A program made the translations under genes and the position numbers. Shown in pieces: positions 1-64,000 of a DNA stretch of 64,000 nt; position 1 is the first letter of the stretch, and the number at the start of each line of letters is the position of its first letter. The DNA lies in assembly GCF_022965805.1 (NCBI RefSeq), contig NC_133108.1:19542056-19606055 (forward strand), read 5' to 3'. Below the pieces are notes generated by a model. That model did not search any database. It saw only the letters and a list, made by a program, of their open reading frames with translations, and was not told the DNA's origin. This DNA is from Primulina eburnea. Lineage: Eukaryota; Streptophyta; Magnoliopsida; Lamiales; Gesneriaceae.

Positions 1-424
1 AACTCTTGTGGTCCGTGAAAATCTCACACTTTTCGCCATTTAAGTAATGTCTCCAAATCTTCAGGGCGAAAACCACGGCTGCTAGCTCCAAATCATGCGT
101 AGGATAATTCTTCTCATAGTCTTTCAACTGGCGAGAAGCATAGGCAATAACATTACCTCGCTGCATCAGCACTGCACCAAGGCCTCTCTTCGACGCATCG
201 GTATAGACCACAAAATCCTCTGAACCACTAGGCAAAGAAAGAACAGGAGCTGACGTCAACCTGTCCTTCAACTCTTGAAATGCACTCTGGCAATCAATGG
301 ACCACTCGAACTTCACAGTCTTCCTTGTCAGATTGGACAATGGCAGGGCAATCTTGGAGAAATCTGAAATGAAACGATGATAGTAACCCGCCAAACCAAG
401 GAAACTGCATACCTCTGATACAGT
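1..424 (-). pseudogene. Ty3/gypsy pol fragment: RT end and RNase H (outer family-A element)
   Basis: Read on the minus strand, this stretch is open throughout. It encodes the RT-RNase H connection ([12 protein letters not shown]) and then RNase H, with the first catalytic Asp in VVYTDAS, the Glu in HDLELAA and the third acidic residue in FTDHKS at the window edge. RNase H degrades the RNA strand during reverse transcription. It is the continuation of the pol at 4364-6665. Removing the 430-4358 insertion and one copy of the AGTAG duplication restores the same frame across the join, so the frame was open when the insertion happened. Integrase and the 3' LTR lie beyond the window's left edge. 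Confidence 0.9.
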
Positions 425-429
425 AGTAG
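425..429. repeat. Target-site duplication AGTAG, left copy
   Basis: AGTAG directly precedes the TG of the LTR at 430 and recurs at 4359-4363 after the CA of the second LTR. A 5-bp duplication is usual for Ty3/gypsy integration. Confidence 0.9.
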
Positions 430-951
430 TGTAATAGCCGAGCCCGGTGTACGGTATGGTTTAAGATTTTGTATGATTATTGGCTATTTGGGTAAGTTTA
501 TGTATAGTTTGGATGTTAAGAGTTTCGAGTTATGATTTATAGTATGGTTGGTTATAGATGATGTGCAGTGTTATTGTAGCGGCGTTACGATTAAATTCAT
601 GATAAATGGTATATTGATCCAAATGCGGTGAGGCCAATTGGAGTGGTTAGATAAGACATAAGGCTATAACTTCCTTATTTTGAGTTTTGTTCAAATCATT
701 GTGGAAGGTAAGCCAAAAGTGTCCCGAAGAGTGTTGTGTGTTTCGACGTTCCTCCAGTGACACATGTTGGGAGATTTAGCATAACTTTTTACTCAGACCT
801 CCAAATGATCTGAAATTTTGAGGGAGTCAAGATAAGACATAGAGCTACAACGTTGTAGTTTACCACTTTTCCCAATTAGGAAGGGAAGAGGCGTTTCTGA
901 GGCAATCTTTGTAGAAGCTGTGCGCAGAGTAAGATTTGGTCCGAAGGTAGA

Positions 952-1061
952 GCGCACCCGCGGTCATGTAAGGACCGCACCCGCGGTCCCAGTGGTTCAA
1001 AAATTGATATTTGGTCGTAGGCTTGGCGCACCCGCGGTCCTTGTGTTGCCGCACCCGCGGT
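952..1061. promoter_or_regulatory. GC-dyad motif array in family-A LTR (4 copies)
   Basis: Four copies of a 13-14 bp motif, (A/G)SCGCACCCGCGGT, lie near 952, 974, 1025 and 1048 in otherwise AT-rich DNA. The motif is an imperfect dyad (ACCGC, loop ACCC, GCGGT). Position in the LTR suggests U3 or a promoter-proximal control region; the function is inference. Confidence 0.6.
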
Positions 1062-1256
1062 GGAGGTATGGGCGAGATATTTAGTGCTTTTTGGAGTGGT
1101 TGGCCATCACTTTACCTTTTTCTCTTCTCTTTCATTTCGAATTCTCTCCATTTCTTAGGGTTTTCCCTCATTTCTTTCATTTCCTATCTTCAATCCAAGC
1201 GTTTATTTTGCGATTCGACTTGAGATCGACGTTCTCCTTGGTGCTAGGAAGCTTAG

Positions 1257-1399
1257 GTAAGCTTTTGGTGCGATTCTTTTAAGGTTTTGAGTTAAGAGTT
1301 GACTTGGGTTTGTTATTCTTGTGGATTTATGGATTTATTGTTATGGATTCTTGGATATAGAGTTGATGTTGGTGTTAATTTAATGGATTATTGTTGTAG
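1257..1399 (+). other. Putative intron in family-A LTR leader
   Basis: The donor TTAG|GTAAGC and the acceptor TTGTTGTAG|GTGGT enclose 143 T-rich bases. The same two signals, 140-143 bp apart, occur in every family-A LTR here that covers the site (3379-3519, 61356-61496 and, on the minus strand, 35366-35505). Splicing is predicted, not shown. Confidence 0.5.
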
Positions 1400-2241
1400 G
1401 TGGTGAACCAAGAGCTAAGTTTGAGGTGTTCTATTGGGTAGTAAGTGGAATATCATCCTTTTTGCTCACATGATATTATATGTATTGTGTTTTAAAGATT
1501 TTAAAGTGATATTCCCTTCTATTGATCCATTGTTATGTATTGATTTCATTGATTATCTATTGGAGGTATTGTATATCTCACTATTGTTAAAAGGGAATAC
1601 AAGAGAAAATATGAAATTGTGAAAGGACGGCCTTAAATGCTATTCAGAGTTCAAATGTTTTTATTGGATTGATTAATCATAGTCAGAGCATTGCATGCAA
1701 TTAGATGATCATCGACCATAGGCTTTTATCCCTCAGAGTTATCGGTTTATATCGATAGGGATATTAGCACCAGAGCAGAGATACTATTGATATCAATCCA
1801 ACCAGAGAAAAGAGAAATACCATCGTATTGCTATCTATTGCTATGTTATTGCTACAGTTATTGCTACAGTATTCATGTTTCAGAGTTGATGGTATTTATG
1901 ATTTCAAAGCTATGTTTTCAGAGTATATTGTCATTGCTATGTAAGAGTTCCACTTGCTGAGATTTATTCTCATTCCAGTTATTTCATGTGATCCAGATCA
2001 GAGTGGCGGCCCGGGACGTTGACTGTGGATTGGGGTCATATGCATACACCGTTGGAAGGAAGATTTTGGCCATGATCATAGCAAGGACGTTTTGTATTTT
2101 GCTTTATCCATTGAATGATCATGTATTGTTATTTTGTAAGATGTTGAAAGAAAATGTATTTTGAAACTCCTTCCATATTTTAAAGAAAATTATTTTTACT
2201 CCGCTGCGTATTTTATTTAAAGAGGTCAGGGGTGTCACATT

Positions 2242-2253
2242 TGGTATCAGAGC
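2242..2253 (+). other. Primer-binding site (initiator Met-tRNA)
   Basis: TGGTATCAGAGC, two bases after the LTR end, is complementary to the 3' end of plant initiator tRNA-Met. Confidence 0.9.
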
Positions 2254-2374
2254 GGTGTTCTTCGGACCAACGCATATGACTTCGTCTACTTTCAACTGTC
2301 CGGGTATGTTTTCTTTGCATCTATCCATTGTTATCTATTGATATTTCTTTTGGGAGCACATTGTAGAGTAGAGG

Positions 2375-2511
2375 ATGCCACCTAAGAGGAAAGCTGTAGA
2401 GGTTGTGATGGGTTTTTGGCTTCTATGGTTGATGTGGATAGCATGGTTAAGTTGAATATTGATGATATTGATGAGATGAGAGAGAGATATCCTGAGTTGT
2501 TCGTGCAGTGA
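2375..2511 (+). pseudogene. Residual gag-pol scraps of the deletion derivative
   Basis: Begins with the family-A gag start (MPPKRKAVE), then jumps to the protease-RT linker (a match to [20 protein letters not shown] of the outer element), then to the extreme pol C-terminus (RYPELF..., TGA at 2509-2511). The pieces are not all in one frame. Two internal deletions therefore removed most of gag and almost all of pol. No functional product is expected. Confidence 0.85.
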
Positions 2512-2538
2512 CGTCAATTTCGGGGACGAAATTCATCT

Positions 2539-2551
2539 AAGGAGGGGAGAT
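2539..2551 (+). other. Polypurine tract
   Basis: AAGGAGGGGAGAT immediately before the 3' LTR is the expected plus-strand primer. The preceding GGGGACGAAAT block is typical of the end of plant gypsy interiors. Confidence 0.85.
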
Positions 2552-3073
2552 TGTAATAGCCGAGCCCGGTGTACGGTATGGTTTAAGATTTTGTATGATT
2601 ATTGGCTATTTGGGTAAGTTTATGTATAGTTTGGATGTTAAGAGTTTCGAGTTATGATTTATAGTATGGTTGGTTATAGATGATGTGCAGTGTTATTGTA
2701 GCGGCGTTACGATTAAATTCATGATAAATGGTATATTGATCCAAATGCGGTGAGGCCAATTGGAGTGGTTAGATAAGACATAAGGCTATAACTTCCTTAT
2801 TTTGAGTTTTGTTCAAATCATTGTGGAAGGTAAGCCAAAAGTGTCCCGAAGAGTGTTGTGTGTTTCGACGTTCCTCCAGTGACACATGTTGGGAGATTTA
2901 GCATAACTTTTTACTCAGACCTCCAAATGATTCGAAATTTTGAGGGAGTCAAGATAAGACATAGAGCTACAACTTTGTAGTTTACCACTTGTTCCAATTC
3001 GGACGGGAAGAGGCCTTTTTGAGTCGATCTTTGTAGAAGCTGTGCGCAGAGTAAGATTTGGTCCGAAGGTAGA

Positions 3074-3183
3074 GCGCACCCGCGGTCATGTAAGGACCGC
3101 ACCCGCGGTCCCAGTGGTTCAGAAATTGATATTTGGTCGTAGGCTTGGCGCACCCGCGGTCCTTGTGTTGCCGCACCCGCGGT
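3074..3183. promoter_or_regulatory. GC-dyad motif array (4 copies), 3' LTR
   Basis: Same four ACCCGCGGT-type motifs and spacing as 952-1061. Confidence 0.55.
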
Positions 3184-3378
3184 GGAGGTATGGGCGAGAT
3201 ATTTAGTGCTTTTTGGAGTGGTTGGCCATCACTTTACCTTTTTCTCTTCTCTTTCATTTCGAATTCTCTCCATTTCTTAGGGTTTTCCCTCATTTCTTTC
3301 ATTTTCTATCTTCAATCCAAGCGTTTAGTTTGCGATTCGACTTGAGATCGACGTTCTCCTTGGTGCTAGGAAGCTTAG

Positions 3379-3519
3379 GTAAGCTTTTGGTGCGATTCTT
3401 TTAAGGTTTTGAGTTAAGAGTTGACTTGGGTTTGTTATTCTTGTGGATTTATGGATTTATTGTTATGGATTCTTGGATATAGAGTTGATGTTGGTGTTAT
3501 TTATGGATTATTGTTGTAG
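3379..3519 (+). other. Putative intron in family-A LTR, second copy
   Basis: TTAG|GTAAGC to TTGTTGTAG|GTGG, 141 bp, matching the first copy at both ends despite indels between them. Confidence 0.45.
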
Positions 3520-4358
3520 GTGGTGAACCAAGAGCTAAGTTTGAGGTGTTCTATTGGGTAGTAAGTGGAATTTCATCCTTTTTGCTCACATGATATTATA
3601 TGTATTGTGTTTTAAAGATTTTAAAGTGATATTCCCTTCCATTGATCCATTGTTATGTATTGATTTCATTGATTATCTATTGGAGGTATTGTATACCTCA
3701 CTATTGTTAAAAGGGAATACAAGAGAAAATATGAGATTGTGAAAGGACGGCCTTAAATGCTATTCAGAGTTCAAATGTTTTTATTGGATTGATTAATCAT
3801 AGTCAGAGCATTGCATGCAATTAGATGATCATCGATCATAGGCTTTTATCCCTCAGAGTTATCGGTTTATATCGATAGGGATATTAGCACCAGAGCAGAG
3901 ATACTATTGATATCAATCCAACCAGAGAAAAGAGAAATACCATCGTATTGCTATCTATTGCTATGTTATTGCTACAGTTATTGCTATAGTATTCATGTTT
4001 CAGAGTTGATGGTATTTATGATTTCAAAGCTATGTTTTCAGAGTATATTGTCATTGCTATGTAAGAGTTCCACTTCCTGAGATTTATTCTCATTCCAGTT
4101 ATTTCATGTGATGCAGATCAGAGTGGCGGCCCGGGACGTTGACTGTGGATTGGGGTCATATGCATACACCGTTGGAAGGAAGATTTTGGCCATGATCATA
4201 GCAAGGAAGTTTTGTATTTTGCTTTATCCATTGAATGATCATGTATTGTTATTTTGTAAGATGTTGAAAGAAAATGTATTTTGAAACTCCTTCCATATTT
4301 TAAAGAAAATTATTTTATTCCGCTGCGTATTTTATTTAAAGAGGTCAGGGGTGTCACA

Positions 4359-4363
4359 AGTAG
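4359..4363. repeat. Target-site duplication AGTAG, right copy
   Basis: Pairs with 425-429. Confidence 0.9.
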
Positions 4364-6665
4364 GAATAGGCCAATTCTGAATCGCCTCTATCTTCAATGG
4401 ATCAACTGAAATGCCATCCTTCGAAACGACATGGCCTAGGAAAGAAATTTGATCCAGCCAAAACTCACACTTCTTCAACTTGGCGAACAACCTCTTCTCC
4501 CTCAACAACTGAAGAACAACTCTGAGATGCTCTGAATGAAGCTCTCTGGTCTTGGAATAGATCAAGATGTCATCGATAAAGACAATGACGAAGCTATCCA
4601 GATAAGGCTTGAATACACGGTTCATCAAATCCATGAAGACTGAAGGGGCATTGGTCAAACCAAAAGACATAACCAAAAACTCATAATGACCGTACCTGTT
4701 CCGGAACGCTGTCTTAGGGATATCAGACTCCCTAACCTTCAACTGATAGTAGCCAGACCGAAGATCAATCTTCGAGAATACAGTAGCACCATGGAGCTGA
4801 TCGAACAAATCATCTATCCGTGGCAACGGATACTTATTCTTGACAGTCACTTTGTTAAGCTCCCTGTAGTCGATACACAGTCGCAAAGAACCATCCTTCT
4901 TCTTGACAAACAGAACCGGAGCTCCCCAAGGCGAAGAACTCAGACGAATAAAACCCTTGTCTAATAGATCCTGCAACTGCGACTTCAACTCATTCATCTC
5001 GGTAGGGGCCATCCTGTACGGAGCCTTAGAAATAGGAACCGTACCTGGAGCTAAATCGATCGAAAACTCAACATCTCTATCCGGCGGCAAACCCGGAACA
5101 TCATCCTCAAACACATCAGCAAACTCCCTCACAACATCAATATCATCTATATTCAACTTAATCAGTCTATCCACATCCACAATAGAAGCCAGAAACACAT
5201 CACAACCTCTACACATCAACTTCTCAGCCTCAAGACAAGAAATAAAAGGAAGGACCAGCGAAGTACCTGTGCTGGCGAGAACTCCTCCCTGGCCATCATC
5301 TGCAAAAGTCACCGTCTTAGCGACACAATCGATAACTGCACGGTAAGTCGAAAGCCAATCCATGCCAAGAATAACATCAAAGGCAACCATAGGGATAACA
5401 ATCAAATCAGCGAAGACAGCTCGCTTCTCAATACGAACAGGGCACGCAAACACAATCGATGTCGGGCACAACACGTCCCCCGAAGGCAAAACAACATTAA
5501 GGTGGAGGGGAAGAACAGAAGGAACTATACCCAAAGATCTCAAAAACAATTCAGACATAAAAGAATGAGTAGCACCAGTATTTAACAATGTCGTAGCTAC
5601 TCTGCCTGAAATCAAAATAGTACTAGAGATCAATGAAGAATCATGATTAATACCTTCCTTAGACATCGTAAAGATACGACCCTGCACCTTCCCTTGGCTA
5701 GCTCCTCGAGGACAATCTCTGGCAACGTGGCCTGCCGTGCCACAACGATAGCAAGAATGAGTGCCAAATCTGCACTCTCCTCGATGATGCTTACCACACT
5801 TTGGACACAGTGGCTTCTCGGGATCAACTGGAACTGGCGGCGGTCTAAGACTCGACTCCATCTTGCCCTTGCCCTTGAAACGATCCTTGCCCCTCTGATT
5901 CGAGCCCTGGCCTCTCTGAGCAACAGCTTGGTGTCTCTCTTGCCTCTCTCTAGTGATGTCCTTCTCATCCTGCTCGGCCAACAGTGCCTTGGACACAATC
6001 TCCTTGAAAGTCACAGCCTTGGACATGTTGATATCCCGTCGAATCTCCGCTCTAAGGCCTAGATTGAAATGAGCACCTTTATCCTTATCATTGGAAGCAA
6101 CATACGGAGCAAATAGGCAACCCTCCTCGAACTTCAGAATATACTCATCCACGTTCATGCTCCCCTGACGAAGCTCCAAGAACTCCGTAACCTTTCTCGC
6201 TCTAAGTGCGTCTGGAAAATACTTGTCATAGAACAAATCTGTAAACTCTGACCACTTCAGTGTCGAAACAGTCACACAAACCTTCGTCGCATTCCACCAA
6301 ATGCGGGCAGCCTTAACCAACATGAAAACTGCACAACTGATCCTGTCTTTGTCCTCGTACTGGAGATGATCTAAGATATCTTCAAGCGCCTTGACCCACT
6401 CAACAGCCACTAACGGATCAATGCTACCTGCGAATTCCGGTGGATCCATCCTCTTGAAAGCAGAAAAGACGGCATCAGTGCCAACTGCCTGAGCTACTGG
6501 AACTCTACCTTGGCCTCTACCCTGTCCTGTTCCTTGCAATCGAAGCAGCTGCTGAATCTGCTCACTATGAACTTTAGCCTGCTCCTTAAGCAACTTGCCG
6601 AACTCATCGACAACTCTAGAGGAAGAACTATCCTCATCCTCTACGACTTTCCTCTTAGGTGGCAT
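4364..6665 (-). pseudogene. Family-A gypsy gag-protease-RT polyprotein (interrupted)
   Basis: One open frame from ATG at 6665. Gag occupies about residues 1-290; the zinc knuckle [14 protein letters not shown] is at 305-318 and binds element RNA. The protease motif at about 362 reads LNTGATHS: the catalytic Asp (LDTGATHS in relatives) is Asn, AAT instead of GAT. RT follows with the intact active site FIDDILIYS at about 696. The frame then meets the insertion at 4363 and stops inside the foreign LTR. The start is supported by the conserved MPPKRK opening, also seen at 59843 and 2375, and by the leader with its primer site just upstream. Apart from the protease substitution and the insertion the frame is clean, so inactivation looks fairly recent. 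The chromovirus Tekay/Del lineage is likely but unconfirmed. Confidence 0.9.
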
Positions 6666-6798
6666 ACTCTACAATGTGCTCACAAGACAACAATCAATAG
6701 ATAACAATGAATAGATGCAAAGAAAACATACCCGGACAGTTGAAAGTAGACGAAGTCATATGCATTGGTCCGAAGAACACCGCTCTGATACCACTAAA
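6666..6798 (-). other. Leader with Met-tRNA primer-binding site (6782-6793)
   Basis: On the minus strand, TGGTATCAGAGC lies a few bases inside the LTR end at 6799, followed by an untranslated leader of about 115 bp to the gag ATG. Confidence 0.85.
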
Positions 6799-7514
6799 TG
6801 TGACACCCTGACCCGTAACGATAAAAATACAACGGAATTTAAAATTTTCTTTCAAATGGAAGGAGTTTCAAAATACATTTCATAAAAATGTTTAAAAAAT
6901 AAATACATGATCATTCAAATGATATACAAAATACAAAATAATCATTTCTATGATCATGTCCCAAAATGATAACAAAATAATCATCCTTCCAATCTTCGTA
7001 TGCATATGACTCCCGGCCACAATCAATGTCCTGGTCCGTCGCTCTTAACTGCATCACAAGAAAATAACTGAAATGAGTATAAAAACCCAGCAAGTGGAAC
7101 TCTACATAGCAATGATACATAGTATACTCTGTAAAACATGACTTTGAAATCATAAATACCATCAACTCTGAAACATGAATACTGTAGCAATAACTGTAGC
7201 AATAAGATAGCAATAAGTTGGTATTTCTCTTTTCTCTGGTTGGATTGATATCAATAGTATCTCTGACTGTGGTACTCGTATCCCAAATCGATTATAAACC
7301 GATAACTCTGAGGGATATAAGCCTATGGGCGTTGATCAACTAATTGCATGCAATGCTCTGACTATGATTAAATCAATCCAATAAAACATTTGAATTCTGA
7401 ATAGCATTTAAACAATCACTTTGGAAACTATATCTTTTCTCTTGTATTCCCTTTTTAATAAATGAGACATACAATGCCTCCAATAGATAATCAATGAAAT
7501 CAATACATAACAAT
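6799..7514 (-). repeat. 5' LTR of outer element, R/U5-side segment
   Basis: Reverse complement ends GTGTCACA at 6799. The segment is cut at 7514 by the family-B insertion and continues at 35237. ACAAT at 7510-7514 is the left duplication copy; the right copy is 35232-35236. Confidence 0.9.
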
Positions 7515-7674
7515 TGTAATGCCCGAGAATTATAGAATTGTTAAGCCAAGATTATTAATCTTCATTAACGAGAGACTCGGAAGATATGAGAATGCATGAC
7601 ATGCAATGAGGGAAGAAAGATTTGAGAAACCAGGTGTGACATGATCAGGAAACTAGAATTTAGAAGTTTGCACG

Positions 7675-7880
7675 ACCGCACCCGCGGTGCGTGTGCAGAA
7701 AATGTAGTGCAAAGCCCGTAGCCACACCGCACCTGCGGTATTAGATGGAGCGCACCCGCGCTGTGACACCGCACCCGTGGTCTTGTAGGCAGCGCACCCG
7801 CGGTCAAGCTTCGGGAAATCTGGATAGAATCGACGAGACAGGACCGCACCCGCGGTGCATGTATGACCGCACCCGCGGTG
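7675..7880. promoter_or_regulatory. GC-dyad motif array (7 copies) upstream of TATA box
   Basis: Seven motifs of the ACCGCACCCGCGGT type, including AGCGC-ACCC-GCGCT near 7749, where both arms have changed and still pair. The array ends about 50 bp before a TATA box. Confidence 0.6.
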
Positions 7881-7928
7881 CGACGTGCAGAACCAAAAAT
7901 GATGCCACGTTTCTAGATTTGCATTCAG

Positions 7929-7936
7929 TATAAATA
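7929..7936 (+). promoter_or_regulatory. LTR TATA box
   Basis: TATAAATA lies between the dyad array and the conserved leader. The same order is seen in the other family-B LTRs. Confidence 0.6.
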
Positions 7937-8823
7937 TATGTGGATGACACGTTTTTCTTCAGAATTTTGGCAAGGAAACCGAGAGACTTGAGAGAATTTC
8001 CTTCCGCCTTTTTAAGTTGCGATTGTGGAAGATCCGTCTATCAGAATTCGAATCCGAAAGTAGTATCGTTCTCCTCATGCTACGAGCTATACAAGGACGT
8101 AAGTTTTGTTACGTTCTGAGATGTTTTGAAGATATGATGTTGCTAGAATTGCATGTGATTCAGATATGGTGTTTCTACTACCGTAAATATCGTATAATTG
8201 AAGTCAGATTAAAGAATAGACTATGTCTGTAATTGTTATGATTTTTGAAAGATAGTGACTGAGATTCTATATTAGAATTGTGTTAGTATTCAAAGTATGA
8301 TTGTATTGACACCTATTATGAGTTTCAGTATTATATTTGTGATGTTCAGATTGACGGGGTGATTCAGATTGTATTGTTATGCCGTCGAAACATCAGTTGA
8401 GTTAGGTTGATCAGATTCAGGTATGAGTTCGATTAGATTCTGATATTATTGATATGACTCAGATTGTATCTCTTCAGATATTGATCAGATTGTATACTGA
8501 TTTGAGTATTGATCAGAACAGATTGTGTATTGAGTTATTTACTGATACGTCGTATTCGATATTGTCATTTCAGATTGGATATGGACAGAGTTGAATACAG
8601 ATCATCATCTTCCTCAGACGGGGACGACAAAGGTATAATTCATGTGATATTCGGGAAGAAACAACTCAATTGAGATCACCATTTGAGTTGCCCAATAAAT
8701 CACATACTATGTTCTTGTTTATATATTTGTTTATAGAACTTGTATTCAAATCTTGCTATGCTTTGTTTACAGATCATGTTACATTGCATTAAGATGATTA
8801 TGCTTGTTTACAGATTGTGTATT

Positions 8824-9665
8824 TGTGGGGACCCGGACGCTAATCAAGTTCTTAATCATCATTGGGACTAGTTAATCAATAATAAACAGGGTCTAATTTT
8901 TTTTTAAAATGCGGAACGTAGTGACATACAACATAGATACATATCAGTATATAAAATACAAATCCTGTATTTAAACATTTATTCAAACTAGGGTTTAAAA
9001 CTAAAGTCAAGTGTTTAACCCTACATCTAGTCCAAGTCCGGTGCCACCACTCTAATCACGATCTAGCTCTTCATCTCCTCGACCCTGGATCTGTCCCACC
9101 TGTTGTCAAGTACACATACAGACAAGACAACAGCCGGATATACCGGTGAGAATATAATCCCCAGTATAAATCAATGAAACATGCAATCATATAAACAATA
9201 TAAAGCATGTAATCAGGTAACAGAATATGTAACAAATCTGAAACATAATCAATATCATGCTGTCGACAATACTCGTAGATCTACAATTCAGACTAGACTC
9301 AATCCTAGTCTAGGGATCCCGGTTTCCAGATGTGGTATTCCTATATCGAATTCCGTAAAGGATGGAACCATAATCTCAATTACTCGATATAACCAGTGCC
9401 CTGGTATTCCTATATCGAATTCCGTAATAGAAGAATTCCAATACCCTTTACTCGATATAACCAAATATGGTGTTCCTATATCGAATTCCGTAATAGATTC
9501 CATTACTCGATATAACCACACATCCAGTATCCTGACCTAACTGTCACGGACTGTAGCTCTATCGCTAATATCCTATCTTGAGACATAGTGCAATGTGCCG
9601 TGGCGATACTACCACTATCAGGCACTTCTGTCACAAGATAACTTGTCTAATACCTGTCATCTAAA
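8824..9665 (-). repeat. 3' LTR of family-B gypsy, segment with the LTR end
   Basis: Plus strand reads TGTGGGGACCCGGAC, the complement of the family-B LTR end. Matches 26438 onward. It is cut by the copia at 9666, with CTAAA at 9661-9665 duplicated at 20478-20482. Confidence 0.92.
9334..9522. repeat. Three 66-69 bp tandem repeats in LTR
   Basis: Units begin near 9334, 9403 and 9469. Each opens with CCTATATCGAATTCCGTAA and closes with ACTCGATATAACCA, so TATATCGA and TCGATATA form inverted ends within each unit. Confidence 0.8.
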
Positions 9666-11723
9666 TGAAAGCGGACCGGTTACGGTGGCCGGAAGCGCAA
9701 CGGAAGTCAAAAATTTTAATTATCAAGCTATAATTATCGGCCACCATGTTTATTTTGTGTAATATTTACAAAATCAAAAACATACATAGAATGTTTAAGA
9801 AAGATTACCTATCAATCACAAGGATTGATGAATGGCACCAACTTTGTTGTGAACAACAAAGCTCTTCAAATGGAAGACAAGTCTACAAGCTCCTCCTCCT
9901 TGCTTCTAAATCAAGCCCACCACAAGCTATGTAAAACCCCTCAAGTTTTGCACTAGAAAAACTCAAGGATTTTTCAAAGAGAAGATTTTATTCTCCAAAA
10001 ATGAAGAACACAATGAAGAAAAATTTTGAGAGAAATATTGCTTCTAATTTTTCGGCCAAGTGAAGTTGAATGAGGAGGGAAGATGAGTCTTGGTAGTCCA
10101 AAAAGTAATCCAAATGCCATGCATTATTTTATTAAAAAGTATTCAAGACTCTTGATCTCCCTAGCATGCAAACCCTAGCATGTCTCTCATATATATTATG
10201 GTTTTTAACACATTAAAAACCATAGACTAAATTTTAATTATCTCAAACATTTTTTAGATTAATTAAATACTACTTGAATTTATTCAAGTCCCACTAGTTA
10301 AATAATTATTTTAATTGAGCTCTACTAGACTCAATATAATTAATTCAACACTTGAATTATTTTTAATTATTTGGACTCTACTAGGTCCACTAGTGTTTAA
10401 TTAATTCAACACTTGAATTAATTTAATTTAGTCCCCAATAATGTTTATGAAAATCACAATTTTCAACTACATTATTTACTTGGCCAAATTTTAATCTTAG
10501 GAACACTTCCATAAATTAAAATTTGTATTTCTCTCTTAGAAGTCATACTTCTATTTTTCTTTACGCTTATAAACACATTTACAAGCCGTTCAACACATTG
10601 AACTATTTTACTTCTCATCGGGATTTACAAAGCCAGTACTTGTGTGGCCCTCAATGGTTCATTGATACAACTAGCCGTGGGTTCACATCTCTATGTGATT
10701 CGGACTAAACATGTCCTTATTCGAGCATACCCCAATTGCTCCATTCTTACTTATCAACTCCTTGATAGTAAGAACGTCAGAACTCAAGTCTGATAGTACC
10801 CAACCAATCACGTTAAACGCCTAGCAGCATCGCTTACGTGATTCCCTAGGTATCACATGATAGTGCCTGCAAGAACCATTCAATTATGGTTAACGTACAG
10901 TACGGTCCTTTCAACTCATATATCCCGACCGATTCGACAACTATTGGTTTATCGAGAGTTGTCAATGAATCGATACTATGTGTCATGTTGTGGTTGCATC
11001 GATGGTGTAATCTATGAAACCCCTTTAATAATTACCACCATACTCTGATCAGAGATTTCAACCCACATATACATGAAAAACACATAGGATATCCATATCC
11101 ATAGGTAAGCGGTGAATCCCCGACTACAATGCATCGACTCCTATATGTTTCGCCGTAACACCCAACCTTGCCACCTAATGACCCCATAAGAGTCGGTAAA
11201 CAAGTCAAAGTGAAACGCTAGCACATAGAGTCTCAATGTTGTCCCGGGTCATAAGGACTAATTCTGTACAACCATAAACCAGGACTATTCCACTCGATAA
11301 GTGAGAACCACTTGGAAAGTCCTTTTATGGAGGGTTGTTCAGTACACTCTACAAGGAGAACCTATCTGCATGTTCGGACATCACAATGTCCCCTACCAAT
11401 GAAACATGGTACTCACATCGCAGATACTAGTCTCTAACTCGAGCGGCCTATATCCTTCTTAGTGGCGGCTGAATCGACTAGGAACCGTTTAGAATATACA
11501 GTATTACAAATATGAGTTTCATGATACTCATCATATGAGCATCTCATATTCTTTCTACTATTTGTATATTCAAGGGCTTTATCTATGCAACTAGCATGGG
11601 TATACAGATAAAGATTTGCCAAAATAATAATTTCAAATATTATTAAAATAAAGATTGCTTATACATAGAGTTTCATTGTGAACACTCGGTCAACACTTAG
11701 CTCGACGGGCACCTACTCTAGCA
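9666..11723 (-). repeat. 3' LTR of copia
   Basis: Matches 18420-20477 closely over 9666 to about 11590. The last 130 bp (the LTR start on the minus strand) diverges clearly from the 5' LTR, for example GGGCACCTACTCTAGCA against GTGCACCTACTCTAACA. This suggests a patch from another copia copy. Confidence 0.9.
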
Positions 11724-12374
11724 ATCTCCCACTTGCACTAGAGCCAACTACCCATATGCTTAAAACCCATTGATTCGCTATGGTCCAGGTAAAGGCCTAA
11801 TTAGTGGATCAACAACATATACTGCGGAGCCGACTTCGTCAATAGACACTTCTCTTCTTTCCACAATCTCTCCGAGGATGTGGTACTTTCTCAACACTAG
11901 TTTGGATTTCTGATGAGGCCTTGGCTCCTTTGCTTGAGCTAAAGCTCCCGTGTTGTCACACAACACCGGGACAGGAGCAACTCCATTAGGAATGACGCCC
12001 AACTCTTGGACGAAATTCCTTATCCAAACAGCCTCCCTTGCTGCATCCGATGCAGCAATGTATTCGGCCTCTGTGCTGGAATCCGCAGTATTGTCTTGCT
12101 TGGAACTCTTCCAAGAGACAGCAGCACCATAGAGCATGAATACAAAACCAGAGGTTGACTTCGATTCATCGATATCGCTTTGGAAGCTAGAGTCGGTATA
12201 GCCTTCCAATTTTAGTTCTCCACCCCATAGACCAAGAACAATTTATTGGTCCTTCTCAACTACTTGAGGATGTCTTTCACAGCTTTCCAGTGTGGAAGAC
12301 CAGGGTTCGATTGATATCCTTTCACTACACATAGTGCAAACGCCACGTCAGGACGTGTAGATATCATTCCATAC
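11724..12374 (-). pseudogene. Second copy of copia RNase H / pol 3' end
   Basis: A polypurine tract (AGTGGGAGAT on the minus strand) is followed upstream by the pol C-terminus, open over about 11778-12209 ([10 protein letters not shown]..., [22 protein letters not shown]). It repeats the region at 12684-13330 but with many substitutions, for example [12 protein letters not shown] for NVADPLTKPLPG. Beyond 12209 a frameshift breaks the frame. It ends at 12371-12374, where ATAC is shared by the internal sequence and the adjoining LTR fragment, a likely switch point. No function is expected. Confidence 0.85.
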
Positions 12375-12669
12375 TAGTCTCTAACTCGAGCGGCCTATAT
12401 CTTCTTAGTGGCGGCTGAATCGACTAGGAACCGTTTAGAATATACAGTATTACAAATATGAGTTTCATGATACTCATCATATGAGCATCTCATATTCTTT
12501 CTACTATTTGTATATTCAAGGGCTTTATCTATGCAGCTAGCATGGGTATAAAGATAAAGATGCGCCAAATTAATAAATTCAAATATTATTAAAATAAAGA
12601 TCGTTTATACAAAGAGTTTCATCGTGAACAGTCGGCCAACACTTGGCTCGACGTGCACCTACTCTAACA
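12375..12669 (-). repeat. Internal partial LTR (U3 start) of copia
   Basis: Matches the first 295 bp or so of the 5' LTR at 20180-20477 better than it matches the element's own 3' LTR. It adjoins a polypurine tract at 12670. Confidence 0.88.
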
Positions 12670-12683
12670 ATCTCCCACTTGCA

Positions 12684-15600
12684 CTAGAGCCAACTACCTA
12701 TATTCTTTAGACCCATTGATTCGCGATGCTTCTCGAATGATGGTCCTGGTAAAGGCTTAGTTAGTGGATCAGCAACATTATCTGCGGAGCCGACTTTGTC
12801 AATCGTGACATCTCCTCTTTCCACGATCTCTCTGAGGATGTGGTACTTTCTCAATACGTGTTTGGACTTCTGATGAGACCTTGGCTCCTTCGCCTGAGCT
12901 ATGGCTCCCGTGTTGTCACACATCACCGGGATAGGAGCAACTCCATTTGGAATGACGCCCAACTCTTGGACGAAATTCCTAATCCAAACAGCCTCCTTTG
13001 CTGCAGCCGATGCAGCAATGTATTCTGCCTCAGTGGTGGAATCCGCAGTACTGTCTTGCTTGGAACTCTTCCAAGAGACAGCACCACCATTGAGCATGAA
13101 TATGAATCCGGAGGTTGACTTCGAGTCATCAACATCGCTTTGGAAGCTAGAGTCGGTATAGCCTTCCAATTTCAGTTCTCCACCCCCATAGACCAAGAAC
13201 AACTTATTGGTCCTTCTCAAATACTTGAGGATGTCTTTCACAGCTTTCCAGTGTGGAAGACCAGGGTTGGATTGATATCTACTCACTACACTTAGTGCAA
13301 AAGCCACGTCAGGACGTGTAGATATCATCCCATACATGATGCTACCAATAGCCGAAGCATACGGAATACGTGTCATCGCCGCTATCTCTGCATCAGTCTT
13401 GGGAGACATAGACTTGGATAGGGACACGCCATGACACATTGGTAGATGTCCTTTCTTGGACTCGTCCATCGAGAACCGCTTCACGATGGTATCAATGTAT
13501 GTGGACTGGGTGAGACCAAGCAATCTTTTTGATCTATCTCTATAGATCTGTATTCCTAATACAAAAGATGCTTCACCCAAGTCCTGCATTGAGAACTTAC
13601 TTGCTAACCATATCTTAGTTGATTGCAACATTCCTACATCATTCCCAATGAGTAGAATTTCATCAACATAAAGAACAAGGAATGTCACAGCACTCCCACT
13701 GACCTTCTTATACACACAGGGTTCCTCAGGATTCTTAGTAAAACCAAACTCTTTGATTGTACTATCGAATCTGAGGTTCCAGCTCCTAGATGCCTGCTTA
13801 AGACCATAAATAGATCTTTGAAGTTTGCATACCATATGCTCACTTCAGATAGATGTAAACCCTTCAGGTTGAGACATGTAAATCTCTTCCTTAATATCCC
13901 CATTAAGGAAGGCAGTCTTGACATCCATCTGCCATATCTCATAGTCATACCAAGCAGCTATGCCTAGCAAAATCCTAATGGACTTGAACATCGCAACTGG
14001 AGAAAAGGTTTCCTCATAGTCAACACCTTGCCTTTGAGTATACCCTTTTGCAACCAGTCGCGCCTTGAAGGTCAATACCTTCCCATCCGCCCCAAGTTTC
14101 CTCTTGTAAATCCATTTACACCCTATGGGAACAATTCCCTCAGGTGGATCCACGAGATTCCACACTTGGTTCGAATGCATGGAATTCATCTCAGATTCCA
14201 TTGCTTCAAGCCATTTGGATGAATCGGCATCAGATATCGCTTCCTTGAAGGTCCTTGGATCACATCCAAGATTAGGCTCATCATGGCCCTCTTCAAGAAG
14301 CAGACCATACCTCACAGGTGGTCTCGAGACTCTCTCGGATCTTCTAGGAGCTTGTATCTCCTCACTTGGCTTCTCGGGTGTGGGTTCTACAACTTTGGGT
14401 GTCTCTCGAACCTCTTCGAGTTCTATCATCTCGCCTTTTCTATCCAATAGAAATTCCCTTTCCAAAAAGGTTGCGTTCCTAGAAACAAAAACCTTTGTTT
14501 CTTGAGGATGATAGAAATAATATCCAGCTGAATTCCTTGGATATCCCACAAAGTAACATAAAATGGATCTGCAGTCCAATTTATCTCCCACTGCCTGCTT
14601 CACATAAGCAGGGCACCCCCATATTCTAAAATAAGAATATTTGGGTGGCTTACCCATCCATATCTCATATGGTGTCTTATCAACTGCTTTTGTATGGACA
14701 TGGTTCAACAACAGTGCCGCTGTCTCAAGCGCATATCCCCAAAAAGATTGCGGCAACTCCGTGAACCCCATCATAGACCGAACCATATCCATCAAAGTCC
14801 GGTTACGAAGCTCCGAAACACCATTCAATTGCGGTGTAGCGGGCGGAGTCCACTGCGAGAGAATCCCATTCTCTCTAAGATACTCTTGGAACTCGGCACT
14901 CAAGTACTCACCACCTCGATCCGATCGAAGTGTCTTGATGCTTCGTCCCAATTGTTTCTCTACTTCACTTCTGAATTCTTTGAACCTTTCAAAGGCTTCA
15001 GACTTGTATTTCATCAAATACACATACCCATACCTCGAATGGTCATCGGTAAAGGTGATGAAGTAAGAATGTCCATGCTTAGTGGTGATGCTAAGCGGAC
15101 CGCACACATCGGTATGGATCAAATCCAATAACCCTTTGGCTCGCTCCGCATGGCCCTTAAAGGGAATTTTGGTCATATTTCCTTTTAGACAGGATTCACA
15201 AGTCGTGAGAGCATTAATATCGGACATATCAAACATGCCAACTCCCACTAACTTGTTCATCCTTCTTAGGGATATATGACCTAATCGAGCATGCCATAAT
15301 TGTGCCGAATTAAGAGTATCTTGTTTGCGCTTATTTGTTGTTGTTATCGTTTGGACATTGTTAAGTGGAATATCTTTTAATTTTAAGGTGTAGAGATTGT
15401 TTTCAAGTTCACCGGTACCAACTAAACATTCATTCTTGTAAATATTGCAAACACCTTTGCCAAATAAACAAGAAAATCCATCGATATCAAGCATAGGAAT
15501 GGAAATAATGTTTTTGATCAAGTCTGGTACAAATAAAACATCTCTTAAAACCAAATTAAAATCATTGTTCAAACATAAATAAACATCTCCCACAGCCTTG

Positions 15601-16622
15601 GCAGCAACCCTTGCTCCATTGCCCAACCTCAAGAAGGTCTCACCTTTACTGAGCTTCCTACTTCTTCCCATCACCTGCAAATCATTACAGAGATGTGAGC
15701 CACAGCCGGTATCCAATACCCAAGAAGTAGAGTTAATGGAGATATTCACTTCAATGTAGAACATACCTTTGCCAGAACCCTTCTGCGCAAGATATTCCCT
15801 GCAGTTACGCCTCCAATGTCCAGGCTTCTTGCAGTGGTGACAGATGTCAACAGTCTTCTCAGCCTTGGCTGGCGCGGCTGCCACTACGGGACTCGGAGTC
15901 TGCCTCTTCAAGGGCTCGCTCTTCTTGGGGCGCTGGAAAGAACGCTTCTTTCCCTTCCCATGTGGACCGGTCTTCGTGCCAGATGAAGAGCCCACATAAA
16001 GAACCGACTTCTCCTTCTTGATGGTGGACTCAAAGGTCACAAGCATGTTCACCAACTCTTCAAGGCTGGGCTCGAGCTTATTCATATTGAAGTTCACGAC
16101 AAAAGGATCGAAAGAGCTAGGCAGTGACAACAGTAGCACATCCGTGGTCAACTCTGATGGCAAGATCAAATCCATGCCCACGAGCTTGTCCACGAGCCCA
16201 ATCAACTTTAGGCCATGCTCATGGACCGAAGTCCCATCTCGCATGCGTAAAGTGATGAGCTCCTTTACTGTGGCATGCCTCAAAGGCCGAGTCTGCTCAC
16301 CGAAGAGCTCCTTGAGGTGCATATGAATGTCAGCAGCATTCTTAGCATCCTCGAATCGCCTTTGCAGCTCATCGTTCATCGAAGCCTGCATATAACACTT
16401 GGCCTTCAAGTCATGGTCGCACCAATCCTTGTAGGTCTGCAATTCCTCGGGACTGCAGTCAGTCGGAGCCTCATCAGGGGGCGACTCAGTCAGTGTGTAT
16501 GCGATTTTCTCCGAGTTTAGGACAATCTTTAAATTTCTTAGCCAAGTGATATAGTTAGGTCCGATTAGAACGTGTTTTTCGAGAATAACCGAAAACGGGT
16601 TGCGAATTGATGACATTGTCAC
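12684..16622 (-). pseudogene. Copia gag-pol polyprotein with one nonsense codon
   Basis: Frame opens at ATG 16622 (or the third codon, also Met). Gag covers about residues 1-250; the zinc knuckle CHHCKKPGHWRRNC is at 261-274. Protease has DTG (WVLDTGCGSH) at about 304. Integrase has HARLGHIS...CESC zinc ligands and a DDE core (HTDVCGP, RSDRGGEY, NGVSELRNRTL). RT begins with the WQMDVKTAFLNGDI block. A TGA at 13845-13847 (GFTSI*SEHMV; the 56279-57611 copy has GGA here) splits the frame; three codons later the same frame continues to 12684 with RT and RNase H. The RT active site reads YVDE instead of YVDD. The polyprotein is thus inactive twice over. A polypurine tract follows directly. Confidence 0.92.
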
Positions 16623-18405
16623 AGATTTGTACTGAAAAGTAAAACAGATAAATGTTAATGACTATTTCAAAATATTTAATAAGATATAAAGTTTGGACTT
16701 TTACTTTATAAATAATTACTCCCACTGTTTTGACATCTTTCACTACCCTCTAGTGAAAACGGGAAACTCCTTTCCTCAGTAGGTACGTAAGGTCCAATTA
16801 GCGAATTATGATCCCGATTATACAGCCAATCACAATTCCTAAAAGGTAGTTTCCCAATTGCATCACAATGCAACCCTTAACGTAAACTTTTGTCTCACGT
16901 TTGATTAGGACCCATATAGACGTCGTTCATCTTTACGTGTCAAGCCTTACCCATCGATGTTGAACCTTAATGGACGGTCGCCATGAGTTCCCTCAATTAT
17001 CTGAGCCGAAGTCATGGGAGTTCCACGTAGTTCACATCACTATGTCAATGGATGTCACAGCTTTCCGGCACCCAGGGCCCCCTCAATTATCTGAGCCGAG
17101 CCCCGAGTACGGGTAGCGTTCATCATGCACCCATTGTCGATGGAAGACAAGGAAATTATAAACAAATTTATAATTCCCCTTTTCGGACTTGATATTAATT
17201 TTGAATCTTATTCAAAATGAGGGTTTTTAATTTTGAAAGGTCTCATCATTAATTTTATTTTTAAAAGCTCGCCATGTTTGATCGTATGTTTGCCGGATTC
17301 ATGCAACTTTTGTTATTATAATAATAATAACGCACATACACATTATTGATAACATATCATGCATATATTATAAATAGAAAACAATACAAGGATGATCAAT
17401 CGCCCCAAGTTCTAATGGCCCGTGTGAGCTAAACACGGGCCTAGGTCCAATCCTAGGGTAAATGCACGGGATGCAATGCAACTAAATTATTACATTAGCA
17501 TCCAATATTACATGTTTTCGATCTTCATAATCACCAAGGCCACCATCTTCCAATCTTGATCTTCCACTATTCTAATATTTACAATTAAATATCCATGGCA
17601 CATAGGGATACATTTCATGGGGGTGGGAACGGGCCATAAACCAAGCCCACTTTAAATTGATAATTATTACAATCATACAACACAAATATCCTAGCATACA
17701 CCTAGCAAATTGGGCTTGGGTTTTTGATCATCCTTCATGCACAATATCACATATCATACACCATCAATTAATTATCACTATAATTAATTGATCCAATATT
17801 ATATATCTTGATCCAATCACTAACCGCCACAATTATAAATTAAATTAACAAAGTATACAAACACCTTTGTCTACTTTCAAATTAATTTATTTATAATCGA
17901 ATTTCTTGTAAATCACAATTTACTATAAATAATCAAAGTCCTACTTCAATTATTTATTTTATGATAAAATATGTGCAACAATTGTAAATTTAAACTTAAG
18001 GGCCCAAAATTCATTTTTCACCAAAAATACTTTGCCCCATTTAAATTTCACAAAATATGTTGACCATCTAATAGCCAAACAACACAAGGCCCATGACACT
18101 AAGATTATCCAAAACACTTTTGGAAACCCTAGCCGTCATCGCCGTCGCCGGAGCTCCGTCGCCGGATTCCGGCAACAACAAAATTTTTTTTTTATTTTAA
18201 AAAACTGCAAAGGGCTGCCCCTCGGCTGCCCGAAATTTTCGGGCAGCCCCCTCGGGCGGCCCCTCGGCTGCCCGAAAAAAATGTTTTTTTTTTGTTTTGC
18301 ATCAAAATTTCGCCTTGATGTTTTTATTGCACAAAAAATCTCAAACGGTTAGAAATCGATCTCAACATAATATTATGCAAATATTACACAAAAACCGTAA
18401 CCATA
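16623..18405 (-). other. Copia untranslated leader
   Basis: About 1.8 kb, AT-rich, between gag and the primer site, with no supported coding frame. It contains a GC-rich hairpin (18224-18248) and CGGGCAGCC-type repeats around 18213-18277. Long leaders are known in some plant copia lineages. Confidence 0.7.
18224..18248. repeat. Perfect inverted repeat in copia leader
   Basis: Arms GGCTGCCCGAAA and TTTCGGGCAGCC (12 bp each) are separated by one base. Further partial copies follow to 18277. In the leader RNA it could form a strong hairpin, possibly for packaging or dimerisation; this role is a guess. Confidence 0.75.
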
Positions 18406-18417
18406 GCTCTGATACCA
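18406..18417 (-). other. Copia primer-binding site (Met-tRNA)
   Basis: GCTCTGATACCA on the plus strand is TGGTATCAGAGC on the minus strand, two bases inside the 5' LTR end. Confidence 0.88.
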
Positions 18418-18419
18418 CT

Positions 18420-20477
18420 TGAAAGCGGACCGGTTACGGTGGCCGGAAGCGCAACGGAAGTCAAAAATTTTAATTATCAAGCTATAATTATCGGCCACCA
18501 TGTTTATTTTGTGTAATATTTACAAAATCAAAAACATACATAGAATGTTTAAGAAAGATTACCTATCAATCACAAGGATTGATGAATGGCACCAACTTTG
18601 TTGTGAACAACAAAGCTCTTCAAATGGAAGACAAGTCTACAAGCTCCTCCTCCTTGCTTCTAAATCAAGCCCACCACAAGCTATGTAAAACCCCTCAAGT
18701 TTTGCACTAGAAAAACTCAAGGATTTTTCAAAGAGAAGATTTTATTCTCCAAAAATGAAGAACACAATGAAGAAAAATTTTGAGAGAAATCTTGCTTCTA
18801 ATTTTTCGGCCAAGTGAAGTTGAATGAGGAGGGAAGATGAGTCTTGGTAGTCCAAAAAGTAATCCACATGCCATGCATTATTTTATTAAAAAGTATTCAA
18901 GACTCTTGATCTCCCAAGCATGCAAACCCTAGCATGTCTCTCATATATATTATGGTTTTTAACACATTAAAAACCATAGACTAAATTTTAATTATCTCAA
19001 ACATTTTTGAGATTAATTAAATACTACTTGAATTTATTCAAGTCCCACTAGTTAAATAATTATTTTAATTGAGCTCTACTAGACTCAATATAATTAATTC
19101 AACACTTGAATTATTTTTAATTATTTGGACTCTACTAGGTCCACTAGTGTTTAATTAATTCAACACTTGAATTAATTTAATTTAGTCCCCAATAATGTTT
19201 ATGAAAATCACAATTTTCAACTACATTATTTACTTGGCCAAATTTTAATCTTAGGAACACTTCCATAAATTAAAATTTGTATTTCTCTCTTAGAAGTCAT
19301 ACTTCTATTTTTCTTTACGCTTATAAACACATTTACAAGCCGTTCAACACATTGAACTATTTTACTTCTCATCGGGATTTACAAAGCCAGTACTTGTGTG
19401 GCCCTCAATGGTTCATTGATACAACTAGCCGTGGGTTCACATCTCTATGTGATTCGGACTAAACATGTCCTTATTCGAGCATACCCCAATTGCTCCATTC
19501 TTACTTATCAACTCCTTGATAGTAAGAACGTCAGAACTCAAGTCTGATAGTACCCAACCAATCACGTTAAACGCCTAGCAGCATCGCTTACGTGATTCCC
19601 TAGGTATCACATGATAGTGCCTGCAAAAACCATTCAATTATGGTTAACGTACAGTACGGTCCCTTCAACTCATATATCCCGACCGATTCGACAACTATTG
19701 GTTTATCGAGAGTTGTCAGTGAATCGATACTATGTGTCATGTTGTGGTTGCATCGATGGTGTAATCTATGAAACCCATTTCATAATTACCACCATACTCT
19801 GATCAGAGATTTCAACCCACATATACATGAAAAACACATAGGATATCCATACCCGTAGGTAAGCGGTGAATCCCCGACTACAATGCATCGACTCCTATAT
19901 GTTTCTCCGTAACACCCAACCTTGCCACCTAATGACCCCATAAGAGTCGGTAAACAAGTCAAAGTGAAACGCTAGCACATAGAGTCTCAATGTTGTCCTG
20001 GGTCATAAAGACTAATTCTGTACAACCATAAACCAGGACTATTCCACTCGATAAGTGAGAACCACTTGGAAAGTCCTTTTATGGAGGGTTGTTCAGTGCA
20101 CTCTACAAGGAGCACCTATCTGCATGTTCGGACATCACAATGTCCCCTACCAATGAAACATGGTACTCACATCGCAGACACTAGTCTCTAACTCGAGCGG
20201 CCTATATCCTTCTTAGTGGCGGCTGAATCGACTAGGAACCGTTTAGAATATACAGTATTACAAATATGAGTTTCATGATACTCATCATATGAGCATCTCA
20301 TATTCTTTCTACTATTTGTATATTCAAGGGCTTTATCTATGCAGCTAGCATGGGTATAAAGATAAAGATGCGCCAAATTAATAAATTCAAATATTATTAA
20401 AATAAAGATCGTTTATACAAAGAGTTTCATCGTGAACAGTCGGCCAACACTTGGCTCGACGTGCACCTACTCTAACA
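18420..20477 (-). repeat. 5' LTR of copia
   Basis: 2058 bp, near-identical to 9666-11723 outside that copy's diverged start. It is bounded by the primer site and by CTAAA at 20478-20482. Confidence 0.92.
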
Positions 20478-20482
20478 CTAAA

Positions 20483-21591
20483 TTCAAGAGAACAAGTACA
20501 TTAGCCAATTTAATGCAAATATCCATGCAATAAAATAAAGTATGTGATTTAGGGAAACCCAAGTCTCAACCGACTCAAGTCCATCTCCCAATACCACATT
20601 GACTTATACCTTTCTTTCGTCGGTTTCTGGCTCAGTCGAAATCCTGAACTCACAGTCTGTCTGGCAATGACAATATCAATAATCTCATATCAATATACCG
20701 TCCCAATCAATAACAATCTGATCAATTTGGATTTAATTCAAAATCAACGGTATGACGGTACAATTTCAGTAGCCCCGTCAATACAACATCACCAGATAAT
20801 AGTTACAATCCATAACCCCTATCCAATACAATCCGTAATCCAATCACAATTCAAATCGGTCCGGTATAAATCAATATACCCTTAACAATTCATAATAATT
20901 CCACAATCAGCCCGTTTCTAAATCTGACTTCGATTCTATGATGTCTAACATATCAAGAACATCATATATGAATTCCATTCAATTCTGACAACAGCATAAT
21001 TTCAAAGCATGTCAAAACGTAGCAAAACTTACGTCAAGTTGTAGCCTACGTCGCTAGGAACTCGATACCGAAGTCGGAATCAAAATCAGACGGACGGATT
21101 TTACACAGTCGGAATTGGAATCACAAGAGGCTAAACTTCTCTCGGCTTTCCCTTTTCTTTTCCGGAAAATGAAATGCATGTGTATATATATATATACACA
21201 ACTCACGCATGCATCTCGGCACTTGGCACGTCCTTGGCCAAACACGTCTCGCGCTCGAGCGGTGGAAATCTACCGCTCGGGCGCGAGCTCCGCGCTCGGG
21301 CGGTTAAAACCTACCGCCCGGGCGCGGGAGGTTCTGTCTCGCACCAACATTCTTGGCGCTCGGGCGGTCAAAAACTACCGCCCGGGCGCCACCTTCTCTG
21401 CCCTAACAATACCTTTTTGAACATTGGCGCTCGAGCGGTCATTTTCTACCGCTCGGGCGCCACTAGTTCTGTCCAAGCATTACACCCGTCGCGTAAAATC
21501 TCATTTCGTGTCCCGATTAATCATTTCGTAATCATATCAAATTATAAATCAATAATTACCGATTACTAGGATTAAATTTCCGGGCATTACA
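20483..21591 (-). repeat. 3' LTR of family-B gypsy, LTR-start segment
   Basis: Continues the LTR cut at 9665. Minus strand begins TGTAATGCCCGGAAATTT at 21591. It contains four hairpins (21251-21460), a TATA tract (21183-21196), and leader signals including an exon-like block ending GACGAAAG|GTATAAG near 20613. Confidence 0.9.
21251..21460. promoter_or_regulatory. Four GC-rich hairpins upstream of LTR TATA
   Basis: Four units of the form GCGCTCGRGCGGT, 7-8 base AT-rich loop, TACCGCYCGGGCGC. Where the left arm has GAGCGGT the right has ACCGCTC; where the left has GGGCGGT the right has ACCGCCC, so pairing is preserved by paired changes. On the minus strand they lie just upstream of a TATA tract. 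Confidence 0.75.
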
Positions 21592-21606
21592 TTTCTCCCC
21601 CCCTAA
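21592..21606 (-). other. Polypurine tract
   Basis: Minus strand reads CTTAGGGGGGGAGAAA and then the LTR start. Confidence 0.85.
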
Positions 21607-21702
21607 GATACGATTTCGTCCTCGAAAGATTTCGTCCTCGAAATCACAAGCAATCTATCATATCAACAAGGAGTATATACAGAAATGCATTCGAAATTTA
21701 CA

Positions 21703-24700
21703 TCAGTGAAATAATGTTGGGAATTCTTGTCTCATATCAGATTCAGTCTCCCACGTAGCTTCTTCAACACCATGACGAGTCCATTGTACTTTTACCAACG
21801 GAATCATTTTCGTTCTGAGCTGTTTTTCTTTACGATCGATAATCCGGATCGGTTTCTCGACATAACTCAATGTCTCATCCAGCTCAGTCTCGTCTGGTTG
21901 AATCACGTGAGAATCATCGGGGAGATACTTTCGCAGCATTGATACATGAAAAACATCATGTATTCCAGATAATGAAGGCGGCAAAGCGGGTCGATAGGCA
22001 CGATCTCCTATCTTTTCTAGAATCTCATATGGACCCACATATCTTGGAGACAATTTCCCTTTCTTGCCAAATCTGACAACACCTCAGAAAGGAGAAATCT
22101 TCAAAAATACTCTGTCTCCTGCCTCAAATACCAACGGTCGTCGTCTGAGGTTGGCGTATTTGGCTTGTCGGTCCTGAGCTGCCTTCATTTTCTTCTGAAT
22201 CAGTTTCACCTTCTCAATCATATTTCTGATCATATCAGGTCCAGTCTCAGGAACTTCAGAGATATCATCCCAATATAATGGGGATCTGCATTTCTTTCCG
22301 TACAACGCTTCAAATGGTGCCATCTCGATACTCGTTTGATAGCTATTGTTGTACGAAAACTCACAAAGTGGCAATGGATCTTGCCATCCAGTGCTAAAAT
22401 CCAGCACTACAGCTCTCAGCATATCTTCCAATGTCTGAATCGTACGCTCTGACTGTCCGTCAGTCTGTGGATGATATGCGGTACTAAGATGTAACTTCGT
22501 ACCAAGAGCTTGCTGTAAACTTTGCCAGAAGTGCGAAGTAAATCAAGGATCACAGTCTGAAACAATCGACTTCGGCACTCCGTGCAATCTTACCACTTCC
22601 TTGACATAGATATCAGCCATCTGATCATATCTATATGTCATCTTGTATGGAATAAAACATGCTGATTTGGTCAATCGATCAATCACGACCCAAATCGCAT
22701 CACAACCTCTGGAGGATCTCGGTAGCTGTGTCACGAAATCCATGGAAATGTGATCCCATTTCCATTCAGGAATGGACAAACTCTGTAACAATCCTCCTGG
22801 TTTCTTCCTCTCAGCTTTCACCTGTTGGCAATTCAGACACTTGGCTACAAATTTAGTCACATCAGATTTCATTTGTTTCCACCAATACTGTGTCTTTAAA
22901 TCATTATGCATTTTCCTACCACCAGGATGAATGCTAAAACGACTGTTGTGCGCTTCTGACAGTATTCGCTGTCTCAATTCTGAAACATTTGGCACAACAA
23001 TACGATTATTCACATACAAGACATTGTCACGAACCTGATATTCCGATTGATGTCCAGTTCTGACCATCGCAATCGAATTCTGTACATTCTGATCAACTTT
23101 CTGAGCTTCTTTAATTTTCAAAAGTAGCTCTGGTTCAGCTCGAACATCACACAATCTCAGAGGCTGACGATCTGTCTCAAATACTAATCTAGACAAACAG
23201 TAATCTTCAATCAAATTCGATACACCAATCGTCGATAAGGATAGTGCACATACCTTTCGACTCAGTGCATCTGCTGCTGCATTGGACTTCCCTGGATAAT
23301 ACTTGATTTCACAATCGAAATCTTTCAATAAATCCAGCCATCTTCTCTGTCTCATATTCAATTCAGATTGTGAAAACAGATATTTCAAGCTTTTATGATC
23401 AGAATATATTTCGAATTTCTCACCGTACAGGTAATGTCGCCATATTTTCAATGCAAAGACTATGGCTGCCAATTCAAGATCATGAATTGGGTAACGAGTT
23501 TCATGGGGTTTCAGTTGTCTTGAGGCATAAGCAATCACATGCCCCCACTGCATTAAAACACAACCCAATCCTCGGTGAGATGCATCACAATAAACGACAA
23601 ATCCATCAGTACCTGAAGGAATCGTCAACACAGGCGCACTGGTCAATTTCTTATTTAACTCAAGAAAACTGGTCTCACATTCCTCAGACCAATTAAACGG
23701 AGCATTCTTCTGAGTCAACTGCGTAATCGGTTTGGCAATACTCGAAAAATCTTGGATAAATCGACGATAATATCCTGCCAAACCCATAAAACTGCGAATC
23801 TCGGGTACAGATGTCGGTCTTGGCCAAGAAATCACTGCCTCAACCTTACTGGGATCAACTGATATACCGTCTCCCGATATAATGTGACCCAAAAACACAA
23901 CCTGTTTCAGCCAAAAATCGCATTTCGACAATTTAGCATACAGTTTCTTTGTCCTCAAAATTCTCAACACCATCCTTAGATGATTAGCATGCTCAATCAT
24001 ATTCTTCGAATAAATCAATATATCATCAATGAATATTGTAACAAAATCATCCAAGTATTTCTGAAATACGCGGTTCATCAATCCCATAAATACCGCTGGT
24101 GCATTCGTCAAACCAAATGGCATGATAATAAATTCATAGTGTCCATACCTGGTTCTGAATGCTGTCTTTGAGATATCAGAATCCCTGACTCTCAGTTGAT
24201 GGTATCCAGATCTCAATTCGATCTTGGAATACACAGATGAACCTTGCAACTGATCAAACAGTTCATCAATACGAGGCAATGGATATTTATTCTTTACCGT
24301 TGCCTTATTCAGTTGCCGGTAGTCGATACAAAGTCTCATCGACCCATCTTTCTTTCTCACGAACAGTACTGGAGCACCCCAAGGAGATACACTCGGTCTA
24401 ATATATCCCTTGGCCAGTAAATCCTCCAACTGTTCCTTCAATTCTTTCAATTCGATTGGTGCCATCCGGTATGGAGCTCTCGAAATCGGGACTGTTCCTG
24501 GCATTAACTCAATGCTAAAGCCTATCTCTCGAATCGGAGGCAATCCAGGAATCTCGTCTGGAAAGACATCAGCAAACTCACACACCACTGGCAAATCCGC
24601 CAATGCTGGGCTCGTTTTCAGTAAGTCAACTGAATATACCATGAATCCATCCGCTCCCTTCTGCAATAATCGAGTCATATTTATTGCAGATATCAAAGGA

Positions 24701-26196
24701 ATTCTCGCTCGAGAACCCTTACCATAAAATTTCCACTCTTCAGCCATTTCAGATCTGAATCGAACTATCTTGTGAAAACAATCGACTGTAGCTCGGTACT
24801 TGGTCAACATGTCGATGCCGACAATACAATCAAAATCAGATAAACAAAGAATAATACAGTCTAAATCAATCGTATGCCCGTCGTACTGCAGTATACACGA
24901 TTTCACAGATTTCACCGCTATCAAACCTGTTCCTAACGGAGACGTGACAGATACTACCGTAGCTAAGGACTCAACAGGCAATGAATGCATTAAAGCAAAT
25001 CGCTCAGACGTAAAAGTATGTGATGCACCAGTATCAATCAGTACGTAAGCAGGATAACCAGAAATAAAACAGTTACCTGCAACTACATCATCGGGTGCAT
25101 TCTGTGCCTGCTCCTCGGTCAAAGCAAAAACTCTGGCCTGCTGTCTCGGAGGCTGGCTCACGATCTGGCCCCCTCCTGGCCTCTGCTGTGACAGAGTAGA
25201 CGGTGCTGGCTGAAAGGAATGAACGGCAGAAGATCGTCTCCCTGCCTGAGCCACGGATCCCGATGACTCAGCTGCCTGTGATCCCTGGGCACTCCTCTGG
25301 GGACACACTCGGGCAAAGTGTCCCTGCTGTTTACAGATACGACAGCTGCCAACTACTCCTCGACACTGATATGTGGAATGTCTCCCTCCACAAGTACCAC
25401 AGTATGGTCCAGTATAACTTTGGCTCTGACCGATCTGTCTCGAGCCACTCGAACTGGACGAGGTAGTCCCTGATTTCTTGAATTGCTTCCCTCTAGCCTT
25501 CAAGAAATCCTTTTTTCCGGTACTGCTGCTGCTGCCACCTTCAAATCGAGGAGGTGGTTATGGTCCCGGTACTGGAAGCACAAACGAAGCCTCTCTCTGC
25601 CTCATCAGGCCTGCCTCGGCTCCCTTGGCTCTGTTCAGGGCATCGGTGAAATTATTGGGCCTCCCGGTGTTCACCAAAGTGAAAATTTCAGGATTTAGGC
25701 CATTTATAAACTGGTCTGCAACGGCCTCATCACTCCCCGCCACTTGAGGAGCAAATCGGAGCAATGTCGAAAACTTAGCCACATAGTCCTCAATGTTTAA
25801 CTGGCCTTGTTTCAAGTTTGCAAATTCGGCTCCCTTGTCCTTCCTATAAGATACTGGAAAGAACCGTAGATAAAATTCAGTCTTAAACACATTCCAGGTA
25901 ATGGCCGTACCTCTCTTTTCCAATGCCCTTCTAGTCGTAATCCACCAGTGTTTAGCAACGTCATGCAACTGGTGTATTATCAGTTTCACCCTCTTTTCCT
26001 CAGTATACTCCAAAGAGTCAAACAGTGATTCAATGTCGTCCAACCAACTTTCACATTCCACGGAGTTCTCCGTTCCTTTCAAAGTCGGTGGATGAAATGA
26101 CTGAAACCTTTTCAGCAATTTCTCCATTGCTGTAGGTGTCACATCCATGGGAGGATTCGAGGTACTCCCATGTTCTGGCATTCTCCTCGGAGGCAT
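21703..26196 (-). pseudogene. Family-B gypsy gag-pol polyprotein with three in-frame stops
   Basis: One frame of about 1497 codons from ATG 26196 (MPPRRMPEHG). Gag retains RFQSFHPP...W and zinc fingers [13 protein letters not shown] and [14 protein letters not shown]. Protease has [13 protein letters not shown] has FIDDILIYS; RNase H has YCDAS, LELAA, SDHKS and ADALSR; integrase has the HHCC region, ISMDF, IVSD and GQSERT. The C-terminal tail (VKVQWTRHGVEEATWE) is chromodomain-like. Three stops break it: TAA at 25558-25560 between gag and the zinc fingers, TGA at 22543-22545 in integrase, TGA at 22084-22086 near the integrase end. Both TGAs stand where CGA is expected, consistent with decay of methylated CpG. 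All three segments are in the same phase, so no frameshift is needed. Confidence 0.92.
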
Positions 26197-26437
26197 ATCT
26201 GATAACCAAAAGGGTTAGCAGTTCCAACAATAATCCTGTTTCAAGCCTCCCTGGATCATCTTACAGCTGATCCATTCCAATAATACACAATACCATATCA
26301 ATAGCAGATAAGTCAGGTAACATGTATTAAAGCAGTAAACATGCTAGCAATCAAAAGCAAGGAAAGAAAATCTCATTCTACCCCGCTCACTAGCTCCTAT
26401 CTCAATCTCACGGATCTATCGCTCTGATACCACCTGT
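26197..26437 (-). other. Leader with Met-tRNA primer-binding site (26421-26432)
   Basis: GCTCTGATACCA on the plus strand lies five bases inside the LTR end at 26438. The rest is untranslated leader. Confidence 0.85.
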
Positions 26438-26949
26438 TGTGGGGACCCGGACGCTAATCAAGTTCTTAATCATCATTGGGACTAGTTAATCAATAATAAA
26501 CAGGGTCTAATTTTTTTTTTTAAAATGCGGAACGTAGTGACATACAACATAGATACATATCAGTATATAAAATACAAATCCTGTATTTCAACATTTATTC
26601 AAACTAGGGTTTAAAACTAAAGTCAAGTGTTTAACCCTACATCTAGTCCAAGTCCGGTGCCACCACTCTAATCACAATCTAGCTCTTCATCTCCTCGACC
26701 CTGGATCTGTCCCACCTGTTGTCAAGTACACATACAGACAAGACAATAGCCAGATATACCGGTGAGAATATAATCCCCAGTATAAATCAATGAAACATGC
26801 AATCATATAAACAATATAAAGCATGTAATCAGGTAACAGAATATGTAACAAATCTGAAACATAATCAATATCATGCTGTCGACAATACTCGTAGATCTAC
26901 AATTCAGACTAGACTCAATCCTAGTCTAGGGATCCCGGTTTCCAGATGT

Positions 26950-27138
26950 GGTATTCCTATATCGAATTCCGTAAAGGATGGAACCATAATCTCTATTACT
27001 CGATATAACCAGTGCCCTGGTATTCCTATATCGAATTCCGTAATAGAAGAATTCCAATACCCTTTACTCGATATAACCAAATATGGTGTTCCTATATCGA
27101 ATTCCGTAATAGATTCCATTACTCGATATAACCACACA
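26950..27138. repeat. Three 66-69 bp tandem repeats, second LTR copy
   Basis: Same repeat as 9334-9522. Confidence 0.8.
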
Positions 27139-28034
27139 TCCAGTATCCTGACCTAACTGTCACGGACTGTAGCTCTATCGCTAATATCCTATCTTGAGAC
27201 ATAGTGCAATGTGCCGTGGCGATACTACCACTATCCGGCACTTCTGTCACAAGATAACTTGTCTAATACCTGTCATCTAAATTCAAGAGAACAAGTACAT
27301 TAGCCAATTTAATGCAAATATCCATGCAATAAAATAAAGTATGTGATTTAGGGAAACCCAAGTCTCAACCGACTCAAGTCCATCTCCGAATACCACATTG
27401 ACTTATACCTTTCTTTCGTCGGTTTCTGGCTCAGTCGAAATCCTGAACTCACAGTCTGTCTGGCAATGACAATATCAATATACCGTCCCAATCAATAACA
27501 ATCTGATCAATTTGGATTTAATTCAAAATCAACGGTATGACGGTATAATTTCAGTATCCCCGTCAATACAACATCACCAGATAATAGTTACAATCCATAA
27601 CCCCTATCCAATACAATCCGTAATCCAATCACAATTCAAATCGGTCCGGTATAAATCAATATACCCTTAACAATTCATAATAATTCCACAATCAGCCCGT
27701 TTCTAAATATGACTTCGATTCTATGATGTCTAACATATCAAGAACATCATATATGAATTCCATTCAATTCTGACAACAACATAATTTCAAAGCATGTCAA
27801 AACGTAGCAAAACTTACGTCAAGTTGTAGCCTACGTCGCTAGGAACTCGATACCGAAGTTGGAATCAAATCAGACGGACGGATTTTACATAGTCGGAATT
27901 GGAATCACAAGAGGCTAAACTTCTCTCGGCTTTCCCTTTTCTTTTCCGGAAAATGAAATGCATGTGTATATATATATATACACAACTCACGCATTCATCT
28001 CGGCACTTGGCGCGTCCTTGGCCAAACACGTCTC

Positions 28035-28244
28035 GCGCTCGAGCGGTGGAAATCTACCGCTCGGGCGCGAGCTCAGCGCTCGGGCGGTTAAAACCTACCG
28101 CCCGGGCGCGGGAGGTTCTGTCTCGCACCAACATTCTTGGCGCTCGGGCGGTCAAAAACTACCGCCCGGGCGCCACCTTCTCTGCCCTAACAATACCTTT
28201 TTGAACATTGGCGCTCGAGCGGTCATTTTCTACCGCTCGAGCGC
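28035..28244. promoter_or_regulatory. Four GC-rich hairpins, second LTR copy
   Basis: Same four hairpins as 21251-21460. Here hairpin 4 is a perfect dyad (GCGCTCGAGCGGT with ACCGCTCGAGCGC). A TATA tract lies at 27967-27980 on its downstream (minus-strand) side. Confidence 0.72.
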
Positions 28245-28380
28245 CACTAGTTCTGTCCAAGCATTACACCCGTCGCGTAAAATCTCATTTCGTGTCCCGA
28301 TTAATCCTTTCGTAATCATATCAAATTATAAATCAATAATTTTCGATTACTAGGATTAAATTTCCGGGCATTACAGTATT

Positions 28381-29198
28381 CATGCATTAAGATAGGAAAG
28401 TCTGCGAGATCATCCAGACTTCTAGATGTTCGGCGATATCTCAGCTTAGGGGAAGATCACCGCCCCTTTGTAGACGTGGATACAGATCAGGCCGAAGTCT
28501 AGGAATAAGACGTACAGCACCTCGATTGGTAGGGTAGGTGACAGCCAGTGACGTCTTATTCACAACGGGATCCCTAGAGTTACAGATCGAGTCGAGTCTA
28601 GACATGCTTTGATTAGGACTTCATGTTCATATGGATGTGGCTCCTAGATCATGGGACCTATCGTTATTGCTTTCAGTTGTGCTAGCATGTTTTATGATTT
28701 AGATTGTTTATATGCATGTTTATCTGATTTGTGCTGCATGCTTAATTTCATAGATTATGGAATATATTGTGTTTATACATGATCGCATGTTTTATGAATT
28801 AGTTTGTTTATATACATGCTTACCATGTTTTATACTGGGATTTATTCTCACCGGAGTTATCCGGCTGTTGTCTTGTTTTGTATGTGTGCATGACAACAGG
28901 TGGGGCTGGATCAGGGTCGAGATGACGATGAGAGAAGACGAGTTAGCGTGGTGATTCCGGACTTGTAGCAGACTTGGTTTATTACTTGAATTTAGTAATT
29001 GAACCTTAGAATTAGTTTGTACAGTATTGTACTTTTCTACTGAACTGTAGTTCTTATACAGAGATGTATATTGTTTAGATTCCATTACCTTCCGCAGTTA
29101 CATGTTAAAAAGAAAAATTTTTAGACCCTGTTTTATCTTAATTGATAAGTAAATCCCGAGGATGATTAATAAGACAGATCAGCGTCCGGGTCCCCACA
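28381..29198 (+). repeat. 5' LTR of gag-only element, second segment
   Basis: Resumes the LTR cut at 8823 and ends GGGTCCCCACA. Includes an acceptor-like GACAACAG|GTGG ending at 28899. Confidence 0.92.
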
Positions 29199-29203
29199 AC
29201 AGG

Positions 29204-29215
29204 TGGTATCAGAGC
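29204..29215 (+). other. Primer-binding site (Met-tRNA)
   Basis: TGGTATCAGAGC, five bases after the LTR end. Confidence 0.9.
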
Positions 29216-29590
29216 TGATAGTTCCTTGAGACTTAGATTATCAGAGCGATAGATCCTTTAGGGATAGATCCTTTAGATTGAGATAGTCAGAACTGATAGA
29301 TCCTTTAGACTGAGATAGAAGAGAATGTGCGGGGTAGATGAATTTTCTTTCCTTGCATGTGTGTGCTAGCATGAGATTGATTTAATGTTGATTGACATTA
29401 TGTGCTAGCATGAGACTATGTGTTACTGCTTTAAGATACATGTTTACCTGATTATGTGATTGGAATTGGTATTATGTATTCTTAAGTATGAATCAGATCA
29501 GATTCATGATCAGCAGTAAGATGATCATAATCAGAGAAAGATTGGTACAGATTTGTAGTGCGAGATTACTAATGTGTTTGGTAATCAGAT

Positions 29591-30517
29591 GTACCGCCCA
29601 GAAGAATTCCAGAAAGAGGCAGTACTTCATATGATCAGACAGGTAGGTCAGAACCTCAGATAGATGTGTCAGAAATTCAGATGGAAACACAGTTACAGAG
29701 GTTCCAGTCGTTTCAGCCGCCGGTTCTGAAGGGAAATGAGACGCCAGCAGATTGTGAAAAGTGGCTTGAAGAAATAGAAATGTTATTTGAATTCCTAGAT
29801 TTCACAGATGAGTGTAGAATTAGGCTTATTGAGAACCAGTTGCACGAAGCTGCCAGAAGATGGTGGTTACTCACCAAAGGAGCTTTAGAGTAGAGTCGTT
29901 CAGTGATTTCATGGAAGATTTTTAAGGTTGAGTTCTACCAAAGATTCTTCCCCGTGTCATATAGGGAGGACAGAAGTGCAGAATTTGCAAACCTACAACA
30001 GGGTCAGATGAGTATTGATGAATACCTAGCACAGTTCTTCACCTTGTTACGTTTTGCCCCTCTTATAGCTAGAACTGATCATGCTATATCTAGTCAGTTC
30101 ATTCAGGGATTAAATCCAGAAATACGTACATTGGTGAATGTGAAGCAATCGAGTAGTTTTGCTGATACCTTGAATAGGGCCAAAAGAGCAGAAACGGTTC
30201 TGATAGGACAACAGGGAGTCTCGTATGATCTTCCAACATTAAATCCACAGCAACTGCCTTCTAGAGTTGAGATTGGCAGCAGCAGTGATAAGAGGAAAGA
30301 GCCATTGAAGATTCAAAAGAAACAGTTCAAGAAGTTAGGAAGTGATTCCTCTAGCTCTAGCAGTCCTAGTCCGAGCTATACCGGAGTGTATTGCAGGACG
30401 TGTGGAGGGCGACATTCTACAGAACAATGCCAAGGAGTGCTTGGTAAGTGCAATATCTGTAAGCAGACGGGACACTTTGCTAAAGTTTGTCCTCAGAGGC
30501 ATTTTCGAAGATCTTAA
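29591..30517 (+). pseudogene. Gag of family-B gag-only element
   Basis: Homologous to the gag at 26196 (RFQSFQPPVLKG, ARRWWLLTKGALE, QFIQGLNPEIRTLV) and ending with zinc fingers [13 protein letters not shown] and CNICKQTGHFAKVC. The codon where relatives have the start ATG is GTA (29591-29593), with the following PPRRIPERGSTS in frame, so no normal initiator is present. A TAG at 29891-29893 interrupts it where the second copy has CAG. Otherwise the frame is open, in sharp contrast to the adjacent pol. Gag assembles the particle that packages element RNA; this copy would need a new start and stop readthrough to make it. Confidence 0.88.
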
Positions 30518-33090
30518 AGAGCAAGGTCATGGGTGGTAATGACTGAAGAACAGACTCAGAATTCCCACAGGTACTATTGCTTGTATGATTATATGCATAG
30601 GTATTGATATGTACTAATGCATTATTTATGAATACCTGTGATTGAATAGCATGGAAATATGCTATATCTGTTGGATTAATGGTTACTGTAGTATTGATTC
30701 CTTGGTTGTTAAGGAATATGTTGATATCAGAGATTTCTGTGACATGATATACCACGGTTAGATAAGACTGAGATTGAACTAGATTGTGATGTACTTGTGT
30801 TATATGATTCTGATTGCAGTATTGACATGTATATGCTAAACAAGTACAGAAATATCGTAGAATGTGTGCCAGAAACGGTAAGATTCAGACCAGATCTGGC
30901 TGATAAACGGAGATTTTCCGGTAAGGATTCTAGATCCAGAATTCCTTAAATTATTGTACTGTTTATGACTCGATTATTACAAAAAGGAACAGATGGTATC
31001 CTTATGTATTCAATAGATTCATTGAAATCGAGTCTAGCAGTGACAGAATTGCTAGTAATATAATAGTTGACTGGTGTTTGCCTAGATAAGATGTCAGATG
31101 TGTTTGATATCAGAAAGGTAGATTTCAGAATTGAATCAATACCAAGTATTGCTGATATATTAGAACATAGTACAGAATGATTGACAGAATTGATATAATT
31201 GACAGATAAAAGAACATTAGCTGAGAAATCCAGTTGATTGAGTATTTCTCTGGAAGATAGTTCAGTTCTGTTTCTAAATTGATAGATTTTATGTTCAGAG
31301 ATATTCTGAAAATTATGCTTGGTGTATCTATGATTTATTGATATATTGCAGCATTTGATTGATTATATTGAATATTTGAAGATTGAGTTAAATATTCAGA
31401 GAACTATGATCATTGTATACAGAAATGGGTCAGGTATGAATCCGGTATGCAGTTATTGATACAGTGTTTATTCAGAATATGCAGTATCTGAAGATCGATT
31501 GATTTAGACAGTTAAGACAGAAAGATCAAGAATTCCAGAAATGTCAGAAATTTATTATCTGCTGATTATCTTATTCTGATTATTTATTCTCTCATTGATA
31601 TATATCTGTTGAGTATTGTTATTGTTCTACATCAGTATTTGAGACATCTGATATTGTTTGAGAGCATATTCTATTTGCAGATGAGATATGACAGATGATT
31701 TAGGCACTATGAAGATTGATCAGTAGTCAGAATCATCAGTGTTGCCGCAATCTTTGTTTTATGAGTACTAGATCTGTATCGGTTCTTTCTATTCTGAATC
31801 TGATGTAATATTCCTGTTATTGTGAATCAGTGTTTGATACAGATTAGTGTAAACAGTCAGACATGTGATCGGAATGTTCAGAATTTGGTTGTAGTAATCA
31901 GAACAGAGCATCAGTCAGAATAACAGATATTTGATTTTGTGTTATATGGGACTGATTATGTTATGATATCAGAATGTTTCAGAATTGGTTACAGATTTTG
32001 ATATCTGTAGTCAGAGCCGAATACCAGGTAGGTATTTCTTCTTTAATCTATGATTTTTCACTGATTTGTTTATACAGCATAGTTTGAATCTGAACTCACA
32101 GATAGTGTCAGAACCGCATAGTAGTGGATTCAGTTTTCATTCATATAGTTGAGAATGTATGATATTCGAACAGACAGTCGTGATATAAACAGATTAGATC
32201 AGTTGTAACAGAATTTGTACAGAAATGTTAGCATAAATTGTACTGACAAGTCTGAATTGCTAACAGAAGAAGACAAAAAGATAGAAATCAGAAGATTATT
32301 ACAGATTTTGTATAGTTCTGAATAGAAATGGGAGTACATTTCTATGGTTTTCGTAATAAAATTACCGCCATTTTCTTTAGATTATGATATGATTATGATT
32401 GACAGATTACTCAATCTATGTCTATCAGTGTACCAGATTACGTACAAACAGAACTAGATGACATAGATCGATGTCAAAGAAATAATCAGATAGATTAGAA
32501 TATTGAATAAGATGATATCAGATTGTGATTTTGATGGAGTTGTACTTGTGATAGAGTATATCATAAGCTCTCTTGTGCAGATTATTCACAGATTGACAGA
32601 TAGTCAGGGCGTGGTTACCAGATATTGACAAATATTTGTAGAGCATTAGTACTGGAGGTTAGTACTAGTTTATATAGATTATTGTCATTGTGTGACTTAC
32701 TGTATGACAATAGTTATTGAGATAGTTCAGAATGGACAGATTTAAGAAACCAATGCCGGATGATGACGATTGGTATTGGAAGATGAAGATTGATTATGTC
32801 CTAGATTGGGATAGACTGATGGGATAACAACTACGGGTGGTATTGTTTGGTTATAGACTGCAGATTGGCATATACGGATGTTGTATAGCCAGTAATGCAG
32901 GATTGAGTCAGCTAGAACGAGTTGAAAAAGGATTATGATATTATAATTCTTGAATTTTGATTTCAGATTGGAATCAGAAATATACCTTACAATGATGTTA
33001 GTGAAACGAGTTTGGATGTTAAACTCTGTTATACATTTCTTCTAGTAGATTTGGATTGCTTGAGGTGAGTTCGAGAACGAACTCAGATCT
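30518..33090 (+). pseudogene. Heavily decayed pol of gag-only element
   Basis: No usable frame, yet short pieces of family-B pol remain in order: the end of protease and the linker (30830-31150, NKYR...VRF, TRLLQKGTDG), the RNase H-integrase linker (GCCGAATACCAGG at 32017-32029, compare SEYQVR), and the integrase core (MIDRL at about 32397). The spacing is shorter than in the full pol at 21703-26196. Composition has drifted towards AT with endless CAGAT/CAGAAT-like words. The equivalent stretch at 52072-54190 is recognisably the same decayed sequence. Confidence 0.75.
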
Positions 33091-33104
33091 AAGAGGGGGA
33101 GAAA
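33091..33104 (+). other. Polypurine tract
   Basis: AAGAGGGGGAGAAA immediately before the 3' LTR. Confidence 0.88.
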
Positions 33105-33264
33105 TGTAATGCCCGAGAATTATAGAATTGTTAAGCCAAGATTATTAATCTTCATTAACGAGAGACTCGGAAGATATGAGAATGCATGACATGCAATGAG
33201 GGAAGAAAGATTTGAGAAACCAGGTGTGACATGATCAGGAAACTAGAATTTAGAAGTTTGCACG

Positions 33265-33470
33265 ACCGCACCCGCGGTGCGTGTGCAGAAAATGTAGTGC
33301 AAAGCCCGTAGCCACACCGCACCTGCGGTATTAGATGGAGCGCACCCGCGCTGTGACACCGCACCCGCGGTCTTGTAGGCAGCGCACCCGCGGTCAAGCT
33401 TCGGGAAATCTGGATAGAATCGACGAGACAGGACCGCACCCGCGGTGCATGTATGACCGCACCCGCGGTG
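33265..33470. promoter_or_regulatory. GC-dyad motif array (7 copies)
   Basis: Same seven motifs as 7675-7880; one that reads CCCGTGGT in the 5' LTR is CCCGCGGT here. Confidence 0.6.
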
Positions 33471-33518
33471 CGACGTGCAGAACCAAAAATGATGCCACGT
33501 TTCTAGATTTGCATGCAG

Positions 33519-33526
33519 TATAAATA
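33519..33526 (+). promoter_or_regulatory. LTR TATA box
   Basis: TATAAATA about 50 bp after the dyad array. Confidence 0.6.
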
Positions 33527-34163
33527 TATGTGGATGACACGTTTTTCTTCAGAATTTTGGCAAGGAAACCGAGAGACTTGAGAGAATTTCCTTCCGCCTT
33601 TTTAAGTTGCGATTGTGGAAGATCCGTCTATCAGAATTCGAATCCGAAAGTAGTATCGTTCTCCTCGTGCTACGAGCTATACAAGGACGTAAGTTTTGTT
33701 ACGTTCTGAGATGTTTTGAAGATATGATGTTGCTAGAATTGCATGTGATTCAGATATGGTGTTTCTACTACCGTAAATATCGTATAATTGAAGTCAGATT
33801 AAAGAATAGACTATGTCTGTAATTGTTATGATTTTTGAAAGATAGTGACTGAGATTCTATATTAGAATTGTGTTAGTATTCAGAGTATGATTGTATTGAC
33901 AACGATTATGAGTTTCAGTATTATATTTGTGATGTTCAGATTGACGGGGTTATTCAGATTGTATTGTTATGCCGTCGAAACATCAGTTGAGTTAGATTGA
34001 TCAGATTCAGATATGAGTTCGATTAGATTCTGATATTATTGATATGACTCAGATTGTATCTCTTGAGATATTGATCAGATTGTATACTGATTTGAGTATT
34101 GATCAGAACAGATTGTGTATTGAGTTATTTACTGATACGTCGTATTCGATATTGTCATTTCAG

Positions 34164-34222
34164 ATTGGATAAGGACAGAGTTGAATACAGATCATCATCT
34201 TCCTCAGACGGGGACGACAAAG
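34164..34222 (+). other. Exon-like block in family-B leader
   Basis: Preceded by TTTCAG and followed by GTATAATT. Upstream lies a GTAAGT at 33689, downstream a GACAACAG ending at 34932. Equivalent blocks occur at 8574-8632, 49764-49821, 38368-38402 and 63402-63462, with lengths of 35-61 bp. Untranslated; splicing is inferred only. Confidence 0.4.
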
Positions 34223-35365
34223 GTATAATTCATGTGATATTCGGGAAGAAACAACTCAATTGAGATCACCATTTGAGTTGCCCAATAAATCACATACTAT
34301 GTTCTTGTTTATATATTTGTTTATAGAACTTGTATTCAAATCTTGCTATGCTTTGTTTGCAGATCATGTTACATTGCATTAAGATGATTATGCTTGTTTA
34401 CAGATTGTGTATTCATGCATTAAGATAGGAAAGTCTGCGAGATCATCCAGACTTCTAGATGTTCGGGGATATCTCAGCTTAGGGGAAGATCACCGCCCCT
34501 TTGTAGACGTGGATACAGATCAGGCCGAAGTCTAGGAATAAGACGTACAGCACCTCGATTGGTAGGGTAGGTGACAGCCAGTGACGTCTTATTCACAACG
34601 GGATCCCTATAGTTACAGATCGAGTCGAGTCTAGACATGCTTTGATTAGGACTTCATGTTCATATGGATGTGGCTCCTAGATCATGGGACCTATCGTTAT
34701 TGCTTTCAGTTGTGCTAGCATATTTTATGATTTAGATTGTTTATATGCATGTTTATCTGATTTGAGCTGCATGCTTAATTTCATAGATTATGGAATATAT
34801 TGTGTTTATACATGATCGCATGTTTTATGAATTAGTTTGTTTATATACATGCTTACCATGTTTTATACTGGGATTTATTCTCACCGGAGTTATCCGGCTG
34901 TTGTCTTGTTTTGTATGTGTGCATGACAACAGGTGGGGCTGGATCAGGGTCGAGATGACGATGAGAGAAGACGAGTTAGCGTGGTGATTCCGGACTTGTA
35001 GCAGACTTGGTTTATTACTTGAATTTAGTAATTGAACCTTAGAATTAGGTTGTACAATATTGTACTTTTCTACTGAACTGTAGTTCTTATACAGAGATGT
35101 ATATTGTTTAGATTCCATTACCTTCCGCAGTTACATGTTAAAAAGAAAAATTTTTAGACCCTGTTTTATCTTAATTGATAAGTAAATCCCAAGGATGATT
35201 AATAAGACAGATCAGCGTCCGGGTCCCCACAACAATGGATCAATTGAAGGGAATAACACTTTGAAACCTTTGAAATACAATACATATAACATCATGTGAG
35301 CGAAGGGATGAAATTCCACTTACAAACCAATAGAACACCTCCAAACTATACTCTTGGTACACCAC

Positions 35366-35505
35366 CTACAACAATAATCCATAAATAACACCAATATCAA
35401 CTCTATATCCAAAAATACAAGTCAAATAACCCATTGAACCATCAAAAGCATCAACCTATAGCATCTCAATTCCAACACCATGATAGAACTCAACCAAAAA
35501 CTTAC
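35366..35505 (-). other. Putative intron in family-A LTR, minus-strand copy
   Basis: Minus strand reads CTAAG|GTAAG at 35505 and TTGTTGTAG|GTGGT at 35366; 140 bp. Confidence 0.45.
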
Positions 35506-35711
35506 CTTAGCTTCCTCTCACCACGTAGAAGCTCGATCTCAACTCGGAAATCCAAACAAATCCAAGAATCAAAGCTAGGAAATGAAATGAAATGAAGGAA
35601 ACCCTTGTTTCTAGAGAGAAATCTCGAAAATGGAGGAAAGGAAAGGTGAAAAGTGAAGTCAACTCAACCAAAAAACAACTTAAAGCTTCGCCCATACCTC
35701 AATAATACAAG

Positions 35712-35921
35712 ACCGCGGGTGCGCTGCCACAAGCACCGCGGGTGCGCTATGCCTTCGGCCAACAAAATTAAAATCCATGCACGATGACCGCGGGTGCGGT
35801 GCTGCAAATACCGCGGGTGCGGTCCTTGCACTGCCGCGGGTGCGGTGATGCCACGGCCAAACTCTCAAAATCCAATAAATGAGACCGCGGGTGCAGTCCC
35901 TACAATGAGTGCGGGTGTGGT
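35712..35921. promoter_or_regulatory. GC-dyad motif array in outer family-A LTR
   Basis: Seven or so ACCGCGGGTGCGS-type motifs, the complement of the motif in plus-strand LTRs, some decayed (GAGTGCGGGTGTGG). Confidence 0.55.
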
Positions 35922-36129
35922 ACAGCTTCGGCCAAGAAGCAATCCAAAGCAACTAAAATCAATCCGCAACGCTGAAACGACGCAACCAACAACATCTAAT
36001 ACAACAACCAAGCCACAAACAATAATACCAACTAAACTATAACCCATAACACAACTCAAATCATCTAAATCATAAAACCCAATAAACACATAAAACTTAA
36101 ACCGTACCGTACACCGGGCTCGGCTATTA

Positions 36130-36688
36130 AAACTTCAATCTCAACTCAAACATCAAACTAGATCCAAGAATCAAAGGTAGGAATTGAAAGAAAATGAAGA
36201 AAACCCTTGTTTCTAGAGAGAAAATCGAGATGGAGAGGAAAGGGATGGAAAAAAGTGAAGTCAACTTATCCAAAAAGCTACTTAAAATCTTGCCCATACC
36301 TCAATAATGCATGACCGCGGGTGCGCTAAGCTCTCGGCAATCCAAACAGTTTCCTGAAAACGACGACCGCAGGTGCAGTACTCTCCACACCGCGGGTGCG
36401 GTGTTCTCACGGCCAAACCACCAAAATCCAACAATTACGACGGCGGGTGCGGTCCTTACACTGAGTGCGGGTACGGTGTTGCCACGGCAGAAACAAAATC
36501 TCAAGCAGCTAAAATCCAACCAAAACTCTGAAACAACGCAACAACCAACAACTAACAATACCAACCATGCCACAAAACCATAATACCAACAATACTATAA
36601 CCCATAACACAACTCTAAACATCTATATCACATAACCCAATAACATACAAAACTTAAACCGTACCGTACACCGGGCTCGGCTATTACA
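36130..36688 (-). repeat. Extra 559-bp partial family-A LTR (start portion)
   Basis: On the minus strand it begins exactly at TGTAATAGCCGAG (36688), runs through its own dyad array (36314-36477), and stops at GAAGTT, where the next LTR begins at TAATAGCC. It abuts the integrase array at 36689 with no polypurine tract. It could be a partial LTR duplication or the stump of a separate insertion. Confidence 0.85.
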
Positions 36689-37394
36689 TGCCATCTTAGA
36701 GAATCTATCCACAACAACAAAAATAGAATCCCTCCCCTTCTTAGTCCTAGGCAACCCCAAAATAAAGTCCATAGAAATGTCAATCCAAGTTCTTTTTAAG
36801 AATAGCACGCAAAAGTGTTCCCAAAGTTCTCTTGACAACTTCAGTTTGTCCATCCGTTTGAGGATGACAAGTAGTAGAAAACAACAATTTTGTGCCAAGT
36901 TTAGCCCATAAAGTATTCCAAAAGTAACTCAAGAATTTAACATCGCGACCAGAAACTATAGTCCTAGGCATGCCATGCAACCTAGCGACTTCTCTAAAGA
37001 ACAAATCTGCCATGTTTGAAGCATCATCGGTTTTATGACAAGCTATAAAATGTGCCATCTTCGAGAATCTATCCACAACAACAAAAATAGAATCCCTCCG
37101 CTTCTTAGTCCTAGGCAACCCCAAAATAAAGTCAATAGAAATGTCAATCCAAGTTCTTTTTAAGAATAGCACGCAAAAGTGTTCCCAAAGTTCTATTGAC
37201 AACTTCAGTTTGTCCATCCGTTTGAGGATGACAAGTAGTAGAAAACAACAATTTTGTGCCAAGTTTAGCCAATAAAGTTTTCCATAAGTAACTCAAGAAT
37301 TTAACATCGCGACCAGAAACAATAGTCCTAGGCATGCCATGCAACCTAACAACTTCCCTAAAGAACAAATCCGCCATGTTTGAAGCATCGTCGG
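36689..37394 (-). repeat. Integrase-core tandem array, segment 1 (about 1.9 units)
   Basis: Two unit junctions, near 36783 and 37147. It is cut at the left by a family-A LTR start and at the right by the solo LTR. Unit described at 39294-48605. Confidence 0.92.
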
Positions 37395-39288
37395 TGTAAT
37401 GCCCTAGATTGAATATGAATAGACAGAAATTGAGAAATGTAATGCCTGAGATTATTGTAGATAGTTAAATACGAATCGCAAGAACAGACAGGGCAAAACG
37501 ATGCGATAAAATATGAAATTTTATCTATGCAAGACCGCACCCGCGGTCTGGCAAGCACCGCACTCGCGGTGCAATGGGCAGAAAGTTGGTAGAATTCCCG
37601 TAGCCACACCGCACCCGCGGTAGAATTAGACCGCACCCGCGGTACTAAGACCGCACCCGCGGTATTTACCTGACCGCACCCACGGTCATCACTTGTGAAA
37701 AATAAAAGTTTTGTCGAAGCCATAGCGCACCCGCGCTACTAGAGTTACCGCACCCGCGGTGATGCCTCCGAGAAATCCACTCTTGTTCTTAACTTGACAC
37801 ATGGCAGGGGTATAAATATAACTCAAACATGAGTCATTCCACCCATTTCAGATACGGGAAACAAGGGAAAACTCAGAAGAAGAAGAAAGGTTCCTTGCTT
37901 ATGAAAATTGATCTTGTGCAAGATTTAGCCATCCAAATTATAATCCGAGTTGAGATTCTTGTTCCTTGCATCGACGGCTACAAGGTAATGTAAGTTTTGT
38001 GTAATTCTAACATGTCTCGAATCATAGATGTTGGAGAAATAGTAATATGTTAGTTATATGGGATTCTTGGCATAGTGAGCATCGTATATTCACTATCGGG
38101 TTGAATATCGGATGTCATACGCAATTGTTACGATTTTCCAGCATATATTGGCATGAGATTATGCAGAGTGTGTGATCGTGTCATAGATATTATGATGATT
38201 ATGAGTTGAGAATTGCACAATGTTGATATATGATGAGATTTGGATAGACCGGTATTGAGAAATCATGTCGTTATGCCGTCCGACTGTACCAAGATCACGT
38301 ATAGAATTAGATAGGTGTTGAATTGTGTTGGGAATTGATATTGTATGTATCTACATTTCCATTTCAGATTCGTATTGTCAACCGTGACGGCAACGACGAA
38401 AGGTATAGTACATGTTTTGTTTGGGGACCTGCGACTCAAATGAGATCACATTTGAGTTTCCCAACCAAAATCACATACTTTTTTTATTGTTTATATCTAG
38501 ATATGATTATGATTGTTTATAGATTTGTTTATAGAACTTGTATACAAATCTTGCTATGCTTTGTTTACAGATCATGTGGCATTGCATTAGAATGATTATG
38601 CTTGTTTACAGATTGTGTATTCATGCATTAAGATAGGACAGTCTGGAGATCAGGCAGACTACTAGACGTTCGGCGATATCACAGCTTAGGGGAAGATCAC
38701 CGCCCCTATTGTAGACGCGGATACAGATCAGGCCGAAGTCTAGGAATAATACGGACATCACCTCGATTGGGAGGGTAGGTGACAGACAGTGCCGTCTTAT
38801 TCACAACGGGATCCCTAGAGTTCTAGTCGAGTCGTGTCTAGACATGATTAGACGCGCATTGCATGATTATATATGAATGACATTCATATTAGCATGTTTC
38901 ATGTTTTAGATTGTTTTAATGCATGAATACATGTTTATACTGGGATTTGTTCTCACCGGTTTTCCGGCTGTTGTTATGTCTGTATGTGTGCATAACAACA
39001 GGTGGGGCAGGATCTGGGTCGAGACAGAGATGATCGTGTTAGCGTGGAGATCACGGGCATAGCAGATGGACCAGTAGTTGTCTTTTATTATGTACTGTAT
39101 TTTAATACTGGTTAGTTGAGGACATACAGAATAAGACATGTATTGTGTTTGTATGTTGTAAATTTAATAAAGAACTTATGCTTGTTTAATTACATGTTTT
39201 TTTATGTAAAAAGCGAAAATTTGACCCACATTTTAGAATAACGATCCATTTAATCCCAAGAAAAAGAATTAGAGCCCGGGTCCCCACA
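37395..39288 (+). mobile_element. Family-B solo LTR inside the array
   Basis: 1894 bp from TGTAATGCCCTAG to GGGTCCCCACA with no interior. Flanks are GTCGG (37390-37394) and GTCAG (39289-39293), a target duplication with one mismatch, and the array unit resumes in register. A second LTR-start-like TGTAATGCCTGAG preceded by GAGAAA lies at about 37437. Dyads at 37533-37760 (8 motifs), TATA at 37811-37818, and an exon-like block at 38368-38402 show family-B organisation. Confidence 0.9.
37533..37760. promoter_or_regulatory. GC-dyad motif array (8 copies) in solo LTR
   Basis: Mostly ACCGCACCCGCGGT, plus AGCGC-ACCC-GCGCT with both arms changed. A TATA box follows at 37811. Confidence 0.6.
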
Positions 39289-39293
39289 GTCAG

Positions 39294-42200
39294 TTTTATG
39301 ACAAGCTATAAAATGTGCTATCTTAGAAAATCTATCCTCAACAACAAAAATAGAATCCCTCCCCTTCTTAGTCCCAGGCAACCCCAAAATAAAGTTCATA
39401 GAAATGTCAATCCAAGTTCTTTTTAAGAATAGCACGCAAAAGTGTTCCCAAAGTTCTCTTGACAACTTCAGTTTGTCCATCCGTTTGAGGATGACAAGTA
39501 GTAGAAAACAACAATTTTGTGCCAAGTTTAGCCCATAAAGTATTCCAAAAGTAACTCAAGAATTTAACATCGCGACCAGAAACAATAGTCCTAGGCATGC
39601 CATGCAACCTAGCGACTTCTCTAAAGAACAAATCCGCAATGTTTGAAGCATCATCGGTTTTATGACAAGCTATAAAATGTGCCATCTTAGAGAATCTATC
39701 CACAACAACAAAATTAGAATCCCTCCCCTTCTTATTCCTAGGCAACCCCAAAATAAAGTCCATAGAAATGTCAATCCAAGTTCTTTTTAATAATAGCACA
39801 CAAAATTGTTCCCAAAGTTCTATTGACAACTTCAGTTTGTCCATCCGTTTGAGGATGACAAGTAGTAGAAAACAACAATTTTGTGCCAAGTTTAGCCAAT
39901 AAAGTCTTCCAAAAGTAACTCAATAATTTAACATTGCGACTAGAAACAATAGTCCTAGGCATGCCATGAAACCTAACGACTTCTCTAAAGAACAAATTTG
40001 CCATGTTTGAAGCATCATCGGTTTTATGACAAGCTATAAAATGTGCCATCTTTGAGAATCTATCCACAACAACAAAAATAGAATCCCTCCCCTTTCTTAG
40101 TCCTAGGAAACCACAAAATAAAGTCCATAGAAATGTCAATCCAAGTTATTTTTAAGAATAGCACGCAAAAATGTACCCAAAGTTCTCTTGACAACTTCAG
40201 TTTGTTCATCCGTTTGAGGATGACAAGTAGTAGAAAACAACAATTTTGTGCCAAGTTTAGCCCATAAAGTCTTCCAAAAGTAACTCAAGAATTTAACATC
40301 GCGACCAGAAACAATAGTCCTTGGCATGCCATGCAACCTAACGACTTCTCTAAAGAACAAATCCGCCATGTTTGAAGCATCATCGGTTATATGACAAGCT
40401 ATAAAATGTGCCATCTTAGAGAATCTTTCCACAACAAAAAAAATAGAATCCCTCCCCTTCTTAGTCCTCGGCAACCCCAAAATAAAGTACATAGAAATTT
40501 CAATCCAAGTTCTTTTTAAGAATAGCACGCAAAAGTGTTCCCAAAGTTCTCTTGACAACTTCAGTTTGTCCATCCGTTTGAGTATGACAAGTAGTAGAAA
40601 GCAAAAATTTTGTGCCAAGTTTAGCCCATAAAGTATTCCAAAAGTAACTCAAGAATTTAACATCGCGACCAGAAACAATAGTCCTAGGCATGCCATGCAA
40701 CCTAGCGACTTCTCTAAAGAACAAATCCGCCATGTTTGAAGCATCATCGATTTTATGACAAGCTATAAAATGTGCCATCTTAGAGAATCTATCCACAACA
40801 ACAAAAATAGAATCCCTCCCCTTCTTAGTCCTAGGGAACCCCAAAAAAAATTCCATAGAAATGTCAATCCAAGTTCTTTTTAAGAATAGCACGCAAAAGT
40901 GTTCCCAAAGTTCTATTGACAACTTCAGTTTGTCCATCTGTTTGAGGATGACAAGTAGTAGAAAACAACAATTTTGTGCCAAGTTTAACCAATAAAGTCT
41001 TCCAAAAGTAACTCAAGAATTTAACATCGCGACCAGAAACAATAGTCCTTGGCTTGCCATGTAATCTAGCGACTTCTCTAAAGAACAAATCCGCAATGTT
41101 TGAAGCATTATCGGTTTTATGACAAGCTATAAAATGTGCCATCTTAGAGAATCTATCCACAACAACAAAAATAGAATCCCTCCCCTTCTTAGTCCTAGGC
41201 AACCCCAAAATAAAGTCCATAGAAATGTCAATCCAAGTTCTTTTTAAGAATAGCACGCAAAAGTGTTCCCAAAATTCTCTTGACAACTTCAGTTTGTCTA
41301 TCCGTTTGAGTATGACAAGTAGTAGAAAGCAAAAATTTTGTGCCAAGTTTAGCCCATAAAGTATTCCAAAAGTAACTCAAGAATGTAACATCGCGACCAG
41401 AAACAATAGTCCTAGGCATGCCATGCAACCTAGCGACTTCTCTAAAGAACAAATCCGCCATGTTTGAAGCATCATCGATTTTATGACAAGCTATAAAATG
41501 TGCCATCTTAGAGAATCTATCCACAACAACAAAAATATAATCCCTCCCCTTCTTAATCCTAGGGAACCCCAAAAAAAAGTCCACAGAAATGTCAATCCAA
41601 GTTCTTTTTAAGAATAGCACGCAAAAGTGTTCCCAAAGTTCTATTGACAACTTCAGTTTGTCCATCCGTTTGAGGATGACAAATAGTAGAAAACAACAAT
41701 TTTGTGCCAAGTTTAGCCCATAAAGTATTCCAAAAGTAACTCAAGAATTTAACATCGCGACCAGAAACAATAGTCCTAGGCATGCCATGCAACCTAGCGA
41801 CTTCTCTAAAGAACAAATCCGCCATGTTTGAAGCATCATCGATTTTTATGACAAGCTATAAAATGTGCCATCTTAGAGAATCTATCCACAACAACAAAAA
41901 TAGAATCCCTCCCCTTCTTAGTCCTAGGGAACCCCAAAAAAAATTCCACAGAAATGTCAATCCAAGTTCTTTTTAAGAATAGCACGCAAAAGTGTTCCCA
42001 AAGTTCTATTGACAACTTCAGTTTGTCCATCCGTTTGAGGATGACAAATAGTAGAAAACAACAATTTTGTGCCAAGTTTAGCCCATAAAGTATTCCAAAA
42101 GTAACTCAAGAATTTAACATCGCGACCAGAAACAATAGTCCTAGGCATGCCATGCAACCTAGCGACTTCTCTAAAGAACAAATCCGCCATGTTTGAAGCA

Positions 42201-45200
42201 TCATCGATTTTATGACAAGCTATAAAATGTGCCATCTTAGAGAATCTATCCACAACAACAAAAATAGAATCCCTCCCCTTCTTAGTCCTAGGGAACCCCA
42301 AAAAAAATTCCATAGAAATGTCAATCCAAGTTCTTTTTAAGAATAGCACGCAAAAGTGTTCCCAAAGTTCTATTGACAACTTCAGTTTGTCCATCTGTTT
42401 GAGGATGACAAGTAGTAGAAAACAACAATTTTGTGCCAAGTTTAGCCAATAAAGTCTTCCAAAAGTAACTCAAGAATTTAACATTGCGACTAGAAACAAT
42501 AGTCCTAGGCATGCCATGAAACCTAACGACTTCTCTAAAGAACAAATTTGCCATGTTTGAAGCATCATCGGTTTTATGACAAGCTATAAAATGTGCCATC
42601 TTTGAGAATCTATCCACAACAACAAAAATAGAATCCCTCCCCTTTCTTAGTCCTAGGAAACCACAAAATAAAGTCCATAGAAATGTCAATCCAAGTTATT
42701 TTTAAGAATAGCACGCAAAAATGTACCCAAAGTTCTCTTGACAACTTCAGTTTGTTCATCCGTTTGAGGATGACAAGTAGTAGAAAACAACAATTTTGTG
42801 CCAAGTTTAGCCCATAAAGTCTTCCAAAAGTAACTCAAGAATTTAACATCGCGACCAGAAACAATAGTCCTAGGCATGCCATGCAACCTAACGACTTCTC
42901 TAAAGAACAAATCCGCCATGTTTGAAGCATCATCGTTATATGACAAGCTATAAAAGGTGCCATCTTAGAGAATCTATCCACACCAAAAAAAATAGAATCC
43001 CTCCCCTTCTTAGTCCTCGGCAACCCCAAAATAAAGTCCATAGAAATGTCAATCCAAGTTCTTTTTAAGAATAGCACGCAAAAGTGTTCCCAAAATTCTC
43101 TTGACAACTTCAGTTTGTCTATCCGTTTGAGTATGACAAGTAGTAGAAAGCAAAAATTTTGTGCCAAGTTTAGCCCATAAAGTATTCCAAAAGTAACTCA
43201 AGAATTTAACATCGCGACCAGAAACAATAGTCCTAGGCATGCCATGCAACCTAGCGACTTCTCTAAAGAACAAATCCGCCATGTTTGAAGCATCATCGAT
43301 TTTATGACAAGCTATAAAATGTGCCATCTTAGAGAATCTATCCACAACAACAAAAATATAATCCCTCCCCTTCTTAGTCCTAGGGAACCCCAAAAAAAAG
43401 TCCACAGAAATGTCAATCCAAGTTCTTTTTAAGAATAGCACGCAAAAGTGTTCCCAAAGTTCTATTGACAACTTCAGTTTGTCCATCCGTTTGAGGATGA
43501 CAAATAGTAGAAAACAACAATTTTGTGCCAAGTTTAGCCCATAAAGTATTCCAAAAGTAACTCAAGAATTTAACATCGCGACCAGAAACAATAGTCCTTG
43601 GCTTGCCATGTAATCTAGCGACTTCTCTAAAGAACAAATCCGCAATGTTTGAAGCATTATCGATTTTATGACAAGCTATAAAATGTGCCATCTTAGAGAA
43701 TCTATCCACAACAACAAAAATAGAATCCCTCCCCTTCTTAGTCCTAGGCAACCCCAAAATAAAGTCCATAGAAATGTCAATCCAAGTTCTTTTTAAGAAT
43801 AGCACGCAAAAGTGTTTCCAAAGTTCTATTGACAACTTCAGTTTGTCCATCCGTTTGAGGATGACAAGTAGTAGAAAACAACAATTTTGTGCCAAGTTTA
43901 GCCAATAAAGTTTTCCAAAAGTAACTCAAGAATTTAACATCGCGACCAGAAACAATAGACCTAGGCATGCCATGCAACCTAACGACTTCCCTAAAGAAAA
44001 AATCCGCCATGTTTGAAGCATCGTCGGTTTTATGACAAGCTATAAAATGTGCTATCTTAGAGATTCTATCCTCAACAACAAAAATAGAATCCCTCCCCTT
44101 CTTAGTCCCAGGCAACCCCAAAATAAAGTTCATAGAAATGTCAATCCATGTTCTTTTTAAGAATAGCACGCAAAAGTGTTCCCAAAGTTCTCTTGACAAC
44201 TTCAGTTTGTCCATCCGTTTGAGGATGACAAGTAGTAGAAAACAACAATTTTGTGCCAAGTTTAGCCCATAAAGTATTCCAAAAGTAACCCAAGAATTTA
44301 ACATCGCGACCAGAAACAATAGTCCTAGGCATGCCATGCAACCTAACGACTTCTTTAAAGAACAAATCCGCAATTTTTGAAGCATCATCGGTTTTATGAC
44401 AAGCTATAAAATGTGCCATCTTAGAGAATCTATCCACAACAACAAAAATAGAATCCCTCCCCTTCTTAGTCCTAGGCAACCCCAAAATAAAGTCCATAGA
44501 AATGTCAATCCAAGTTCTTTTTAAGAATAGCACGCAAAAGTGTTCCCAAAGTTCTATTGACAACTTCAGTTTGTCCATCCGTTTGAGGATGACAAATAGT
44601 AGAAAACAACAATTTTGTGCCAAGTTTAGCCCATAAAGTATTCCAAAAGTAACTCAAGAATTTAACATCGCGACCAGAAACAATAGTCCTAGGCATGCCA
44701 TGCAACCTAGCGACTTCTCTAAAGAACAAATCCGCCATGTTTGAAGCATCATCGATTTTATGACAAGCTATAAAATGTGCCATCTTAGAGAATCTATCAA
44801 CAACAACAAAAATAGAATCCCTCCCCTTCTTAGTCCTAGGGAACCCCAAAAAAAATTCCACAGAAATGTCAATCCAAGTTCTTTTTAAGAATAGCACGCA
44901 AAAGTGTTCCCAAAGTTCTATTGACAACTTCAGTTTGTCCATCCGTTTGAGGATGACAAATAGTAGAAAACAACAATTTTGTGCCAAGTTTAGCCCATAA
45001 AGTATTCCAAAAGTAACTCAAGAATTTAACATCGCGACCAGAAACAATAGTCCTAGGCATGCCATGCAACCTAGCGACTTCTCTAAAGAACAAATCCGCA
45101 ATGTTTGAAGCATCATCGATTTTATGACAAGCTATAAAATGTGCCATCTTAGAGAATCTATCCACAACAACAAAAATAGAATCCCTCCCCTTCTTAGTCC

Positions 45201-48200
45201 TAGGGAACCCCAAAAAAAATTCCATAGAAATGTCAATCCAAGTTCTTTTTAAGAATAGCACGCAAAAGTGTTCCCAAAGTTCTATTGACAACTTCAGTTT
45301 GTCCATCTGTTTGAGGATGACAAGTAGTAGAAAACAACAATTTTGTGCCAAGTTTAGCCAATAAAGTCTTCCAAAAGTAACTCAAAAATTTAACATCGCG
45401 AACAGAAGCACTAGTCCTAGGCATGCCATGCAATCTAACGACTTCTCTTGAAAACAAATCCGCAATGTTTGAAGCATCAACGGTTTTATGGCAAGCTATA
45501 AAATGTGCCATCTTAGAGAATCTATCCACAACAACGAAAATAGAATCCCTCCCTTTCTTAGTCCTAGGCAACCCCAAAATAAAGTCCATAGAAATGTCAA
45601 TCCAAGTTCTTTTTAAGATTAACACGCAAAAGTGTTCCCAAAGTTCTCTTGACAACTTCAGTTTGTCCATCCGTTTGAGGATGACAAGTAGTAGAAAGCA
45701 ACAATTTTGTGCCAAGTTTAGCCCATAAAGTCTACCCAAAGTAACTCAAGAATTTAACATCGCAACCAGAAACAATAGTCCTAGGCATGCCATGCAACCT
45801 AACGACTTCTCTAAAGAACAAATCCGCAATGTTTGAAGCATCGTCGGTTTTATTACAAGCTATAAAATGTGCCATCTCAGAGAATCTATCCACAACAACA
45901 AAAAGAGAATCCCTCCATTTCTTAGTCCTAGGCAACCCCAAAATAAAGTCCATAGAAATGTCAATCCAAGTTCTTTTTAAGAATAACACGCAAAAGTGTT
46001 CCCAAAGTTCTATTGACAACTTCAGTTTGTCCATCCGTTTGGAATGACAAGTAGTAGAAAACAACAATTTTGTGCAAAGTTTAGCCCATAAAGTATTCCA
46101 AAAGTAACTCAAGAATTTAACATCGCGACCAGAAACAATAGTCCTAGGCATGCCATGCAACCTAACGACTTCTTTAAAGAACAAATCCGCAATGTTTGAA
46201 GCATCATCGGTTTTATGACAAGCTATAAAATGTGCCATCTTAGAGAATCTATCCACAACAACAAAAATAGAATCCCTCCCCTTCTTAGTCCTAGGCAACC
46301 CCAAAATAAAGTCCATAGAAATTTCAATCCAAGTTCTTTTTAAGAATAGCACGCAAAAGTGTTCCCAAAGTTCTATTGACAACTTCATTTTGTCCATCCG
46401 TTTGAGGATGTCAAGTAGTAGAAAACAACAATTTTGTGCCAAGTTTAGCCAATAAAGTCTTCCAAAAGTAACTCAAGAATTTAACATCGCGACCAGAAAC
46501 AATAGTCCTAGGCATGCCATGCAACCTAACGATTTCTCTAAAGAACAAATCCGCAATGTTTGAAGCATCGTCTGTTTTATGACAAGCTATAAAATGTGCA
46601 ATCTAAGAGAATCTATCCACAACAACAAAAATAGAATCCCTCCCCTTCTTAGTCCTAGGCAACCCTAAAATAAAATCCATAGAAATGTCAATCCAAGTTC
46701 TTTTTAATAATAGCACGCAAAAGTGTTCCCAAAGTTCTATTGACAACTTCAGTTTGTCCATCCGTTTGAGGATGACAAGTAGTAGAAAACAACAATTTTG
46801 TGCCAAGTTTCGCCCATAAAGTCTTCCAAAAGTAACTCAAGAATTTAACATCGCGACCAGAAACAATAGTCCTAGGCATGCCATGCAACCTAACGACTTC
46901 TCTAAAGAACAAATCCGCAATGTTTGAAGCATCACCTGTTTTATGACAAGCTATAAAATGTGCCATCTTAGAGAATCTATCCACAACAACAAAAATAGAA
47001 TCCCTCCCTTTCTTAGTCCTTGGCAACCCCAAAATAAAGTCCATAGAAATGTCAATCCAAGTTCTTTTTAAGAATAGCACGCAAAAGTGTTCCCAAAGTT
47101 CTATTGACAACTTCAGTTAGTCCATCCGTTTGAGGATGACAAGTAGTAGAAAACAACAATTTTGTGTCAAGTTTAGCCCATAAAGTCTTCCAAAAGTAAC
47201 TCAAAAATTTAACATCGCGATCAGAAGCAATAGTCCTAGGCATGCCATGCAACCTAACGACTTCTCTAAAAAACAAATCCGCAATGTTTGAAGCATCAAC
47301 GGTTTTATGACAAGCTATAAAATGTGGCATCTTTGAGAATCTATCCACAACAACAAAAATAGAATCCCTCCCCTTCTTGGTCCTAGGCAACCCCAAAATA
47401 AAGTCCATAAAAATGTCAATCCAAGTTCTTTTTAAGAATAGCACGCAAAAGTGTTCCCAAAGTTCTATTGACAACTTCAGTTTTTCCATCCGTCTGAGGA
47501 TGACAAGTAGTAGAAAACAACAATTTTGTGCCAAGTTTAGGCCATAAAGTATTCCAAAAGTAACTCAAGAATTTAACATCGCGACCAGAAACAATAGTCC
47601 TAGGCATGCCATGCAACCTAGCGACTTCTCTAAAGAACAAATCCGCAATGTTTGAAGCATCATCGGTTTTATGACAAGCTATAAAATGTGCCATCTTAGA
47701 GAATCTATCCACAACAACAAAAATAGAATCCCTCCCCTTCTTAGTCCTAGGCAACCCCAAAATAAAGTCCATAGAAATGTCAATCCAAGTTCTTTTTAAG
47801 AATAGCACGCAAAAGTGTTCCCAAAGTTCTATTGACAACTTCAGTTTGTTCATCCGTTTGAGGATGTCAAGTAGTAGAAAACAACAATTTTGTGCCAAGT
47901 TTAGCCAATAAAGTCTTCCAAAAGTAACTCTAGAATTTAACATCGCGACCAGAAACAATAGTCCTAGGCATGCCATGCAACCTAACGACTTCTCTAAAGA
48001 AAAAATCCGCAATGTTTGAAGCATCATCTGTTTTATGACAAGCTATAAAATGTTCCATCTTAGAGAATCTATCAACAACAACAAAAATAGAATCCCTCCC
48101 CTTCTTATTCCTAGGCAACCCTAAAATAAATTCCATAGAAATGTCAATCCAAGTTCTTTTTAATAATAGCACGCAAAAGTGTTCCCAAAGTTCTATTGAC

Positions 48201-48605
48201 AACTTCAGTTTGTCCATCCGTTTCAGGATGACAAGTAGTAGAAAACAACAATTTTGTGCCAAGTTTCGCCCATGAAGTCTTCCAAAAGTAACTCAAGAAT
48301 TTAACATCGCGACCAGAAACAATAGTCCTAGGCATGCCATGCAACCTAACGACTTCTCTAAAGAACAAATCCGCAATGTTTGAAGCATCATCTGTTTTAT
48401 GAGAAGCTATAAAATGTGCCATCTTAGAGAATCTATCCACAACAACAAAAATAGAATCCCTCCCTTTCTTAGTCCTAGGCAACCCCAGAATAAAGTCCAT
48501 AGAAATGTCAATCCAAGTTCTTTTTAAGAATAGCACGCAAAAGTGTTCCCAAAGTTCTCTTGACAACTTCAGTTTGTCCATCCGTTTGAGGATGACAAGT
48601 AGTAG
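39294..48605 (-). repeat. Integrase-core tandem array, segment 2 (about 25.6 units of 364 bp)
   Basis: Head-to-tail repeats with a 364-bp period (363-365 by small indels), junctions near 39410, 39774, 40139, 40503 and so on to about 48511. Each unit encodes one gypsy integrase catalytic core from WIDISMDF through [17 protein letters not shown] and [14 protein letters not shown] to RAILKKNL. Because 364 is not a multiple of three, consecutive units lie in different frames, so 160-residue frames with a nonsense first quarter appear at every unit but no multi-unit protein can be made. Almost all units read [10 protein letters not shown], where the family has a catalytic Asp (SDRD). It has the form of a satellite, not of a gene. 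Confidence 0.95.
40864..41227 (-). repeat. Representative 364-bp unit of the integrase array
   Basis: Runs from one AAGAACTTGGATTGAC junction to the next. At the junction the end of the core (KKNL) meets the start (WIDIS) one base out of phase. Confidence 0.85.
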
Positions 48606-50826
48606 TGTAATGCCCGAGAATTATTGAATTGATAAATCAAGATTATCAATCTTCATTAACGAGAGACTCGGAAGATATGAGAATGCATGTCATGCAATGA
48701 GGGAAGAAAAGATATGAGAAAATAGGGTTTGCAAGACCGCACCCGCGCTCAGAACAGGAGTGCACCTGCGGTCAGTTAAAATGGAAATTTCGAAGGTGAG
48801 GCCGAAGCATCACCGCACCCGCGGTGCAACCAAGATCGCACCCGTGGTGCATGGACAGAAAGTTGGCAAATTTTATTCGAGGCGACACCGCACCCGCGGT
48901 GCTAACAGGAGCGCACCCGCGCTAATGACACCGCACGCGCGGTCTTGTAGGAAGCGCACCGGTGGTCTGAGCTTCTGAGAAATATTGTGATAAACATGAC
49001 ATAGACCGCACCCGCGGTGCGTGCATGATCGCACCCGCGGTGCGACGTGCAGAACAAAGAATGAAGCCACGTTTTGGTTTGCATGCAAGATATATATACA
49101 CGTGTGGAGCTCGGTTTTCTTCAGATTTTGGAGAGAAATTCGAGAGCTTGGAGAGAACTACACTTTTTAAGTTTAGAATTAAATTTACGAAGAATCCGCG
49201 TATCAGAATTCGAATCCGAACGCAGTATCGTGTTCCTCTCGACTCGGGCTACACAAGGACGTAAGTTTTATTACGTTTTGAGATATTTTAGAAATATCAT
49301 ATTATCAGAATTGAATATGATTCAAATATGGTGTTTCTACTATCGTAGATATTGTATAATTGAAGTTAGAGTAAAGAACAGACCGTTTCTGTAATTGTTA
49401 TGATTTTTGAAAGATATTGACTGAGATTCTATATCAGACTTGTGTTAGTATTCAGAGTATGAATTGTATTGACACCGATTATGAGTTCTAGAATTATATT
49501 TGTGATGTTCAGATTGACGGGGTTATTCAGATTGTATTGTTATTCCGTCGAAACATCAGTTGAGTTATATTGATCAGATTCAGTATTGATTGAGATTGAT
49601 CAGACTCAGTAATTATTCAGATTATACTGTAATGTCGATGACATGAATTAGATTGTATCTTGTTCAGATATTGATCAGATTATGTACTGATTTGAGTATT
49701 GATCAGAACAGATTGTGTATTGAGTTATTTACTGATACAGCGTATTCAATATTGTCATTTCAGATTGATATGGACAGAGTTGAATACAGATCATCGTCTT
49801 CGTCAGATAGGGACGACAAAGGTATAATTCATGTGATATCTGGGAAGATATAACTCAAATCAGATCTCATTTGAGTTTCCCAATAAAATCACATACTTGA
49901 TTATTGTTTATCTTCTGAAATGATTATGATTTGTTTATAGACTTTATATTCAAATATTTTGAAATGAACATGCTTTGTTTACAGATTGTTATACATTGCA
50001 TTTGAGATAAGAAAGTTTGACAGACAGTCAGACTTCTAGACGTTCGGTGTATCGTTACATAGGAGCAGATACCCTCCTATAGATTATTCGATACAGATAT
50101 GACCGAAGTCTAGGAATAAGACGTACGTCGCCCCGATTGGGAGGGTAGGTGACAGACAGTGACGTCTTATTCACCCCGGGAACCCTAGAGTTATAGTTAA
50201 GTCGAGTCTAGACATGATTTGACTAGAACTGCATGCCTTTATGGTTGTGGTTTCATAGACTATGAAACCCATGTTTATTGCTTTCAGTTATGACAGCATG
50301 TTTATATGATTTGATTTAAATTGCATGTTTATCTGAATTGAGTTGCATGCTTATTTTGAGTTGATTTCATAGATTATGAATTCTATTACTTTTGAATATG
50401 ATTATGATAGCATGTTTAAAGATTTAGATTGTTTCTATACATGCTTACCATGTTTTTATACTGGGATTTATTCTCACCGGAGTTATCCGGCTGTTGTCTT
50501 GTTTTGTATGTGTGCATGACAACAGGTGGGGCTGGTTCAGGGTCATGAGGATGATGAGAGAAGACGAGTTAGCGTGGTGATTCCGGACTTGTAGTAGACT
50601 TGGTTTATTACTTGAACTTAGTAACTGAACCTTAGACTTAAATTGTACAGTATTGTACTTTTATACTGAAATGTAGTTGTTTTTATACAGAGATGTATAT
50701 TATTAGATTCCATTACCTTCCGCAATTATATTTCAAAAAGAAAAATTTTTTTTGACCCTGTTTATCAGAATTGATAATTGAATCCCAAAGATGATTAAGG
50801 AAATGATTAGCGTCCGTGTCCCCACA
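48606..50826 (+). repeat. 5' LTR of second gag-only element
   Basis: 2221 bp, TGTAATGCCCGAGAATTATT to GTCCCCACA. Dyads 48735-49041, TATA 49091-49098, donor GTAAGT at 49261, exon-like block 49764-49821. Confidence 0.9.
48735..49041. promoter_or_regulatory. GC-dyad motif array (10 copies)
   Basis: Largest dyad array in the window, including two AGCGC/GCGCT-type variants and decayed forms. It is followed 50 bp later by TATATATA. Confidence 0.6.
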
Positions 50827-50831
50827 ACAGG

Positions 50832-50843
50832 TGGTATCAGAGC
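50832..50843 (+). other. Primer-binding site (Met-tRNA)
   Basis: TGGTATCAGAGC, five bases after the LTR end. Confidence 0.9.
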
Positions 50844-51156
50844 GATAGATCCTTTAGATTGAGATAGTCAGAACTGATAGATCTTTTAGACTGAGATAGT
50901 AGAGAATGAGCGGGGTAGATTGAACTTTCTTCCTTGCATATGATTGCTAGCATGAGATTTATTATAATGCTGAATTACATTATGGGTGCTAGCATGATTT
51001 ACTGTTTTTCCTATTACATGTTGTTTGTATCGGAGTTGATTACAGCATGTAATTGTTAAGCCTGAATCAGAACTGAGTCTCGATCAGAGGTATATGATCA
51101 GAGGAGGGCTGAGACAGATTGTATAGACTGTGTACTAACCGGTTTGATATTCAGAT

Positions 51157-52071
51157 ATACCACCTCGGAGAATTTCAGAAAAGGGCAGTACTTCGACTGA
51201 ACAGATAGATATATCGGAGAATCAGATAGAAACACAGATGAAGAGGTTTCAGTCATTTCAACCGCCGATTCTGAAGGGAACTGAGACACCAGCAGATTGT
51301 GAGAATTTGCTTGAGGAGACAAAAATGGTATTTGAATTTCTTGGTCTCACAGATGAGTGTAGAGTTAACCTGATTGAGAACCAATTGCAAGAGACTGCAA
51401 GAAGATGGTGGTTACTAACCAAAGGAGCTTTAGAACAGAGTTGTTCAGTAATATCGTGGAAGATCTTTAAATTTGAATTTTATCAAAGATTCTTCCCTAC
51501 ATCATACAGACAGGACAGAAGTGCAGAGTTTACTAACTTGAGACAGGGTCAGATGAGTATTGATGAGTATCTGGCACAGTTCTTCACCTTATTACGTTTT
51601 GCCCCTCTTGTGGCTAGGAATGATGATGCGATGTCTAGCCAGTTCATTCAGGGATTGAATCCTGAGATACGTACATTGGTAAATGTGAAGCAATCGAGTA
51701 GTTTTGCTGGTACATTGAACAGAGCCAAAAGAGCAGAAACGGTTCTGATAGGACAACAGGGAGCATCGTATGATCTTCCAGCATCGAATCCACAACAACT
51801 GCCTTCCAGATTTGAGATTGGCAGCAACAGTGGTAAAAAGAAAGAACCATTGAAGATCGAAAAGAAACAGTTTAAGAAGTTAGGGGGTGGACAGAGTAGT
51901 TCATCTAGCTCCAGTGTTTCCAGTCCGAGTTATACTGGAGTATACTGCAGAACTTGCGGAGGAAGACATTCCACAGAACACTGCCTAGGAGTGCTTAGTA
52001 GATGCAATGTCTGTAAACAATCGGGACACTTTGCGAGAGTTTGTCCTCAAAGAGATTCCCGAAGATTTTAG
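51157..52071 (+). pseudogene. Gag of second gag-only element, open but without start codon
   Basis: About 304 codons open from ATA (51157), the position of the family start, followed in frame by PPRRISEKGSTSTEQ. The first in-frame ATG is at 51238 (MKRFQSFQPP), which would remove about 27 residues. Core gag (ARRWWLLTKGALEQS, QFIQGLNPEIRTLV) and zinc fingers [13 protein letters not shown] and CNVCKQSGHFARVC are intact. Unlike the copy at 29591 there is no internal stop. Nearby pol is destroyed, so a preserved gag is notable. Translation from 51238 is possible but unproven, so it could be a functional shortened gag. Confidence 0.8.
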
Positions 52072-54190
52072 GGAACAGAATCATCTGATGACACTGATTG
52101 TGGAACAGACCCAGATATAGTGACAGGTATTATTCTTTATGATTCTATTGCATATGTATTGATATATACTAATGCATTTCATATGAGTATATCTGATGGA
52201 GTAGCATGGAGATATGTTGTATCTGATTTGAGTCTAGTTGTACTGTAGTATTGATTTCATAGCTTGTTGAGGAAATGTTGATATCAGAGATTTCTGTATA
52301 TATGGTATACTACAGTAAGATGAGAATGAAATAGAGATAGAGATAGATTATGATGTACTTGTGTTTTCTGATTTGAACGCATTATTGATATGTATATGTT
52401 GAACAAGTACAGATATATTGTAGAATTGTTCCAGAAATGGTAAGATTCAGACCAGAGAGGACTGATCAGTGGAGATACCCTAGTAAGGATTCTAGATTTG
52501 GAATTCCTTTGATATCTGTATTATATATGACTCGATTAGTACAGAAAGGAGCAGATTGCATCCTTATGTATTCAGTAGATCCACTGAAATCGAGCCTAGA
52601 ATTGGCAGATTTGCAAATGATGTATGAGTTGGCTGATGTTTGCCTAGATAAGATATTAGATTTGCTTGATATCAGAAAGATAGATTTCAGAATTGAATTC
52701 AGATCAGATGCTGATTGTTGTTTTAGAATTCAGTACAGAATGATATTGAGTGTACAGAATGATACAAAATGAATTGAAAGAATATTTGAAAGATCATATT
52801 AAATATTCTGAGAATTATGATTCTTGTATACATAAATTGTTCAGATATGTATTTTGTTTGAAACAGATTGTATTCAGAATAAATGATATCTGATGTTAGT
52901 ATACTAATTGATTTTGAGACAGTTGATATTGTGATCAGTGACGGATCAGATACCGATATCAGAAAGATCAGAAAGTCAGAAATGTCAGAATTGTCAAATA
53001 TTGATATTATATGAGTTGACAGATTATCTGATATGATTGTATTTTGAACTGCTTGAGAATTATTGCTTCTAGACCAGTATTTTATACAGATTGTATTGTT
53101 TGGGGAGCATATTATATTTGCAGATGATATATAGCAGTCGATCAGAATGGCATGAAGATCTGATTGATTTGCCAGAATCGATAGTATTGTTAGAACTTAC
53201 AATCCTATATATTTACTAGATTAGTATAGAGTATGGTTATTCTGAATCAGTATTGATACAGATTTTATGAACCGTTGAGAGTATATACAGTTCAGCTTGT
53301 ATCAGAAATGAATTCGAGAATTTCAGCAGTTCAGAAACGTGATCAGAGTGGTCAGAACAGTATTTCGATAATCAGAGCAGAGTATCGGTCAGGAAAACAG
53401 ATATGTGATTTGGTATTTTGTATTAGACTGATTGTGTTATGATATCGGAATGTTTCAGAATTGTATAACAGAGTTGATATTTATAATCAGAGCCGAATAC
53501 CAGGTAGGTATTTTTCTTTAAATTTTATTATTAACTGATTTGTTTATACCGAATAGTTTGAATCTGAAATTACAGATAGTGTCAAAAATGCATTGTAGTG
53601 GATTCAGTGTTCATTTTGCTGACTGAGAATGTATGAGATCTGAACAGACAGGTATGACATAGACAGATTAGATCAGTCGTGACAGAATTTGTACAGAAAT
53701 GTTGGCAGAAATTGTAATGATATGTCTGAATTGCTAACAGAAAAGACAGAAAGATAGAAATCAGAAGATTTATTACAGATTTAGTATATTTCTGATTCGA
53801 TATGGGGAGTATATTTCGATGAATTTCTTAATAAGATTTTCCCGATATTTCCAGATTGTGATATAATATGATTATGATTGACAGATTGTTCAATCTATAT
53901 CTATTAGTTTGTACAAGATGATGTACAAACGGAACCAAATAACACAGATTGTTGTCAGAATATAGTCAGAGTGACTAGAATATAGAAGTAGATTATATCA
54001 GATGGTGGTTTTGATTGAGATAGCAATTATAACAGATCATACCATAAGTTATTTTGCAGATTATTTACAGATTGACAGACAGTCAGAGTATATTATCCAG
54101 ATATTGGAAGATATTCAGAGAACTGAAGTGCTGGATGTTAGCACGAGATGAGAGTTCATATTGTCATTATATGAATTATGGTTTAATTAT
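52072..54190 (+). pseudogene. Decayed pol of second gag-only element
   Basis: One longer open piece at 52437-52772 matches the protease-RT linker of the full element (VRFRPE, MTRLVQKGAD, SVDPLKSSLELADL). GCCGAATACCAGG recurs at 53492-53504 and ATGATTGACAGATTG near 53873, in the same order as in the first copy. RT and RNase H are unrecognisable. Confidence 0.75.
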
Positions 54191-56264
54191 TGTAAGGAAC
54201 GATTTAGGAAGCCCGAAAACAAGCAACGGAAGCATAAAAATTTAAAAATTTTCGGCCCCTATACATTTGTGTAGCAAAAATACAATAAACACCAAGAACT
54301 CATTCATAGGGTGTTAGAAAGTGATTTACCTATCAACCTCACAAGGTTGATGAATGGCACCAACTTTGTTGTAAACAACAAAGCTCTTCTTTGGTAGGCA
54401 AATCTACAAGCTCCTCCTTCTTTCCTTCAAGAAATAAGGCCCACCACTAGCAAGGCAAACCCCCTCAAGTTTTGCACTAGAAAAACTTAAGGATTTTTCA
54501 AAGAGAAGATTTTATTCTCCAAGAAATGAAGAACAAAAAAATGGAAGAAAAATGGGAGAGAAATTCCCTCAAGAATTCGGCCAAGTGAGTGAGTTGGGAG
54601 AGTGTGGGAGACTAGCCTTGGTTGTTGAAAAAGTTGTCTCTCAAAAGTTGCATGCCTTTGAATTTTTTAATAAAAAGTAATCCACACCTCTTCACCTCCC
54701 AAGCATGCAAACCCTAGCATGTCATGCATATATAATATGGTTTTTAACACATTAAAAACCATGGACTAAATTTTAATTATCTCAAACACATTTGAGATTA
54801 ATTAAATACTACTTGAATTTATTCAAGTCCCACTATTTAAATAATTATTTAATTGAGCTCTACAAGACTCAATATAATTTAATTAATTCAACACTTGAAT
54901 TATTTAATTATTTAGACTCTACTAGGTCCACTAGTGTTTAATTAATTCAACACTTGAATTAATTTAATTTAGTCCTCAATATTGTTTATGAAAATCACAA
55001 TTTTCAACTACATTATTTACTTGGCCAAATTTTAATCTAAGGAACACTTCCATAAATTAAAAATTATATTTCTCTCATAGAAGTCATACTTCTATTTTTC
55101 TTTACACTTATAAACACATTTATAAGCCGTTCAACACATTGAACTATTTTACTTCTCATCGGGATTTACAAAGCTAATACTTGTGTGGCCCTCAATGGTT
55201 CATTGATACAACTAGCCGTAGGTTCACATCTCTATGTGATTCGGACTAAACATGTCCTTATTCGAGCATACCCCAATTGCTCCATTCTTACTTATCAACT
55301 CCTTGATAGTAAGAACGTAAGAACTCAGGTCTGATAGTACCCAACCAATCACGTTAAACACCTAGCAGCATCGTTTACGTGATTCCCTAGGTATCACATG
55401 ATAGTGCCTGCAAGAACCATTCAATTATGGTTAGCGTACAGTACGGTCCCTTCAACTCATATATCCCGACCGATTCGACAACTATTGGTTTATCGAGAGT
55501 TGTCAATGAATCGATACTATGTGTCATGTTGTGGTTGCATCGATGGTGTAATCTATGAAACCCCTTTCATAATTACCACCATACTCTGATCAGAGATTTC
55601 AACCCACACATACATGAAAAACACATAGGATATCCATACCCATAGGTAAGCGGTGAATCCCCGGCTACAATGCATCGACTCCTATATGTTTCGCCATAAC
55701 ACCCAACCTTGCCACCTGATGATCCCATAAGAGTCGGTAAACAAGTCAAAGTGAAACGCTAGCACATAGAGTCTCAATGTTGTCTCGGGTCATAAGGACT
55801 AATGGTGTACAACCATAAACTAGGACTTTTCCACTCGATAAGTGAGAACCACTTGGAAAGTCCTTTATAGAGGGTTGTTCAGTGCACTCTACCAGGAGCA
55901 CCTATCTGCATGCTCGGACATCACAATGTCCCCTACCAATGAAACATGGTACTCACATCGCAGATACTAGTCTCTAACTCGAGCGGCCTATATCCTTCTT
56001 AGTGGCGGCTGAATCGACTAGGAACCGTTTAGAATATACAGTATTACAAATATGAGTTTCATGATACTCATCATATGAGCATCTCATATTCTTTCTACTA
56101 TATGTATATTCAAGGACTTAATCTATGCAACTCGCATGGGTATAAAGATAAAGATGCGCCAAATTAATAAATTCAAATATTATTAAAATAAAGATCGTTT
56201 AATACAAAGAGTTTCATCGTGAACAGTCGGCCAACACTTGGCTCGACGTGCACCTACTCTAACA
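54191..56264 (-). repeat. 3' LTR of truncated copia
   Basis: 2074 bp, followed at 56265 by the polypurine tract (minus strand AGTGGGAGAT). Strong match to 9666-11723 except for the first 80 bp or so. Confidence 0.88.
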
Positions 56265-56278
56265 ATCTCCCACTTGCA

Positions 56279-57611
56279 CTAGAGCCAACTACCCATATAC
56301 TTAAGACCCATTGATTCGCGATGCTTCTCGAATGATGTTCCTGGTAAAGGCTTAGTTAGTGGATCAGCAACATTATCTGCGGAGCCGACTTTGTCGATCG
56401 ACACTTCTCCTCGTTCCACGATCTCTCTGAGGATGTGGTACTTTCTCAATACGTGTTTGGACTTCTGATGAGACCTTGGCTCCTTCGCCTGAGCTATGGC
56501 TCCCGTGTTGTCGCACATCACCGGGATAGGAGCAACTCCATTTGGAATGACGCCCAACTCTTGGACGAAATTCCTAATCCAAACAGCCTCCTTTGCTGCA
56601 GCCGATGCAGCAATGTATTCTGCCTCAGTGGTGGAATCCGCAGTACTGTCTTGCTTGGAACTCTTCCAAGAGACAGCACCACCATTGAGCATGAATATGA
56701 ATCCGGAGGTTGACTTCGAGTCATCAACATCGCTTTGGAAGCTAGAGTCGGTATAGCCTTCCAATTTTAGTTCTCCACCCCCATAGACCAAAAACAACTT
56801 ATTGGTCCTTCTCAAATACTTGAGGATGTCTTTCACAGCTTTCCAGTGCGGAAGACCAGGGTTGGATTGATATCTACTCACTACACTTAGTGCAAATGCC
56901 ACGTCAGGACGTGTAGATATCATCCCATACATGATACTACCAATATCCGAAGCATAAGGAATTCGTGTCATCGCTGCTATCTCTGCATCAGTCTTGGGAG
57001 ACATAGACTTGGATAGGGACACGCCATGACACATTGGTAGATGTCCTCTCTTGGACTCATCCATCGAGAACCGCTTCACGATGGTATCAATGTATGTGGA
57101 CTGGGTGAGACCAAGCAATCTTCTTGATCTATCTCTATAGATCTGTATTCCCAATAAAAAAGATGCTTCACCCAAGTCCTGCATTGAGAACTTACTTGCT
57201 AACCATATCTTTGTTGATTGCAACATTCCTACATCATTCCCAATGAGTAGAATGTTATCAACATAAAGAACAAGGAATGTCACAGCACTCCCACTGACCT
57301 TCTTATACACACAAGGTTCCTCAGGATTCTCAGTAAAACCAAACTCTTTGATTGTACTATCGAATCTGAGGTTCCAGCTCCTCGATGCCTGCTTAAGACC
57401 ATAAATAGATCTTTGAAGTTTGCATACCATATGCTCACTTCCGATGGATGTAAACCCTTCAGGTTGAGACATGTAAATTTCTTCCTTAATATCCCCATTA
57501 AGGAAGGCTGTCTTCACATCCATCTGCCATATCTCATAGTCATACCATGCAGCTATGGCTAGCAATATCCTAATGGACTTGAACATCGCAACTGGAGAAA
57601 AGGTTTCCTCA
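56279..57611 (-). pseudogene. Copia RT-RNase H fragment
   Basis: Open from the truncation point ([11 protein letters not shown]) to the pol C-terminus (GSWL). RT blocks WQMDVKTAFLNGDI, LKQASRSWN and the active site are present, but the active site reads YVDNILLIGND instead of YVDD. RNase H has [10 protein letters not shown] and [10 protein letters not shown]. Where the 12684-16622 copy has TGA, this one has GGA (SIGSEHM). It lacks gag, protease and integrase, so it cannot be autonomous. Confidence 0.9.
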
Positions 57612-57613
57612 TA

Positions 57614-58971
57614 GCGACTTCTCTAAAGAACAAATCCGCAATGTTTGAAGCATTATCGGTTTTATGACAAGATATAAAATGTGCCATCTTAGAGAATCTA
57701 TCCACAACAACAAAAATAGAATCCCTCCCCTTCTTAGTCCTAGGCAACCCCAAAATAAAGTCCATAGAAATTTCAATCCAAGTTCTTTTTAAGAATAGCA
57801 CGCAAAAGTGTTCCCAAAGTTTTCTTGACAACTTCAGTTTGTCCATCCGTTTGAGGATGACAAGTAGTAGAATACAACAATTTTGTGCCAAGTTAGCCCA
57901 TAAAGTATTCCAAAAGTAACTCAAGAATTTAACATCGCGACCAGAAACAATAGTCCTAGGCATGCCATGCAACCTAGCGACTTCTCTAAAGAACAAATCC
58001 GAAATGTTTGAAGCATCATCGATTTTATGACAAGCTATAAAATGTGCCATCTTAGAGAATCTATCCACAACAACAAAAATAGAATCCCTCCCCTTCTTAG
58101 TCCTAGGCAACCCCAAAATAAAGTCCATAGAAATGTCAATCCAAGTTCTTTTTAAGAATAACACGCAAAAGTGTTCCCAAAGTTCTATTGACAACTTCAG
58201 TTTGTCCATCCGTTTGAGGATGACAAGTAATAAAAAACAACAATTTTGTGCCGAGTTTAGCCCATAAAGTCTTCCAAAAGTAACTCAAGAATTTAACATC
58301 GCGACCAGAAACAATAGTCCTAGGCATGCCAGGCAACCTAACGACTTCTCTAAAGAACAAATCCGCAATGTTTGAAGCATCATCTGTTTTATGACAAGCT
58401 ATAAAATGTGCCATCTTAGAGAATCTATCCACAACAACAAAAATAGAATCCCTCCCCTTCTTAGTCCTAGGCAACCCCAAAATAAAGTCTATAGAAATGT
58501 CAATCCAAGTTCTTTTTAAGAATAACTTGCAAAAGTGTTCCCAAAGTTTTCTTGACAACTCCAGTTTGTCCATCCGTTTGAGGATGACAAGTAGTCGAAA
58601 ACTACAATTTTGTGCCAAGTTTAGCCCATAAAGTATTCCAAAAGTAACTCAAGAATTTAACATCGCGACCAGAAACAATATTCCTAGGCATGCCATGCAA
58701 CCTAGCGACTTCTCTAAAGAACAAATCCGCAATGTTTGAAGCATCATCGGTTTTATGACAAGCTATAAAATGTGTCATCTTAGAGAATCTATCCACAACA
58801 ACAAAAATAGAATCCCTCCCCTTCTTAGTCCTAGGCAACCCCAAAATAAAGTCCATAGAAATGTCAATCCAAGTTCTTTTTAAGAATAGCACGCAAAAGT
58901 GTTCCCAAAGTTTTATTGACAACTTCAGTTTGTCCATCCGTTTGAGGATGACAAGTAGTAGAAAACAACAT
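57614..58971 (-). repeat. Integrase-core tandem array, segment 3 (about 3.7 units)
   Basis: Junctions near 57783, 58144, 58507 and 58870. Left edge joins copia RT with TAG (57612-57614) shared by both sides. Right edge is the first unit, joined to gag at about 58971. Confidence 0.92.
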
Positions 58972-59843
58972 TTGCTTACTTATCCTGCACCTTATCCTTG
59001 CTCGCTCCCCTTGGACAATCTTTAGCAATATGGCCAGCCATGCCACAATGGTAACAAGTATGTGTGCCAAATCTGCACTCTCCTCGATGATGTCTGCTAC
59101 ACTTAGGACACAGTGGCTTCTCGGGATCAACTGGAACTGACGGTGGTCTAGGACTCGATTCCACCTTGCCCTTCCCTTTGAAACGATCCTTGCCCTTCCC
59201 TTTGAAACGATCCTTGCCTCTCTGATTCGAGCCCTGGCCTCTCTGAGCAATAGCTTGATGCCTCTGTCCTTGTCGTTTGAAGCAATATACGGGGCAAATA
59301 GACAACTCTCCTCGAACTTGAGAATGTACTCATCAGGCTTCCCTGACGAAGCTCCAGAAACTCAGTCACCTTCCTAGCTCGAAGTGCGTCACGAAAGTAC
59401 TTGTCATAGAACAGGTCAGTGAACTCTGACCACTTCAATGCTGAAACGTCAACACCAACCTTCGTGGCATTCCACCAGATACGTGCAGCCTTAACCAACA
59501 TTAATACTGCACAGCTGATCCTGTAATTATCTTCATACTGGAGATGGTCGTAGATTGATTCAAGCTCTTTGACCCACTCGACAGCCACTAACGGATCAGT
59601 GCTACTTGCAAATTCCGGTGGATCCATTCTCTTGAAAGCAGAAAAGATGGCATCACTGCCAACTGCCTGAGCTACTTGGCCTCTCACTTGACCTCTACCC
59701 TGTCCTGTTCCTTGCAATCGAAGCAGCTGCTGAATCTGCTCGCTATGGACTTTGGCCTGCTCCTTAAGCAACTTGCCGACCTCGTCGACAACTCTCGAAG
59801 AAGAACTATCCTCACCCTCTGACGCCTTACGCTTAGGAGGCAT
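58972..59843 (-). pseudogene. Family-A gag with deletions, fused to the integrase array
   Basis: ATG at 59843 opens [18 protein letters not shown], matching the gag at 6665. The frame shifts after LRQGS (about 59345) through a small deletion, and a larger deletion removes the segment between SNDKD and RHQ equivalents. A KDRFKGKG block is tandemly duplicated near 59170-59210. The zinc knuckle [14 protein letters not shown] remains. Just after KVQDK the sequence jumps to integrase ([14 protein letters not shown]), so protease, RT, RNase H and the start of integrase are gone. This junction marks the birth end of the array. Confidence 0.88.
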
Positions 59844-59960
59844 ACTATATAATGTGCTCACAAAAGACATATCAATAAATAACAATGGATAGATGCAAAG
59901 AAAACATACCCGGACAGTTGAAAATAGACGAAGTCATATGCATTGGTCCGAAGAACGGTG

Positions 59961-59972
59961 CTCTGATACCAC
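59961..59972 (-). other. Primer-binding site (Met-tRNA)
   Basis: Minus strand TGGTATCAGAGC, a few bases inside the LTR end at 59977. Confidence 0.85.
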
Positions 59973-59976
59973 TAAA

Positions 59977-60719
59977 TGTGACACCTTGACCCGTTACAAT
60001 TAAAATACAGCGGAATTTAAAATTTTCTTACAACTGGAAGGAGTTTCAAAATACATTTCCAAATATCATCAAAAGTATCAACATGATCAACTAAATGATA
60101 CATCAAAATACAAAACATCATTTTAATGATCATGTACAAAAATATTTCTTGCAAAACAAACTTCTTCCTTCTAATCTTCGTATGCATATGACTCCAATCC
60201 ACAGTCAACGTCCTGGCCCGTCACTCTTATCTGCATCACATGAAATAACTGTAATGAGTATAAAACTCAGCAAGTGGAACTCTTAAATAGCAATGAACAT
60301 ATCATACTCTGAAAATCATAGCTTTAAAACATAAACACCATCAACTCTGAAATAAATATCATAGCAATAGCATAGCAATAAGATGGTATTTCTCTTTACT
60401 CTGGTTGGATTGATATCAATAATAACTCTGTCTGTGGTGCTCGTATCCCATCGATATAAATCGACAACTCTGAGGGATATAAGCCTATGGTCGTTGATCA
60501 ACTAATTGCATGCAATCTCTTACTATGTATCTATCAATCCATAAAACATTTGAACTCTTTATTTGACATTTCATCAAACACTTTGAAAACTATACTCTTT
60601 GTATTCCCTTTTCAATACAATTGAGACATACAATGCCTCCAATAGATATACAAGTGAATCAATACATAATTATGAAGCCAATGAAGGGAATAACACATTA
60701 AAATCTTTGAAATACAATA
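59977..60719 (-). repeat. 5' LTR of the gag-array element, end portion
   Basis: Minus strand ends GGTGTCACA at 59977 and matches 6799-7514 plus the first bases of 35237 onward. It is cut at 60719 by a plus-strand family-A LTR. Confidence 0.88.
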
Positions 60720-60921
60720 TGTAATAGCCGAGCCCGGTGTACGGTATGGTTTAAGTTTTGTATGTTTATTTGGGTTATTTGATTAGATGTTTAGAGTTGT
60801 GTTTATGGGCCATAGTATTGTTGGTTATTATTGTTTTGAGGTGTAGTTGTTGTTGGTTGCGTTGTTTCAGTGTTTCGGATTGATTTTAGTTGCATGAGTG
60901 GTGTTCATTGCCGTGACCAGA

Positions 60922-61149
60922 GTGCACCCGCGCTCATAGTAGGAGTGCCCCCGCGGTGTACTGTTCATAATTTTGTTGTTGTAGGGCCGTGGCATCACCG
61001 CACCCGCGGTAGTGTTGAGACTGCACCCGCGGTAGAGACCGCACCCGGGGTATTAGCAGCGCCGCACCCGCGGTCGTAGTGTTTCAGAATTTGGTGGTTT
61101 TGCCGTGAACGTGGCGCACCCGCGGTGCTTGTTTGAACGCACCCGCGGT
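60922..61149. promoter_or_regulatory. GC-dyad motif array (8 copies)
   Basis: Eight ACCGCACCCGCGGT-type motifs, some altered (GTGCACCCGCGCT, CCGCACCCGGGGT), twice as many as in the 430-2239 LTR. Confidence 0.6.
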
Positions 61150-61355
61150 CATGCATTATTGAGGTATGGGCGAGATATTTAGTACCTTTTTGGATAAGTT
61201 GACTTCATTTTCACCTTTCCCTTTCCTCTCAATCTCGTTTTTCTCTCTTAGAACAAGGGTTTCCTCCATTTTCTTTCATTTCCTATCTTCAATCCAAGCA
61301 TTTAGTTGGAGTTTCGAGTTGAGATCGAAGTTCTTGGTTGCTCTAGGAAGCTAAG

Positions 61356-61496
61356 GTAAGCTTTTGGTTGTGTTATTTCATGGGTTTGGAAGAGAGATGA
61401 ATTGGGTTTGCTGTATTTGTTGGTTTAATGGATTATTTGACTTGGATTCTTGGATTTTGAGTTGATCTTGGTGTTATTTATGGAGTATTGTTGTAG
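61356..61496 (+). other. Putative intron in family-A LTR
   Basis: CTAAG|GTAAGC to TTGTTGTAG|GTCG, 141 bp; splice signals kept although flanking bases differ from the other copies. Confidence 0.5.
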
Positions 61497-62333
61497 GTCG
61501 TGTACCAAGAGTTAGATTCAAGGTGTTATTGTGGTTTGTAAGTGGAATTTCATCCCTTGTGCTCACATGATTATATATGTATTTTGTTCAAAGGTTTTAT
61601 TGTGTTATTCCCTTCAATTGATTCTTGATTATGTATTGATTCCATTGCTATGTATATTGGGGACAATTTTATGTCTCATATTATTGAAAACGGAATACAA
61701 AGAGTATAGAGTTCAAAGTGATTGATTAAATGCCAAGAGAGAGTTTCAAATGTTTTATGGATTGATAGATACATAGTCAGAGATTGCATGCAATTAGTTG
61801 ATCAACGACCATAGGCTTATATCCCTCAGAGTTATCGGTTTATATCGATTGGGATACGAGCACCACAGACAGAGTTACTATTGATATCAATCCAACCAGA
61901 GTAAAGAGAAATACCATCTCATTGTTATTGCAATTGCTATGATATTCATGTTTCAGAGTTGATGGTATTTAATGATTTCAAAGCTATGATTTACAGAGTA
62001 TGATATGTTCATTGTTATGTAAGAGTTCCACTTGCTGAGTTTTATACTCATTTCAGTTATTTTCATGTGATGCAGATAAGAGCGACGGGCCAGGACGTTG
62101 ACTGTGGATTGGGGTCATATGCATACAAAGATTGGAAGGAAGTAGTTTGTTTTGCAAACAATATTTTGTACATGATCATGAAAATGATGTTTTGTATTTT
62201 GATGTATCATTTAGTTGATCATGTTGATAATTTTGATGATATTTGGAAATGTATTTTGAAACTCCTTCCATTTGTAAGAAAATTTTAAATTCCGCTGTAT
62301 TTTAATTGTAACGGGTCAAGGTGTCACATTTAG

Positions 62334-62345
62334 TGGTATCAGAGC
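62334..62345 (+). other. Primer-binding site (Met-tRNA)
   Basis: TGGTATCAGAGC following the LTR end and a TTTAG spacer. Confidence 0.9.
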
Positions 62346-62592
62346 ACCGTTCTTCGGACCAATGCATATGACTTCGTCTACTTTCAACTGTCCGGGTATG
62401 TTTTCTTTGCATCTATCCATTGTTATTTATTGATATGTCTTTTGTGAGCACATTTGTAAGGCCCGAGATGTTATTACAGTAATTCGAGATTAATCTGAAA
62501 GGATTATAGACAGAACGGATTAGCTGTAGAAAAGTAATGCCCAAGATTTTAAGTTGATAACATGAGATTTTGAAAGAGGGCATGCGAAGCAA

Positions 62593-62834
62593 GACCGCAC
62601 CTGCAGTCAAAGAAGGACCGCCCCCGCGGTCAAGATTAATGAAATTGTGAAGAGGAGGCCGAAGCCTCACCGCACCCGCGGTGTTAGCAGGGACCGCACC
62701 CGCGGGTGCGGTACGGTGCAGTACCGCACCCGCGGTCTCGACATGTACCGCACCCACGGTCGTGCAATTGCAAGATGGATAAGATTGTCGACGCATGAGC
62801 GCACCCGCGGTCTTACACCTACCGCACCCGCGGT
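62593..62834. promoter_or_regulatory. GC-dyad motif array (about 8 copies)
   Basis: Includes a composite near 62692-62735 where one motif is followed by its own complement, creating a longer palindrome. A TATA box follows at 62884. Confidence 0.6.
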
Positions 62835-63660
62835 ACGACGTGCTTTGTAAAGAATGCGCCACCTCTTGACATGCATGCAATGATATATATAGGTGGTAAT
62901 CCATTCGAAATTCATTCAGAAAAGTGAAGAAAAGGGTCTGAAGAAGAAAGGAGAAAATCGTTACGCCTTTTGCGAGAAATCCGTCCGTCTGATTTTAAAT
63001 CCGACTTCGATATCGAGTTCCTAGCAACGTAGGCTACAGCTGGACGTAAGTTTTACTACGTTTTGACATGCTTTGAAATTATGATATTGTCAGAATTGAA
63101 TGGAACTCATATATGTTGTTCTTGACACATTAGACATCAGAGAATCGAAGTCAGATTAAGAAACGGACTGATCATGGAATTGTTATGATTTTCGGAGTAG
63201 TTTTGGACTCGAGTTGATATCAGAATTGAGTTGTTATTGAGTATGAGATATTAGAGTTAATATCTGATTGATATGGTATTGTTGGGTATATTGATATTAT
63301 ACCGTTATGCCATCGATAGTGAAGTAGGTTAAGTATTGAGCAGAACAGATTTGATTCGAGTGGTGTATTGATATTATACTCCTCGATATTGTTCTTGTCA
63401 GATCGATATTGACAGGTTTTGAGTTCGAGACTTCGACAGAGTCAGAGTATCAGAAAAGAAAGGTATAAATTAATGTTGTGTTGGGATTGCACGACTCGAG
63501 GAAGGTTTGACTCGAGTTTCCCTAAATCACATACTTTCATTTATTGCATTGATATTTGCAATTGATGAGACTTATAATTGTAGTCTATTGATTTATATCA
63601 ATTATATGATAAGATTGATATTGGTAGTCTATTGATTTATAGCTACTGCATGTGATGACT

Positions 63661-63886
63661 GCTGATTCGCCAGTCATCTACTGATTTGCGTAGATTTGAG
63701 TCATAGGCTGATTCGCCTAGTCACCGGCTGATTCGTCTGGTTATAGACTGATTCGTCTATTTATTGGCTGATTCGCCTAATTATAGCTGATTCGCTTAAT
63801 CACAGGCTGATTCGTCTGGTTATTGGCTGATTCGCCTAATTCTTGACTGATTCGTCAATCCTGCGGCTGATTCGCCCAGACACTGG
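63661..63886. repeat. 20-bp minisatellite (about 11 copies)
   Basis: Unit CTGATTCGYCTRRTTATNGG, 19-20 bp in most copies, with one longer second unit. The CTGATTCG half is nearly invariant while the other half varies. Confidence 0.85.
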
Positions 63887-64000
63887 ATAAGTATTATATC
63901 GATGCCGTTTAGGGATTGATTCATTCCTATCGACTGAGATTCGGTATAATTACTATTATTCAGACTTCGGGATCCCTAGGATAGAGTTGAGTCGAGTCTG

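Follow-up and report, generated by a model that had tools for sequence, protein, structure and literature searches.

A satellite-like array of 364-bp units probably cut from a Ty3/gypsy integrase core in Primulina eburnea

The array and its surroundings

The window, by which we mean the whole 64,000-nucleotide stretch of Primulina eburnea DNA that was analysed, contains a tandem array of a 364-bp unit in three segments, set among LTR elements and fragments of them:

35235..36688, minus strand: LTR of an element that we call Y, whose 5′ end adjoins the array at 36688/36689
36689..37394, minus strand: left array segment, with a 99-nt piece, one complete unit (36788-37151), and a piece reaching the solo LTR
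37395..39288, plus strand: solo LTR of about 1.9 kb, TGTAATGCCC...CCCCACA, inserted inside the array
39289..48605, minus strand: middle array segment, with 25 complete units and end pieces of 122 and 90 nt by BLAST
39779..45240, minus strand: block-duplicated stretch, units M10 to M24, recognized from unit distances
48606..57611, no strand assigned: compound gap, an LTR element followed by a copia fragment
57612..58971, minus strand: right array segment, with three complete units (57781-58871) and pieces of 169 and 102 nt

Tandem Repeats Finder returns 364 bp as the repeat period in three stretches, with 95-96% matches: 36689-37395 on the left (1.9 copies, score 1323), 39293-48605 in the middle (25.6 copies, score 16793), and 57612-58970 on the right (3.7 copies, score 2529). 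When the region 36689-58971 is compared with itself, the shift of 364 tops all shifts from 20 to 2999 with 53.6% identity, gaps included, and multiples of 364 rank next. Mapping one unit by BLAST finds 29 complete units, of which 25 lie in the middle segment, 3 in the right, and 1 in the left; a single unit is matched over 363 of 364 positions only. There are also six partial pieces of 102, 169, 90, 122, 250, and 99 nt. Units and pieces together amount to about 31.3 unit lengths, or some 11 kb within the window, arranged head to tail and all on the minus strand. The length is 364 nt in 23 of the 29 complete units, and one base off in the other 6. At the thresholds used, the unit has no BLAST match on the plus strand anywhere in the window, and none in the window outside the three segments.

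A sequence-only reading of this DNA had described about 31 head-to-tail, minus-strand units of 364 bp, and both its count and its period are recovered here, the period as the best one by tandem-repeat detection and by self-comparison. A head-to-tail array of a single monomer is what one expects of a satellite. Satellites also typically reach high copy numbers in a genome, with arrays of tens of kb or more, and about 31 units is a small number for one.

The unit and its relatives

The majority unit has 121 codons without a stop, running from WIDISMDF to RAILKKN, essentially the span given by the sequence-only reading (WIDISMDF to RAILKKNL). In one ORF spanning a unit, the Pfam integrase core (rve) is found with an E-value of 7e-07 and 29.9 bits, slightly below the cut-off of 32.6. 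A protein search with the unit ORF reports 7235 matches, the best 120 of which have 72-87% identity across 72-86% of the query, and the unit consensus reaches up to 90% identity to 235 fetched relatives. This sequence comparison identifies every unit as a Ty3/gypsy integrase catalytic core. The proposal that the seed was a conserved coding domain agrees with this result, and so does the proposal that a length not divisible by 3 breaks the protein, since the frame shifts at each junction. The ORFs of about 160 amino acids consist of the frameshifted leader of one unit joined to the core of the next, and an ORF of at least 160 amino acids is listed for most units, one each.

Do any of the relatives look like the array itself? 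We fetched 355 proteins, namely the best 120 of 7235 matches, the best 120 of 7612, and the best 120 of 136, with five common to the first two sets. In a pattern search of these 355, none has two integrase cores in one protein, and none has leader or unit-junction peptides. In the BLAST alignments, query residues 1-21, which belong to the frameshifted leader, are covered by none of the 120 listed relatives of the 7235; seven of these 120 have alignments starting at query residues 22-33, slightly into the leader.

Relatives with a named organism, in a second search, come from angiosperms: Citrus, Xanthoceras, Paulownia, Dionaea, Sesamum, Hibiscus, Cajanus, Paspalum, and others. The sole non-angiosperm name is that of the bacterium Candidatus Paraburkholderia schumanniana, a record that is perhaps plant DNA in that assembly.

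Which element was the parent

The integrase core of the array presumably belongs to the CRM-like kind, and the parent may have been a CRM-lineage chromovirus. In ten relatives that we scanned for domains, the integrase core and SH3_Tf2-1 are present in all ten, and the H2C2 finger in nine, two of them weakly (E 0.01-0.04). A chromodomain was reported in none of the ten at E-values up to 1, where hits weaker than about 0.1 are mostly filtered and some tails are incomplete. As the literature describes it, CRM is a clade of plant chromoviruses (PMC6317226, PMC3059260), Tekay, Reina, and Galadriel carry type II chromodomains (PMC3059260, PMC3605345), and Tat and Athila are not chromoviruses and also have no targeting domain or chromodomain (PMC3059260). 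Because Tat and Athila also have none, absence of a chromodomain alone does not point to CRM. CRM elements are recognized at the integrase C-terminus, either by a CR motif or by the lack of a type II chromodomain (CRM groups A and B), and this region is absent from the array; for that place, one survey gives a CR motif in 60% of the CRM clade, a chromodomain in 18%, and nothing in 22% (PMC6317226). Membership in the clade is defined by reverse transcriptase phylogeny, and the array has no reverse transcriptase.

Using three relatives as queries, which cover parts from RNase H to the SH3 domain, we find in the window no closer parental piece outside the array. The other integrase that this search reports in the window is 51% identical.

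Drift of the reading frame

The reading frame of the parent provides a way of asking how the units have evolved. Among 29 units there are 135 distinct changes, of which 29 are silent, 101 are replacements, 4 are stops, and one falls outside a full codon. Placing changes of the same kinds at random, 1000 times, gives an expectation of 29.0 ± 4.0 silent, 99.3 ± 4.3 replacement, and 6.4 ± 2.2 stop. For the other two frames, the silent changes are 30 observed vs. 32.8 expected, and 29 vs. 28.2. Changes match the random expectation in all three frames, and therefore the array drifts as DNA. It behaves as DNA and not as a protein-coding locus, in agreement with the proposal that the unit had expanded as DNA. 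We considered a coding function of the units and reject it on the same neutrality in all three frames. Of the 29 units, 19 have 364 nt and no stop in the parental frame.

Only one of 29 units has D at the site of the second catalytic Asp; the other 28 are altered there, to G in 25 units, S in 2, and V in 1. Among fetched relatives, 224 of 235 have D. From this difference, enzymatic activity had probably been lost already in the founder or in an early unit. With regard to decay of the methylation type, 6 of 39 C>T/G>A changes are found in CG, and 14 of 137 C or G positions are in CG.

Insertions, breaks, and neighbouring elements

The solo LTR is flanked by 5-bp target duplications, GTCGG and GTCAG, with one mismatch, and the phase of the unit is kept on both sides. 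This LTR was inserted later than the array was formed. In the compound gap, a plus-strand LTR element begins at 48606 and has a gag-like ORF at 51238-52071; its right part was not found within the window. The copia fragment, at about 54301-57611, ends inside its own reverse transcriptase region. The array stands at unit position 275 before this gap and at 169 after it, resuming at 57612 against the cut copia fragment; because it resumes at a different unit position beside a cut element, DNA must have been lost there. Thus the view that later insertions had split the segments holds for the first gap, a clean solo-LTR insertion, and has to be amended for the second, an insertion plus a loss.

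At each visible end, the array is cut or adjoins another element. On the right, at about 58971, it meets the cut gag of a minus-strand Ty3/gypsy-like element, whose similarity to the element at 5681-5892 starts at 58984. The first 330 residues (gag) of the minus-strand ORF 4332-6665 match a protein of Primulina tabacum at 88% identity and another, of P. eburnea, at 84%. Element Y leaves the window on the left, and therefore the array may continue beyond it. LTR distances in the elements nested within Y are 0.89% and 1.38%. If Y inserted in the array, the order of events would be the array, then Y, then the nested elements.

Growth and age of the array

The units have one junction in common and are in register across it, which makes it probable that one event seeded the array. 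At this junction, the parental frame reads KKN-L and then drops into the W of the following unit. In relatives, the commonest cases have P before W, and L or I after KKN. Judged by these protein neighbours only, a short microhomology at the founding junction is plausible.

Pairwise divergence between units ranges from 0.3 to 8.2%, with a mean of 4.6%. Units M14-M17 correspond, in the same order, to M21-M24 with a difference of 1.4-1.7%, and M10-M11 correspond to M18-M19 with 0.3% each; M12 and M13 have no such partners. Such a pattern is what one would expect after unequal exchange of a block of seven to eight units. A Mantel test on the middle segment gives r of 0.11, a value reached by 187 of 2000 permutations. 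Since similarity between units shows no clear fall-off with distance, local homogenization is weak. Distances are 4.5% between right and middle segments, 4.7% within the middle, and 4.2% between left and middle (with 3 units on the right and 1 on the left), and being about equally distant, the segments look like one former array.

We consider it likely that a 364-bp monomer was cut out of the integrase core of one Ty3/gypsy copy, probably a CRM-lineage chromovirus, and expanded locally into a satellite-like array. A single illegitimate event would have fused the core's end to its beginning, perhaps by way of a short microhomology at the meeting point of the parental KKN-L and P-W codons, with 122 codons less about 2 overlapping bases making 364. 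Unequal exchange would then have raised the number of units to at least about 31, and partly homogenized them. Afterwards, further LTR elements would have inserted, and deletions would have trimmed the array.

How old is it? The array had been called young, which is true only in a rough sense, as the mean unit divergence of 4.6% exceeds the 0.89-1.51% obtained for four LTR pairs in the window. At a rate of 1.3e-8 per site per year, it corresponds to roughly 2 million years.

Alternative explanations

The array could also have come ready-made. One way is template switching in reverse transcription inside a non-autonomous LTR element, with the array delivered by retrotransposition, like the 3′UTR repeats of Ogre/Tat elements. 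Tandem repeats within elements are described as the seeds of Lathyrus satellites (PMC7004042), and the original ends of our array are outside the view that the window gives. On the other hand, no LTR pair bracketing the whole array was found (Y and the right-edge element being incomplete), neither two cores nor junction peptides appeared in the 355 fetched proteins, and the integrase-bearing relatives of the gag of Y are distinct from the array core, with 34 matches at 34-68% identity, all of which makes such a delivery unlikely. Another way is a small, two-nucleosome-sized extrachromosomal circle of the core, formed by microhomology, copied by rolling circle, and inserted as an array. A length of 364 bp is about two nucleosome repeats, an interpretation also given to oat monomers of 335-360 bp (PMC6543597), and both the register of the units across one junction and the lack of a closer parental piece (three queries, in the window) fit a circle. 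But with both flanks cut or abutted, the absence of parental sequence says little, and the divergence of up to 8.2% together with the block duplication shows a later exchange that could have built the array alone. We find a circular origin rather improbable.

Can we be sure that the array is not an artefact of assembly? Tandem repeats are frequently misassembled. Against that, these units differ by 0.3-8.2%, and the solo LTR sits inside the array in phase and with a target duplication, so that we give an artefact hardly any credence. It is also conceivable that the array is a functional small-RNA locus, kept for silencing integrase-bearing elements. With its 7235 matches, the unit represents a conserved core that has thousands of relatives in its element group, and small RNAs from it could therefore match many copies. 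A hairpin precursor needs inverted copies able to form long double-stranded RNA, which are absent in the window; every match of the unit there lies on one strand, which leaves no hairpin structure. The neutral drift also speaks against it, in that there is no constraint on protein frames, a test outside of which any DNA-level function falls. Overall, we regard a silencing function as very unlikely, and return to local expansion of an integrase core as the preferred reading.

Comparison with known systems

Satellites derived from retrotransposons are already known, mostly from LTR, UTR, or 3′UTR repeats, and the new aspect here is a conserved coding core as the source. A precedent for a coding-derived satellite probably exists: Cheng and Murata in 2003 reportedly traced a 250-bp centromeric repeat of wheat and Aegilops, located at centromeres by FISH, to the gag of a centromeric Ty3/gypsy element. 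That repeat is also tandem and Ty3/gypsy-derived, but is said to come from gag instead of integrase, and to be more diverged.

As far as the published descriptions go, the close likenesses include CRM1TR and CRM4TR of maize, tandem repeats that each come from a single CRM-type retrotransposon parent (PMC3648361). Their authors propose an illegitimate start followed by gene conversion, leaving unequal exchange or rolling circle possible (PMC3648361). Their monomers derive from LTR and UTR, whereas ours is not LTR plus UTR and comes from the integrase coding core, with its high identity to coding relatives. The FabTR satellites of Lathyrus sativus are likewise arrays out of a Ty3/gypsy element, having grown from short tandem repeats in the Ogre 3′UTR (PMC7004042). 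Their source, as described, was already tandem in the element, downstream of gag-pol; ours is the integrase core, a coding domain present in one copy in the relatives examined. The sugarcane repeats Ss68 (3,962 bp) and Ss166 are described as long and resembling element parts, in contrast with our short, core-only unit (PMC5278356). Among titles, abstract openings, and passages of the open-licence literature, we recognized no integrase-core-derived satellite, and searching it for the hyphenated form "364-bp" found no published satellite of that length. The matches listed for Primulina contained nothing relevant.

Implications

Most satellites are so old that their source can no longer be seen, which makes their origins difficult to study. 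In this array the source is evident, there is one common junction, and the reading frame is a built-in test, which shows neutral drift. The array suggests that the birth of a satellite needs no LTR, UTR, or pre-existing tandem repeats, and that the most conserved coding part of an element suffices.

We also entertain, as a quite doubtful idea, that this is a nascent satellite: a two-nucleosome-sized piece of a centromeric-type core, excised as a small circle or duplicated at microhomology, and chosen by its length and not its coding content, in which case the array may be a seed of centromere or pericentromere. If that were true, the parental codon frame, the junction, and the drift would all still be readable, and one could date, stage by stage, how a satellite arose from coding DNA. 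Finally, an array of this kind is an annotation hazard, as it can be called as dozens of integrase fragments.

Nested and minor repeats

Further repeats noted in the window are these:

430-4358, short LTR element, two 1.8-kb LTRs with 312 bp between them
7515-35231, plus strand, LTR element lying nested within element Y's LTR
9666-20474, copia element; its long repeats occupy 9666-11720 and 18420-20474
54301-57614, second copia copy, related to the first, incomplete
63703-63856, small tandem array, 20-bp unit of GGCTGATTCGCC type (Tandem Repeats Finder)
33318-33395, 35787-35851, 37608-37664, 48740-48960 and 61017-61052, clusters of a ACCGCACCCGCGGT-like motif

The plus-strand element inside element Y, the minus-strand LTR element that abuts the integrase-core array, has ACAAT as its target duplication and LTRs that differ by 0.89%, and another nest, about 19.5 kb long, interrupts its left LTR. 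The long repeats of the first copia element, at a distance of 1.51% from each other, are likely its LTRs. The second copia copy is truncated within the RT region, at the point where the array resumes.

The short LTR element, which appears to lie nested within element Y's pol, is apparently non-autonomous. It has a target duplication (AGTAG), a PBS-like site at 2240, and an LTR-LTR distance of 1.38%.

For the small tandem array, Tandem Repeats Finder also calls periods of 40 and 79. We also observe that the ACCGCACCCGCGGT-like short motif, whose two ends are reverse complements of each other, occurs in many irregularly spaced copies in several LTR regions of the window.
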